From: Phorcus lineatus
Lineage: Eukaryota; Mollusca; Gastropoda; Trochida; Trochidae
Direction of reading: 5' to 3'
Assembly: GCA_921293015.1 (NCBI GenBank)
Contig: OV121094.1
Span: forward strand, 1,912,764-1,976,763
Length of the DNA stretch: 64,000 nt
A program made the position numbers and the translations under genes. This document shows, in pieces, positions 1-64,000 of this stretch (within the stretch, counting starts at the first letter, position 1; every line of letters begins with the position of its first letter). The notes beneath the pieces were generated by a model. It was not told where the DNA came from, made no database searches, and worked only from the letters and a program-made list of their open reading frames with translations.

Positions 1-1690
1 TGGTTGTCAGGTTGGACGGAAAGACTGATCCGCGTGTTCTTTATAATGGCACCATGACTGGTATTCGTTCCTGAATGAGATCTTGGATATCTATGTCAAA
101 CCTTTTACCCCGCTACATGAGTAAAGCGTGCTTCCACGTCAATCAAAGTCACGTGATCAGGTCATAGGTGTTGTTCATTTCTGTTTGTCTTTTTGATAAT
201 ACATTAAGACATTCGGTAAGATAAATTCGTTATGAAACCGAGTCGAGTGTGTAGTCACAAAACACAGACGAAGGTTGTTGTTCGCTTTATGGCCAGCAAT
301 AAATTACTACAAACTATGCATCTAATAAATAAACCCTGAAATAATAACAATATTTTAGAAATACATATCACAATCGGCTGAGCGCAAATACATGTATAAT
401 GTATAATATATTGGATATGTACTTCTATTTAAACATGATTTCATTTGAGAAATGCAAAAATTGCACACATACATATTACATATTACATATCATCTGCATT
501 AGTAAAATACGTATTTACAAGGCTGGCGAAAATAGATAATGCAGATTATTAAAAGACTTTTTAAATACTAAATTATTAAAACCATGTTTCATTCATTCAT
601 CTATGCAATCATACATAATAACACACATTGCATGTAATTTACACATACATTCAACCAAACACACATTGCATTTGAAATACACATACATTCAACCAACCAC
701 ACATGACTTTAAGTTTCAAATTCTTACCTTCAATACAACACACATGTTTAACTTAACATTAGAAAGAGAGTTTAGTTTAAGTTTAACATTGTTTAAGTTA
801 ATGTTTAAGTTAGAGATAATTATGATAATATAACACATGTAATGTGTTAATAAACTTTAGATAATACGACAGGACACATTGTACTACGTGTTCCGAAGGA
901 CATAACCATAAACCCCAAGACAAGCCAAACATACATGACATGAAACGCCAAAAAACTAAAGTTTACTAAACATGATATCCCTACTTATAGAAATACACAT
1001 TAATGAAATATACAATACAAACCAAAACTAACCTTGCTCATTTCAGTCCAGATCCAAATGAATAACACTGATCCAATGTGAGAAACACAAATGCAATAGA
1101 CAAGGTCTACGCACCTCCTGACAAATCTAAAGGAGTAACTTATAAAACTACATCTTAACCTTATATCCAGAAGACACAAGCTGAGAAGCATGAAAAAAGA
1201 GAATAAAGGGTCGCGCTTGGGGCAGGCTATTGTTTGATAGTGCACTGGTGATTAAGTGAGTGCAAAATGCTCATGCAAAAGCTGAAGTGAGATTGTTAGG
1301 TAAGCTAAGTGTGAAGTACTAGGTTAAAAGATATGATTGACTGAACATTGAATTCAGTCACATTTAAATACAAATTTCGCAGGAATAATATATCCCGTTG
1401 TCCCCCTTGACGGATGTTATAACTTATATTATCAGTGACGTTAACCATAAAGAACTAACATCGTTGTAATAGCACGCTAGACAATGAGTTTTGTGTATTT
1501 TATGAGCGCTTCAATTAGAGTAAAGTATGACAGGTAACTGTTTCCACTTCGTAAAGAAGGGACCTAATCTGGGGTTTTTTCTTAGCAATAATGTTTTCAA
1601 TTGTACATGTTTCTTTTAGAGTTTTAAGATATACCTCAGAAGAAAGAACATGTTGCTTTATAATGGAAATATAAATGAATCTTCTGGCAA
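1..1690. other. No gene seen; AT-rich upstream flank
   Basis: I see no exon-like reading frame with splice sites on either strand here. The sequence is AT-rich. A 38-bp direct repeat at 621-696 and short runs of the word GTTTAAGTT at 775-815 produce a chance open frame of 76 codons, which I do not call a gene. Confidence 0.5.
621..697. repeat. 38-bp tandem repeat, two copies
   Basis: Two adjacent 38-bp units start at 621 and 659. Both begin ACACACATTGCAT and end ACACATACATTCAACCAA; they differ at a few central bases. It is a small minisatellite without any sign of function. Confidence 0.8.
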
Positions 1691-1705
1691 GCAGAATTAT
1701 GTGAT

Positions 1706-1900
1706 TTAAAGGGGCACAGAGTAATTTGTTGGAGTCAAATAAATCAAACATCATAAATAATGTTATTCAATAGAAAAATAGTGGTTATTTCTGAAAATAA
1801 GAATCTTAATGCTTATCAGTTCACCATAGTGACAATAAACATAAACAAGTCGCAATTTATTATCGAAAACCGGACAACGGCGCGCGCCAATGACTGCGAT
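1706..1900 (+). repeat. Dispersed repeat with GGGGCACAGAG end, copy 1
   Basis: The block begins AAAGGGGCACAGAGTA and ends near TATCGAAAACCGGACAA (about 1861-1877). A second copy lies in the opposite orientation at about 62815-63000 and shares, in order, the GGGGCACAGAG end, a TTTCTGAAAAT word, a CATAGTGAC word and the ATCGAAAACCGGACAA end. A shorter related piece is at 22455-22500. It is a mobile-element remnant of unknown class. Confidence 0.65.
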
Positions 1901-2609
1901 GTAATTTTGGACAAAAAGGGGTCAAGTGGGCGCACCATTTCGACTTCTTAAGATTTATATTGCCCTTTTTCGATTATCGTTAAAAAAAAACAAGAAAATA
2001 TCGTAATTTTGACAGTTGAGAGTTAAAAATGGAAGTTTAGAAAGGCGATTTGAACGTATATCAGGGCAAATGGTAGTTTCAATTTTGACTTTATTCCCGC
2101 CATATACTTTTTTTTATGAAACATACCCTGTGTCATTTTAATACTTTATTGTGCGTATTTAACCCGAACATGATATTCACCTTTGTAAGTGTAATATTAA
2201 AATTAGGCCTACATTGGAGGTGGGGATTAGAAATATAGACAGAATTAGAAATATTAGATTAGAAATATGAGAAATATTTAATACCTTTAAATTTGAGATA
2301 ATAGTGAATTCATATACAAAATTTCGTATGTTTCAAGTGAATTTCTAATAAATTTGATATTTGAGTAGATCTATAGATATGTTATCTTGCGAATAAAAGG
2401 GATATTTCATGATTTTAAAGACTTACACGAGAGAGAAATCTTTGCATTCCACACACCATGCAAAGAAAACAAATGGTTTTGTCTCAACTGTTTCTATTTT
2501 TACAATTTTCCATAATTTATTCATTAGTTATGTTACCTTTTCGAGCAGCAGAAACTTTAAATATGCCTGTTTATATCAAAATATCTTTTTTTCCGGATTT
2601 TAAGACACA

Positions 2610-2617
2610 TCACATGA
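2610..2617 (+). promoter_or_regulatory. Possible M-box/E-box upstream of HPS3
   Basis: The word TCACATGA lies 91 nt before the HPS3 start codon. TCACATGA is the E-box form preferred by MITF/TFE-type factors, which in vertebrates control genes of melanosomes and lysosomes. HPS3 works in lysosome-related organelles, so the site fits, but an 8-base match can arise by chance. The transcription start is not known. Confidence 0.3.
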
Positions 2618-2633
2618 CACGATCGAGGACAAA

Positions 2634-2660
2634 ATGGCGCTGCCCATGGTGGGCGATTAG
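2634..2660 (+). other. Short upstream ORF in the HPS3 leader
   Basis: An eight-codon frame (M-A-L-P-M-V-G-D, stop TAG) lies 47 nt upstream of the HPS3 start. Its ATG follows AAA and is followed by G, so its context is reasonable. If the mRNA leader begins upstream of it, this frame could lower translation of HPS3. Whether it is transcribed cannot be seen here. Confidence 0.35.
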
Positions 2661-2707
2661 TAAATATACAAAACTAAGCGAGCGGACAATTCTGGACGCC
2701 TATCAGT

Positions 2708-2921
2708 ATGGTTCGGGTATTTGATTGTCACAGTTTCAAGGCGAAGAAGGTCATTCCAATTCAAGATGAGCCTTTAGCGATCTGTTCGGATGAGAAGCAC
2801 GTGTTTGTAGCGACGAGGCGTTGTACAGTTGTTGTTTACGCTAAAACGGAGGACGCATTCAAGGAAACGACACGATTTGATACGATATCACTTGTGGAGA
2901 AACTACTGTATAACACGGCGA
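2708..2921 (+). CDS. HPS3: HPS3 coding exon 1
   Basis: Encodes residues 1-71 plus one base: start of the N-terminal propeller-like domain (M-V-R-V-F-D). The donor is GCGA|GTGAGT, phase 1. The frame stays open past the donor to 3076, but that extension does not resemble HPS3. Confidence 0.9.
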
Positions 2922-5900
2922 GTGAGTCGTTTGTTTGTATTTTCAAACTGATTTCAAGTAATATTTTTTTTCTTGCAGAAGATTTGATTGAAAAAACCCA
3001 CTGTCAACTATATATATATATATACCGTTACGATTACGTGTTCGCCAGTATTACAAGTGATAGTAGACGTTTTTGAATAAAAGTCCATTAAACTTTACTG
3101 ACAAACTTCATCACTGTTGATGATGGTCTATCTTTGGAAAGATCTGAAGGTATTTTATCAAATGTTGAATGTTCAAACTGCATAAAGAAGTATAAAAATT
3201 TGAATGTTGAGTTAATTCAATATCTTGCAATGTTAATGCAATACATGAGCTGTATGTCCAATATATATATATATATATGAAAAAAGTTCACCAATTAGAA
3301 ATTGATCTTCAGCTCCCAGGCGTTATATATTGAAAAATACGAAGTCAGAAGTAAAAACAATCCATTTTAATGGCTAGCGCTTTCAGCTCAACGAGCCTCT
3401 TCAGGCCATACATACAACGGATAATGCGTTGCCGAGCAACGTCATCGTGTACAACATGACGTCATTACATTAATACGTCACAATATAGGTTACAATAGGA
3501 TACATGTACAGCAAAACATTTAAGTTCTAGAATTTAACCTTGGTGAAAACATTTTGATATATATATATATACTATCATCACAGTAGGGCCGAGTATTGCA
3601 CCAAATTTTGTATCACTGCATGATGATAGTTTGAAGTAGTTAGTGCACAGTAATTGCAACTCTCCCTTTTATAAAGTTATTATGTGATGTGAACAGTTTA
3701 TCTTTCTCCTACATTGTGATAACTTTCAGTCTATCACGCCTTTTGACCTATTTCTTGGGTAAGATATAACCAGCAATGTGCTAAAACATCACAATCAGAC
3801 AACCTTCAACTTGTGAGTAATTTAAGGAGAAGTTACTCACTATTGTCTGTGCTGAAGATTGTCTGTTTATCAACGAGCTTTATCTTCATCATAGAATGAG
3901 TCTGTAATCAGTGTATTGTCTGCATACACTATGACTACATTTTGGGTTGACAAATAGGAAATAATTTTTAAATGGTTAATTTCCACAAGAAGTTTTTATT
4001 ATCAAGTAACAAATTTCAAATTTAAAAAAGTCAAAAGTTCAAGTATTGATGTAGGATTGCAATTTCAAAGATAAGTAATTCTGAAAGTAGGATTAAGTGA
4101 AAAAGCAAGCTCAAAATCCATGGGGAATTGAACCAAAGTTCTCTTTGAGTGAGTCTTATTCTCTTTTAGTTCATGTTCGTAAAAATTATTTAATGAAAAA
4201 TTGCCACAAGAGTTTTGTTATCATTAATGAAGTCATCAAAAGCAGCAAAGTTCCTTCGTTATCCCAAGGTTTAGTGTTCACATTATGCTTTATAAATTGT
4301 AAACTTACATTGCTGATCTCACTTGCAGAAAACTACCTAATAACCATTGAATTCAAAAAGTCATGGAAGAACCTAACAAAGTACATCAGAGTGTACTTGA
4401 ACTGGGACACAGACACGCCCCAGGGCACAAAGATCAAAACCAAAGTGAGAATCGCAGGTAAATCTCACTCCTCTCTGATCTCATCAACACAAAACTACCT
4501 GGACGTTGTAGAAATACCAGTCGACCGGAACATCTCCGATGTCTCGTTATGCTCACATACTGGAAACTTTGCAATCGCAGTGGACCGAGAGGTTAAAGTA
4601 TTTCATCTTGTTGACAAGACCGTGCCAAGCTCGGGGAAGACTTACCGGGATGTAGAGATCTTCCTCGAGCTTTGCTACAACTTCCGGGTGTCTACTCTTG
4701 CTGTGTGTGAAGACTGCATAGTCTGCTGTGCACAGACTGAGTTCCAGGCCATCAGACTGGAGTACACAGACTCGGACACCGGCCAGAAGAGAGATCAACA
4801 CAACATCGATGGGAGGAGGTTTGTGTGTTATTTGTGTTATTTCAAAATATATGATGTAGATCATATGGCACTTTTCCTCTGCCTGACATCTAACTTCTTT
4901 GGTTTAAGACATTAGAAAAAGGTTGTTAGTTATAATGAAAACCAATCTAGAAGGTGATGTTTTGACTCTCTTTTATTTTATACATTTCTATCAGATATGA
5001 AAGACACTGATATTATCAAAATGCCCGATATGCTTGCAGGTCGGATGACCGTGATAGCCTTGGTCACATCTACCGTACCACTCCCTCCCCTGGCTCCTCC
5101 TACAGGGCCAACAGTCGCCTCTCCTCATTGGCTGACACGGACCAGGTCTTTGAGTCAGATCCTCCAATCATTACAGAGCATGTCGAGTACTCTACGATTG
5201 GTCAGAACCGTTCAACCAATCCCAGTCCTTACACCAACATCGACCTTGCCAGTCAACATTCCAGTTTGTCCACATCAAGTCAGATCACTGACGATGAATA
5301 TTTCCAGTCCTGGAGGTTTGACGGGGAGGATTCAGAAACAGGGGAGATAATCATTCATCTTCAAGGCCTTCAGGGCACGTCTGAGTCCTTCAGTGTCAGT
5401 CAGAAGTCGTCTCCACCTGTGCTGCGGGATCTTAGAGGTAGGATATCATTGTAGCAAATTGCATTTTATTATTTGTGATGAAAAGTATGGTCATTCATGA
5501 CATTACCCTATGCTTTCAATAACTCCATAGATGAATTGAAAGAAGGCTGGAACCAACAACCCAACCAATTCATGCAGGAGAATTGTACCAAATCCGGTGT
5601 TATAAAGAGTATGTCTCCCTCCATAGCGTTATTTTGAAGCAGATGTGACTGTAAATAGAAGAATTCAAGCACACTCTTTCGGTTGGTCGTCAGGGGTCTA
5701 GAGGTAAAATGTTTTGATGAAGAAGAGAAGGCTTCCAGGTTGTCTCTCAGGTTGCCAATGTCTCTATATTTCAATAACCTGGAATCAGGAAAAGGGAGAT
5801 AAGGATGTGTTGATTATTCTTACTATGCAGGAGGTCCTTTCAAGTCTGCCGGCGGAGTGAGAGCGGTCATGTTGCTTCACTTCACGGACACAGACATGAG

Positions 5901-8900
5901 GGAAGACTGGCGCCAGGTCATGCTGCTGCCCTCGTATCTACCAGGTTTCTATGACTACCAGATAATCTTAATGTCAGATTTATGGAGTACTGGGGTAAAG
6001 ACAAATGATAAGATTTTGATCATCATAATGCATTTGTCATCGATCAGCATGATCTTGCAGGTAAAGATGGTAATGGTGGACACCTCTTTGATTTTAGTTC
6101 CACTGATCAGTGATTAATCATAAGACCCTTTGACAAGTGATTGATATGAAATGTAAATATTCCTTGTATCTCCAGGTATGTCCCGGAAACTGGACTCGGG
6201 GATCAGTTTGAGTCCGGTCACATCCCCCTCCTACCGGAACCTGGGGTCCATGTGCTGCTTTGTGAGCGGGAGTCGGGGCGGGTGTCTCTACTCCCTGTAC
6301 CCCCGGGTCAAGATGGTGTCCTGCTACAGATACACCACCAGCGCTGTCAAGGTACCATTTCCCCTTTAGCTCATGAAATCCTAGAGTTCTGACAGGTAAG
6401 TGAGTACCTGGCAATAAGTCGGGTATGACCCAGACTCGGATCCAAATTCAAGGACTTGAGTACCCGACTAAGTGAAATGACTTTCAGGTAAACAAAATAC
6501 ATCTTATCTTTGTCATAAATGTAGAATGATAACAGATTTATCATTTGTTAACAAAGGAAAACCTGCTGTACTTCAGGAGTGGCAAACATAAATATATGTG
6601 ATATATTTTGAATATTTGAAGAAGAGAAACAAATAAACAACCAACAAATGCAAAATATTTTAAGTTTTCATGTAAAGTCTCCGATCTTTTATATTTCATC
6701 ATATCAATCACCCTTTTGTGATTGACTTGTCCAAACTCAGTAGTAGAGATTGTTTTGTTTTCATATATGACAAGGGTTTCAAATTAGCCTAAATGAATAG
6801 TCCACATAAATCTTTGTATAATAAGATTATTTTTAATAAACAAGATAATTTCCTATGATGTTACCGTGTGATATCATCTCTGTAGAAATAAACTTTATAT
6901 ATTCATCAAGCATCCCATCCAGTGGAAGTTTTCCTATACCTGGATATGCGTTATATTTAACACATATTTACTTTTTTCTATCAGTCTAAATAATTTACCC
7001 AACATGTCTAGTGTGGTATAGAGCGAGTATGTATTGGAACTCTGTATCATGGTACTGGATCTAAAGGTTCTTTCGTCTAACAAGTCACAAGTCCTGTTAT
7101 CAAGCTACTTTGTAAACGCAAGACATTTCCCCAGGTGATTCCCAACAACGGCCTACTTCAGGTGGCAACAAAGACAGGAATAGAAACCTACACTTCTCGG
7201 GAGAAGACTGTTGCCGTGCATCAAGTCGAGGAATTTGATTTTAACACCAAGGTATGTATAATGTACCATTAATCAATTTGGATAACAATATCTAATATAA
7301 ATTTTAATGTTTCTTAATGAATTGTCATGCAGACTATCTTTTTAATATAAAATGGAATTTTGTAGTCTTTGATCTTCATGCAAATGGTTTAGTCTATTTT
7401 GAAATAGTAGCTTTACCAGTGACAACATCAAAATATCTGTTGTTTTCCCAAACCCTAGTTGGGGGGTTGGCGGTTTTAAGCTAAGCTATAGATGCATTGA
7501 TGACATTATTATCAAATTATGAAGGTATTCTTTGTAAATATCCTGTGATAACGCTCTTGAACTATTCATTATATGTCCATTGGATAAAACAGTTACATAC
7601 AGAAAATACATGCAAATACTAGCCTTCAAATCCAATAGTTATCAAGTTAATATTGACTCTCAAATGATAATATTGACGAGATGAAAATGACAGATCAGCA
7701 GGAAGACGCACAAACATGAAGGCAGCCATTTTGAATGCTTTAAATGTTGATAAATATGAAAAAATGAATGTTGTATTTTTAGGCCTCGCCTCCAACTGAT
7801 CTTGAAATTTGTCTGATCGGTATCCAACCCTTCATTGGCGCCACGGATATTGCCATGACAACAGACCATCTGATTCTTTTGACCAAAGTGGATGATCCTC
7901 ACAGGTGATTTGAATAATTATCCCCAAATCTTTTCTAAAAATAATGTCATGAACAATGTTATGTAAAGCTATTTGCATATCATTTAATTAATTCCAACAA
8001 ATTTGATCACCGGAATATATTGTAAGCATTTACTTTTCAAATCTCTTAATTTGGTTGGTGCTTATCTACCTCGGTAATGAGCGGTAACTGTCCCGAACAG
8101 GCGGATCCACTAAAGATACAAATGTGCTTATACATTAGAAAAGTAAAAGAAGAGGAGGGTGCCCATCAAACACATGATGTAACAGCAGTGACTTCTCAAG
8201 GCTTTGATTTGTTATGTTTCAGCACTCATATCTGACAAAGGCGCTCACAAAGTAAAATCTTCAAAGCCTTGACAAGTCATCCACTGTTATTCATGTATTC
8301 GACGGAGACCCCCTTTTCTTCATCTTCAAATTTATCTTTGCTTTTTTTTGCCCATTCTCATGTTTGCTTTTCAAATAGGTTTGTAGGTTTTCCCCCTGTT
8401 CAGTGGCAGAGTCAGGGTGCGTGTAGTAGTTCAACATTTCTTGTAAAAAGCAGTTAGCCCCAATCAAAGTCAGATTTTGATGAGCTTTTGTGTAAAAACC
8501 AAAAGCTCAACTCATGTCAACATCACCCTTTAAAACTTCCTGAAACTTTGAGCTTATAAAAGACAATTTTGCCTCAATTATAGCAAAATTCACTTTTCTC
8601 TGCCCCAGTGAGGAAACCGTGTGGGGTCTGTACGCGCTACAGACGTGTAGTCCCGTGGATCTCTACAGAGATATGGTGAGTTTACCTAGCAGACAGATGA
8701 AAATTAAGTTATATTTTATATCTTGGTTAGTCATATTATTTCTCCTTAAAACTTAATAGTCTATGAATAATAAAAAATAATTTTGATACTGACATCTCTT
8801 CGGAAAGAATATGAAGTGATTATACAGAATATGTAATAAATATAAGAATAATCTCCCCCTCTCCTCACTTTTTAGATAAAGTCAAGCATGTAATTGCTCA

Positions 8901-11900
8901 GCTCAATTGCTCAATTCAACCCGTTTATCACTCCTCTTTAAACTTGGCGATAATTGTAAATCTTAAACCATGTACAACAATACACAGTTGTTCCTCTATG
9001 CCTATTATGGGGAAATGATTTAAGTAATAGTGAACCAGCTGATAAGGATGAGCTACAAATATCACATCCTGCATGCTTCATAGATCATATCTGTATTCCT
9101 TGACAAATATAGTGTTTATCTCATCCAGTGAGAAAGAAAAGTAGGTTTTTCACCAATGGCTATGCCACTTATACAATATGAACTTTTCTACCACTTGAGG
9201 TGAATTAAACATGGTATTTGTCAAGGGAAAAGCAGATATTCTATTTATTCTATGATCTAAGTTGTGTTTTATGTTGAAATTGACCTCTTTCAAAGATGTA
9301 TTTGCGGCCAAAGAAAACTAGTACAAAAATTGTATGTGACGTCTAAGCAATGTTCTTATTAGAGTGACAAGAAAGGATGTCGCCACTGTTGCCAGATAGA
9401 GGGTTTAATTAACTGATAGAATAGAGTATCTCGCTCTCAATCATGTAGTAAATCAGCATATTTGTATCCTCGAGCTCCTTTGAGCTTTGGTCTAGTTTAG
9501 GTATTACAGAGGCTCTGTTGAAACAAAACTGCTGATGTAGCATTATCAATGAGTTGTGAATAGAATATTCTTTAAAGTTTCTCCTTTGAATAGATTCATA
9601 CAAGGAGCTTATTCTGTTATTTGCAAAAGGAATTTCTTCATATTTTCTAAAAATACACAATTTCAAATGGCAGGTGAGCTTTGCATGCAAGGTGATGGAG
9701 ACGGGTCCGTCGAGCTACATCCATCTTGTACAGGAAGCCCATCTCCACATCAAAGGTCAAGCTATGTTGACCTTGACCCCGGAAACTCATGTCGAAGACC
9801 ACTTCCTGGAGTCGTGTGCTCTGCTGGGAGAATTCTACTCACTGTAAGTCTCACATGTTACTCAAAGTACATAAGGAAACATGTGCAAAATGTTGATCAT
9901 GCACTGTTTTCTTTCCTTTCAAATTAAATTACCTTTTTCTCAGGTAACCTCTGTTACTGTATTTCTTGTTACTATAAAAATACCAGTGATAATTTGCAAA
10001 AGGGATGCTGTCCACATCAGGACCACACATGTATATGTGAAGAATTTCCAGTTTTATCAATGCTTATAGGAACAGTATATGCTCATGTAACAGAAGTGAT
10101 TGTGAGATCACCTACCGTGGGAATCGAACCCGGGACCTCCTAGACTCTACCCATTCAGCCAAAGAGATATCCCTCAGGCCAAAGCCAATATGAATGCTTT
10201 TATTTCACCCTGCCACCCTCAGTTTTAAGTAATGTCGCCATATCTACAACCAATCAGGGTTAGCTATCTCTAGCCCAAAAAGCGCTCCTCTTGTATCAGA
10301 GGTTAGCAGGGAAAATAATCTCTGAGTACTCTCCTTGGGTTGCATAAACTAAAACTGTTATCTACTTCCTTATGGTGAAATATACATACTCTCCTCTTTA
10401 CAACATTTTAGATCTGTATTTCCTGTATATGTATTCCATATATGGTATCTGTATTGGTCACAGCCCAGACGAGGAAGACTGGCGCCTGTGTCTGCCATAC
10501 TACATGATGTCCAACCTGAGTCTGGAGGATATCGTCAGACAGGCAGTACAGCACAAACAACACAGCAAACTGGTACAAGCATTTAGGATTCAGACTCTAA
10601 AATACATCCCTGTCTTGTTACAAAACATCTTTAATTGCCAACTTATGAATGTTTTTTATTTGTCTCTTTAAAAGTATAAGATTGATAATTCAAATATCAT
10701 GAAAACAGAATGTGAAGTGTTCAGCCTTCTCGGTTACGTGAGTATGATCATATTCGGAGATATGTTAAGTTAACACTTTGGTGGATAAAGGAATTGTCAA
10801 AGGTAGGAAACGGGGGTTGGGTCACCAATTAAAAAGGAGGGGAAGGGGTCACTATGGGGTTCACACTTTCTTGGGGAAATTTATTAAAATAGAATTCAAA
10901 AGGAGGTTGGGGGGGGGGGGGGGAGGGGAGGGGGGGTTTATACATTTTAAGGGAAATCAATTAAAATAAACATATTCAAAAGATGCAGTGGGGGCTCACC
11001 CCCTCGGGTTCACACTTTTTATGGAAAATTTGAGAACATAAAATTCAAAAAGAGGGATGTGGATTATTGCCAATTTATAGATCCACCACTGAACACGTGC
11101 ATACCCAGCTCCAAACAAACAATGACAACATAAACTTAGAAGGAGGGACCAACCGCCTGAAACATCACCATATCTGCCATCTCCTATCTAGCTCTGAACC
11201 AGCAATGATGCCTGTACACTAATCGACTGTTGCAGGGGTCTCCAGTGGCCTATGGTAAAGGCCTGCTCTACTATCTCAACTACATCCTCTTCCTGGACGA
11301 GGACCCTATTGACGTCAAGGAGGTCAGTCCACAGTATCAAGTATTTTAGTCTCTGTTTCTTTGAATAGTGAGGTAGTTTGATCAACATCATAGAGTCAAC
11401 ACATCCATGCCATGTTGTGTATTAAACCTAGGTTGAACAATAATGTATGACCCCTTTTGTGTGAAGATAAGAATTTCAGGGACTTTAGCCTGAGTAGTCT
11501 GACAACTTGAGTACTCGAGTCTAATTTTGTTGACCTGTGGAAGCCTTACCTGGTTCACAGTAACAGTAATAAATTGTGTTCGACCCTTTACTACATAAGT
11601 GAAATATGACTGAAAATGTCTGTTGATTCTGGAAGATAATATTGATTATGTTTTTATGACATTATGGATTTAGCAACTTAAGTATTTTTAATTAAATAAC
11701 AGAAATTAATTTATACTTAAATATTGACATGCTTCTGTTAGCAAATTATTGATACAGGACTTAGGAAAGAATGGATGTGTAGGAAGCATTTTTGGTTTGG
11801 TTCAAGGTGGGTCTACTCTGATGGTTGTCAAAGAGCAAAAAAATACTTCAAATGTTGCAATCTTATTAAAATCATTTTTGTTTATGTTTCATAGATCTAA

Positions 11901-14900
11901 GCTTTCATTTTAATGGGTTTGGAGACTCTTGACATTGACATTGGTCGCATTTATAACCTTCTTCTAAACATTGTAGACTTATGGGGACGAGGTTCTCCGT
12001 ATCTATATGGAGACGGAACCAGAGAAACTGTCCCATGTGATCCTCGTCTCCAGACTGCAGACATTCAGTCCAGGTTAGTTGAAGATTCATGGATGATAAG
12101 ATTCTATACATTGTATCAAGAAGGAAACTTGGTATGTTCAATCCACGTTATATGTTTTTATTGGTTACTTTTTCCTTGATATATATGTGAAACAGAACTC
12201 AATGGAAACAGAATTTGTTTTCTCTGCTAATTGATAACATTTACTTTTATGCTCACATCTCACCACTTTGTTACCGTTGCTTAAATGACACAAGAATCTG
12301 GTCTGATAAAGGGGTCAAACGACCCCCGAAACGTCATAATTAAAATGTGGAACCTTTCATGAGTGTCATTCCTGTGCCCTGTAGGTTAGCGCCGCCCGTA
12401 GCCTAGTCACAAAGAATGAATAAAAAGGTTGTTATCCATATATTCCTCCTCGTTATCGTCATTTAAAACTTCTAAAATGCCTTTAAAAGAAGAACTCAAT
12501 GAAAATGTTTATCTTAGTATTCTTAAAACTTTAGCATTTCTCAGAGTTGGTTTTTCAATTATGTGAGCCTTAGCATGTTTCATCTTATCAAAAAGTTCAT
12601 AATTTTGGCTGTTGTAAAAATAAATCAGTTTCTCTAGATCAATTGTGATCATTAATTTATGTTGAACAATTGTGCTGATGAAATTTAAACAGACAATCTT
12701 ATTATGTCGACTGATGATTTCCTTAACAGAAGTTGCAATGGAACTCATGACAAAATGGCTGGATCATGTGGGTCAGAGAGACGAGGCTTCGAGGTATGTC
12801 ATCTCTATCTCTCTTTAAAAGAGTTGAAGGCGTATTATTTGTGATGTTAGACATATGGGTAATCATATTCCCCCGCATGGCTATAAATTTCACCAATCTT
12901 TATCACTGACTAATTTAAACCTTGCTGCCAACCAGTCAAAATTAGTCTTTTGAGTGCAGTGCCCTCTTTGGCGAAAGGTTGCAATTTTCATATGACTTCT
13001 CATTAGTCAATCACAATTTGTCACAGCAGCCATGGCAACAAGCACAAAGAAGTACGGGAAATGTGGCAAGGCCTATCTGAGCAAGTGATTGGGGCTGGCG
13101 TATGAATAGGCTGTTCCCTTGAAGATGTTGCACCAGCATTATACAAATATCTTCATTATAATTATGGTTAAACACATCTTCTCCCAGAATTGAGTCATTG
13201 CTTATATTATGAGTAATTATTTGACTTATTTTAAAGACCTGACAACAACTTAGTCTTCAGGAGCAGCCATGTTTGGTGAACTTTATGAATGATTTATGAA
13301 GTTACAAAACAGCTGAATCTATTTTAGTTCTTCTAACCTTGCTCTTTACATTTAGTGACCTTGACCTCCTTGCCATGGTGAAGCTTGACCTTCTCCTGGT
13401 TGACCTTGACGCTGCAAGAACTGCCCTTGCTGGTATCAAGGAGGTAAGTGTCCTCCTTTCCCTACCAACACGCTGAGAGGTGAGCAGTCTTATAATCCTC
13501 TCTTTTAACCTCCGTTAATAGCGCCTTGTAGGCTAGAAATATTGAATCCTGATTGGTTGCCAGTAAAGTTTGTTGTGCATTCAGCAACATTATTTCAAAC
13601 TAAAGTTGGTAAACCAATTGTTCCTCACATAGTTTTTACGAGTGAAAAGTCAGTCAGAGAAGTAAAAATTATTTGATTGGATAATAAATGACAGTATCTG
13701 TGTTGAAAATTTTGAAACCGAGAAATAAAGCCAGATTACAATGGAGACTGAGATTATGCAATAGGAGTTGAGTGTCCACTGTTTGGAGAAATTACCTGTC
13801 TCCATTAAAATATTTAATGTTTGTACGATTACGTCATAATTTTTAATGATAATAATCATCTTTCTGTCCTGAATGTTTTTGAGGGTAACTTAGATCTGAT
13901 TAAATCATCTTCTGGGGTTGTCATGCAGAGAATATCACATCAGTGACTCTACATCATCTCCCTTTTCATCTTGCAGAAGAGTTTGATCCTGATGTGCGCT
14001 GTTCATCCAAACCTGATTCACAGAGACTATACAGAGTTCACTCCCCTTGCTCAGGTTAGAATTTGTCTCTCGAAAGTCCCCTCTCAGGTTGAGAATAATT
14101 TCGTGATCATTTGATGAAGGAAAAGTGTATCATAAATGTCTGTATGAAAAATAATTCAGTCTGTAAACTGTATGAAAAATAATTTTGTCAATTATCATGG
14201 CAAATTTAAAGAAAAACATCCAAAAGTTATCCGTCTGGCCCAAAAGTTACCAGGATGCCAGCTGGGGGCGTACCTTATTTTTATACACTGTGTATATGTT
14301 ATGGATCAATTAACTTACATTTAGGCAGTGATTATCAGGAAACCATGGCTTCCTTATATTATATCTGAATGTCCCTCTCTCTGTTGCTGTGTAGCTGATG
14401 AGGCAGCACCGTCCTGGGACGTTCCTGCACGTCCTCGTGGAGCTGTTTGATAGAAGTGTCCTCACCCTCGACGTCACTCTCAAACTCCTCCAGGTCGGTG
14501 ATACATCTGCCATCTTCATGTTCTAGATTTAGCAACATCCTTCAGTTCACTGTGTCCATCTCATCACTTGTTAGTTTTGGCCTTACTGCAATGCTCCAGA
14601 ATTCTTTTTTCATATGCAATGTCCTCATTGGCACTTTCAAACTCCTCCAGGGAAGTTCTGTGATACCACTGTCATGTTTATGTTCTAGATTTAGCAATAT
14701 CCTTCAGTTCACATGCTCTGTTAGCTCTCCCTGCAAGGTGTAATTAGTACCAGTCTCATCACTTACTCATTTGAGGCTTGCTGCATTAGGCTGGAATTCT
14801 TGTTTCATGTGCATTGCAAGTTAAGGTGGTGAAGGATGATGGAGGCAATATTTCATGGTTGTTATTGAACTCCGGTTGAAATTTTGAAGCATATGACTTT

Positions 14901-17900
14901 GATGTTGAACCTGTGTATCACTTGTCATGGGATAGATTCAGATAGATAGATGACGTTATGATATTTTACTCTTCAATATTGATCTTTGCATAAGTCTTTC
15001 CTCAGTTAGTCAGTGATAAGCCTTTGTTACTTTGCATGCTTGTTTCCAGGAAACATCATGATAGTCAAAATATTTTGAAACATGAAATCTAAATGTGACA
15101 TTAAGGAACATATTTATAAATCTAATATCCAAATGGTCAAAGAATATCAATAGATTTATATAATGTTGTGCATGATAGGTTTTTGTTCAATAGTAGATGT
15201 TTTCTCTATTATCAATATAATTGTTGTTTCATGTTTGTTGCCATGGATACAGAACCAGGCAGGAGAGAAGATGTACAACAACTCTCACATCAAGGACTAC
15301 CTGGAGATACTCGTCAGTGGTGAGTCCCAGGTGTAACTCAGAGACAGATTGGGTCGGGTTGGCAGATGTTGGGGGCGAGGATGGGGTCGGTTGGCAGGGG
15401 TAGGGGATGATAAGAATTAGGGTGAAAGGGTTGGCAGGAGTAGGGGGTGGGTGGGTTAGGTTGGCAGGGGTAGGGGAGAGGAGCTTTGGGTTGGCAGGGG
15501 TAGGGTGAGTGGAGGGTTGCGTTTGCAATGATAGTGGTTGGGGAGAGGAGGGTTGCGTTGGCAATGATAGGGGGTGGAAGGGTTTTGTTTGCAAGGGATA
15601 AGGGGTGGGAGGTTTGTGTTTGCAATGATAGGGGTGGGAGGGTTAACGTGTTTGCAATGATAGGGAGTAGGAGGATTTTTTGCAGGAGTAGGGAGTAGGG
15701 GATGGTTGGGTTTGCAATGATAGGGGGTGGTGAGGGTTTATGTTGGCAGGGTAGGGGATGGGTGAATTAGGTTCACAGGGGTAGGGGATGGGGGAAGGGA
15801 GGATTGTGTTGGCAGTGATAGGGGGGTTTTGTTTGCAGGGGTATGGGGTGGGAAGGGTTGGGTTTGGCAGGGGTGGAGGGACTGAGTAGGAGTTGGGTAC
15901 AAATGGGAATCACTCAGTACACTAACTTGGACTGGTGTTTACCAGAGAAGTGACAATTTATCGTAGTATCTTATGCAATACATTGATATTTCAAAGACCC
16001 ACACAATTTAAATATACTGATAAATGATAAATGACTTTTTATCAATGCACTTTTATCACATTGTTGATGATGGGAACGTTGGTACTATCAATCAATGGTT
16101 ACCACGTGTGATTATGTTTGATGCAGTGAAATGGCTACTCAGAACAGTTCGGTACTTAGTGTTACTCACCCTGAAATGATTTTGTTATTCCTTCATGATT
16201 TTCTTTGTTTTTTTCTCAGACATTAAGAGGCAATATATCTTTGAAGAAGCTGCTGTAAGTATGAATATTAGTCTATTGGTCTCGCGAACTTATTTCTATA
16301 TTCAATTCTATAAAAGATTTAATTGCGAGTCGGTTGCAAGCCTCACATTTTCTTCAAGATAGGTCTTTGAAGGTATTCACCAGTCGAATTATATATAATC
16401 TGTCAAATTTGACTTTCCAGCAAACATGACCATTGTCATTGAACACATATTTTACTTCACAACTTGAATTTTTAAAAAGAAAATATCTCCATTGTATATA
16501 GTATTTATGGCTGATTTGTATGTTTGTATGATTAAATGCTGAACTCTAGATGTGACATTTTGTGACAGCAACTGCTGAGCGAGATCTATATCCACCGGAC
16601 CATCCATGGAGCTCCTCTCATCTCCCGCCAGCTTCACCTCCCACAGCACTTCCAGATGGTGGGTACACCAGTATTTCTTTTAAGTCAAAACACTGATACC
16701 ATTGCAAACTGTATGGCCTCTGTAATTCAGAACTTTTGTAAAGCACCTTCTTTCTTTTTTGTGGACTCAAATGGTTTAATGTCAGTATCCTTAAAGGTAT
16801 ATTTTTTTACCACTTTCTAGAAATAAAAGCTCTGAAGGTGAACTCATTGATACAGGTTCTTAGTATTTGGGTTACGAATGCAGATTTTCTGTTTCTGGTT
16901 GTTTTTGTTCAATCGCATTTTATTTCAGGTCTTGTTATATAAGCAAAACTATATTATTTAAGGTTCTTGTATTATGAATTTTGATTTGCTGGTCATCCTA
17001 AAGGTTGATTTGAAATACATTTAATGTCAGTTCTTGATATATAATAAAAACTACTTTATTTAAGTTTCTTATAGGTTCTTATTAAATTTGGATTTTGATT
17101 GCAGATTTGTTGATCATTCAAACAGTTTTTTTGCAACATGTCTAATGTTAGTTCTTTGTTTATTAGCAAAGCGGCATTATTATATCTTACAGCCAACCGC
17201 TGGTAGTGGTCACTTCGCCGGTAGATTCCTATGGCTAGATAGTCTGTCCCCATTCTCCGGCCCCAACTCCATGACCCGGCCCTGTCAACACCTCAGCTTA
17301 CAGCATGGGTCAGGGGGTAGTCTGCCTGTCCGAATGGTCAGTAGGTCAGACTCGAAGGAGGCACGATGTCCATGCTGCTTCTGTAATGAGGACCTGCTCA
17401 AACTACAGGTAAATATCTGGAAATGTGAACATAGAGAATCTCATTGAGTTGTCTTCTACTGTTAACCAAATCTAGTGAACCAAAAGAGGGGGGGGGGAGG
17501 TCACCAATTTTACAGTTGATTTAAAAAAAAGTTAGGTCATTCACTCTAAAAATTACTTATTTACCCCTGCTATGATGTAATCTGTGATATATAGCACTGT
17601 TTGTGTAAATCCATCAGAAAAGGTTTTGGGAGCATTACTTGAAATCTGTATGACCCAGAAACTTCAAAGTTTGTACGAATGTTACTTTTTGGTTGTTGAT
17701 GTGAAAAAACAGGGTGCTAAATGTTTTATAAAATGTTACCAAAATGTTTGATATTATGTGATTTAAGTGTTTACTTTTAACTCTACAATTATGTGACATC
17801 ATGTTCTTCTTCTAAATGTGATCCTCCCTTATTGATAGGATTGTTCACCTGTTTACTAATTATTGTTGCATAAAGTGGTCAAACTACAGATGAGGAAATG

Positions 17901-20900
17901 TGAGCTGTGCTCACTTCTGCCTTGTTCAAAACATTCTTTCTTTCTTTTTCTTTTCTCCAGTCACTTCTTTGTTGGGAGCAGACGTCCCACGAGCTGTGTC
18001 AGAGCGTCTGTCATCAGATCCAGTCAGAACCAGATCTAGCAGGCTGGGATTCAATATGGCTACTATGTACACGTCTGCTTGACTGGAAGCAAGCAACAGA
18101 GTTCTTCATTGACCGATACCCAGCTCTCGTCCCTCTTTTTGCTTCGTCTACATACAAAACGGAGAAGGAACAGGTAGTCAAGATGAACACATAACCTTCC
18201 CCAGAGGCTTTTCATGTTACCTCTGTTACCGATGGCCCATTTTTCTCAGTTCTTTCAATTTCTCCAGCAGGGAAGTTTGCAAAACACACAAATTCTTCCA
18301 TGTTTTGAAAAGATTTCCACTACTGACTTTAAAAAGAGTTTATTCACTCAGCAACTAGAGTCGGAAGTGGTGTAAATGTCCAGGTGGAGGAGTCAAGGCA
18401 GCCAGCACAGTCAGTACAGGGTTCGATTTAGCCATTAACAACTTACACTTATGCAGGTCAATTTTTGCAAGTAAAATCTACAAGCAGGTTACACCAGGTG
18501 CTAGTAACAGTAAAAGTGATGGCTTCAAAGCACGGAATCAGTGAGCCATGGCGCTTCTCTGAAGTTTTCAAGTCTGATTAAAATCAACCTTATTCCGAGG
18601 AATAAAAGTTGAAAAAAGTATTCTACCCAGATTTGAACTCATTCCATCAGGGGCTTTCCTCCACACAGCAGCCTCATCGCTCACACTTTCTGACACCAGT
18701 TTAGCGCAGACAAAATACTAGTACTCAGTGAACCAATCACATCATCGACATTTAGAAGGATGGCCTCAATCAAGTTTAACGAATGATTCAGGGAAGGTAC
18801 TTGCCCTTAGCTACTGACAGTTAAGGCTTTTTTCAGAGTTGGTGTGATTGGCTGAAATGTCAGAACATGAGAGTTTCTTGGCTGCATTCAGACCGCTGTG
18901 GAGATGAAAAGCGCTTTAGAGAACAATTTTAAATTCTGGTAAAGTCTTTTTTTTTCATCTTTTATATCTTGGAACAAGGTCAATTTTAATCAGACAGAAA
19001 GTTTTCAACATGTGTTCAAGAAGCAATATGCGTGTTGACAAAATGTTGAATTTCTCTCTCCAGTGGCAGTACTGTCTGCGATGTCTGGAGGCCGCCCTGA
19101 AGGAACTACCCTCGTCAAGACAGGGAGAAGGAGAGGAGGTGTTCGTAAAGACGTACAGGGGTACGTCAGATGTGCTCCATTCATACTTTATCTCATTCTT
19201 TATCTCATGAAATTGATGCATCATGAAATTCAAATGTTGGTCAAAACATTCTGGGTACATCAGATTTGCTCTCTTCATATTTTACACCAAATAGATACGT
19301 AATGTTGTTCCTAAAGGGTGACTTGAGGAAATTTTCACACATTTTTATACCCCCGCCTTACAGCGTAAGCGGGGGTATATAGCGTTCATTCTGTCCGTCC
19401 GTCTGTCTGTCTGTCCGTCTGTCTGTCCGTCCGTCCGTCACAAATCTTTGTCCGGAGCATATCTCCTAAACTATACATGCTAGCTTCACCAAACTTCATA
19501 CACTTATCAACCATGATCCTTAGATGTGCCTTTTGAGGGTTAGACCAACAAATGATTTTTATTTTTTGCAGTTTCCATGGAAACATGACTAAAACAGTGA
19601 CTCTATGACCAAGTCCTTTGTCCGGAGCATATCTCCTAAACTATACATGCTAGCTTCACCAAACTTCATACACTTATCAACCATGATCCCTAGATGTGCC
19701 TTTTGAGGGTTAGACTAACAAATGATTTTTATTTTTTGCGGTTTCCATGGAAACATGACTAAAACAGTGACTCTATGACCAAGTCCTTTGTCCGGAGCAT
19801 ATCTCCTAAACTATACATGCTAGCTTCAACAAACTTCATACACTTATCAACCATGATCCCTAGATGTGCCTTTTGAGGGTTAGACCACCAAATGATTTTT
19901 ATTTTTTGAGGTTTCCATGGAAACATGACTAAAACAGTGACTCTATGACCAAGTCCTTTGTCCTGAGCATTTATCCTAAACTATACATGCTATCTTCATC
20001 AGACTTCATACACTTATAAAACATGATCCCTAGATGTGATTTTAAGGGTTAGATCAACAAATGATTTTTATTTTTTGAGGTTTCCATGGAAACATGACTT
20101 AAACAGTGACAAAGTCCTTTGTACGGAGTATATCTTCATAACTATACATGCTATCTTTACCAAACTTCATACACTTATCAACCATGATCCATTGATGTGC
20201 CTTTTGAGGGTTAGACCAACAAATGATTTTTATTTTTTTTGCGCTTTCCATGGAAACATGACTAAAACAGTGAATTTATGACTAAGTCCTTTGTCCAGAG
20301 TATATCTTCTAAACCGTACATGCTATCATCACCAAACTTCATTCACTTATCCATATTGGTGCGTCTCTTGAGGGTAAGACCAAAAAATTATTTTTATTTT
20401 TTGCGTTTTACATGGAAACGTTACTAAAACAATGACTATCTGACAAAGTGCTTTTTCCTGAGCATATCTTCTAAACTATACATGCTAGCTTCAACAAACT
20501 TAATACACTTATCAACCATGATCCCTAAGTGAGCTTTTTGAGGGTAAGACCAACAAAGAAAGCCAGACTATAGTTTGAAGCGGGGGTATGTGAGCTGTGC
20601 TCATTTCTTTACTTGTTGTTTTGGTGTCCCTTACAAATGTTATCAGTCAGATACCTTTACGATTATTGATCTGACCTCCTAATCTGATCTCCGAGGAACA
20701 ACATGGTATGTTTCCCAGTTTAGCGTGAAGTTACTTAGTGAAGGAGAAATATTTGCAACACATCTGGAATAAAAAGTAACAGTAACTTCAAGTCAATAAA
20801 AGAGTGATTCCACCATTTTCCAGGAATAGGTATAAGTTTATTTCCCTGATGTTCCTAAAATATAGGAAATGTTTCAGATATACTCCAGGAACTGGCAGAG

Positions 20901-21056
20901 TTACTTGCCCCTGAGGACTTTTTGAATCTGTTGCCAACGGACGGGAGTTTCGCATTCATGTTACCGTACATCACACACTGCTTCAAGCAACTACAGACCA
21001 ACCAACTCAAGGCTCAGATTGTGCAGAAGGGCTTCGTCATGGTCGCTAAACATTAG
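2708..21056 (+). CDS. HPS3: HPS3, BLOC-2 complex subunit (23 exons, 1132 aa)
   Basis: HPS3 with HPS5 and HPS6 forms BLOC-2, a cytosolic complex that directs endosome-derived carriers to lysosome-related organelles such as pigment granules. Coding exons: 2708-2921, 4329-4818, 5040-5437, 5831-5944, 6176-6351, 7135-7251, 7783-7904, 8609-8675, 9674-9843, 10464-10572, 11236-11322, 11977-12073, 12730-12793, 13356-13443, 13977-14054, 14395-14493, 15253-15319, 16220-16254, 16569-16658, 17193-17408, 17961-18173, 19064-19160, 20866-21056. They total 3399 nt in a single frame, and all introns are GT-AG. Blocks resembling human HPS3 include YLDVVEIP (human MYIIEMP), HLILLTK (human HIILLTK), LPYYMMSNLS (human LPYYKMSGLS) and the C-terminal DFLNLLPTDGS (human DFMNVLPEDGT). 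The product is longer than human HPS3 (about 1004 aa), mainly through a Ser/Thr-rich linker (exon 3) and an insert in exon 20. The start is the first ATG of the frame, with A at -3 and G at +4. Identity is nearly certain; exact exon edges are predictions. Confidence 0.95.
2999..3024. repeat. TA microsatellite in HPS3 intron 1
   Basis: A short (TA)n run followed by CCGTTACGATTACG. The longer TA run at 27975-28048 is also followed by CCGTTA, which hints that both mark edges of the same repeat family. Confidence 0.8.
3260..3572 (-). mobile_element. Penelope-like fragment between two TA runs
   Basis: About 280 bp lie between two (TA)n runs (3260-3278 and 3557-3571). On the minus strand, positions 3404-3381 show a hammerhead-type core: CTGAAGA, a stem GGCTC-GTT-GAGCT, then GAAA. 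Penelope-like elements often carry such cores and insert in TA repeats. The stem has one G-U pair, and I could not place stems I and III, so this is a likely relic. Confidence 0.45.
4329..4818 (+). CDS. HPS3: HPS3 coding exon 2
   Basis: The largest exon, residues 72-235, completes the N-terminal domain. It contains YIRVYLNW (human LRAYVNW) and YLDVVEIPV. The acceptor is CTTGCAG and the donor GGAG|GTTTGT is weak. A GCAG|GTAAAT donor-like site at 4458 lies inside the exon; reading through it is favoured because the homology continues. The human clathrin-binding LLDFE stretch has no clear counterpart. Confidence 0.88.
5040..5437 (+). CDS. HPS3: HPS3 coding exon 3 (low-complexity linker)
   Basis: Residues 235-368, rich in Ser, Thr, Asp and Gln, probably a disordered linker between the propeller part and the middle domain. 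The acceptor is GCTTGCAG and the donor AGAG|GTAGGA. It matches the place of the variable hydrophilic linker in vertebrate HPS3 but has little sequence similarity. Confidence 0.85.
5831..5944 (+). CDS. HPS3: HPS3 coding exon 4
   Basis: Residues 368-406, including TDTDMREDWRQVMLLPSYLP. The acceptor is TATGCAG and the donor CCAG|GTTTCT; both junctions are phase 1 or give a closed frame with the neighbours. Similarity to human is low here, so support comes from phase and position. Confidence 0.8.
6176..6351 (+). CDS. HPS3: HPS3 coding exon 5
   Basis: Residues 406-464. MCCFVSGSRGGCLYSLYP aligns with a human LFCFFSLPHVGYLY-type strand. The acceptor is TCTCCAG and the donor CAAG|GTACCA, phase 0. 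Confidence 0.88.
7135..7251 (+). CDS. HPS3: HPS3 coding exon 6
   Basis: Residues 465-503. VIPNNGLLQVAT aligns with human VITSNNLQCFTV. The acceptor is TCCCCAG and the donor CAAG|GTATGT; both junctions are phase 0. Confidence 0.92.
7783..7904 (+). CDS. HPS3: HPS3 coding exon 7
   Basis: Residues 504-543. The C-L-I-G-I-Q-P-F-I-G stretch and DHLILLTK align with human ALRIQLFIG and NHIILLTK. The acceptor is TTTTTAG and the donor ACAG|GTGATT, phase 2. Confidence 0.93.
8180..8290. repeat. Short inverted repeat in HPS3 intron 7
   Basis: Arms at about 8180-8208 and 8258-8290 both hold AACAGNNG, GACTT and TCAAGGCTTTGA in opposite orientation, with a spacer of about 50 bp. It looks like a small foldback element. 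Confidence 0.6.
8609..8675 (+). CDS. HPS3: HPS3 coding exon 8
   Basis: Residues 544-566. WGLYALQTCSPVDLYRDM aligns with human WNLYIVNTISPVQLYKEM. The acceptor is GCCCCAG and the donor ATATG|GTGAGT, phase 0. Confidence 0.93.
9674..9843 (+). CDS. HPS3: HPS3 coding exon 9
   Basis: Residues 567-623. YIHLVQEAHLHIK aligns with human CIHLLSEAHLLVR, and ESCALLGEFYS with ESCGHLGDCYS. The acceptor ATGGCAG has a poor pyrimidine tract, but the homology fixes it. The donor is CACT|GTAAGT, phase 2. Confidence 0.92.
10105..10185 (-). repeat. tRNA-derived SINE head in HPS3 intron 9
   Basis: On the minus strand there is a polymerase III B-box GGTTCGATTCC (10130-10120) and, about 20 bp upstream, an A-box-like TGGCTGAATGGG (10161-10150). 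It does not fold as a complete tRNA by eye, so a SINE remnant is more likely than a tRNA gene. Confidence 0.6.
10464..10572 (+). CDS. HPS3: HPS3 coding exon 10
   Basis: Residues 623-659. CLPYYMMSNLSLEDIV aligns with human TLPYYKMSGLSMAEVL, one of the most conserved blocks. The acceptor is GTCACAG and the donor ACTG|GTACAA, phase 0. Confidence 0.93.
10770..11060. repeat. G-rich duplicated block in HPS3 intron 10
   Basis: Two or three diverged units share GGGGTTCACACTTT and AATTCAAAAGGAGG words. A run of 14 G lies near 10908-10921. The 63-codon open frame here is repeat-driven. Confidence 0.6.
11236..11322 (+). CDS. HPS3: HPS3 coding exon 11
   Basis: Residues 660-688. YGKGLLYYLNYILF aligns with human YERGLIFYINHSLY. 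The acceptor is GTTGCAG and the donor GGAG|GTCAGT, phase 0. Confidence 0.92.
11977..12073 (+). CDS. HPS3: HPS3 coding exon 12
   Basis: Residues 689-721. V-L-R-I-Y-M-E-T-E-P followed by LSHVIL aligns with human VVQMFYVAEP followed by VPHIL. The acceptor is ATTGTAG and the donor CCAG|GTTAGT, phase 1. An overlapping open frame at 11913-12179 is a shadow. Confidence 0.92.
12295..12490 (+). mobile_element. Penelope-like end with hammerhead-type core
   Basis: At 12303-12335 the sequence reads CTGATAA, then a stem GGGGTC-AAAC-GACCCC, then GAAAC and the cleavage-type triplet GTC. This matches a type I hammerhead layout, but conserved G8 is A, so it is probably inactive. Downstream words AATAAAAAGGTTGTTATCC and ACTTCTAAAATGCC recur in the same order at 22024-22098. 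It lies in HPS3 intron 12. Confidence 0.55.
12730..12793 (+). CDS. HPS3: HPS3 coding exon 13
   Basis: Residues 721-742 (E-V-A-M-E-L-M-T-K-W-L). It corresponds to the human TAMSYLRKL helix region. The acceptor is CTTAACAG and the donor CGAG|GTATGT, phase 2. Confidence 0.87.
13356..13443 (+). CDS. HPS3: HPS3 coding exon 14
   Basis: Residues 742-771, a helical segment with LLAMVKLDLLLVDLDAARTA, which fits the solenoid part. The acceptor is ACATTTAG and the donor GGAG|GTAAGT, phase 0. Confidence 0.88.
13977..14054 (+). CDS. HPS3: HPS3 coding exon 15
   Basis: Residues 772-797 (LILMCAVHPNLIHRDYTEF). It matches the human LVCGFILEPRLLIQQ region. The acceptor is CTTGCAG and the donor TCAG|GTTAGA, phase 0. 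Confidence 0.89.
14395..14493 (+). CDS. HPS3: HPS3 coding exon 16
   Basis: Residues 798-830. Q-H-R-P-G-T-F-L-H-V-L-V aligns with human KETQPGLLVASVL. The acceptor is CTGTGTAG and the donor CCAG|GTCGGT, phase 0. Its 3' end is copied 157 bp downstream, where the donor GT has become GG. Confidence 0.9.
14600..14725 (+). pseudogene. Partial tandem copy of HPS3 exon 16 and its donor
   Basis: The words TTTCAAACTCCTCCAG (ending 14650) and TTCTAGATTTAGCAA repeat the end of exon 16 and the start of intron 16, shifted by 157 bp. At the copied exon edge the donor GT reads GG, so the copy cannot be used as an exon with that donor. A weaker third copy may start near 14780. Confidence 0.65.
15253..15319 (+). 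CDS. HPS3: HPS3 coding exon 17
   Basis: Residues 831-852, including MYNNSHIKDYLEILV. It corresponds to the human TIPQLLVDFWEAQLV region. The acceptor is GGATACAG and the donor AGTG|GTGAGT, phase 1. A G-rich minisatellite starts about 20 nt past the donor. Confidence 0.87.
15340..15895 (+). repeat. G-rich minisatellite in HPS3 intron 17
   Basis: About 550 bp of imperfect units of roughly 25-45 bp, each with a GGCAGGGGTAGGGG-like or TTTGCAATGATAGGGG-like word. The G-rich strand is the coding strand of HPS3, so the transcript would be G-rich and could form quadruplexes or R-loops. Open frames on the opposite strand (Pro-rich) come from the repeat and are not genes. Confidence 0.9.
16220..16254 (+). 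CDS. HPS3: HPS3 coding exon 18 (35-nt microexon)
   Basis: Residues 853-864 (D-I-K-R-Q-Y-I-F-E-E-A-A). The acceptor TTTTTTCTCAG is strong and the donor is TGCT|GTAAGT, phase 0. It is very short, but the frame needs it, since exons 17 and 19 do not join in phase without it. Confidence 0.85.
16569..16658 (+). CDS. HPS3: HPS3 coding exon 19
   Basis: Residues 865-894 (QLLSEIYIHRTIHGAPLI). It corresponds to the human VLQELFFKLTSQYI region. The acceptor is TGTGACAG and the donor GATG|GTGGGT, phase 0. Confidence 0.88.
17193..17408 (+). CDS. HPS3: HPS3 coding exon 20 (insert with Cys cluster)
   Basis: Residues 895-966. Most of it has no human counterpart and is Ser/Gly/Pro-rich; NEDLLKL at the end aligns with human SEDLINA. 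Residues 953-958 read C-P-C-C-F-C, a cysteine cluster that might bind metal or be lipid-modified. The acceptor is CTTACAG and the donor ACAG|GTAAAT, phase 0. Confidence 0.85.
17890..17930 (+). repeat. Detached 3' end of the tandem-repeat element
   Basis: ATGTGAGCTGTGCTCACTTC followed by CTTGTT repeats the right end of the 19.35-20.62 kb element (20588-20618, ATGTGAGCTGTGCTCATTTC). It sits just before the pyrimidine tract of HPS3 exon 21. Confidence 0.6.
17961..18173 (+). CDS. HPS3: HPS3 coding exon 21
   Basis: Residues 967-1037. WLLCTRLLDWKQATEFFIDR aligns with human [21 protein letters not shown], and YPALVPLFA with CPEAVIPYA. The acceptor is TTCTCCAG and the donor ACAG|GTAGTC, phase 0. Confidence 0.92.
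19064..19160 (+). CDS. HPS3: HPS3 coding exon 22
   Basis: Residues 1038-1070. WQYCLRCLEAALKEL aligns with human WWKKLLPELCQRI. The acceptor is TCTCCAG and the donor AGGG|GTACGT, phase 1. Confidence 0.88.
19345..20620 (+). mobile_element. Nonautonomous element with 170-bp tandem core
   Basis: It begins with a hairpin (TACCCCCGC ... GCGGGGGTA, 19350-19379), then a TCCG/TCTG microsatellite (19395-19440), then seven tandem units whose TCCGGAG-like words start at 19451, 19621, 19791, 19961, 20122, 20294 and 20456 (period 161-172 bp). It ends with GAAGCGGGGGTATG and a CTTGTT tail. The layout resembles bivalve pearl-type or Helentron-derived elements. It fills most of HPS3 intron 22. Confidence 0.75.
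20866..21056 (+). CDS. HPS3: HPS3 terminal coding exon 23
   Basis: Residues 1070-1132 and stop TAG. A-P-E-D-F-L-N-L-L-P-T-D-G-S followed by FMLPYITHC aligns with human LKDFMNVLPEDGT followed by FFLPYLLYC. The tail after F-K-Q-L-Q is about 20 residues longer than the human end. The acceptor is AATATAG. The stop region is partly duplicated 160 bp downstream. Confidence 0.93.
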
Positions 21057-21180
21057 TTTATGAATTCAATTTCATAAAGCTACGAGTGTTAGTCAAGCAG
21101 TGTTTGAAAAAGCTTCTTACCCTTTGGCTAATTGCTGTTCACTTCACATGGGGCCAGTTGCACAAATAGGGCTCACATGG

Positions 21181-21240
21181 GTGTAGGAGGAGTTTGTTAT
21201 GGTCGCTAATCATTTGTGTATGAAACCAACAGTATAAAGC
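21181..21240 (+). repeat. Diverged copy of the HPS3 stop region in the 3' flank
   Basis: TTATGGTCGCTAATCATTTG at 21197-21216 repeats TCATGGTCGCTAAACATTAG at 21037-21056, shifted by 160 bp; upstream GTGNAGNAGG words also match. The stop codon TAG reads TTG in the copy. It is a local tandem duplication in the likely 3' UTR. Confidence 0.7.
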
Positions 21241-21574
21241 AAAAAGTGTTGCCTGCTTCTCAGACAACTGTAAAATCAAGATGAGGCCAGTTTCTCTGGT
21301 GACAAGCAAGATTGTCTGGTTTGTTTGATTTTTCATAAACTAAGTGTCAATATCACAGGGTCAGTCAATTCGGAGAATACTCAAACAGGGAGCCCTGTTG
21401 CGTGAAAGAAAAGTATTTTGTAAACTGCTTTCAAGTTGAATTCATTTTTTTAAAAACTAAAAAGTATGTGGTACCAGCTTCATTATCTGTGTGATTACCA
21501 GTAGTTGGTCATGGGGGGTTCTGGGTCTTCAACCCACATCCTTTCGGAAATTATTTTAGAAAATCACGATGTGG

Positions 21575-21625
21575 AGCACTGGGGTGAAGTGGTAATAATG
21601 CTGGCCTCTCAATCTAGGCGGGGCA
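21575..21625 (+). repeat. Possible SINE relic
   Basis: GTGGTAATAATGCTGGCCTC resembles the 5' head of the tRNA-like SINE at 53881-53930 (TTAATGCTGGCCTC). A GGTACCTGA word follows downstream in both. No intact B-box is visible, so this is weak. Confidence 0.35.
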
Positions 21626-21913
21626 CCAAAATTTTGTGACATGAAGTTTTAACAATGCATTTTATCCACATTGCACCAAGTTCACTAATGGGTACCTGAA
21701 CATTGGAAGTCTCGCTTAGAGCTGAGTAGCCGTGCTGCATTGAAAGAATGGTCCGTTTAGTGTAACAATGCACAGCCAAAGACGAGACCTGGCAGGAGAT
21801 ATCAGGCTCATCAGGCTCATCCGTTTACTGCATGACAAAGTGAAAGTTTAAAAACGCAATTTGGATTTTGAAAACCAGATAGTTCTGGCAGACATCAAAT
21901 AAAGAAATGTAAA

Positions 21914-22100
21914 ATATTGATGGATTAACAACTTCTTTATTGCAAGAGATGCGACGTTTGGGAGTATCATCACTTGCTTGATAACAGTGTTAGTATCTAC
22001 ACCGAAACATGGCATCTCTTTCCAATAAAGAAGTTGTTAATCCATAAATTTTCTATTTCTTCATCATACCAACTTCTAAAATGCCACTCAAAGAAGTCAT
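21914..22100 (+). mobile_element. Penelope-like fragment with 33-bp hairpin
   Basis: Arms at 21920-21952 and 22012-22045 are inverted repeats (ATGGATTAACAACTTC and GAAGTTGTTAATCCAT) that differ by little more than one inserted base. The loop holds TTGATAA, a GTGT/ACAC stem and GAAAC (21979-22008), a degraded hammerhead-like core. Downstream ACTTCTAAAATGCC links it to 12295-12490. It lies in the HPS3 3' flank. Confidence 0.55.
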
Positions 22101-22806
22101 CAAAAACTTTAACATAATTTTTTTTTATATTCATCCAAAGCAGGCAGAAGAACAGATTAGACTTAATCGTGTTTGATAGGTGGTATAACTAGTATTTATG
22201 TAACTTGAACTTATGATTTTAGCTTCTGCACATACAGGCTGTTATTCAGTATTCATTGAAAACTATTGATTGTTGCAATTTTGGAATTTTAGAGGAATAC
22301 GTGAGATATTTTCAACTGATGTCAGCATGTGTGGTATTTGGGAATATAAAAGTCAAATGCAATGTGAAGAAAATCATTGAGTGTCCCTTTATAGGTTAAC
22401 AGTTTGTTGTGTCATTTTACTTTTACTTTTATATTAAATTACAGAATTTATAAAGGTTGACATATTTGACTCTACCAACACTCTTTGTGCCCCCATTAAC
22501 TGATATAGCTGAGTCAGTCATGTAGAAAATTCTCTCTTCCTTTATTACAAAAACTTTGATTTCCTAAACTTTGTATGATAAAGGTTCCAAGGTAGTTATA
22601 TCTAGTTAACAATTTGCCTTCACAGTGCATTTCTTTGGACCAATATTAAGAATAATACATTTATAACTTTTGATAGGCTTATTGATTTCATGAATCAAGT
22701 TAAGACATTTATCTGATGATTGTTTAATGTGAAAGAAAGGACTATTTTTTATGTTTTATATTTATATTTGTTGATTTAATTTTTTATTATTAATTCGTGA
22801 AAAATG

Positions 22807-22819
22807 AATAAACAATAAA
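22807..22819 (+). terminator. Candidate polyadenylation signals for HPS3
   Basis: Two AATAAA hexamers at 22807 and 22814 lie 1.75 kb after the HPS3 stop. They run into an A stretch, so they could instead be the tail of a retroposed sequence. Another AATAAA is at 21898. Confidence 0.3.
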
Positions 22820-23280
22820 AAAAAATCTATGCAAGTTGTCATTTGGTTATTAATCAATGAAGCAAAACAAAATCCATATAGGTGAAGATCATTATATTTG
22901 TGTCTGTATTGTCATATCAGTTGTAAGACAAGTGAACCATTGCAGAAACATATAGTCCAACTGATGTCTATTCATAACCAACATCTTAAAATATTAAAAA
23001 CCCCAGGACATGATAAGTAACTTATATAAAACAACCATTTGTCCAATTTCAGCCTCTGAAGCACAGTTGCGTTTTGTAAATATAATGTATGCAAAGATAA
23101 CACATTTACGCAGAAATAAGGCATGTATCTCTCAAAATACAAAGGATTAACACTTTGGGTAATCTTAGAATATCAGTTAATTAGAACAATGTAACTATGT
23201 ACATAGTATGTCCGTATTAAGACTAAAAGTAAAGACTAAAAGTAAAGACCGAACGTAATCGATGCCTATTAAAGATGTTG

Positions 23281-23325
23281 CATTCTCTCCCAACAGAGGT
23301 AGCTCCGTCATTAATTCCTATACAA
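23281..23325 (+). mobile_element. End fragment of the 417-bp MITE family
   Basis: CATTCTCTCCCAACAGAGG followed by TAGCTCCGTCAT matches the terminal inverted repeat of the intact MITE at 28275-28691. Only one end is present. Confidence 0.7.
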
Positions 23326-23422
23326 GGGAGAGGATGAAGATATTGAGAAAGTTCTCATTTTGGATAAAATTTAAGAAAAACACTAGTCCCCGCTTTGGCT
23401 AATGCAACCTTACTCTGCACGT

Positions 23423-23613
23423 GAGGTGAGGTGAGTTGGTGTTTAACGCCGCTTTCAAGGTAATTTCACTTATATCGCAGCTGCTAGTATTATTGCCTGA
23501 CTGCGTGTAGAACAGCTCTACTGCAGAAAAAGTTGCAGAGCCCCTGGCGGAATTCGAACCACGGACCTCCTGATCCGAAGCCGAACGCGCTTACCACTGC
23601 GCTATCCCGCCCC
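23423..23613 (-). mobile_element. Full-length tRNA-derived SINE with 12-bp target duplication
   Basis: The 191-bp insert is flanked by perfect copies of TACTCTGCACGT (23411-23422 and 23614-23625). On the minus strand it starts GGGCGGGATAGCGCAGTGG (A-box region), has a B-box GGTTCGAATTCC near 23540, a central part with GGCGTTAAACACCAACT, and a CTCAC simple-repeat tail. The tRNA-like head, tail and target duplication together show an intact, fairly young SINE. It lies about 420 bp upstream of the small gene's start. Confidence 0.92.
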
Positions 23614-23941
23614 TACTCTGCACGTAAGAAATCGGGGTTATGAAAAACCTTAACATATTTCATCATTTATCTCAGTTAAGAGATTAAGATACATCTTCAA
23701 ACATGCACTCATTCTTAATTCAGCTGTTTTCAACATAATAATTTGCCATTTTGTACAAAATCAGTTTTCATAATGAGGGTGACAATCATCAATCATCGAT
23801 TGTTTTTGCCATATGGCATTCTTTTACACTGATAAAAAAACGTAAGGAGAAACGGATTCCACATGATGATATTTATTTTGTTAATAAAAGGAAAAATTTT
23901 GTCTAATCTATAGATTGAAGAATATGCTAAACGAAAAGAAA

Positions 23942-23986
23942 TGACGTCATATTGATTACGACGACATTCAGGATATTGTGACGTCA
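23942..23986 (+). promoter_or_regulatory. Two cAMP-response elements upstream of the small gene
   Basis: Perfect TGACGTCA palindromes lie at 23942-23949 and 23979-23986, 88 and 51 nt before the predicted start codon. Each is the full binding site of CREB/ATF bZIP factors. Two perfect copies in 45 bp of AT-rich DNA are unlikely by chance and suggest a signal-responsive promoter. No TATA box is clear. Confidence 0.6.
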
Positions 23987-24029
23987 CGCGATTGTTGAGA
24001 CGGCAAGACACGAGCGCGATACAAGGACC

Positions 24030-24070
24030 ATGGTTCCAGCATTTCCTGTTAACTTTCCTCGTCCAAGACG
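24030..24070 (+). CDS. Small gene exon 1
   Basis: Codes residues 1-13 plus two bases. Donor GACG|GTCAGT, phase 2. The ATG has A at -3 and G at +4. Confidence 0.6.
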
Positions 24071-27000
24071 GTCAGTATCTATAAATTATCTTTACTCGAT
24101 CAAATGATATCTTTCCTGAGAATATTTGCTCTTGTTTCTAGTAACCGACGATCTTACAATCTCATCCTGTTTGAGTAAATATCATGCCTGCTACAGACGT
24201 CTTTTTAACACACACTGTTTGAGATATTGAAAGTTTGACAGATTAACGAAAAAAGTATTCCTTTGATAAATTTTAGAAAAACAAAGGCAAATATCTAATC
24301 CGTCCTACCAACCTAATGTCTCTTTGGAAGTTCGTGTATGGAAACCAGGAAATTGTCCAAGTTGCCACGTCTTAGTTTTGTTCTTGAGCTTTTGTACACG
24401 TTTCCTCAGGGACAGTAACAATACTCGTATATGCTTTAATCACAGATATTTGAAAATGTCTGATATCTTTTTGTAAACAATTAAGAGGCGCCTGGTGTAT
24501 ATCCATTATCTATGGATACTTTTCCATGGGCGTCCGTTCGGCCGTTGCATATTGTGGGGGGAGGGAGGTGATAAATTTGTAAAAAACATTTTAAAAAGAC
24601 CTGCTCGGCTCATAACTTCTAAACTAATTATCCAATTTCAATCAAATTTGGAATGAACATGCATAATTACATGAAGGTGTGTCATGATTAACAACTAAAA
24701 TTTTCCGTTTTTTTATAAAAAGATGGGGCCACTTTTAGAATACTGTCAAATCCTGTGCGGCGCACAACTTCTAAATTAAGCAACTAATATTGATCAAAGT
24801 CGGTAGTCATATACATAATCCTATGAAAGTATGTCATGATTAACGATTAAAACTTTTTCTACGTTAAAATTTTACTTTTTTCGGTAAGAAGCGGTGACTG
24901 TCAGAAAAAACAGTCTGTATTGTTCATAGTCTTTATGAACAATTTAAAAAAATATTTGTGTTTTTTGTTTTGTTTTGGAAAAGCGTTGAATTTGGAAAAA
25001 AAATGTAGTGAGTCATGTATAGATTATAGATATGTTTTTTTTGCCTGGTTAAAGGTTAAATTCATCAGATACTAATTTTTTGGGCCCAAAATAATAACAT
25101 CATAAAATACTGCTATGATCGTTCGCCTATGCTATTTTGTCTATTGGGATTTGAATGTGTATTGTGATCACAATATAAATACTCCCTTTAAATTATGCGA
25201 GTTTTGTCAAAAATATGTGGATTTCATTTTTTTAATTGAATAGTATCCTTCTCTATTTTTTTTACAACTTTGAAAATGACATAATTCAGCCAAATAATGT
25301 TAAGGATTCATTAAACGTAATACAGTCATAGAAAAATCTTAAATAGATAACACAGATAATAACTAGAATATTGTGCTAGTCGCGGGGGGTCATGTAGCTC
25401 GACCATGTCAGCTGCTGATTTCATAGCTACACGTATGTCATTAATTTTTTACTTTGCATACATGTACATCTATTAATACACATATTGATCTATAGTATAA
25501 TAATTACATATTACGGTGAACCATAACTTGACTTCAGTATTTGATTGACATGATTGAGTCATGATTTGTCATTGACATAAAGTTCTGTTTCATTTCAGTG
25601 GGAATAGTGTCGACTCCGATGCAGGGTCTGTACTAACCGTCGGTGTACAGAGTTTGTTAAACCCTCTGATTGGTCGGTTCTGGAGATGTGTCAACTGCAT
25701 ACGTAGGTTATATATGTAACTCTTTTTAAAAAAAGTTTTAAACATTTTCTCTGTTTATGTTCGGAACCGTAGATTTGTTCATTTAAACTGAAAACTATTT
25801 CTTTTGATCACTGGTATTTTGGAATACATATCCAAAGGTAAAGAGGACCCCGAAGGGCGTCCGAAGGCTTCTTAAATCTACATTTTATTGTATTGTAAAT
25901 ACAAATAAATTTGATAATAACAGCAGAATACACACGTATATCAGAAGTAAATCCTGAAAGTACAATTTATTTCTAACAAAAACAAATAAGCAGCAAATTT
26001 AAGATCACGTGATGACCAAAGTTTCCACTCTAAACGGTGTGTAGTTGTTTTTACTTCTAATTTGATTCAAATTCAAATTCATTCATTCTCAAAAATGATA
26101 AAATGATTAGATGCTTTTAGCTTGCAGAAAGAATTATCTGATAATATATCATTTATGAGTTTAAAGCGCCACCATCTAATTTTGTATCTATTTTGGTTGT
26201 AAAAAAGTGCTTTAATATGTTTCAAAATTTTATTTAGTAAGAGAAGATGTTAAAGACGACCATCGTTTTAATATCAATATTATGAAGCATCCGTAAAATA
26301 TCCCAAAAAGTCCCTATGGCGTTTCTAAAAAACAGAGATAAAGCTCTCGTCATAGCTTTGATGCAGATTTTGTGTTGATGTAGATGTATACTGATTGATA
26401 GTTTCCTGTCCTACGCTTTCCTTGTATTCATGTATAAGATGTTGATTGAGATTAAATTTGGTATTCTTTAAAACATTTGCCTATTGCCTTTCATGTTAAC
26501 GAATACAGTCGAGCACGCATGGCAGTCTTCAAATATCGCGACAGGAGTTGTTTTAAAGGGAAAGACATCATAGGAGACATCAAGAAGGAGACATAATTGA
26601 TAAAAGAGAGATAAAAAATCGTGAACCTGTTTTAACAAAACCTTTTCTTTCAAATTATGCACTTGTCATCAACACTTAGATTTATTAGATTTCTCCCTTT
26701 TAGGAATAAAATACACCTCAGGCATCCAATATCGATTATTCAAAATATAAACTCATATAATTGAAGTGGCTTTTGAATGCGAGAAAGTTTGGCAGTTTTA
26801 TGAAAAAAGTTATCAAAATCGTTGAAATATTATGAACAAATCATCACAAATTCACAGTGAGCGATTGTCAAGTCAATGCGAGACATAAGATCAATAAACT
26901 AAACTATTCGCGCAGAAGCTAAATTGGCCAAAATCAACTCTCTGTACTAAAAAAGTTAACTTTGATACTCGTGATAAATGAAATAAGTTTTTTCTCAAAT

Positions 27001-27971
27001 TGGAAAAATCTACGTTTTTCGTCGATGACGTCAGAGCGTAAGAGATACTTACACCAGTAGGATTTGCGGCACCAAAATCCATTAACTCATCAAGTGTTCA
27101 TGGGGCCAAATCAAAGATTTTGAAAGATGGGATAAAATAAGGTCAGACAGGCCTCTTTACTGTTTGCTCTTTAACTCATTTATCAAAAACAAACAAAAAA
27201 TCAAAATGCTGTATTTCAAGAATCTGAATAACTTGAAACATTCGCTCCCAAACCGACAAAATTGGAATTCTTTAAATCTTTTTAGTGGTCTGCAAGTACA
27301 GAGACTCGTTTATCTGCCTCCTCGTCATAGATATTCGTTGGTCATTATCGATTTTAAAAAAAATTGATAAAATTTTTAAAAAAATGGTAAATTAATAAAT
27401 CTTCTCAGTTACTTGCACATTTTAAAGTTCTTTGTAGCTGTTTTCATTGATATGTTTTTAACTTAAAACCCTACACGCGTCACATTTTGGTTCACATTTT
27501 CGAATCTTTTTATAACCAAAGGCCTAGCGTTGCGCATCGGATTTAAACTTACACAGAATATGTTTCATGATTTTAATGTTGATTTTAATGTAAGAGTCAA
27601 GATACTTAATGACCTGATTTAAGTCAAAATCGCTTACCTAAACTTGTATTTTTATAGCTAAAATACTAAAATTATTAATTTTCTTGTTTTCAATGATAAT
27701 CGGAAAATGACCCAATAAATGTTATGAATTAAAAAAATAGGTCCACTTAACGTGTTTTTTGGGTAAAATAACCTACTTAACACTATAAACAAATGTTTGT
27801 AATATTGTGTTTATTTATTTCATTCTAGTTCATTTTCTAGAGTTCTAAATTATTCTGTCAATTTAAACTTTTTTCCAAACTCTTTTTAATTAACAAATAT
27901 ATGTTACTACCCCAGACGAGATGCAGTTTCAAATGATAAAGAAATTATTTAATTTGTATGGTCATTATTCA

Positions 27972-28050
<79 letters not shown>

Positions 28051-28965
28051 GTTATAAGACCATTAAATAGTTCCATTTATGCAGAACACAGTAATATATT
28101 TACAGTAATAATCAAATGCATCAGCAATACGCAGACGATGTTTTATTGAGCCATTTTGCTTGTTAAATGATTTTACAACAGTTTTTCTTAATTTCCTGAA
28201 TTTTTCAGACAAACTCTTCTGTGTGAGTGAGCCTGATGATGAATTGGAAGACTGGGTCAGTGTGCTCCTTTAATCATTCTCTCCCAACAGAGTTTGCTCC
28301 GTCATAAATTCCTATACAAACCTCTGTCTTAATACGATTAAGAATGCACAATATTGCAACTTATACTACCTGGCAATATTTCAGCCAATGGAAACAACGA
28401 TTGCATGAATAACATAGTTGTTGTCACACAGGCCTGTACAATAATGCAGTCGCAAAATGAGGCGTTTGTGTTCTGTAAAGACGTGATAGTGCAAATTCGA
28501 AAAAAAAATTAGCTTTTGGAAAGCTTACGGGAATAACTTTGGCGAAATGAATGATAAATTTTGAAACGGTGTCGCTGATTGCACAACTAACTTTGATTGC
28601 ATCCAATCAGCGTTCTATATCTAGACGAAGAAACCTAGAGATCGAGGTTGTAAAGGAATATATGACGGAGCTACCTCTGTTCGGAGAGAATTCCTTTAAT
28701 AGTTAGGGAAAACATTTTCTTGTTCGGAATCAAACTGATTTCAGTGTCAATCGGCAACGGGTTAAAAGAGTTTGAAAAAATTTACGAATCGCATAAAATA
28801 TCTTTATCATTTCAAACTTCCTATTCCCATAACACATGTCTGAAATGACTGAAACAAATTCTATCACATTCACAGGTGATGGTCACAGTGCAAAGCGGCC
28901 AGCTGAGAGAGACGGTCAAAGGGGAGACAACTCCTCACACACAGGCGATGATCGAGTTCGATTAG
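24030..28965 (+). CDS. Predicted small gene, four coding exons, 93 aa, unknown
   Basis: I do not recognise this gene. Predicted exons are 24030-24070, 25599-25702, 28209-28255 and 28876-28965: 282 nt with one open frame and all GT-AG introns. The start has a near-ideal context (GACCATGG). The product starts M-V-P-A-F-P-V-N-F-P-R-P-R-R; it has a hydrophobic stretch with a basic/aromatic patch (residues 25-50, including LLNPLIGRFWR and four cysteines in 44-53 and nearby), an acidic run (56-63) and W-V-M-V at 64-67, an LC3-interacting-region pattern. It ends M-I-E-F-D. There is no signal peptide, and a membrane segment is doubtful. In exon 2 the GTAGGT donor is chosen because the alternative three bases downstream gives an early stop in exon 3. 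It could be a stress- or signal-induced adaptor, but that is inference from the motif and the two CREs. Confidence 0.6.
24535..24900 (+). repeat. Two-unit tandem repeat with CATAACTTCTAAA core
   Basis: Two units of about 150 bp share CGGCNCANAACTTCTAAA, TATACATAATNC/GCATAATTAC and GTGTCATGATTAAC/TATGTCATGATTAAC words. The core resembles the tandem unit at 19.45-20.55 kb (CATATCTCCTAAACTA), so it may be a distant relative. It lies in intron 1 of the small gene. Confidence 0.5.
25599..25702 (+). CDS. Small gene exon 2
   Basis: Codes residues 14-48 plus one base. The acceptor TTTCATTTCAG is strong; the donor is ATAC|GTAGGT, phase 1. It is the longest exon and open only with this phase. Confidence 0.6.
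27550..27705 (+). repeat. Dispersed repeat shared with 62.55 kb
   Basis: TTTCATGA, TAATGACCTGATTTAAGT, TTACCTAAA and a final TTGTTTTCAATGAT match 62555-62695 in order and orientation (there TACATGACCTGAATTAAGT and TTATCTAAA). It is an old repeat copy in intron 2 of the small gene. Confidence 0.55.
27975..28048. repeat. (TA)37 microsatellite
   Basis: An uninterrupted 74-bp TA run, 160 bp upstream of exon 3 of the small gene, followed by CCGTTA. Likely length-variable; a frame through it is an artefact. Confidence 0.95.
28209..28255 (+). CDS. Small gene exon 3
   Basis: Codes residues 49-64, ending in the acidic run E-P-D-D-E-L-E-D-W. The acceptor is ATTTTTCAG and the donor CTGG|GTCAGT, phase 0. 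A MITE is inserted 10 nt past the donor. Confidence 0.58.
28275..28691. mobile_element. 417-bp MITE with 9-bp target duplication
   Basis: The ends are inverted repeats: CATTCTCTCCCAACAGAG at the left and, reversed, ATTCTCTCCGAACAGAG at the right, continuing with GCTCCGTCATA and ATTCCTNTACAA. The flanks are a perfect TCCTTTAAT duplication (28266-28274 and 28692-28700). A 9-bp duplication fits Mutator-like elements. There is no coding capacity. Related pieces are at 23281 and 36116. Confidence 0.88.
28876..28965 (+). CDS. Small gene terminal exon 4
   Basis: Codes residues 65-93 and stop TAG (V-M-V-T-V ... M-I-E-F-D). The acceptor is CACATTCACAG, phase 0. A different open frame at 28836-29051 overlaps it but lacks a join to the earlier exons. 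Confidence 0.55.
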   Translation: MMVTVQSGQLRETVKGETTPHTQAMIEFD

Positions 28966-28999
28966 TCCAGACCTCAACCATCCAATCAACTCCCTTTCT

Positions 29000-29940
29000 G
29001 TACATAGCGATGGTTCTTGCACAAATAGAAAATGATTTACAAAAGCGCTAGTTTTGTTTAATTTCAAAAGCCGATATCCAACGTCCCGGTAGTTTCTAGT
29101 TATGTTTTAAATACAACACTACCAAACAAAAGGTATCTTTATCTGCTTTAGAAAAGTATAAAAACTACGTTTGACACTTTAGCGTGAGTCATTGACCGGT
29201 TTCCTATAATATATCGTGACTTTAACCGTTCTGGTGTCTCTGTATTGAACCAGTTAACATTATGAAGGTAATTTTCAGCAAAAGTCAGTACTGTTTGATA
29301 AATAACAGTTTTAACATTGTGGCATATTCGACCCCAACAACATACAAACATGTGTCCCTTTAAACAAATGAAGTTTTGTTCTTTAAAAAACGTCGCTATC
29401 GCATTCGCATTAGATTTAGGCTATAGCTGAGCAGAGACGGAGAGCACTAAACTGCTGATAACGAGTTCTTGAAAAATACCTATTATTGCACCGCCAAGTG
29501 CATTGAATTTACAGAAAAAACAATTTTATAAAAAGTTTAGTGTGTCATAAACTTGGATAAACTAGAAAGGTCTTTGCAGAATGTTTGTCCTAAGCTTCAG
29601 ATCTTAAGCCTCTAATAACATGGACATATCTTAACCCCTGCAAAAATTCTTGGCATCCTTGTTCTCGTAAAAATGCCACATGAAAGCTTACAACACTCTA
29701 TTCAATGGAGTTATTTAGTTGAATAAATACGATTACTGCTTAATTGGCCCTAAATCAGTTTTAAAATTGCTAAAAGCTTGCATCCAAACAGGTCATTACT
29801 GACGAAAACAAACCCTAATTAAAATTACATGCACACTGGGTTATAAAATTCAAGTTAATAGAAATTGATGTGATTTTGGAGAAACAAAGTGTGCACATTA
29901 TCTCTGAAGTTTCAAAAGATCCATCAGCAGAGAGGAGGGG
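29000..29940. other. No gene seen; flank of the small gene
   Basis: AT-rich sequence after the small gene. An AATAAA at 29723 could end its transcript. Short minus-strand frames lack splice partners. Confidence 0.4.
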
Positions 29941-31149
29941 GAGGGAGAGGAGTCCCTTCCAACGCGAAGCTATCAGCATCCGGTCCGCCATCTTGTTTTG
30001 GAGGAAATGACTGAAAAAAGGCGTTGTATTTTTACTAATTTCAAAACATTATGAAAATACACTATACGTATTGATACAATATCCACACATTTACGTATCC
30101 TTTTAAAAAGACTAATCAACTAATGCTGGGTAATGCCGCAACAATGCTTTACCTGGCACACTCGTAGCGTCGACGAATGGCTTCACTTCTCATTCTTGTA
30201 TCATTTTACCGAGTGTGCTCACTCAGTTACCTAGTCATATCTACATCAACCAAAGTGTTGCTCACATTAACATATTTCAACAGTTTTATGTTATAATCGT
30301 GTAGCACCAGATCAGATCTTTCATTTCAACTTAATTGTGTAGAGACTGGCATGAATTAAGATTTGTGTAGGACGAAAAGGGATGAGTAGTTTAGAAGATA
30401 ATAACCTTTTGTACAGTTCATGTGAATCAAAATGCTTCCCGAAAGAAGTGACATTTCTAGCAGAGTGAAATGTCACTGAAAACAGATTTATCCTATTTGA
30501 AAGTTAACTCGATGTAGTAATCTCCTCTAAACCAACTATTAACATATAAACACGTCTCATGAAAGGCTGCAACTCGACATAGATTGGACTTTATTTTCCT
30601 GTGTAATTCAATCATACATTTTATTCACAAAACCATCCCCGATCGGACCATTACTGTTTAGTGCTAGCAATAAATCGTGATAAATGCAAGCCATTTAAAA
30701 ATAATCATAACTCAAATTCAAAATGTAAAATTTGGTCATTGAAATAGTTAATGCCCTGACAACTTAAGATGCAGATTTTCATACTGAAGCACTCTCTGCG
30801 ATCAACTCCAACTCATAATAAATTTCTATTTGAACTCGCGATCACATGGTAAAATTATATTGTACCTAGGGGTGTTTCGAAAAGCCACTGTAATGTTTAG
30901 AGAGTTCATATGAAGGAGAACTTCCCGGAAGTACAAATACAAAGGGAAGCAACTGCTTTTCAATCATTATAAATATTCCAGGCTGTGCTTAATTCGTTAA
31001 AGTGGCGTACTCGCCGGACATTCGACTGGGGAACGCCGTACGCCGGGTGCCAATAAAGTGATGCGCCACTTTCGTACGCCGGGTTTCCAATCGAGCATAG
31101 TAAGGCACCTGCATGGGGGCTTTTAAGCCGATAGTTAGCCATCCTGCTA

Positions 31150-31490
31150 AATACCGTGCATCCTGATAAATCAGCGTATATGAATCCGCTCTTTCTCCTT
31201 CCCCATACCATGATCTCTTTCGGGCTCAATGTCTCGTATGGCTGTAACGACTTGATAGTCATAACTTAGTTCACCTGTTATGATTTCAGCCAATGAAATG
31301 TCGCTATGAAGGAGCGTAAAGCGAATAACTTAAGCTCAATGGATTTTCCATCTGGGTTGTGCTGCTGTCGCTGAATGCGAGTCATCTCGTTGGCTGGTTA
31401 AATAGCTAGCAATACGAGGCTTTTGGCTTGTAAGAGATCAGGGTATTAGGAAGGAGCGAGAGCGTATGGCCGGTATCATGGTTTCTTCTT
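31150..31490. mobile_element. Foldback/MITE family, copy 1
   Basis: An imperfect inverted repeat: GATCTCTTTCGGGCTC...CTCGTATGG at the left and, reversed, GATCTCTTACAAGCC...CTCGTATTGC at the right. The interior has GCTGAATGCGAGTCAT and a CATCTGGGTTGTGC word. The copy at 46830-47050 shares all of these. The 100-codon minus-strand frame over the left part is not called a gene. Confidence 0.6.
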
Positions 31491-32094
31491 ATCTATCTAT
31501 TAATAAGATTGATTGTCAATACTAACTTACTTTCCTTTTTTGCTGTGTCCGGTTTTACAATTCACAATTTAAAGAAGCATGAGTTTAACATATTTTCTGC
31601 GTGTTTCTTATTTTAACAACAAACAACAGGAACGTGCTCAAAATGAAACTGTTCGACGAGATTATGTAACAAATCCATTCAGGTTTTAAGTACCCTACTT
31701 TTTTAATATTGAAGGCATAAGAAACGGCTAGTAACCACATAATGCGACACATTCAGCAATAAAACCTCGAAAGAATTATGTGAAATTGTATTATTCACAA
31801 ACGATGGCAATGACAAAATAACAATGTTCTTGACAGCCTCCCCTAAGTCTTTATCGATTTTAACCCACTGTTTGTTTTACACAAATCAAGATGATACAAG
31901 GGTTGCACTATGAATTAAGTTTATGGGCGAATTACAAAGTAACGATCCCATAGTGAAGCTTTCGAATGTTTTACATCGCCGGAATGACATCTTATTCGTT
32001 CCCTTGATGTGACGTGTTTATATCGAGAGATTTGCACATTCACACTCCACTCCGTCATAAATACGAACCTTCAATCTAGTTCTACGACTTGACT

Positions 32095-32175
32095 CAATAC
32101 CTTATTGTGGTCTGGTGGTCTGCGAGCTTCAGAGACCCCCATGCCAGCCCGTGCTTATATGCTGCTGATGGGGTC
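32095..32175 (+). repeat. Dispersed repeat shared with 58.4 kb
   Basis: CTCAATAC, TGTGGT, TTCAGAGACCCC, GCCAGC and GCTTATATG recur in the same order, reversed, at 58370-58448. Class unknown. Confidence 0.6.
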
Positions 32176-32884
32176 AACCAAGCTAGACCGGTGGACAGGT
32201 AGAAGTCAGACCAAATTTGAGTCGTTCTAAAACCTGCTGTCTATCTCTCACTGTGCCTTTGTTTCCCACATCCTTTCGATCAGTTTCTTCCTAACCCGTC
32301 AACTCTCTTTTTGATGTTTTTCATCCACGTGATTTTAAATGTGAAATGCTGTGGAAAAAACGTTAATCCCCAAATCATTCGTTCACCCATCCCAATCAAG
32401 TTAAAACTAGCTGAAATGATCCGTCATAACATTTAGGGAATTAATGACTGAGGTCATATGATGGACTTTAAACTTGCCAATGAAATGAAGAAGCGAAGTC
32501 AGCTTTGAACAAATAATCTTATCTTATCAACAATATCTGGACAGAATTAAAGTTGCCATCATATCTTTCAACACAATGCACTGCGTTACACAGTTAACAA
32601 TCGAATTTTATATTCGAGGTGCTCAAGAACGGTGATACATTCGCATAGACCCGCGATTCGAAGTGATCGGCCAACTCTCTCATGAGTGGCTGATGTTCGC
32701 GCCTGCGTGACACAGAATAAGTGTATAATTCTCTAGATGTAATAGCGGACCAAGGGACGTAAAATATTACAGCTAATTTAACTCGACTGACAAACATCTG
32801 TCCTAATACGAGCGTTTCTCGGTCCAGATGTCCTGTCGCGTATTTTTTGTTAAAACAAAATTTAAGGGGACATTTCAATTCATA

Positions 32885-34329
32885 TACTGATGTCCAAAAG
32901 GAAGTTGACAATCAGAAAAATATGTTTTATTGAAAACAGGGTATCTTCTTCATTAAACATGAAAACAATGACATATTAATATCATCCAAAACACTAAATA
33001 CTAAAACAATAGACAAAACGCACTTTGATCAATACAATTTGGCCAAAAACGGTAAAAATGAAAAACACGCTTTTAAGTCGAGAACCACGAAATACACGTG
33101 CACAAAAGCATATAAAGTAACTGATGAGACACGTTCAGAATACAGTAGCACAAAACACACAAAAGAATGCCGAGATTATCTACCGTGCAGAGAGAACGAG
33201 CAACAATGGCGCAACAAGGAGCAAGTATCGCTGCTATTGCTGCGACCTTTAATTGCAGCCGATTTACTGTCTACAAATTAATGGAACGTTTCAGGCAAAC
33301 AGGTACGACTGCTGACAGACCTCGCAGCGGAAGACCCCGAGTGACCACGCCCATCGGAGACAGGCGTATCCGCATTATCCATCTTCGGAACCGCTTCGTC
33401 ACAGCGCCATCTACGGCAGCAACGGCACTGGGACACCGCACCAGCAGACAGTGTACAGACGTCTACGGGCCCACGGTATCCGAGCCTATAGACCCTACCG
33501 TGGAATTGTGTTGAGGCCGCATCATCGACGTAACAGACTGACGTGGGCACGACGTGTTCGACGGTGGCAGGTACGGAACTGGTAACGGGTCATGTTTTCG
33601 GATGAAAGCAGGTTTTCCTTGGTGCATGACAGTTTGGCGGTGGCAGTCTGATGGTATGGGGAGGCATTTGTGGTGACACGAAAACGAGGCTGGTGGTTAT
33701 TCAAGGAAATCTGAATGCACAGAGGTACATCGACACAGTGTTAAGACCTGTTGCGGTACCATTCCTACAGCAGCAGCAACGTGGTGCCATTTTCCAGCAT
33801 GATAATGCAAGACCACACACAGCAGCAGTCACACGAAATTTCCTGATCAACAACAACATTCAGACTCTACCATGGCCAGCCTGTTCACCGGATATGAATC
33901 CCATCGAATATTTATGGGACCAGCTGGGGAGACAAATCAGACAACGCCAGGTAGCACCAGTTAACCTTCAGGAACTGCAACAGTGTCTCCTTCAAGAATG
34001 GCAAAACATCCCCCCTAACGTCATTCCTAGACGCCCGAGGAGGACATACCAGACATTAAATCTAAGCGGAGGAACCACCATCATGTCTGTGAAAGATAAA
34101 TTGCGATTGTTCTGTTGTACCAACTTTTGAAAACACTTCGATTTTTGACCCCATGTGACTTTGCCGTATTATGGTATCATATGAGTTTCGCTGTATTGTA
34201 ATGAAATAAACTATGTTTGAGGGAAAATGATTTTTCGTGCGAAATAAACTGTTCTTTTTATCCTGTATGTCTTAGTTATTCTTCAGGGTGATTTTCTAGA
34301 CGTTGTCAACTTTCTTTTGGACAGCAGTG
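32885..34329 (+). mobile_element. Tc1-like transposon, 1445 bp, TA target
   Basis: The inverted ends read TACTGATGTCCAAAAGG at the left and, reversed, CACTGCTGTCCAAAAGA at the right, both continuing AAGTTGACAA. TA dinucleotides flank it (32883-32884 and 34330-34331). It encodes a broken transposase (separate entry) and is nested next to the right arm of the larger inverted-repeat structure. Confidence 0.9.
33167..34129 (+). pseudogene. Broken Tc1-like DD34E transposase
   Basis: The N-terminal part (33167-33450) has a helix-turn-helix with MAQQGASIAAIAATFNCSR and the GRPR hook of Tc1 transposases. The catalytic core follows in other frames: FSDESRF near 33600 (first Asp), HDNARPHTA near 33810 (second Asp) and SPDMNPIEYLWD near 33895 (Glu, 34 residues on). 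Breaks are a frameshift near 33452, a TAA stop near 33582 after R-N-W, and a deletion near 33628 that removes sequence before FGGGSLMVWGG. It cannot make an active enzyme. Confidence 0.92.
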
Positions 34330-34699
34330 TACATGTAGGGTATAAGAACATGATTATAACACAACCAAGTTGAAACATGTTACTGAAGGTTAAACTGTTT
34401 GATTTAGTTTTGACAAATAGATAAATGAGAGCGTGTGCTCGTTGAAACATAACAAGAATGGGAAGTGAAGTAATTCATCGACGCTACGAGTGTGAAAAGG
34501 CTTGCTTCGCCATTAAAAGGTATTTTTGATTAGTCGTATTGTAAATAATTTGTAAATGTGTGTATAATCTAACCATACTATATAGTTCATTTTTGTAATG
34601 TTGTAAAATCAGTAAACATACTGTGCCGTCTTCTAGTCATTTTACCTAAATCAAAGTGGCGGGCCGGATGCCGACAGGTCAGGTTCTTCAAGGAGAAAA

Positions 34700-36110
34700 C
34701 GTCCAATCACTACCTGACTCGGTAGGTCACATGTTAGAGATGAGAGGAAAATGTAAAGTTAATATTTTTGATGCTTTGATCTCTAGTCATTTCATTTAAA
34801 AGCTGCTAAAATTGTCACACTAATGAGAGGTAACATACAAAACACAACTGAGTGTTGTCCATAAAAAAAATAATTAAAAACACATTTTGGTCATGATTGG
34901 CGATGAAAGAATTTGAATAATATGTGCAGCCCCTTTCCATTTTTACTCTATCTTATGAATGATCATTCCTAATGTCATATTTTAAATAAATTTTGTATGC
35001 AACTCAATTTAATATTGTCATATCTTCAATTTTCGATTTGAAATAGAAACATATATCTGCTTTTGTCAAAACCTTTATTAATTTGTGATGAATTAATATA
35101 AAATACAATAAGATTTACATGTTAAATAAGTAGTAACATTTATTTTCGGCTTATTGTGCATAACAATTTAAGTTCTATCATGTACTTGTTGTATTGGTGA
35201 CGATGACTGACATAAATCGGAATAGTGTTAAAAATGCAGAACTATTGAGAACTTGTAGATTTTACTTATCACTAAAACAATAGATTTTGTGAGGTCATTA
35301 CTTAATATTTTTGAATCAAACTTGAATGATGATAAAACAAATAATTGTCTGATCGTATTCAAATAAACAATTGCGATTGTTTCATTCAAAGACATGAAAA
35401 ACATATTTTTATTGAGTTAATCGAAAGTTGCTTGCTCATTAGAGGACCTTTAAAGGCCTATAAGGTTTTAGTTCACATGTGCACGTATACCATCCGGGAA
35501 AAATCAAGAATCTAATGCTCGTGTCAATATGAAAAAAACCCCGAAACATTTATCGAAAACTGTCTAATACCATGTACACAATAGAACGAGAAAGATCTTT
35601 ACAATCTCCTTGCTTTGATATGGCAGTTTTATCTCTCTGTAGTTTAAAATGTAAGTTTTCGTGTTTCACAAACCATAAGATTGTTTTTGGTTTTTATTTT
35701 ATTTTGGAAAACGTAACCTGGCATCAGAAGAAATTCAATAACTTAAATGGAGATGTTTGATGTTGTAATTCTTTGTTCTAACGATTTCATTTAAGACAAA
35801 AGAATTTTATTTAACAAACTCACAGCCTCTAAGCTTCTGAAGAAACGAAAATAAATCTGGTGATTACTTTTCCCAGTTCTGTATTCAATAGAGCCTTCAA
35901 GCATCGCAATAAGATCTACCATTCTTGCATAACACGTTTTTGTTTGAAGAGACTTTTATATAATATGTAAGCTTGATAAGGAAATCTGCAAATTTTATCA
36001 CCCGACTGTTGATTTTAAGAATTTATTTGGAGTTGAGAATTTTCTATCTTTCATTTAACAATGTCATTTAAATGCATCTTAATTGAAGGTTTCTGTATGA
36101 CAAAGACAAA
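34700..36110. other. No gene seen
   Basis: AT-rich sequence with only short chance frames on both strands. No repeat family was recognised. Confidence 0.4.
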
Positions 36111-36115
36111 GCCGG

Positions 36116-36245
36116 CATTCTCTCCCCACAGAGGTAGCTCCGTAATGAATTCCTATACAACCTCTGTCTTAATACGAAGGTTTCTCGGGCTTCAGGCACT
36201 TCGCCCTACCGGCGCAAAATTGCAACTTAAACTACCTGCCATTGC
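36116..36245 (+). mobile_element. MITE fragment, third copy
   Basis: CATTCTCTCCCCACAGAGG, TAGCTCCGTAATGAATTCC and ACCTCTGTCTTAATACG match the left end of the 417-bp MITE, as does the internal TTGCAACTTAAACTACCTG. A 98-codon frame across it is not called a gene. Confidence 0.75.
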
Positions 36246-36359
36246 TTTATCTTATGCTTTCCTAATCTTTGTAATTATTGTTGGAATACTAGCATTTCTG
36301 TTTTGGAGAAGGGAGAGATTTGTACTGCCCCGGGGCCCTGTGTATTGTACCGGATAACC

Positions 36360-39190
36360 TTTCACGAAGACTGAGGACGTTATATAGGCTTTAACAAGGA
36401 TGAATTAATAAACATGCCTTACTTAGAGCGGTTTCCTTCACTATATTCCTCAGTGTTAACTTTGAGTCATGTCACCTTGGCGCCTGTTTTCTCGGTCGTG
36501 CCGGAAACGGTTATCAATAACACAGTGCATCCAGTGCAGGCAAACAGTTCAGTATTTTCAATTGGGCAATAAATACGAAATATGCAATTAAAATGATCAT
36601 TGGAAAAACGGAGCCTTTTATATAAATTTGTAATGAATATGCAAGGCGCCACATGACGACATATGGCGCTTCGATGCAATGCATACAAATGACAAGAGTG
36701 CCAAACAATTGATGAATGACGTCAGTGTTATGTCAAATCTGTTAACCAAATAATTCTCTGCTGGTTCGGTTAAGTCTGTAAACAGTCTTAGGCAATAAGA
36801 AAATGAGACGAGAAACAGACGTCCTAAGCCATAAAATATTTACAATTTCTTTGATATGAACGATGACATATTCATATCATTTATGCTATGAGAATTTTGC
36901 CCCTAACAGTCTCTCAGACTATGGCGTGAAAAATCATTAACAATCCGGGATTGACGGTTGAAAATTCTAATACTTGTCTCTCTGAGCAACTGTCTCAGTG
37001 GATGGGTGCTCTACCACTGCACTTCGTCAGTCAGGAATTACTGAAATGATGATACAAATGCAGAAACTTAGTTTTAGGATGATTTCGAGCATGGTTTACA
37101 AACTGTTTAACCTCTGGCATTTAAATGATGTTCTTCGTATCTAATTCCCTGTCTTTTGGTTAGGTCACGTGCCGACGCAGTAGCAGACGACAGCCTAGTT
37201 ACAAAGGTTACGTTGAAAACCAAGCAAAATATTGACATCCCGTTTCTCATAATGCAAGATGGAAATCAGTTAAGAACATTTGGCAAATATCGGGGTTATC
37301 AAGGATTACCTTTACGGAATTAATGTCAAAATCGTCAGATTGGTTGGGTCATATTAGTAAATTAGGGTTATGGCATTGATTCAAAGATATACTGGGTGCT
37401 TTATATGTAGGCCGTTGAATATATGCTAACGTTGAGAGTTCTTTTGGCAATGAAATAAATTAATGCCATTACCCACCCACCGCAATACATAGCTTCCTCG
37501 GAAACGTACAAGTCATGCTGTGAGTCAAGCTTAGAATTTTAAATCTTGCCATTGGCGGAGTGATTGTATCTCTTATCACATTTTTACTGTTGACCTCATG
37601 GCCATTTATACGGAAGAAATGAACTAAAATGAACAGAAAAATTATGGATCTCCATTCACTTAACCAGACCCATACTCAGTCCAAACTGGTAAGCAAATCA
37701 AGAAGATGTTGGCAACGTGAGAAACTAAAAAGATATTTTAGAATAGAAATGAAAGATTCAAGTAACCTTCTAAGTGTTATTTTCGGAACTTATAAACGGA
37801 AATTTTGGAGACCGAAGTCAGCACAAAATTACCGTAATATTTTATTGCCTTAGGAGACCTGCTTACGATATCTTGGCCCTAAGTGACTTGGGCTAATGAT
37901 CCATTCATGATTTCTGTGGATTTTTCCGGATAAGCGTGAAACAGAAGAATGACCTTTGATAAACAATATCTACTTGATTTATGTTTATTTGCTCTAATGT
38001 TCGTACGTTAATGTCAAATTAAGTTTATTTTTCTAAGCATCCAGATCTTTGAATGTTACTTTAGACCTTCAGTGACCACCTAATTCTGAAACCTGCAACA
38101 ATAACTTAATTCCGAAACCTTCAATAACCACCTTATTCTGAAACCTACAATAATAATTTCATTGTGAAACCTGTAATAATTTTTCTAATTCTCAAATCTG
38201 TAATAACCATTTCATTTCTGATTGGAAACATCAGTTTTTTTATTTTGATTGGAAACAATTTATCAACTGATAGTTGATGTATTATATATTTTAAAAAAAT
38301 GATATATTAAGAAGAACGATTAGATGTATCATCTAATGATACATTGAAGTTTTACCGTTTCAATTTTAAGTTAAAAAAACATCTTATCATTAAGCTATAT
38401 TGTTAATACATTTGGTGCATTTGATCAATTGATTAATATATTGTGTTTTAAAACAACAACAACAATTAGAACTATTATAGTTGCTAAACGGTATACCGTT
38501 TCAAATAAGAATGTAATGAAGTTATTTATAATTAAATGCAAATAAGGTATTAACGTTAATTTCAAAAGATATTTGCTAGTATCATCTAAAGAGAGAAATT
38601 TGTCGCAAATGGGTCTTTTTGAAAAAATTTAAATTGGAAAAATTGGCAGAAAACTTTTGATAAAACAAAATATGTCATATTTCTTATATCCTTTTTATTT
38701 GCGTTTCTTTTTGTGTTCAGTATATCTAAATGTTGGACGCTTCCCACCACAGATATCATTCGTGAAGCACGTCAATTTTAAGGTGGCATAACCTTTACTA
38801 ATTTAGTCATCATATTGAAAACATACTTGAACAAGAAAACCACTCAAATGAACTTTTAAAAATGAATCTTTGTTGAAATATAGATAAATACATACTTTTT
38901 ATGTACACTTTTGAATTTGTTAATTTATTGATTTATTTCAATTTCAAAAGTTAAAATAAGAAATATCACCACTAAACACACACATATGCCTTTATATCCT
39001 GCACAAAACATTAGAGTGTAATGGAGAAAGATGGATTTAATTGGAGTGTTCAAATAAGCATTGCACTCTTATGAAACCTGTGGAAACAAATATGACCACT
39101 TGCGAAATTGACCAATGATCCTGTCCTCTAAGGAGCTCTGTGAAGAAAGTCAAGTCAATGATTTTGGGAATATTGCCTCGTGAGATCTAA
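36360..39190. other. No gene seen apart from the minisatellite
   Basis: AT-rich DNA with chance frames of at most 74 codons. No splice-linked exons were found. Confidence 0.4.
38066..38222. repeat. 26-bp minisatellite, about six units
   Basis: Imperfect units begin with CCT(T/G/A)CAATAA and end with ATTCTGAAA (38066-38222). It is an ordinary minisatellite in gene-free DNA. Confidence 0.85.
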
Positions 39191-39199
39191 GAGCATTAA

Positions 39200-42100
39200 T
39201 CAATTAACGAATATCAAAAAATAGTTAATGACTATGCACTATTTGGAAACCACGCGGTAAAAGATTTTCTCCAAGGCAAATGCTAACTCTTCCGATTCTG
39301 AATTACAACAAAAATAAAAGACAAGGATCAGTACATAAGAAATAGAAGGTTATCAGGTGCGAGGTTACTTTGACACAACCTAGCATGTTTACTGCAGTTA
39401 TTTCCAAAACAAGTCCAAGACGAAGCACTTGAACTTTACCATTAAATCATGTTTGATCATCATTTTGGATTTGAAGGATTTCTAACCCTATGAGTTTTCG
39501 AACTCCTAATCAGTAGACACGTGCTCGAGCTAGAAAGATTGGCAATATTATCATCATCAAAGAAGCATGGATGTATTTGTTACGAATAGCAAAATAATAG
39601 CTCTTTACCGGAGCACACTGTTGGATTTTGTTTAATAGCCATATTTCATTGGATTATTTTCTTCAAATTTCTGACATAATCAAAAAGTACTGAGATCTCT
39701 TGTAGAACTAGATGCTAAAATGTTTTGATGTGATGCTTGATGAACTAAATATGAATGTATTCTCCCAGTAATGATAATTACCGTAAAATACATTTAGAAC
39801 ATAGAAATTGAAAGGGTTTGCAATGTATAAAACAACCATAATATATTAACACTATGTTCAGGGCTTTTGACAATAAGAAACAGATTCAGGTTGTAAAACA
39901 TTCTCGACAATTAGAATGAACTAATGGATAATTTCAACACGCATTGTCCTCGAAGATTACCATACCAACTAATGAAAATGTGGCTTCCCCTGTTCCATTT
40001 GTTCCTAATGACTGATGTAAAGAGATTTTTTATTAATTTCATTGCTTTTAATTATTCGCATTTTCCTCAACCTAGATTTATTATTTGCCTTAGGAATATA
40101 TATTATTTAATGAATTCAAAGGAACTAAAATGAACAAAAATGTTGGAATGTTAAAGTCCCTTGATTAAATATCTAATTTATTGTACATAATAAGGAAAGA
40201 AAAACAAGTGAGACCTACCAAGAAAGAATATGGAAGATGAATATTATACGAAACTGTTGTGACGGCCCTAATGAATTGCCAATTGACTTGATGTTTTCCT
40301 CATGTACTTATCGATAAAAGGTCACTAATTTAAAACGTCCTGTTTAAAGCTAATTCAAATAATACCTTCAGTTTATGGGTATAAAAATATGACTCCAGAA
40401 TTATAAGTACTAATATCCCATGAGGTTTATCATATAATCCAATCAAGCTATAAGTGCCATGTCTGCAGCACATTTGTTAGATTAAATGTTTTTATTAAAA
40501 AGTCATATTTCTGTAGATAAAGAAGTTTGATGGAATTACATAGAGATTATAATAGTCTGTATTTGACCTGATTTGTTGTGTACCAGTGGAAATAAAGAAT
40601 GTTTAAATCATCGTACGACAGTTTCCTGATAATATATATGGTAAACTTGAAAATGCTTTCATAAAGAAATAACAAAAAAAATATACGATACATAATACTG
40701 TTAAGCAGTGATGGTCACCATTAATAACAATAAAAAATGGTCTCTCCAAAAGTTCGAGAGAAAAAAAAATCTAATGAAATCTGCTGTCTCAATAATTAGA
40801 ATGCCACTGGGTCACTGACATAGATATCCTCATATCGAATCAAATAACTTTAGTATACAAAATATGCAGCATGCACAAGTGTTTTCATTTCTGTGTAAAT
40901 TTTATGGAGGATAAAACTCAATATGCATAGACTAGGATGTAAAGAAGTTATTTCTATAAAGTGACACCAAATCAGATGTTGTTATTGAAGCAACATGTAT
41001 GTGGCATCACTGTAACGAAGACAACACATAATCAAGAATTTGTTTGTAGACTTTAATAACTTTGATTCAAATCCACTATATGCGAGTGTTTCCTCTACTT
41101 CTGTGCTTCTTGTTACCATGAACTCCCGCCACCACGTCGCCTGTATTAGAATGGCTATTAATTCAACCTTGCAAACCTTCTGCAAACGTAACAGTTCAAT
41201 ATGTTTTAATTTAGCATTAAACACAAAATCTGCAAATACAAAGCAATGTTAAAACAGAAGAAAATGTAACTTTAAATTTAGAATTGATTGTTGTCATGAA
41301 TAACCATTGTACCATACAAGAATAAATTGCTTTGGAATCTAATGAATAATATCACAAGATGACGAAATTAAAGAATGATGCTTTGTATGTTGTTCACTTG
41401 CAGTGCAATGCAAACTTTACTATCATTACATTTGGTAGAAATAAATAAAGTTCACAATACCATGAAAACACTTGTCTTCTTGTAACCAAACAAAATTCGT
41501 TCGCATCTGGTCTCACTGCAATCATTTATTCCATTGGAACATTGCATCTGTGTGTTTATGGGTATACACGCCTGTTTCATTATATAGCCACCTTGTATAA
41601 TATCTTCGTCGAAATTGGCAATAGGTTAACCCTTGATTTTATATGTTGTTAAAACATCATATGATGATAATTAACCTTTAAGGCTCGAAGAAAAAACAAC
41701 TAGTCAACAATGAAACTATAATTTTTGAAAATTAACGATCATTTTGGGTCAATAGATAAAACGAACTTGGTGAAGCCATAAAACAATATTCAATTTAAAA
41801 TATTTACATGATATATCTGTTGACTCTCCGAGTAATAAGTTCCCAATTAGAAGTAATCTATGGATTAAAAGTGCAAATTACAATTGGTGAAATGAATGGA
41901 CAGATTCAGAGGACAGATGTTCCAAAACCTGCTTATCTTTGAGATATAATTTCGACATTTATGGCAAATAGTAGATTTACATCGCGCTGTCAGCATAGAT
42001 ACGTTCCAGCCACTATCAAACCAGTGGCGTTTGTATCACTTATGCCAGATTACCAGATTTCCTTTGCTTTGGAAAATTGAAAATAAGATTAGCTAATAGT

Positions 42101-45100
42101 GAGATTTGTTCTCCCTTTGTGATCTTTTAACGTGATAGATGTACTCTTTAAAGTTTGGTTTCAATATTTGAAAAAAGAGAAATTCATTTCCTTGATGTTA
42201 GGTTGCGGATTGAAAGACGATTTTCTGTAAAAGATGACTAAGACTCGGTTCCTACTTCAAAAGGATCTAGAGTTTATGACAAAAAATATTCTTTTCATTC
42301 CTTAGTTACTAGGGAAACATTTCAGTTTAAAGCATTGATACTGTCCTATCCGTTTCCCTCACCTCAAACGCATAAACGAGTCTACATTCCATTTTGAATC
42401 CATTGCACTGGTTGGCTAGCTCTTATGTTGTGTTGCTACAATTGCGGCTTTCCCTTTCAGCAATACCGCCCGATAAATACCGAATAAAACATACCTCTTA
42501 TTTTAAAGTAACTGTTAAGTTTTATTACTCCAAGTTTCCCCTTTAGATAATAGTTTCTGCCAATTATATCATTTTTAGAGGGCAAACCATCTCATTACTT
42601 AGCCTGAATATTGGTAGATGTACAAATAGGTTTCAAGGGTTCGCTTCGAGTAGCTTATCCAAATGTGGTACATGCATTCAAAATTCTTTCTGAACCGAAT
42701 TCGAAGAACGCGAGGAAAGGAGATTCTCTCAGGTTCCTCAGCTTTGGTTTGACACACCCTCTCTGAAATAATACAAATGTTAAATATGAAATAATTACGA
42801 AATACTCTTTTATTTTGAAAAATGCACATGCAAACGTTTTCTCTATTATTGATTGCCAGTGTTTAGGTAATAATAGAAATCTAAGAAAATAAAATATAAA
42901 AGAACGAATCAGTTATCAGCTGAAAGTAGAGGTAAAATCTGAGGCAAGCAGTCAGATAGCAAACCAGTTTAAGCAAATCAAGTATAGAAAGTTATGCTTC
43001 AGGGCATGCAGTTAGTGAGAATGAGATAGAATGAAATTGGAATTAGAATTATTCTGAAAGATTTCAAATGTTCTTGTTGTCTGTTTTTGAGCTTCACCTT
43101 AATAACTAGGATATATTAGTTTCTGCTCATTTCTTATGCTTTATGTGTTGCTTATCATGTTATTGTAATATTATGAATAAATTGATACGTCTTCGATTAA
43201 CTTCGCCAAAGGCTCTTCATATTGCTCAATAAAACAGGCAGTTATACCTGGTTTCACAGAAGGACATTGTATACCTAAAATATTTGTAAGAAAGCTTGGA
43301 GATCGATTTAACTTGTATAATGTAAACTGTTGGCGGCGTCCCATCTCAGAGGTCAACAGTGAAATGAGCCAGTCAGTAGGTTGCATAACCTCTTGTCCTT
43401 GTAGTTATCATATTGCCCATAACACAGTGGTATTGATATTTCACTGACGTTTACTACTCTTGAGAAATAGTTAAGAAAATCACAGCTTATTTCAATATAA
43501 ATGTTAAGGTGGTCATCTCCATAACCGCAAATGCACGTTCCCGTCTTTTTTGAATTAGCAAAAGGAAAATACTGAGCTTTGTCCAAATGAAATATTATCT
43601 ATAAATGATGAAATTGCGTGCTGTGCTTTTTAAACCAGAGATCTTTGGAAACTACTAACTATATCTACTTATTCAAGCGAATGAAAAAGCTTTTAATTGA
43701 AACGTTGCATTATCAACTATAGGCTGAAGCGTTAGATGTATCTTTTTGAAAATCGTTGAAAAGGTTTTGGGATATAAGTGTCGTAAATGTCCAAGTTACA
43801 ATGAATGCATATTACAAAACATCAAAGCACAAAGAAATGTGTCACAAGCATATAATTTACTTCACTCTATCATTTAAAAAAGCGCATGCATATTAAGGTT
43901 TTCAGGTAATGCCGTCAACAGTGAACGTGAAATACTTAAAGCATGTAAATCTGCATTTAAAAAAACAGGAATAAATATCCCCACAAAGAACATGTTATTA
44001 ATGAAATAAGCGTAAAGTAAGCATGAATATTTATTCAGATATTCTCTTACAATTTGACATCAAAGAAAGTTTTAATAATGTATGAATAAGCTCTAAATTG
44101 TGAACACTGCAAATTACTATTATCCTTTCTTTTTGATAATAATGATCTTTCTTTCTTAATATCTACAAAAAGCAAGTATTATATAAACTCCCCTCAAAAC
44201 ATTTTTTTTTTTTTCAGAATTTTAGAGAGTTGAAAATGGCGAAATTTGTTAATGGCCGCTATACCAATTTGCTGATTATTCAAGAGACTTTTAAATTTTT
44301 TTAAAGCTCCAAATGTTAAGATTTTCTGTATACATGATCAGGTGCACCATTTCAAGAAAACAATTAAATAAAGAGATTCTTAAGATTGACAAATATGATA
44401 AGTACTCTTAGACGAATACAACCTCAATGGTTAACAGAGAAACGAGCCATTTTAAGGTGCAAAAACCTTTCCTATTTATAGTCAGCTGTGAATGCATGTG
44501 ATTCATGGTTACATAACACGTACTCTATCGACTTTTCACTGATATTCCATCCACTTGAGATTTAGGAGAATATTATCAACTGAAAGGTCTGGGGGTAATT
44601 AACTTGTTTCATTAGTACTCCATGTGAAGATGAAAACTTATGGAAGCCAATTATTTGTGTTGCTATAAAAAATATCTTTGCTTATACGACCAGATATGTT
44701 AATCTGATCTTAATTTTAATAGCCCATTTATCTTAATAACGAAAAATGAGTGCTCCTGCCTTTTACTGAATTGCAATAATGAGAACATTGGTGATCTTAT
44801 GGCCCCACAAACAAAGATCGGGTGTATTTCAAAATTGTGATTTCCTTTTCCATATCAATATTTTGTACTGGATATCGCAATAATTTGGCGTGTAAAAATA
44901 ACACAATTTTCAATGTTTTTATTTATTTTCGAAATATTTTCCTAAGACAAATGATATCTCTTTGAAAACAATAGGCATTCTCTGACTCGATCATATTTTA
45001 TTCGCGCAGGAGTTCTTTTATCGAGCAGGAGTGATGCAATGACAAATGAAGACTCAACTAGCGGATGTTAAACCTGTGAAGGAATATGCTTTTGGTAGTA

Positions 45101-45250
45101 CCCAGGGGTGAAGAAAATTTTACCTTCCTTCTCTGAATGTTACAGTACCTAAATGATATTGGACAAGAAAAGCTGAAATTAATTGTAATTGTCTTGTACT
45201 TTGTTTTTGTCTTCAACTCTTATGAACTACTTAAGTAGGTTCTTAAACTT
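39200..45250. repeat. Diverged tandem duplication, unit 1
   Basis: Many words recur in the same order in 45.5-50.9 kb, with offsets of 6.3-6.6 kb up to about 42.2 kb and 5.4-5.6 kb after 43.6 kb. Pairs include AGAAATAGAAGGTT (39340/45735), CAGAATTATAAGTA (40396/46656), ACACAAAATCTGCAAATACA (41221/47837), TTATGGGTATACA(C/T)GCCTGT (41556/48161) and TTAGTACTCCATGTGAAGAT (44611/50097). About 1.1 kb near 42.3-43.6 is extra in this unit. Divergence looks even, as in non-coding DNA. Confidence 0.75.
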
Positions 45251-45499
45251 AAATCAACCTAAATGTCTTGTTATCAGCTAGGACACTTTTCGAATTTCAT
45301 TTGCGAGTTGACTCATGTGTAAATTTGCTTCAAAATCAGTTTCTAATTTGAGCATAACTCGCAAGAAGAAAATAGAACCTAAATTGTTAAAATAATCTCT
45401 TTGAAATGAGAGGGCGTGACCAGTAAAATCTTTCATTTGCAAATGTCAATCGGAAAATGTCATTGTTTAATATTCTAGACTTTAGTTACTTTTCTAATG

Positions 45500-48400
45500 A
45501 GAATAGTCGGCTTCCTTTCATGAAAACATGGCCGTGTGATATCTAAAAGAATGAAACACTATCAGGATGTAATTATTTACAATAAAAAACATTCAGAACA
45601 CTATCATTTACAATCTGCACGGTTACTCAGGTAAATCCCACTGATCAGAATGATAATAACAGGCCGCTACTCCTGCTGATTTTAAATAATCAAGAAATCC
45701 AGAAGATATTAAAAGGATAACAATTGGATTAGAAATAGAAGGTTCTTAAGGTGCAGGTCACTCTGACTTTACGGTGTTTCAGTTCAGTTCAATTTCTTTA
45801 ACAGAGGACAAGTTAACACTAATTTAGAGGATGATGCTGAAAATCAGAAAACCACGTTCTGCAGATGCATCATCATCTGCTATAAGCACCAGGTCGTGAA
45901 GACTAAGGGCTTACACTCGTAACGCATTAGAGGCAAATAAATGTTACGCAATGTTGCAACAGTTTTAAACTCCTACTCAAGGGACAGGTGCTCTTACGAC
46001 AAACAAGGTCAGCCAGACATAGTTGAATTCATCGGAACAAGTTTTTGAAATCCATCGTGAGTGAAACATTCATGCTATATATATACAGAACAGAAGTTTA
46101 TTGCGTTTCGAGCCAGGAGGCCTAGAGTACAAATACAGTATTCCATTGTATGTAAGACAATACTAGAGCGCTATCCTAATCTAAATACTTTATATAAGTA
46201 GGTGGCTAAGCGGAGCAACAGGTTACTGTTGATTGTTGATAACAGGGAAATAAAGTGTTGAGTACATGGATGCTTCAGATAATAAATCGGTGAATAATAT
46301 TCACGTTTTTAATCCTTTTTAGATAGTGACGATTCAAGTCACTTTTGAGATTAAGAAATCAAATTAAAGCTTATTTTCAATGGTTCATGAATTCATAAAT
46401 TGATTGCATACATTCAATTACCCTGTTGTTTTTTGTATGACTTGTACATCTTGGAAACTAACAGAAAATATCAACACAAAAAATATGCACCAGTTTCACC
46501 AAGTAAATGTCAAAAGGGAAAATGTCAACAACATTGTTCATTCGATAAATAATCATATTACCTATCCGTTGGAGTCGATCGGTTGATAACCAGGCCATCG
46601 CCTCGATTGGTTCAGACTCTTGAGAGAAAGAGATCAGAGGTGAATGTTTCATATTCAGAATTATAAGTAGTAATGTCATATGAGAGTTTTCTTATAAATC
46701 AATCAAGCTGGAAGTACAATGTTCGTAGCACAGTAACTACATAGGGATTAATTACAATTGTTATCCATAAATAACTGGTTCAGGTATGGATTCGTCAACT
46801 TTTATTTCTTTAGCTCTGAGCAAGCTCAACACCACCCTGCTACATCAGCGTATTTGTCTCCGCCAAGCTCCATCATATACCCTGATATCCTTCGGCCTAA
46901 AACACTCGTATCGGTAAATATAGCAAGCCAATGAAATGACTCGCATTCAGCAAAAGCGGCACCACCCGGATGAGAATTCAAACAAATGTCAATGTAGGCT
47001 ATGAGTAACCATAAGCGATACGAGCGTTTTAGGCCGAAGGATATCATCAACTGCTACTGAACAAAAGTTTGGTTCACTGCCTAAGAGTTTCTATGTAAAT
47101 ATTTGATTAGTCACCATTTCTAAGCAAAATACTTTACAGTAAAAAATTTGGTAAAATCGCCATTTTACATGATTTATGCAAGGAAAAGATATTTTGTATG
47201 CCAGGTTCAGTTTTTGCGTTCCCAAAAAGATGTAGACCAAAACATCAAAAATCCAAAAATATTTTCGACAAAATTTATCAATAGTCTACATTATTATATA
47301 TGTTACAATTTTACAAATTATATTTTGAAATACCAAAGTAATAAGATTATAAAGAAATTATCTGAATTTTTTACATTTTGGACTCCTGGTAGAGTATATT
47401 ATATTTTTATATATGCCTTAATACATCTCCTGTGTCCATATGCTGTAAATAAAGAAGTTTGATATCCAAAATACCTCATTAATACTGCAACTTTTAGAAA
47501 GCCTCAGAAACGGTTTTAAGCTGCGGAAGAAGATACCAATCATTAAACCATTGGTTAACTAGGTTAAACAAACTTATACAAATTTCATGCAAATAATAAT
47601 AATAATCTGACAGTCAGGAATGTTATCAGTTTTGATATTTGTTATTCTTATAACAGCACACAATGAAGACTTTTTGCCAGGCTTTGATATAAATATTAAG
47701 ACCTCCTATAAGCGACTGTTTAGTGCTTTTTGTAAAGGTAAAATCCTTCCTCCAAGGCGCCTGTATAAGAACGGTTATCAATAAATAAATTGACTTGCTG
47801 CAAACATAACTGTTCAATTCAATATTGATTGGGCAATAAACACAAAATCTGCAAATACAATGCTTATTTTCAAAACAGAAGTAAATGGAACTTCCATTTT
47901 CACGATGTTCCCATAAATAACAATGGCGCCATACTAGAAAAGATTGCTATGGAAGCTAATGAATAAATATGACAAGATTACAAAACCAACAAATGGGGTC
48001 ATGCTTTGAATGATGTCTACAAGCAAACTTTACCTTCCTTCCAATAGGCAGAATTAGCAAAAGTCCACAACACATGCTCCACTACCTGTAACCAGAGCAA
48101 ATTCGTTGATTCTGGTCTCAGTGACATCATCAATTCCACTGAAACCATGTATCTGTGAGCTTATGGGTATACATGCCTGTGTCGGTGTATTGTAATCTAT
48201 CAAGATATTCTCGACAATATTGTCAATGGCTATACCAATTATTTTATACATTGTTTAAACGTGATGTGATGATAAATAACCTAAAACCTTGAACATCAAA
48301 CAAGTCAATCAACAATGAAACTGTAAAGTTTTATAATGAACAATTGTGTTTCAGTTGAAAGATAAAATGAACTCTGTGAAGCAATAAAAGATTATTCATA

Positions 48401-50860
48401 TATACACGATGTATATCAGTTGTCTTTCCTAGTGTACATTTGCAATTAGCAGTAATCTATGGATAAGCAATGAAAATTACAAATGGTAAGATAAATAGAC
48501 AGTTTCTGTGTGGAGGTATTCTAACGCTTCATATGTCAAAGCAAGATTGATTCGATAGGACTATAAGAAGGAATCTATTTGAGATATAACATTGAGATAT
48601 GTAGCAAGCACTAGATAGATGTCTAACTGTTGACATACATACGTTTCAGTCACTTCAGAGACCTTTTGTCATTTAGACCATAAATTAGCAGTTTATCCCC
48701 TCTTTACAATAGAAAATTTCTCCATTTTTGATGTTCACAAGATCTTATAAGTGATGGATTACTCTTTACCTTGGGGCTTAACGAGATTCATTTCATTGGT
48801 GTCGGAGTGAGAAATGGGAACAAATAAAGATGTGCATTATCAAAATATATTTCATAGTGACTCTGAAGGAGCTGTAGCTCGTTTTGAAGTTTTATTTCTT
48901 CAAATTTATACTTTGAATATTAGATTTTGCACATGCTGTTATCTTCAGAGGTCCGCACATTTAATTTGTGAGCAGATCAGCCGTTGTAGAAATAGCTGTC
49001 GGTTTGAAGCGGAAATTCAATGCTGAAAAATATAATTGCGTTCTACCTTTTATTACCATGGATCCTTTAAAAACTAGAATCTAAAGTTAAATAAAAAATA
49101 CTTTTTATAAAAGCCTTGCATTGTCAACTGTAGGCTTAAACAGTGGATGTAGAACTTAGAAAAAAAGTTTTTGGATATAGCCAGAGGTGTCGGAAACGTT
49201 TCAACTTTCTCAATCCATCAAGGTACGATGTATCTAAATGGATATTAAAAAAACCCAAAGCTCAATGAAATGAATCACTTAAAGAATTTTACTTCACTCT
49301 ATCAGTTACATAAAAAGAGTACGCACGTCTAGGTTTTCGGAATTGTCAGGAAAATTAAACCTGCAAACCATAAAGCATGTAAGGCTGTATTTTATGTTTG
49401 AAATGTTAAGTCATAATCAGAGTGAACGTTGAATCGATGAAAAATATATGTTTTTTTCAGAGTGTGATTATATATTAAAAGAAAGTTAATATACAAAATA
49501 TTCGAAAAGAACATCTGATCAATAGAATACAAGATGGAAATTACATATAGTAAGCATGCATATTTATTCAAATATTCTTTTCAAGATTTCACATCAAAGA
49601 AAAAACAATTTGTGTAAAAATTGAAACTATTGAAATGGTCTTAAACAACCTAAGTATCTTCGAAAATTGTACATTTAAAATGTCCTTTGTGTCTTTGTTT
49701 TTTTAAAACAATAACGTAGATATATAAGTAAATGTATAGGTATGATGTACTAGTTTACTGCTTTCAAATTTGTTTGTAAGCTGCAAATAATAAGATCGTT
49801 TGTGTACTTGAATAGGTGCACCATTTGAAGCAGATATTATCCATAAGAGACTCTTGAGTTTAGCGTGACACATATCATACGTACTATATGGCCTTTACCA
49901 CCTAAAAGGTCAACAGTGAAACAATCCAATCAAAAGGTGGCATAACGTTATCTCTTTGTAGTCGGCTGTAAATAGATTCATGGTTAAGTTAATTATTCAT
50001 CCTACAGAGCTATCGATTTCTCACTGATATTTCATCTACTTGAGAATTAGAAGAAGATTGATAACCAAAAGTATTTAGGGAAGTTACTGGCTTCAACAGT
50101 ACTCCATGTGAAGATTGATGAACTATGCAATCCAAAATTTAGTTGTTATGGACGATAACATACTCTTATACCACACGATATGTTAATCTGAAGTTAACAT
50201 TCATTGTCCATTTAACTTAAACACCACAAATGCATGTTCCCGTCTTTAAATGAATTGCAGGATGAAAATTATGGTGATCTGATGACCCTTCAAAGTAACC
50301 TTGGGTGAATTTCCAGATGTAATTTTTTTCTCTGTCAGTATACTTGAATTGGATATCGCACTAAAATAACATATTCGTCAAAAAGGTTTTAAGATAAATC
50401 ATCAAGAGGATGTTTATTTCCGTTATTTGTATTACGTAAAACAATCATTATCAAGAAATGCTCAGCTTATTATGTCTGTGACTTATCATCATTCGTTTCT
50501 TTGCCAGGAAAAATATAATGAAATTGCTTTCTGCCTTTAAAAGAAAATTTCATTTCCGGAAATCGTTTTTTTGAAAACGAGATCATTTTCTGACTTGATT
50601 TTATTTTCACAAATGAAAGATCAAGGTTTCTCTTTATTGACCAGGGTGTTTCAATACCAACTGAAGACTGAAGCAGTTGATGTTAAACTTGTGGGGAGAT
50701 CTACTTTTGGCTGCGCCAGGGTTGAATCGTTTGACATTCCTTCTTTGACTGTAAAAAGTCTCTAAATGATATAAGAAAGGAAAGCTAAAATAACTTATAA
50801 TTGTCTTGTACTGTGTTTGTCTTCACCTTAAAATAAGGCACAATGCGAGATAGACAGCAG
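45500..50860. repeat. Diverged tandem duplication, unit 2
   Basis: Second unit of the duplication. It carries the foldback element at 46830-47050, which unit 1 lacks, so that insertion came after the duplication. A sub-block with CTATTTATAGT(C/T)AGC and CACTGATATT occurs at about 43370, 44440, 49920 and 50950, so part of the unit was copied again. Confidence 0.72.
46830..47050. mobile_element. Foldback/MITE family, copy 2
   Basis: Near-perfect inverted arms of about 31 bp: TGATATCCTTCGGCCTAAAA at the left (from 46881) and its reverse complement at the right (ending about 47046), each continuing C(A/G)CTCGTATCG with one mismatch. The interior has GACTCGCATTCAGC. Related to 31150-31490. Confidence 0.8.
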
Positions 50861-52072
50861 ATTTTAGAATGACACAAACGGTCTGTCTTCTTCCAGTCGA
50901 TCTGCCCCTACCGTTCTTCGACCTCTTGGATCACCACAATAACCAACCAATTTCAGTGTGCAATAACCTTTGCTATTTATAGTTAGCATATTGGCTGCTG
51001 TGAATACATTTGTGTTTTATTTATTAGTTCATCGTACAGTATCCATTTTCATCAGCCTGGATTTACTGTGAAGGTGCTCTTTGTCTCTTTAACTTAGCTT
51101 TCCAACACAGAGTTACCCTGTTATGCAATGGGAATGGACCTGTTCTATAAACTGACAAATAGTTTCCGGATGATGTCATGATTAAATACTGAATGTACTT
51201 TGTTTTCTTTATTATTTTTTTACTCAAACCTGTTAGATCCAACCCATCACTCATTATGTTATAACAAATCGGTTGACATTTGCATAACGATGCACTGGTA
51301 GAGTGAAATTCAATATTTTTATTCTAATGTACTCTTGATTTATGTTTCAAGTTAAGCGATTGATTACAATGGCAAAGAAAAGTTTAACAAAGGCATTAGA
51401 ACTATGTTTTCACGTATGTTTAGTTTTTATTAAAATTTCTTCTATTGTATCTGTGTAATCATTGATAGAATGAATGAAATTTCACTCTGCGTTCATTCCT
51501 TTTTTTCGTAAAGGAGATTTTGTAACAAAAAATGCAGGCGAAACCGCATTAGTGGTGGTTTGCCGTTTTTCAAGGGAAGTAACTCCAAAGTCGAATCCAG
51601 TATGCAGAGCTATCGGTTTGTTTACGTATTCGCGCTCGCGTGGTCGGGAGGTATGTTGTCTCAAAGCTTTGACGCATTTTTTTTTGAAAATCAATAAACA
51701 AACAGGTACGTTCCGATAATTGTTAGTTTGTCAAAGAATATCATATTAAAAGACTGTAGTGTACGTGGACCCACTGACTTCATATGCATAGCATTGTACT
51801 ATAATGATGACAAGCCCAGGGGGCCTCATTTCAAGAAATCAAACAAATGTAATTTTAATATTAAACTGGAAGTCAAAACGTGGTCAACACTAGTATAAGA
51901 GAAATACTAATGAACAGGTGCCCTTAAGTTTTATTTTTAAAAATTAATTTAAACATTTTATTCCTGTCGTTATAAATATTTTCCCATCAACATTTAAGAA
52001 GGAAGATCTGCATCTTTTGGACTAGGCTTGTATGAATTAGATTCTAATATTTATGTTTTAGTGTAATATTTC

Positions 52073-52131
52073 AAATGTGGGCCCTCTGTTGTCAATCTCC
52101 TATAAGCGACAAACTAAGAGGGCCCACATTT
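52073..52131. repeat. Hairpin 1 in the TIR element
   Basis: Perfect 15-bp arms AAATGTGGGCCCTCT (52073-52087) and AGAGGGCCCACATTT (52117-52131), with an inner TTGTC/GACAA stem in the loop. Confidence 0.9.
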
Positions 52132-52202
52132 TAAAAACCCATGAAATCATGTACTGATATTAATTAACAGATGTTAATCTTGATGTTTTTGTGTAATATT
52201 TC

Positions 52203-52260
52203 AAATGTGGTCCCTCTTGTCATTCTACTATAAAGAAAAAAAAATAGGGGGACCACATTT
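52203..52260. repeat. Hairpin 2 in the TIR element
   Basis: Arms AAATGTGGTCCCTCT and AGGGGGACCACATTT pair at 14 of 15 positions. Relative to hairpin 1, G-C at one pair has become T-A in both arms. Confidence 0.85.
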
Positions 52261-52550
52261 AAAAAAAGCATCAAATCATGATGTAAATAGAGAAAATATG
52301 AATTCTAAAATGTTGAGAATTTTAAATTATTATTTTGATTTTGAGGGGAACAAAACTGTTAAATTAATTGAATTTAAGAAAACAAGAAAGGTATTTGAGA
52401 ACTTATATTAAATGATTAGTTCGATGAAATCTTACCTGCTTGATTTTATTGAGATATTTCCATCAACAATTAAAAAATCCTTCACTGCATTTTCTTATAT
52501 AATGGGGAACACTGGTATTTATAAACAGCTAGCGTTTTGTTTAATATCTT

Positions 52551-52592
52551 AAATGTGGGCCCTCTTTTATCAGTCACCTACATGCCACATTT
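52551..52592. repeat. Hairpin 3, right arm shortened
   Basis: Left arm AAATGTGGGCCCTCT is intact, but the right arm keeps only GCCACATTT, so the stem is mostly lost. A further left-arm-like AAATGTGGGCG occurs near 52838. Confidence 0.7.
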
Positions 52593-53187
52593 TTAAAAAC
52601 TACAAAATCATGATTTTGATACAGAAAATGTGGATTCTAACATGTTAAGATATAAAAAAAATTATTTTCATATTGAGGGGAACAAAACAATTAAATCAAT
52701 TGAATTTTAAGAAAACATGATAGCATGGTTTGGGATTTTATTGAGATGTTTCTATCAACACTTTAAAAAGTCCTGAACTGCATTTTCTTTTACACTGGTA
52801 GAACCAGATTCTGATGGTTTTTGTTTCATATTTGAAATGTGGGCGAACTTTTGTCTAGTCTCAATCGTAGATGGAAACCACGCTCCATCGCAACTTTGTC
52901 CTGACCTTGTATCAAATGCATCAACCAATGAACGTACACGGATGATCCATGATCCCTGACCTGACCTTCTTTTGACCAATGAGAAAGCCCTGCTCGTTGC
53001 TATGGCTGTGTACACGATCGTCCTTCTCTCAGTCGGCCAAAAATTACTTGGATCCACATTACTTCGTAGAATAGTTCCCATAGTGTACTTATTTATTTAA
53101 ATAATGTCGTACTTGATCCTCAAATACAATGTGGGGGCATTACATAATACGTTTAAAGTTATTAAGCTTCAAAAACTGTCTCGTAAG

Positions 53188-53245
53188 AAATGTGGTCCCC
53201 CTCGTTACGGCCTCTATAAGGAGCGAAAGAAGGGGGACCACATTT
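53188..53245. repeat. Hairpin 5 in the TIR element
   Basis: Perfect 15-bp arms AAATGTGGTCCCCCT and AGGGGGACCACATTT, with a CTCTATAAGGAG inner stem in the loop. Confidence 0.9.
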
Positions 53246-53880
53246 GAGATAATCTTATCTTGATGGGAAATAATCATGAAAATTATTTACACCAAAAAGG
53301 AATTCCTTAGTAATATTTTATGAAAAGATCAGCAAATTAGAATCATAGATATCGGACTTTACAGCAGGGATTCGAAACCAAATTGGTTAGCTTCTAGATG
53401 AACCGCACGAGTTATTTCCCTTGCAAAAGGGCCAACCACCACTAATGCGGTTTCGCCAAAATGCACCCTATGACTCGATATATTTCATTTCAGCAAATGA
53501 ACAAAGTTAATCTTTTATTGCCAAAAAGGGTTAGATATCAACTGTGGCTGTCCCAAGGGGATGAAGATCTGTTGAAATTAAATTAAATCTTATATCATTC
53601 AAATAAGAGTGACATTAAATGACATTTAAAAAACTGACCTTTCTTATAAAGGCTTTTCTTCACTTAAAAACAGCTTGTATGGTTGTGAAGAGAATAAAAC
53701 GAAATGACTAAAGTTAAAAGTATTAAAGTAGCGTTATTTAGGTAAGTTGTAATGCCAAATTTAGAATTTAAAAAATTATTTTGGCAACATGCATATTTTT
53801 CACAAATGTAACAGATGGTATATTTTGATCAAACAGTTTCTTCTTTCTTCTTTACGTATAAGGTACACAAACTGCTGGTT

Positions 53881-53990
53881 TAGTTTGTTTTAATGCTGGC
53901 CTCCCACGCTGAATACTAAGGTTCGAATCCAAGTGGAGACACCGGGATTTGCGTCCTGTGTGGAAGTCCAGCTGTTAAAATTGGTACCTG
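53881..53990 (+). repeat. tRNA-derived SINE relic
   Basis: A B-box GGTTCGAATCC at 53920-53930 follows a head with TTAATGCTGGCCTCC. No target duplication was found. The head resembles 21575-21625. Confidence 0.55.
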
Positions 53991-56900
53991 ATGTCCGAAC
54001 CTAAACAATACATGCTTAGCATAATGTAGCAATTCTAAAATTACAATTACGTCAGGGTTATTATCTTTGTATCGCTTTGTGCATGTATAAGTATATAAAA
54101 AATGTACTATAAATATTCACACAATTATCGACTTGAACATAGTAAATACTCTAATTACACACAACGAACCTTGAACGTAAATATAACTATTGGAAATTCT
54201 CTCATAATTTACCTTTACGCAGATGACAGATATTCTATCAAATAACAGATTCATGTTCACCCGCGTGGATGTAGATTATCATATTCAACACATGTGATTT
54301 GTTATATTAATGTTACTAATTAATGTTATTATGATAAATTATTGATCTTCGACATAATCAATTGCTATATAAGTTTATTCATTGACTATATACTTTAAGT
54401 CCAACAAGGTAATTTGTACATTGAACTGTAGCCTGCGATTGTCACTTTAATCAATTACTTCTTATTTGTCATAAATGATATGATCAATTGTTCTTGGTTT
54501 GTCATTCGATAAATAAATAATATTGGTACCCTATGATAATAACTATTTTGAATATGAGTGAAAAAAGCTTAGGGACATGAACAATCAAACGCATTTAAAG
54601 TTGAAGATCTAATGAAAATCATTAAGGATACAGGAAGGTAACGGCATCGTTTCAAATACCATGTCTAAATTGTTTCAATATTTCTTCCTAAAAACCTCTA
54701 ATAGATTATCTCAATATTCAAAAGCATTCGAACATGAATTTGCCACAGTCAAAGTTCAGCTACGTTTTTAACAAAATAGTTCATTAGGCTTGTTAAGATT
54801 ACTTCAATCAAATTGAAATTGACTAGTCATGTAATTCCATTTAGAAAGAAACCATGTTCCAATGTTGGTTGTATTTTCAACTCTGATTACCTGACTGTGT
54901 TATCTTCATTTAAAGTTTCTTGCTATCACAAAATATTTCAATCTTTCTACTTTAAATTTCTTTTTTTTATCAGACTTTTTCACGTGATTTGCGTGGAACT
55001 CCTTTATCAATTCAAATCCTAATTCAATTGCCTTTGAAAAAAAAATGAAAATAGAAGCAAAAAAAAAGTGGAAGGTCAATTTAATTTCAATTTCAATTTC
55101 GAGCTTTATCAGTTGTAGGAATTCTTTCATTAGAATTCTAACATTAGACAAAATGAATAATGAGAAGAAAGCCAATTGAATATTAATTCTTTCTCAAAAG
55201 TGTGTTTCAATAAGTTTAATAAAACACATGTTATAACTTGTTTAAGATTCGAACTAAGAACCTCTGAGTTACATACGAAAGCATGCATTGGTTGTACGAA
55301 CAGCTTATCCATGCGAACAGCGAGACTTTGACATTCCAAATGTTTAAAGTAACCTGTATTCATATACAAAGTATCATTGATAAGGAATGTTTCGACATCC
55401 ATTGTAAACCTAGTTTTGTTTGCAACAGTTTCCAAGACGTTATCACAACTCTGGCTTTTGTTCATATCTCTCTGAATGTATACATCATTTTACATTGACT
55501 TTTAGTTTGTCTTATCTGTTAGGTATAAATTTGTATGCAGTCATCAATGGCGAGACAATGATTAATTGACATTCTCAGTAAAACGTTAATGCAAACCGTA
55601 AACTATTACATAAGTAAAGCATGTATTCAAACAATGCATTTTTGTCCAATTTTTGTGTCTGGGGAAAATCGAGATACCACTTTTGATAAGAATATGTTAT
55701 TGTTCATTGAGAATAAATAAGCATAAAAAAATAAAAGAAATAAAAAAAAAATATATATAAAAGAATAAAAAAAGTATTTCACAACACATAGCGAGATGCC
55801 AGTAATGATAGTAACCATATGTTTCCACATCTATTTCATACGGAAATTTGTCATATGAACATTTTAATGATAAGAAAGTATGGTCGATGGAGAGACGGCA
55901 AGAGAAATGTTTTTAAGATTCCATAATTTGGAATATAAGTGGTCTCGTTTTCTTCTGAATGCTTATGATTGGAATTGTTTTACCTAATGTATGATTCCAT
56001 CTATTGAAATATATAACTAAGAAATACTGTGAAACACTCTGAAAACAGTAACATGGATCATTTTTGTCTATTCCAAATGACTAACTTTAACTTCATATGG
56101 AAACGTTCAATAGCGTATTCCATGGACAGCTGCTCTTACTCTCCCTCAAACAGATGATCTACAAGTAAGATTGTTTCAGATAATTCATCACTGTTGACAT
56201 TTACAATTTTCTATGATAATGTGTAAAATCATGAATTATTCTTGAATAAAATTCCTGTTCAAATAAGTAATCAATGAGATTATCTTTTCAGTAGATGTGG
56301 ATCTTTTTTTATATCGTGTTATGAAATACAGATAACAGGTTGCAAGGCAAATATGGCAAATAAATTCCGTGGCAATAAATCTGAAGGCTTCTCAAAACAA
56401 TATTGAATAAGAAAGACATTTCATAATCCTTATGTGGATATTTTAATGAATCTTTATTACGAGTACTTAGATAAATTAACAGTTAATGTTATGCCACATC
56501 GACATTAGTAGCAAAAACCATTTACATTTACCAATAAGACAAATTTTCAATGAGTATTCATACTAATTTAAAGAAGTACAGCGTCTAATATCTAAGAGGT
56601 TCAAAACTAATCACTGGTATGAAGCAAATCTTGCTTTTTCTTAATCACTGAGTTTTATTTCAGTTTCTGTTTTAATCTTTACACGCCTATAATGAAACAA
56701 TTAGTTTTTTAAATATCCTCAGTGATGTTTTCGGATAACTATTTATATTGTCCTGTGTTTGAATCAAAAGAAAAAAATCTGATTTGATTGAATGAATGAG
56801 TTAATTAAGCATTTCCTAGGTCAAACGATCTCTTTGATACAGGCTGAACAATTTATTGGTAATACAAGTAATCTACATGTTCATATGGCCCTCTGTTGAC

Positions 56901-58369
56901 TAAAATACAAAAGAAGATATTAAATGAAATTTTGTTGGTTCGTCTTTGATAGTTATTGAAATGATAGTTGGAGATTAACAATACCTAAAATATCTTCATT
57001 GTAAATCTACGTGAGTCTTTTTACAATAACAAGAAGCTACTTCTCAAACACTGTTTGGAAAGCATTGCCTTATTCGATTACAAATCACTTAAATACAAAT
57101 CTGTCAAATTTAATTTGGTCACGAGTAAAGCTTAAATTTATGATAAATGCAAATCTACTCTTTTGCAAGAGATTTGAAGTTGTTACTCTTGTAGGCCTTT
57201 TAAATGGCAAGTTAGTTTGAATATCAACACGCTTTAAGTGTTGAGCTTCGTCTTCGTTTTAGCTTGTTAAAGCTCTTCTTTACAACAAGTAAATTTCAAG
57301 ATTAATTTTTGGATATGTTTGAGCTCATAACGTTAAACAATAAATTCACATTAATCTTGTATAGATTTGCGTTATTTCGTTTTCGAGATATGATCATGCA
57401 AAGATAAATGAATTTTTATGGTAAATGAACTGCTACAAGATCGACGTCGACCTGATTGAAATTAATTGTTCTCTGCATCTGTAGTTAATTCCACTCTCGG
57501 CATCCATTTGCGTTTCAATAACGAATGTCAAGTAACAGTAATATATGGTTTGATGCATTTAAAACATTATGCTTCTAGGCTTGTAATTTTCCCCAAACCT
57601 GTGTTTGAATAAAAAGTGAACATCGATGTTGAAGTGTATTGATTTTCCAACTCTGCCATTTAAACGTAATCCAAAAAGGATTAAACCGTAAATAATTCAT
57701 GCAAAAGACAATTATTTATAAGTAGTTAATATGTGCAACATGTACCACGCATGTTCACAGTCATTGTTTGGACCCATGTATCATTATAATATCTCAAAGA
57801 TTGTAAATTTCTGAAAGTAAGAAACTGCAATATTCTGAAACTTTTCTTAACAAATAATTATTTGATCTCTGTCATCGCTGAAATTATAAATGGTATGAAA
57901 CACATTCACGTCGTATTCGTAAATTTCAGACAATGAATTTTTTATCATGTTTTCGCTATAGTTGCTGTCGCATATCCGTTTGTTAGAGTATAGGTTTTAG
58001 TATGTAAATATCAGCTAAGATCAAACAGTTCTTTTACAGAATTTCTAAGAATCCAACATATGCAACTAGATATTTATGTGTTTTTTCGATCTATAAAGAA
58101 GCTTTAGTAGAAACAACATTTCATAATTCAATGTTGTGATAAACCAGAGATTGTTGAGACTGAGTTGCAAAAATCTTACTTTTTAACTACCTCTAATCAG
58201 CAAGCCTAAAGATTGGTCAAAGAAAGGGAAATAACAGAAATAAGGTTTTGTAATTCACATATCTTTCATGCTAAGAAAATCAATGTACACAATATTTTAT
58301 ATAACATGAACACAATTAAATTCCAATCATTTAATGTATGAATTTGGCTTCAGAATAAAATGATCCTGC

Positions 58370-58448
58370 AAGGGGCATGTAAGCTCCTGCTGGCAAAGCT
58401 CTAGGGGTCTCTGAAACACCCATACCACCACACTAAGTCTTGTATTGA
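58370..58448 (-). repeat. Dispersed repeat shared with 32.1 kb
   Basis: Reverse-strand copy of the block at 32095-32175, with TTCAGAGACCCC and GCCAGCAGGAGCTTACATG. Confidence 0.6.
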
Positions 58449-59424
58449 GAAAAGTGTCTGAGACACTATAAAGATCTTGTCAACTTTAAAAAGCGTACAT
58501 TACCGAAGTTCAATAAAGAAGTCAAGTAAGGAAGTAAATATATATGTCAAAAAAGATTCAACAATATTATAGAAATATGTTTGACAATTTGTAAATTGAC
58601 ATTTGACAAAAGTTGTCAGTGTAATGAAAAGCTGTATGAAAAAGTATACTTCACTTTATTATTATTGTATTCCAGTTGATTTTACATCAAGGGTTAAGTC
58701 ATATGTCTTATCATTATTTTTTGTACGTTTTGTACGTAAGATAGGGAGCATTAATTGATGCATCTCAATTATTGCATCCTTCATAACGGCACTGTGATGA
58801 TATTAACATCAGCTTGTCTCTGTTATATTGTATCAAATCGTTCCTTTCATATCAAGTTGCAAACACTCCAAATGTGTTAACCTCGAAATGACGACAAATA
58901 TATCAAAGTTTAAAATAGGTGTAATTATATCGAGAACTACTGGTTGTATCTTGTTAATGCAAATCAGTTCAGTATAGTGAGAATAAACAGCTTTGAGTTG
59001 TCTTTTGTTATCGAAAACCGGATACTCAAATGCCATTTCAGAACCTCCTCTACCGCAGACACAACAACACATACGGGATGGTAGTGTTAAGCATATCACA
59101 TAAGTAGTATACAAGCAAATATGATGTTGAATCTCAAACTCGTAACATTTATATTGCGTTTTTTTATATTATTATTGAAAACAATTAAATATAATAAAAT
59201 TGGCATCAAAGTGAAGAAAATGAATTGTTTTCGACATGATTTGAAACTTGGGACATATAATACCTGACCAACATTAAAAAATTGAAACTACTTTGTATCA
59301 CTTTAAACCAACAGTATTTTGACATTCAATCCCATAGGGAACAGACTTTTATTCATGTAAAATGAGTCCTGAAACCAGTTTACTTTCCTGGAATAAATTC
59401 GAAGGATACGAACGCATTTGACCT

Positions 59425-61510
59425 TAATACAATATCTTTTTCAGTTGAAAGTCTCCCTCTTGAAATATTACCAAGTTGTAATCACTCAAATCGTTACATA
59501 CTCCGTAGTATGTGGGGAAAATACTGGATTTCTTTAATATCATTTAAACATGCAATTCCATTAGAATTATTTTTGATTGACGAAAAATTAGACCCTTCAT
59601 TAGATCAATCAATCATTCCCCCTAAAAAGTTATAACGCCGAAATATATCATGATATTTAAGCAGAACGATATATCTTTTTCAGTTGAAATCGCGCCTTAC
59701 ACAATCGTCAAGACGTTCATTTTTATATAACAAGTATTAGAAGTTTGAATCAGGGAATTGAATAAAAGTAAGAGCTTATTCAAAACAAATCTTACACATG
59801 GTTATTATATGTCTGAAAAAATATTATCCATTTATTAAACCTAAGTAGGAACGTTCTGAAACTTTAACAATTCAACACAGCAAATGAAAATAATGAAATC
59901 ACGTTTCAATTAATAACATGTTGTTCCTTTACAGATAAAATGAGAGATTTCCCGAAAGGTTTATCAACAGCCCACCTTTCAGTAAAACCACATTTTTTTA
60001 TCCAACATTAAGCTTACTCTAGACATTTCTCTTTTGCTGTTGATAATGAATAGAACAATATCAAATAAGTTGTATCTTAGTAAAGGGAATTGTTTGGAGA
60101 AAAAATATGTACAAATTGTTTGTTTCTATCTTAATGAAATCGTGGTACAATCGCGGCAATATCTCTTACTAAAAATGTTGTTTAATTTGAGACTTTTTCA
60201 CAGAAATGTAACACGTTGAAATATGTCCCCCGTATAACATTTCCGTTTAGGCACTCATCTTTGAAAGAGTATTTTTTGAAAATATGAATTGTACTTTGAT
60301 AAATGCATAATGATAGAAACTTTCATGTAAACAAATGAGTGATAACAAGGTGTCAAAGTATAACTTTTGACAAAAGAAACACGCACCATTTATTGCAAAA
60401 CCATTCTTCAACAATATGCCATTTTCATTTTTTGTATTTTTCCTTAATGTTTTATTTGCACACAAAATATTGAAACGGCTAATCCTGGTTCCTATTGTAT
60501 GAATCGAATGTGAAAACAAACGTTCAAACATAAAATGCAAGAGACCACCAATTTAGAGCTTGAATATTTTCTGACAGTTCAAATAGATTTCAGACAACAA
60601 TTTTCTGACTAATCACCTGATAACGAAGAAATCTTTTTATACAATATGATATGATAACGACTCAAAATCTTTGAAAAGTAATAAAATGATTTGCTTTAAT
60701 ACCATAAAAAGATTGAAATAGTTTGCAAAAGTGTTCCCTTGCATTACAGAAACACATTGCCAGAAACCTCTATCAATTGAAGTCTTAAGGATTTTGCCCT
60801 ATCACGACCCCTTGAATAAATTTCTCATCATTAGGCTAATTCTAAACTTTCTCATATCTTATACAGAGCTTGGCGATGCACTTACCAAACCATAATGAAG
60901 GGATTGATCAACTTTTATACAATACAACAAGGATACTTTAAGGCCAATTTCCCAACCATCATTGAACAGATTCCATGAAAGTTGAGGGAGAAAATGTAAA
61001 TCAACCAATGAGTTAAGATTAGAGGACCAAGAATCTGCAAATTACAGGAATTTCGACTGCAGGATAGGATTAGATCCTAAACCTTCGCAGATGTGTCATG
61101 GAGCTTTCAGTAGAGGTGTTCTTTAGCTAAAAGAGTAGTCGATCCCAATGAAATGAAATATGGCTTTTCGCTCAGATTTAGTTTTATTTCTGCACCACTT
61201 TAGATGAGCTATTTTAAAACCAATGGTGAATAGCAAACGGTAGATGCCCAACAGAGCTGCTTGTCTCTGCGTATGGGACATCTTGATTTGTGAACCCATG
61301 TGCACTTCCTAACTCTTGACATCACTTTGGCTTTGCTGTCCGAAGGTTCTTCACTTTGGCTTTACTGCCCAAAGATTTAATGCTGTTCGGTGTAATTTAG
61401 GGTCCTAAGGTGACATAGGACATCCGTTTTCAGCTGAATGTCTGACCTCTTGAAATAGCGATATTGCAGGGTGTATTACTAAAATTAACGATTTTTATAT
61501 AATATTTGAA
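59425..61510. repeat. Three diverged copies of a TTTTCAG(T/C)TGAA block
   Basis: Blocks near 59440, 59670 and 61420 share TTTTTCAGTTGAA (or TTTTCAGCTGAA) followed by a CTCTTGAAATA- or TTATATAA-type stretch. They suggest old local duplication. No gene is supported in between. Confidence 0.45.
61314..61375. repeat. Two-copy tandem repeat with CACTTTGGCTTT
   Basis: CACTTTGGCTTTGCTGTCCG and CACTTTGGCTTTACTGCCCA are adjacent units of about 33 bp. Confidence 0.8.
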
Positions 61511-61671
61511 TTGGATTGAAAGAACAAAGAAAGATAACAGGAAACTTCTTTATCATCCAAAACTGTGTTCCACAGGAGATATAGACTGTAACAATATAAC
61601 ATTATCTCCTAGGAGTATGATTGGACAGTAATTTTGATAAATGCCTTGTTAGAGTTAAATCAATGACAATG

Positions 61672-61745
61672 CTATGACGTCATAACATTACGACGTCACA
61701 GTGCTACTACATCATAACATTACGACGTCACAGTGCTTAGACATC
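61672..61745. repeat. Tandem repeat carrying GACGTCA words
   Basis: Units share CATAACATTACGACGTCACA and GTGCT; a full TGACGTCA lies at the start (61674-61681). CREB/ATF sites are possible, but no gene nearby is supported. Confidence 0.7.
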
Positions 61746-62274
61746 ACCGCACGAAGAGAAGTTCAGTGTTAATAAATGTACATTTTTTACGGAATCGAAA
61801 TAAAAATTGAATGCGGATTATTAATTGAATCTCAAGCATCAGGTATTTGTAACTTTTATCAATTGTTGATATATTTGATATCAGAAGACACATGGTTGAG
61901 ATTTTTTTATGTTTATATGTTGCTTCGATAACATTTTAATCCCCCGCTGGCGAAGTCGAAGGTTTTGTATTCACTCCCTAACAGTTTTTGATCAACCTTT
62001 CTTTGGTAATGCACCAACATCCAACGTTAAGTTCAGTACAGGCCCATATCATGTGCTTAGCAAAGCTGAATCCACCATCATCTTTTTTATAACAAATTGA
62101 TAACCTCCAAACTATTAGTGTTTTTTTTTATCATGATTACACCAAGGGTATTCTGCCTTACAATCCCATATACAGTGGTCTCTGTTTCACGCATAAACCC
62201 AATATTTGATCTACTTGTCTTTTAACTACAAAATGCTTGAAATCCGAAATATGTGATGAAATTTTGCGTGGTAC

Positions 62275-62385
62275 ACTTTCTTAAATTGAATGTTTTAACT
62301 TGCTTATAGTCACAGCGGATTATATCATGATACAATTTCTTCACTTGAAATGTTTAACTTGCTTATAGTCACAGTCGATTGAAAT
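62275..62385. repeat. Two-copy tandem repeat
   Basis: TTTAACTTGCTTATAGTCAC occurs twice (about 62293 and 62348) with matching flanks TTGAA(A)TG and CAG(C/T)(G/C)GATT, giving a period of about 56 bp. Confidence 0.8.
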
Positions 62386-62554
62386 TGGTTAACGTGAATC
62401 GAAAATGGTCTTGGCCTATTGTAAAGTCGTATCACAAGTTCTTATTCAGTTTCCTGTATTCTGTACCCATTACATATGATCGAAGGTCAAAAAGCATTTT
62501 TCTATATAAATCTAGAGCTTTTCTTCAGTTTTTAGTTACAATAACATAAAGTAT

Positions 62555-63000
62555 GTTTCATGAATACTGTATGTGGCTTAGATAGAGCCAAAATATTACA
62601 TGACCTGAATTAAGTTCAAATTGTTTATCTAAAGTTGCATCCTCTTGTTTAAATGCCAAAATGATGACATTAGATTGTTTTCGATTGTAAATTGTAAATG
62701 CGGCCGAATAAATGTTAAGAGGTCGAAATCCTGAGTCTCATTTACACTTGAAATAGTTACATATTTTATCCTTATGTCTGATATATATAAGTTTTCAAGA
62801 TTACGTTTCAATCATTTGCGATCGCCATTGTCCGGTTTTCGATCATAAATCTAGACCTTTTCCCATTTTATCGTCACTATGCTTACTTATGAGCATTAGG
62901 TTGTTAATTTTCAGAAAAATCCACTAGTTGTCGATGAACTGACACCATTTATGAAGTTGACATATTAGACCAAAACAACATACTCTGTGCCCCTTTAAGG
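62555..63000 (-). repeat. Composite dispersed repeat
   Basis: The first part (62555-62695) matches 27550-27705; the second (62815-63000) is the reverse copy of 1706-1900 and ends GTGCCCCTTT. The two may be parts of one element. Confidence 0.6.
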
Positions 63001-64000
63001 TTTCATTGTTGACGTATTTAAGTCAAGAACTTAAGAATGTACGTATTCACTAAATGGATGTTCTTTCGATATCAGTTTCTTAATCAGCAAGCACTAATAG
63101 GAAAACTTATCCATAACAAACCTGATGAAACTGATGAAATGTCTAAAACTTTAACCAATTTTACCTGTATAAAAAAATCAGATGTCTCAGACATTTCCAT
63201 ACATACATTGAAATTCACTCTGATTAAGCTTGCAAAAACAGAGTTCAAGAGAAGTCAACCAAAATATAAACTAGCCTTTCTGAAAATTAGACTTTTACTC
63301 TTGCATTAAACTAAATCTAATCGTCCACAAACAAATTTCTTTGTTTGGACTTTTTCATTTGTTGAAGATAATGCATGAATAAATTCAATGTATTTTTTTT
63401 ATAGAAAAAACGTTTTTGAGCAAGATATGAGACACCAGTTCTTGAATCCCTATGCTGAGATGACGGTAAAATGTGTTGAATACAATAATAAAACTTTCGA
63501 AGATTAACATTTCACTCAAAAATTAAGCTCAGAAAAAGATATAAACTATTTGAAAAGCTTTTGCAATTTAGTCACTCGTCTAAGAATGTACCTTGGACCT
63601 CACTGTATAAGGAGTTTCCGGTTGATAAAATAAATATTCAAACATATAAGGGTTCACGAAGTATCAAAGGTTTATTTTCTTACAAACATTTTCTTTTATA
63701 TAACTAAATGATCCACAAGATCATAGCGTTTTAGGGGCTTAGGTGCACGATATCATTAGTTGTAGTGATGAGATGACGGCATATATTTTTAAAGTGAGCA
63801 ACAAACATTGTTCATCAAATCAAAAACACAATATTAAATGAAACTTTGAAAACACACTTCTTCATTTTTCTTTCTTCTCCCCAGAAAGTATATTATGCTG
63901 ACACCCCTTTTCAATATCCTTGCAACGTTGTACATTTTGAAATACATTAGAATTAATTTTCATCATATGTGTGCGTAGAAGTATTATAAAACAACACAAA
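63000..64000. other. No gene seen
   Basis: AT-rich DNA. The 90-codon frame at 63037-63309 has no recognisable domain and no splice partner, so I leave it out. Confidence 0.4.

Follow-up and report, generated by a model that had tools for sequence, protein, structure and literature searches.

A candidate four-exon gene in Phorcus lineatus predicted to encode a small protein with a GABARAP-type docking motif

Small multi-exon genes are easily overlooked by annotation and, to our knowledge, studies of autophagy adaptors in molluscs are few. In a stretch of 64,000 nucleotides from the gastropod Phorcus lineatus (hereafter the window), an earlier note had pointed to an open frame distributed over four exons and containing a motif resembling the LC3/GABARAP-interacting region (LIR), which raises the question of whether a gene lies there and, if so, what its product might do. 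We conclude that the four-exon gene at 24030–28965 on the plus strand is probably real. The reading that we favour, tentatively and with a probability of roughly 0.4, is that its product is a small adaptor that binds GABARAP and may contact membranes through an amphipathic, Cys-rich segment.

Exon structure and coding potential

The candidate gene consists of four exons that join in a single frame of 93 codons plus TAG, and all three introns begin with GT and end with AG, with phases 2, 1 and 0. Exon 1 (24030–24070; MVPAFPVNFPRPR) supplies codons 1–13 and two bases of codon 14, exon 2 (25599–25702; GNSVDSDAGSVLTVGVQSLLNPLIGRFWRCVNCI) supplies most of an amphipathic segment of Cys and aromatic residues and has stops in both other frames, exon 3 (28209–28255; HKLFCVSEPDDELEDW) encodes the motif's Trp together with an acidic stretch and is followed by a donor at 28256, and exon 4 (28876–28965; VMVTVQSGQLRETVKGETTPHTQAMIEFD) ends in the stop codon TAG. 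The frame, introns and terminal stop described previously were all found again, as were the acidic run at residues 56–63 (EPDDELED), the W64-V65-M66-V67 that follows it, and the split between Trp64, the final codon of exon 3, and Val65, the first codon of exon 4. The start context, which had been called strong, is acaaggaccATGG and lies in the top 0.6 % of ATGs. Among GTs, the donors of introns 1–3 fall within the top 2.3, 9.0 and 4.7 %; among AGs, the corresponding acceptors fall within the top 5.8, 5.5 and 2.9 %. Two of the three donors read GTCAGT, with a C at position +3 that is rare in animals, and this was counted against the model. The encoded product is an acidic protein of 93 residues and 10.4 kDa.

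A simple gene finder was used to score chains of exons. Its splice and start matrices were animal consensus values, and the training set for its codon scores comprised 778 codons taken from 14 presumed HPS3 segments upstream that were chosen by eye; five of these segments lie in frames that match HPS3 in Pfam, and of these frames only two are above the Pfam cut-off. The best chain of 23501–30500 was exactly the four-exon model, at 50.8 bits. This score was reached by none of 600 dinucleotide shuffles of the same stretch (maximum 39.1 with four exons and 40.4 with 2–6 exons), none of 300 block shuffles (maximum 42.6), none of 60 shuffles in a further run and none of 200 shuffles of the longer stretch 21101–33000 (best 50.5), that is, by 0 of 1160 in the four runs together. 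Codon use resembles that of the HPS3 segments, the model scoring 0.265 bit per codon and the 14 segments, left out singly, −0.11 to 0.75. Exon 4 is the most coding-like (16.3 bits over 29 codons, another of its open frames having 8.3 bits); exon 1 alone is not coding-like, its codon score of −3.6 bits being below that of one other frame.

Two readings question the model itself. That there is no gene, and that the chain is a chance succession of splice-like sites and open frames, appears improbable given the shuffles and the concordance of start context, CpG, codon and splice signals. Nevertheless, 3 of 18 other 7-kb stretch/strand combinations (two of the 18 yielded no chain) scored above 50.8, at 63.9, 54.8 and 51.8, though all three chains pass through a Tc1/mariner-type transposase at 33.3–34.1 kb; the minus strand of 21101–33000 gave a 2–6-exon chain of 55.7 (43.0 with four exons), and the best shuffle of that whole stretch came to 50.5. 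Unlikely, though less so, is that the four exons are part of a transcript that is larger or has other ends, with 5′ exons at 21511–23623, a donor at 28260 that would take the C-terminus to 29051, additional exons at about 32 kb, or an unspliced intron 3. On the same strand of 21101–33000, a six-exon chain from 21511 (68.3) and two from 21148 that use donor 28260 (61.9 and 60.7) outscore the four-exon chain, this donor also gives the second-best chain within 23501–30500 (37.1), and a first run over 21501–32500 that allowed exons down to 15 bases favoured a five-exon chain from 21511 (62.5; minus strand 55.2). However, shuffling the upstream 2.4 kb gave at least 68.3 in 8 of 200 cases (median 50.8), and the best score fell to 55.8 when a SINE-like stretch at 23506–23630 was shuffled once. 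These upstream-shuffle scores speak against the longer six-exon model, which is not preferred, and the signs of a promoter are better at the 24030 ATG.

Transcription of the four-exon gene would start from a putative promoter on the plus strand at 23751–24200, where CpG o/e peaks. The 300-bp windows from 23851 and 23801 rank fifth and sixth of 1274 (the value for the whole window is 0.67), in a top 20 that also takes in four windows over the first HPS3 exon (2651–2801) and several places without a known promoter. Two copies of the palindromic CRE-type site TGACGTCA, at 23942–23949 and 23979–23986, start 88 and 51 bp before the ATG, and this pairing suggests that CREB/ATF factors would induce the gene, in a window where the octamer is generally common (7 sites vs 0.63 expected).

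The predicted docking motif

The hexapeptide EDWVMV (residues 62–67) fits both the cLIR and the xLIR patterns (PMC5119064), with no other match in the 93-residue protein, and its W-V-M-V fits the core [W/F]-[V/I]-x-V of the GIM, the pattern described as GABARAP-selective (PMC5538626). In this test, which was made after the fact, shuffled versions of the peptide contained an xLIR in 14.5 %, a cLIR in 1.9 % and the bare GIM core in 13 % of cases, and two acidic residues followed by the GIM core in 0.2 %. In the six-frame translation of the window (119,884 residues) the last combination occurs twice, once as the unspliced form of EDWVMV. Atg8-family matches are present on four contigs of the organism's own genome. 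EDWVMV is a good-looking predicted motif for docking onto GABARAP, from which we infer a possible role in autophagy.

Upstream of the motif, residues 33–53 (LLNPLIGRFWRCVNCIHKLFC) are amphipathic and include three cysteines, and the hydrophobic moment, which reaches 0.61 at residues 35–52, is the basis on which membrane contact is suggested. This segment could lie on a membrane, perhaps via S-acylation; the acidic stretch and EDWVMV, directly after it, would dock into both hydrophobic pockets of an Atg8 of the GABARAP type, and the protein would recruit GABARAP to a particular membrane or retain it there, in the manner of PI4K2A. PI4K2A is reported to be membrane-bound through palmitoylation, and mutation of its DWVMVRE to inhibit GABARAP binding (PMC11499380). 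The D-W-V-M-V needed there for GABARAP recruitment is identical in the candidate, but PI4K2A is a lipid kinase in which these residues sit in a loop of the kinase domain, whereas the candidate has 93 residues, no kinase domain and no other similarity that we could see, and the five-residue identity is therefore not homology. The larger proteins PLEKHM1, ULK1, JMY and KBTBD6, which are of other kinds, were found to have no domain in common with the candidate. Their GIM-type LIRs (EDEWVNVQY, TDDFVMVPA, ESDWVAVRP and DDFWVRVAP, respectively) share with it acidic residues followed by [W/F]-V-x-V (PMC5538626), PLEKHM1 binding GABARAP with EDEWVNV where the candidate has EDWVMV. If conserved and able to bind GABARAP, the product would be a compact adaptor with a single motif.

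The earlier note knew no named family for this protein, and the searches agree. Pfam gave only Runt for the whole peptide (E 0.12, below the cut-off and taken as chance) and no family above the cut-off for its core or its alternative-donor form, and the PDB gave no match to the whole peptide at E up to 10. In the 957.8 Mb of the organism's own genome, where eight first-look candidates were scored, only the gene's own exons match better than E 0.18, and no paralogue or retrocopy was seen, the best places outside the locus being at E 0.18 with two stops and then at E 0.95 and 4. The 5 pattern matches in viral contigs and 101 in bacterial and archaeal genome contigs included no confirmed relative, results that are uninformative on conservation since animal genes would not be expected in such collections. 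A new family is at most a possibility, as the collections searched hold no other animal genomes. Rfam had no match at gathering scores anywhere in the window and ARAGORN found no tRNA, and the titles and abstract openings of literature on microproteins, oyster LIR receptors, LIRs and splicing, and mollusc HPS3 contained nothing on the candidate gene.

The main rival to the adaptor reading is that the gene is real and its LIR incidental, the product being a small protein that is lineage-specific and has some other role, such as a membrane-associated or Cys-stabilised peptide. We regard this as a serious possibility, as LIR patterns are unspecific: the shuffle frequencies of xLIR and cLIR given above bear this out, and the iLIR authors caution that false positives may make the xLIR pattern unsuited to whole-genome scans (PMC5119064). 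Against it stand the rarity of the acidic pair with the GIM core among the shuffles and the identity of five residues with the published GABARAP determinant of PI4K2A (PMC11499380). Were the motif incidental, the case would show how readily LIR patterns arise in small proteins. Very improbable, by comparison, is descent from TP53INP1/TP53INP2 (DOR), autophagy proteins whose short region 1 contains an acidic W-x-x-hydrophobic LIR (PMC3314686), as a diverged paralogue or fragment. There is a general likeness between the presumed LIR exon of the DOR gene of the same genome (...AELDWVLVDLPNSG) and the candidate (...DELEDWVMVTVQSG), but their alignment score of 30 was reached by 6.3 % of 3000 shuffles, and in the DNA the codons of the DOR LIR are uninterrupted whereas those of the candidate are split by an intron. 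Identity with the DOR gene itself was rejected, as DOR lies on another contig (C16, 107.5 bits); C16:29773257–29773736 is the only place in the genome that matches it, and invertebrates are reported to have one TP53INP/DOR gene (PMC3314686). Region 2 (ESWVLTPPPCFTG...SPMENLLIEHPSMSVY), intact in the gene on C16, is absent from the candidate's 93 residues. Of two region-2 patterns sought over six frames of the window, L[IL]EH had one minus-strand match (19023), taken as chance, and ..SW[FY].. would have missed the ESWV of the organism's own DOR. Pfam PF14839 (DOR) did not match the candidate at E up to 10, a negative that is weak by itself because the LIR exon of the organism's own DOR, taken alone, is also unmatched.

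Intron 3

According to the earlier note, splicing is required for the motif to exist. As a sequence observation, the small gene with a LIR-like motif is well supported and the motif can be assigned more specifically to the GIM type, but the need for splicing does not survive. Unspliced exon 3 reads DWVSVLL followed by a stop and fits the same LIR and GIM patterns: the start of intron 3 (28256–28273, plus strand) continues the frame as V-S-V-L-L-stop, with the stop at 28271–28273, so that retention of the intron keeps W-V-x-V. The motif would be destroyed by use of a weaker alternative donor on the same strand, 4 nt downstream at 28260, which gives WVSD and a different C-terminus.

The adaptor reading has a more elaborate form, in which a lineage-specific adaptor for GABARAP, less than 100 residues long, would be switchable, its docking motif being built at the splice junction and the choice of splice site setting whether and how GABARAP is bound. 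Normal splicing would give WVMV with a tail of 26 residues, retention of intron 3 would leave WVSV very near the C-terminus, and the downstream donor would give WVSD, without the second hydrophobic residue, and a different tail. We consider such a switch improbable.

Intron 3 also contains a MITE, which does not belong to the gene. The element (28275–28691) has terminal inverted repeats of 44 nt and is flanked by a 9-bp duplication, TCCTTTAAT, at 28266–28274 and 28692–28700, the whole spanning 28266–28700.

The candidate four-exon gene and its signals

The earlier note had read a four-exon gene here, and re-reading upheld that structure: the plus-strand exons (24030-24070, 25599-25702, 28209-28255 and 28876-28965) join in one frame across introns that are GT-AG in every case, and the spliced product, MVPAFPVNFPRPRRGNSVDSDAGSVLTVGVQSLLNPLIGRFWRCVNCIHKLFCVSEPDDELEDWVMVTVQSGQLRETVKGETTPHTQAMIEFD followed by a TAG stop, would be a protein of 10.4 kDa with a pI of 5.0. 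We put the probability that this is a real small gene near 0.9. Ranked by score, the start context falls within the best 0.6 % of ATGs, the three donors within the best 2.3, 9.0 and 4.7 % of GTs, and the three acceptors within the best 5.8, 5.5 and 2.9 % of AGs. Against the model, C stands at +3 in two of these donors, a rare base at that position. Codon log-odds were trained on 778 codons in 14 presumed segments of the upstream gene HPS3, chosen by eye; for five of these the reading frame has a Pfam match to HPS3 (above cut-off in two of the frames). On this scale the candidate scores 0.265 bit per codon, and the training segments, each left out in turn, −0.11 to 0.75. Exon 4 is strong (16.3 bits, 29 codons), exon 2 has 6.5 bits, a score attained or exceeded by 4.4 % of the 34-codon windows free of stops that were taken from elsewhere in the window (8100, overlapping), and exon 1 alone is not coding-like (−3.6 bits, 13 codons).

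Possible promoter signs lie around the start. For CpG observed/expected, the 300-base windows from 23851 and 23801 rank 5 and 6 of 1274; the top 20 also takes in the first exon of HPS3, with four windows, and several places without a known promoter. The octamer TGACGTCA starts at −88 and −51 bases from the ATG, though it is generally over-represented in the window (7 observed against 0.63 expected from dinucleotides; positions 3457, 11310, 23942, 23979, 27026, 36717 and 61675). CRE control of an autophagy adaptor would be plausible, no more, because a passage of one review (PMC6614182) reports autophagy genes to be induced by CREB with CRTC2 in fasting.

Chance and competing exon chains

A simple exon-chain finder run on 23501-30500 returned the candidate, at 50.8 bits, as the top four-exon chain and the top chain among those of two to six exons. 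This score was reached by none of 60 and, in another run, none of 600 dinucleotide shuffles, by none of 300 shuffles inside 500-base blocks, and by none of 200 shuffles of 21101-33000 (highest 50.5). Within 21101-33000, six-exon chains outscore the candidate (68.3, 61.9 and 60.7), the first of them sharing its last two exons and differing in the 5′ exons. The lead of the 68.3 chain is due to a SINE-like stretch, a single shuffle of which (23506-23630) cuts the score to 55.8, and when the upstream 2.4 kb was shuffled 8 of 200 replicates matched or exceeded 68.3. The minus strand at about 23500-23620 resembles a tRNA-derived SINE head with GGTTCGAATTCC, which we take to be a B-box-like pattern; ARAGORN called no tRNA there.

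Three of 18 other combinations of 7-kb stretch and strand in the window exceed 50.8 (63.9, 54.8 and 51.8), and all three chains pass through transposase frames at 33.3-34.1 kb. The transposase pieces (HTH_28, then DDE_3) occupy two frames at 33149-34127 (+) and are presumably of Tc1/mariner type. The minus strand of 21101-33000 gives at best 55.7 with two to six exons and 43.0 with four. The start context ACCATGGT (24027-24034) is palindromic, and an opposite-strand ATG at 24031 opens a minus-strand four-exon chain of 43.0 bits, which we attribute to the palindrome itself.

The GABARAP-type motif

The LIR-like motif that the earlier note described stands as a pattern, with EDWVMV (62-67) fitting both strict cLIR and relaxed xLIR, as formulated in the relevant section of PMC5119064. 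It also fits [W/F]-[V/I]-x-V, the GIM pattern, described as GABARAP-selective in part of PMC5538626, where a table of LIRs selective for GABARAP includes PLEKHM1 EDEWVNVQY, ULK1 TDDFVMVPA and JMY ESDWVAVRP. Within the motif, DWVMV has the same five residues as the GABARAP determinant of PI4K2A, mutation of which inhibited GABARAP binding and recruitment, according to an excerpt of PMC11499380. As after-the-fact figures, shuffled candidate peptides contain xLIR in 14.5 %, cLIR in 1.9 %, the bare GIM core in 13.0 % and the core with two acidic residues in 0.2 %. Seven pieces of the genome on four contigs, all above cut-off, match the Atg8 family as a whole, so a partner family exists. Provided that the gene is real, a GABARAP motif is a good, unproven reading, for which we would give slightly less than even odds; the product would be a candidate further protein of a known functional kind rather than a new kind.

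Residues 33-53 (LLNPLIGRFWRCVNCIHKLFC) include three cysteines and have a hydrophobic moment of up to 0.61 (18-residue span), and no transmembrane-like stretch was found in the candidate (best 19-residue Kyte-Doolittle mean 0.97). On the likeliest reading the protein, if transcribed, would contact membranes peripherally through this segment and dock GABARAP through the acidic, presumably flexible GIM that follows, the whole acting as a minimal linker from membrane to GABARAP.

The main twist of the earlier note, a motif created by splicing alone, did not hold: unspliced exon 3 reads ...LEDWVSVLL to a stop at 28271-28273, preserving W-V-x-V. Intron 3 holds a MITE (28275-28691) with 44-nt inverted ends, flanked at 28266-28274 and 28692-28700 by a perfect 9-bp duplication, TCCTTTAAT, that contains this stop. 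The empty site reads identically up to the stop, and the read-through thus predates the insertion. The MITE is high-copy, with at least 110 matching pieces in the genome (40 of 5006 first-look candidates scored), and a third copy of its inverted end lies at 23282-23325. An alternative donor at 28260 is weaker (equalled or beaten by 18.3 % of GTs); its use would yield WVSD and a different C-terminus ending at 29051, a product predicted to lack the second hydrophobic residue of the motif. A second GT of this kind arises wherever positions +5 and +6 of a donor are G and T, so that this donor is no indication of regulation.

Family membership and neighbouring features

Pfam gave the candidate no family at cut-off (the top match, Runt at E 0.12, is regarded as fortuitous), and nothing in the PDB matched it. 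In a genome-wide search (957.8 Mb, 74 contigs; the window is C29:1912764-1976763) only its own exons scored better than E 0.18, and no second copy was found. Membership of TP53INP/DOR, the nearest family considered, which has one gene in invertebrates and family regions 1 and 2 according to part of PMC3314686, is ruled out as far as possible, as the DOR gene of this genome sits elsewhere (C16:29773257-29773736, region 2 intact). An exon reading ...DAELDWVLVDLPNS, which starts at C16:29775812, about 2 kb upstream of DOR on the same strand, we take for its putative LIR exon. In a control, Pfam likewise gave no match to this exon by itself, and hence the empty Pfam result for the candidate could not on its own settle the question; the alignment score of the candidate against the exon was reached by 6.3 % of 3000 shuffles.

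HPS3 (Hermansky-Pudlak syndrome 3) occupies 2678-21053 (+): two frames at 2678-4912 match HPS3_N above its cut-off, and HPS3_C is matched more weakly, short of its cut-off, at 10348, 17904 and 20859-21053. As the last of these spans positions 463-501 of 503, HPS3 seems to end about 3 kb upstream of the candidate. A tandem array with units of about 170 bp (19436-20572) lies shortly upstream of the final match. The open frame at 36037-36354 (+), for which Pfam gave no match, has a single strong hydrophobic stretch, ALSYAFLIFVIIVGILAFLFWRRERF, and resembles a single-pass membrane exon.
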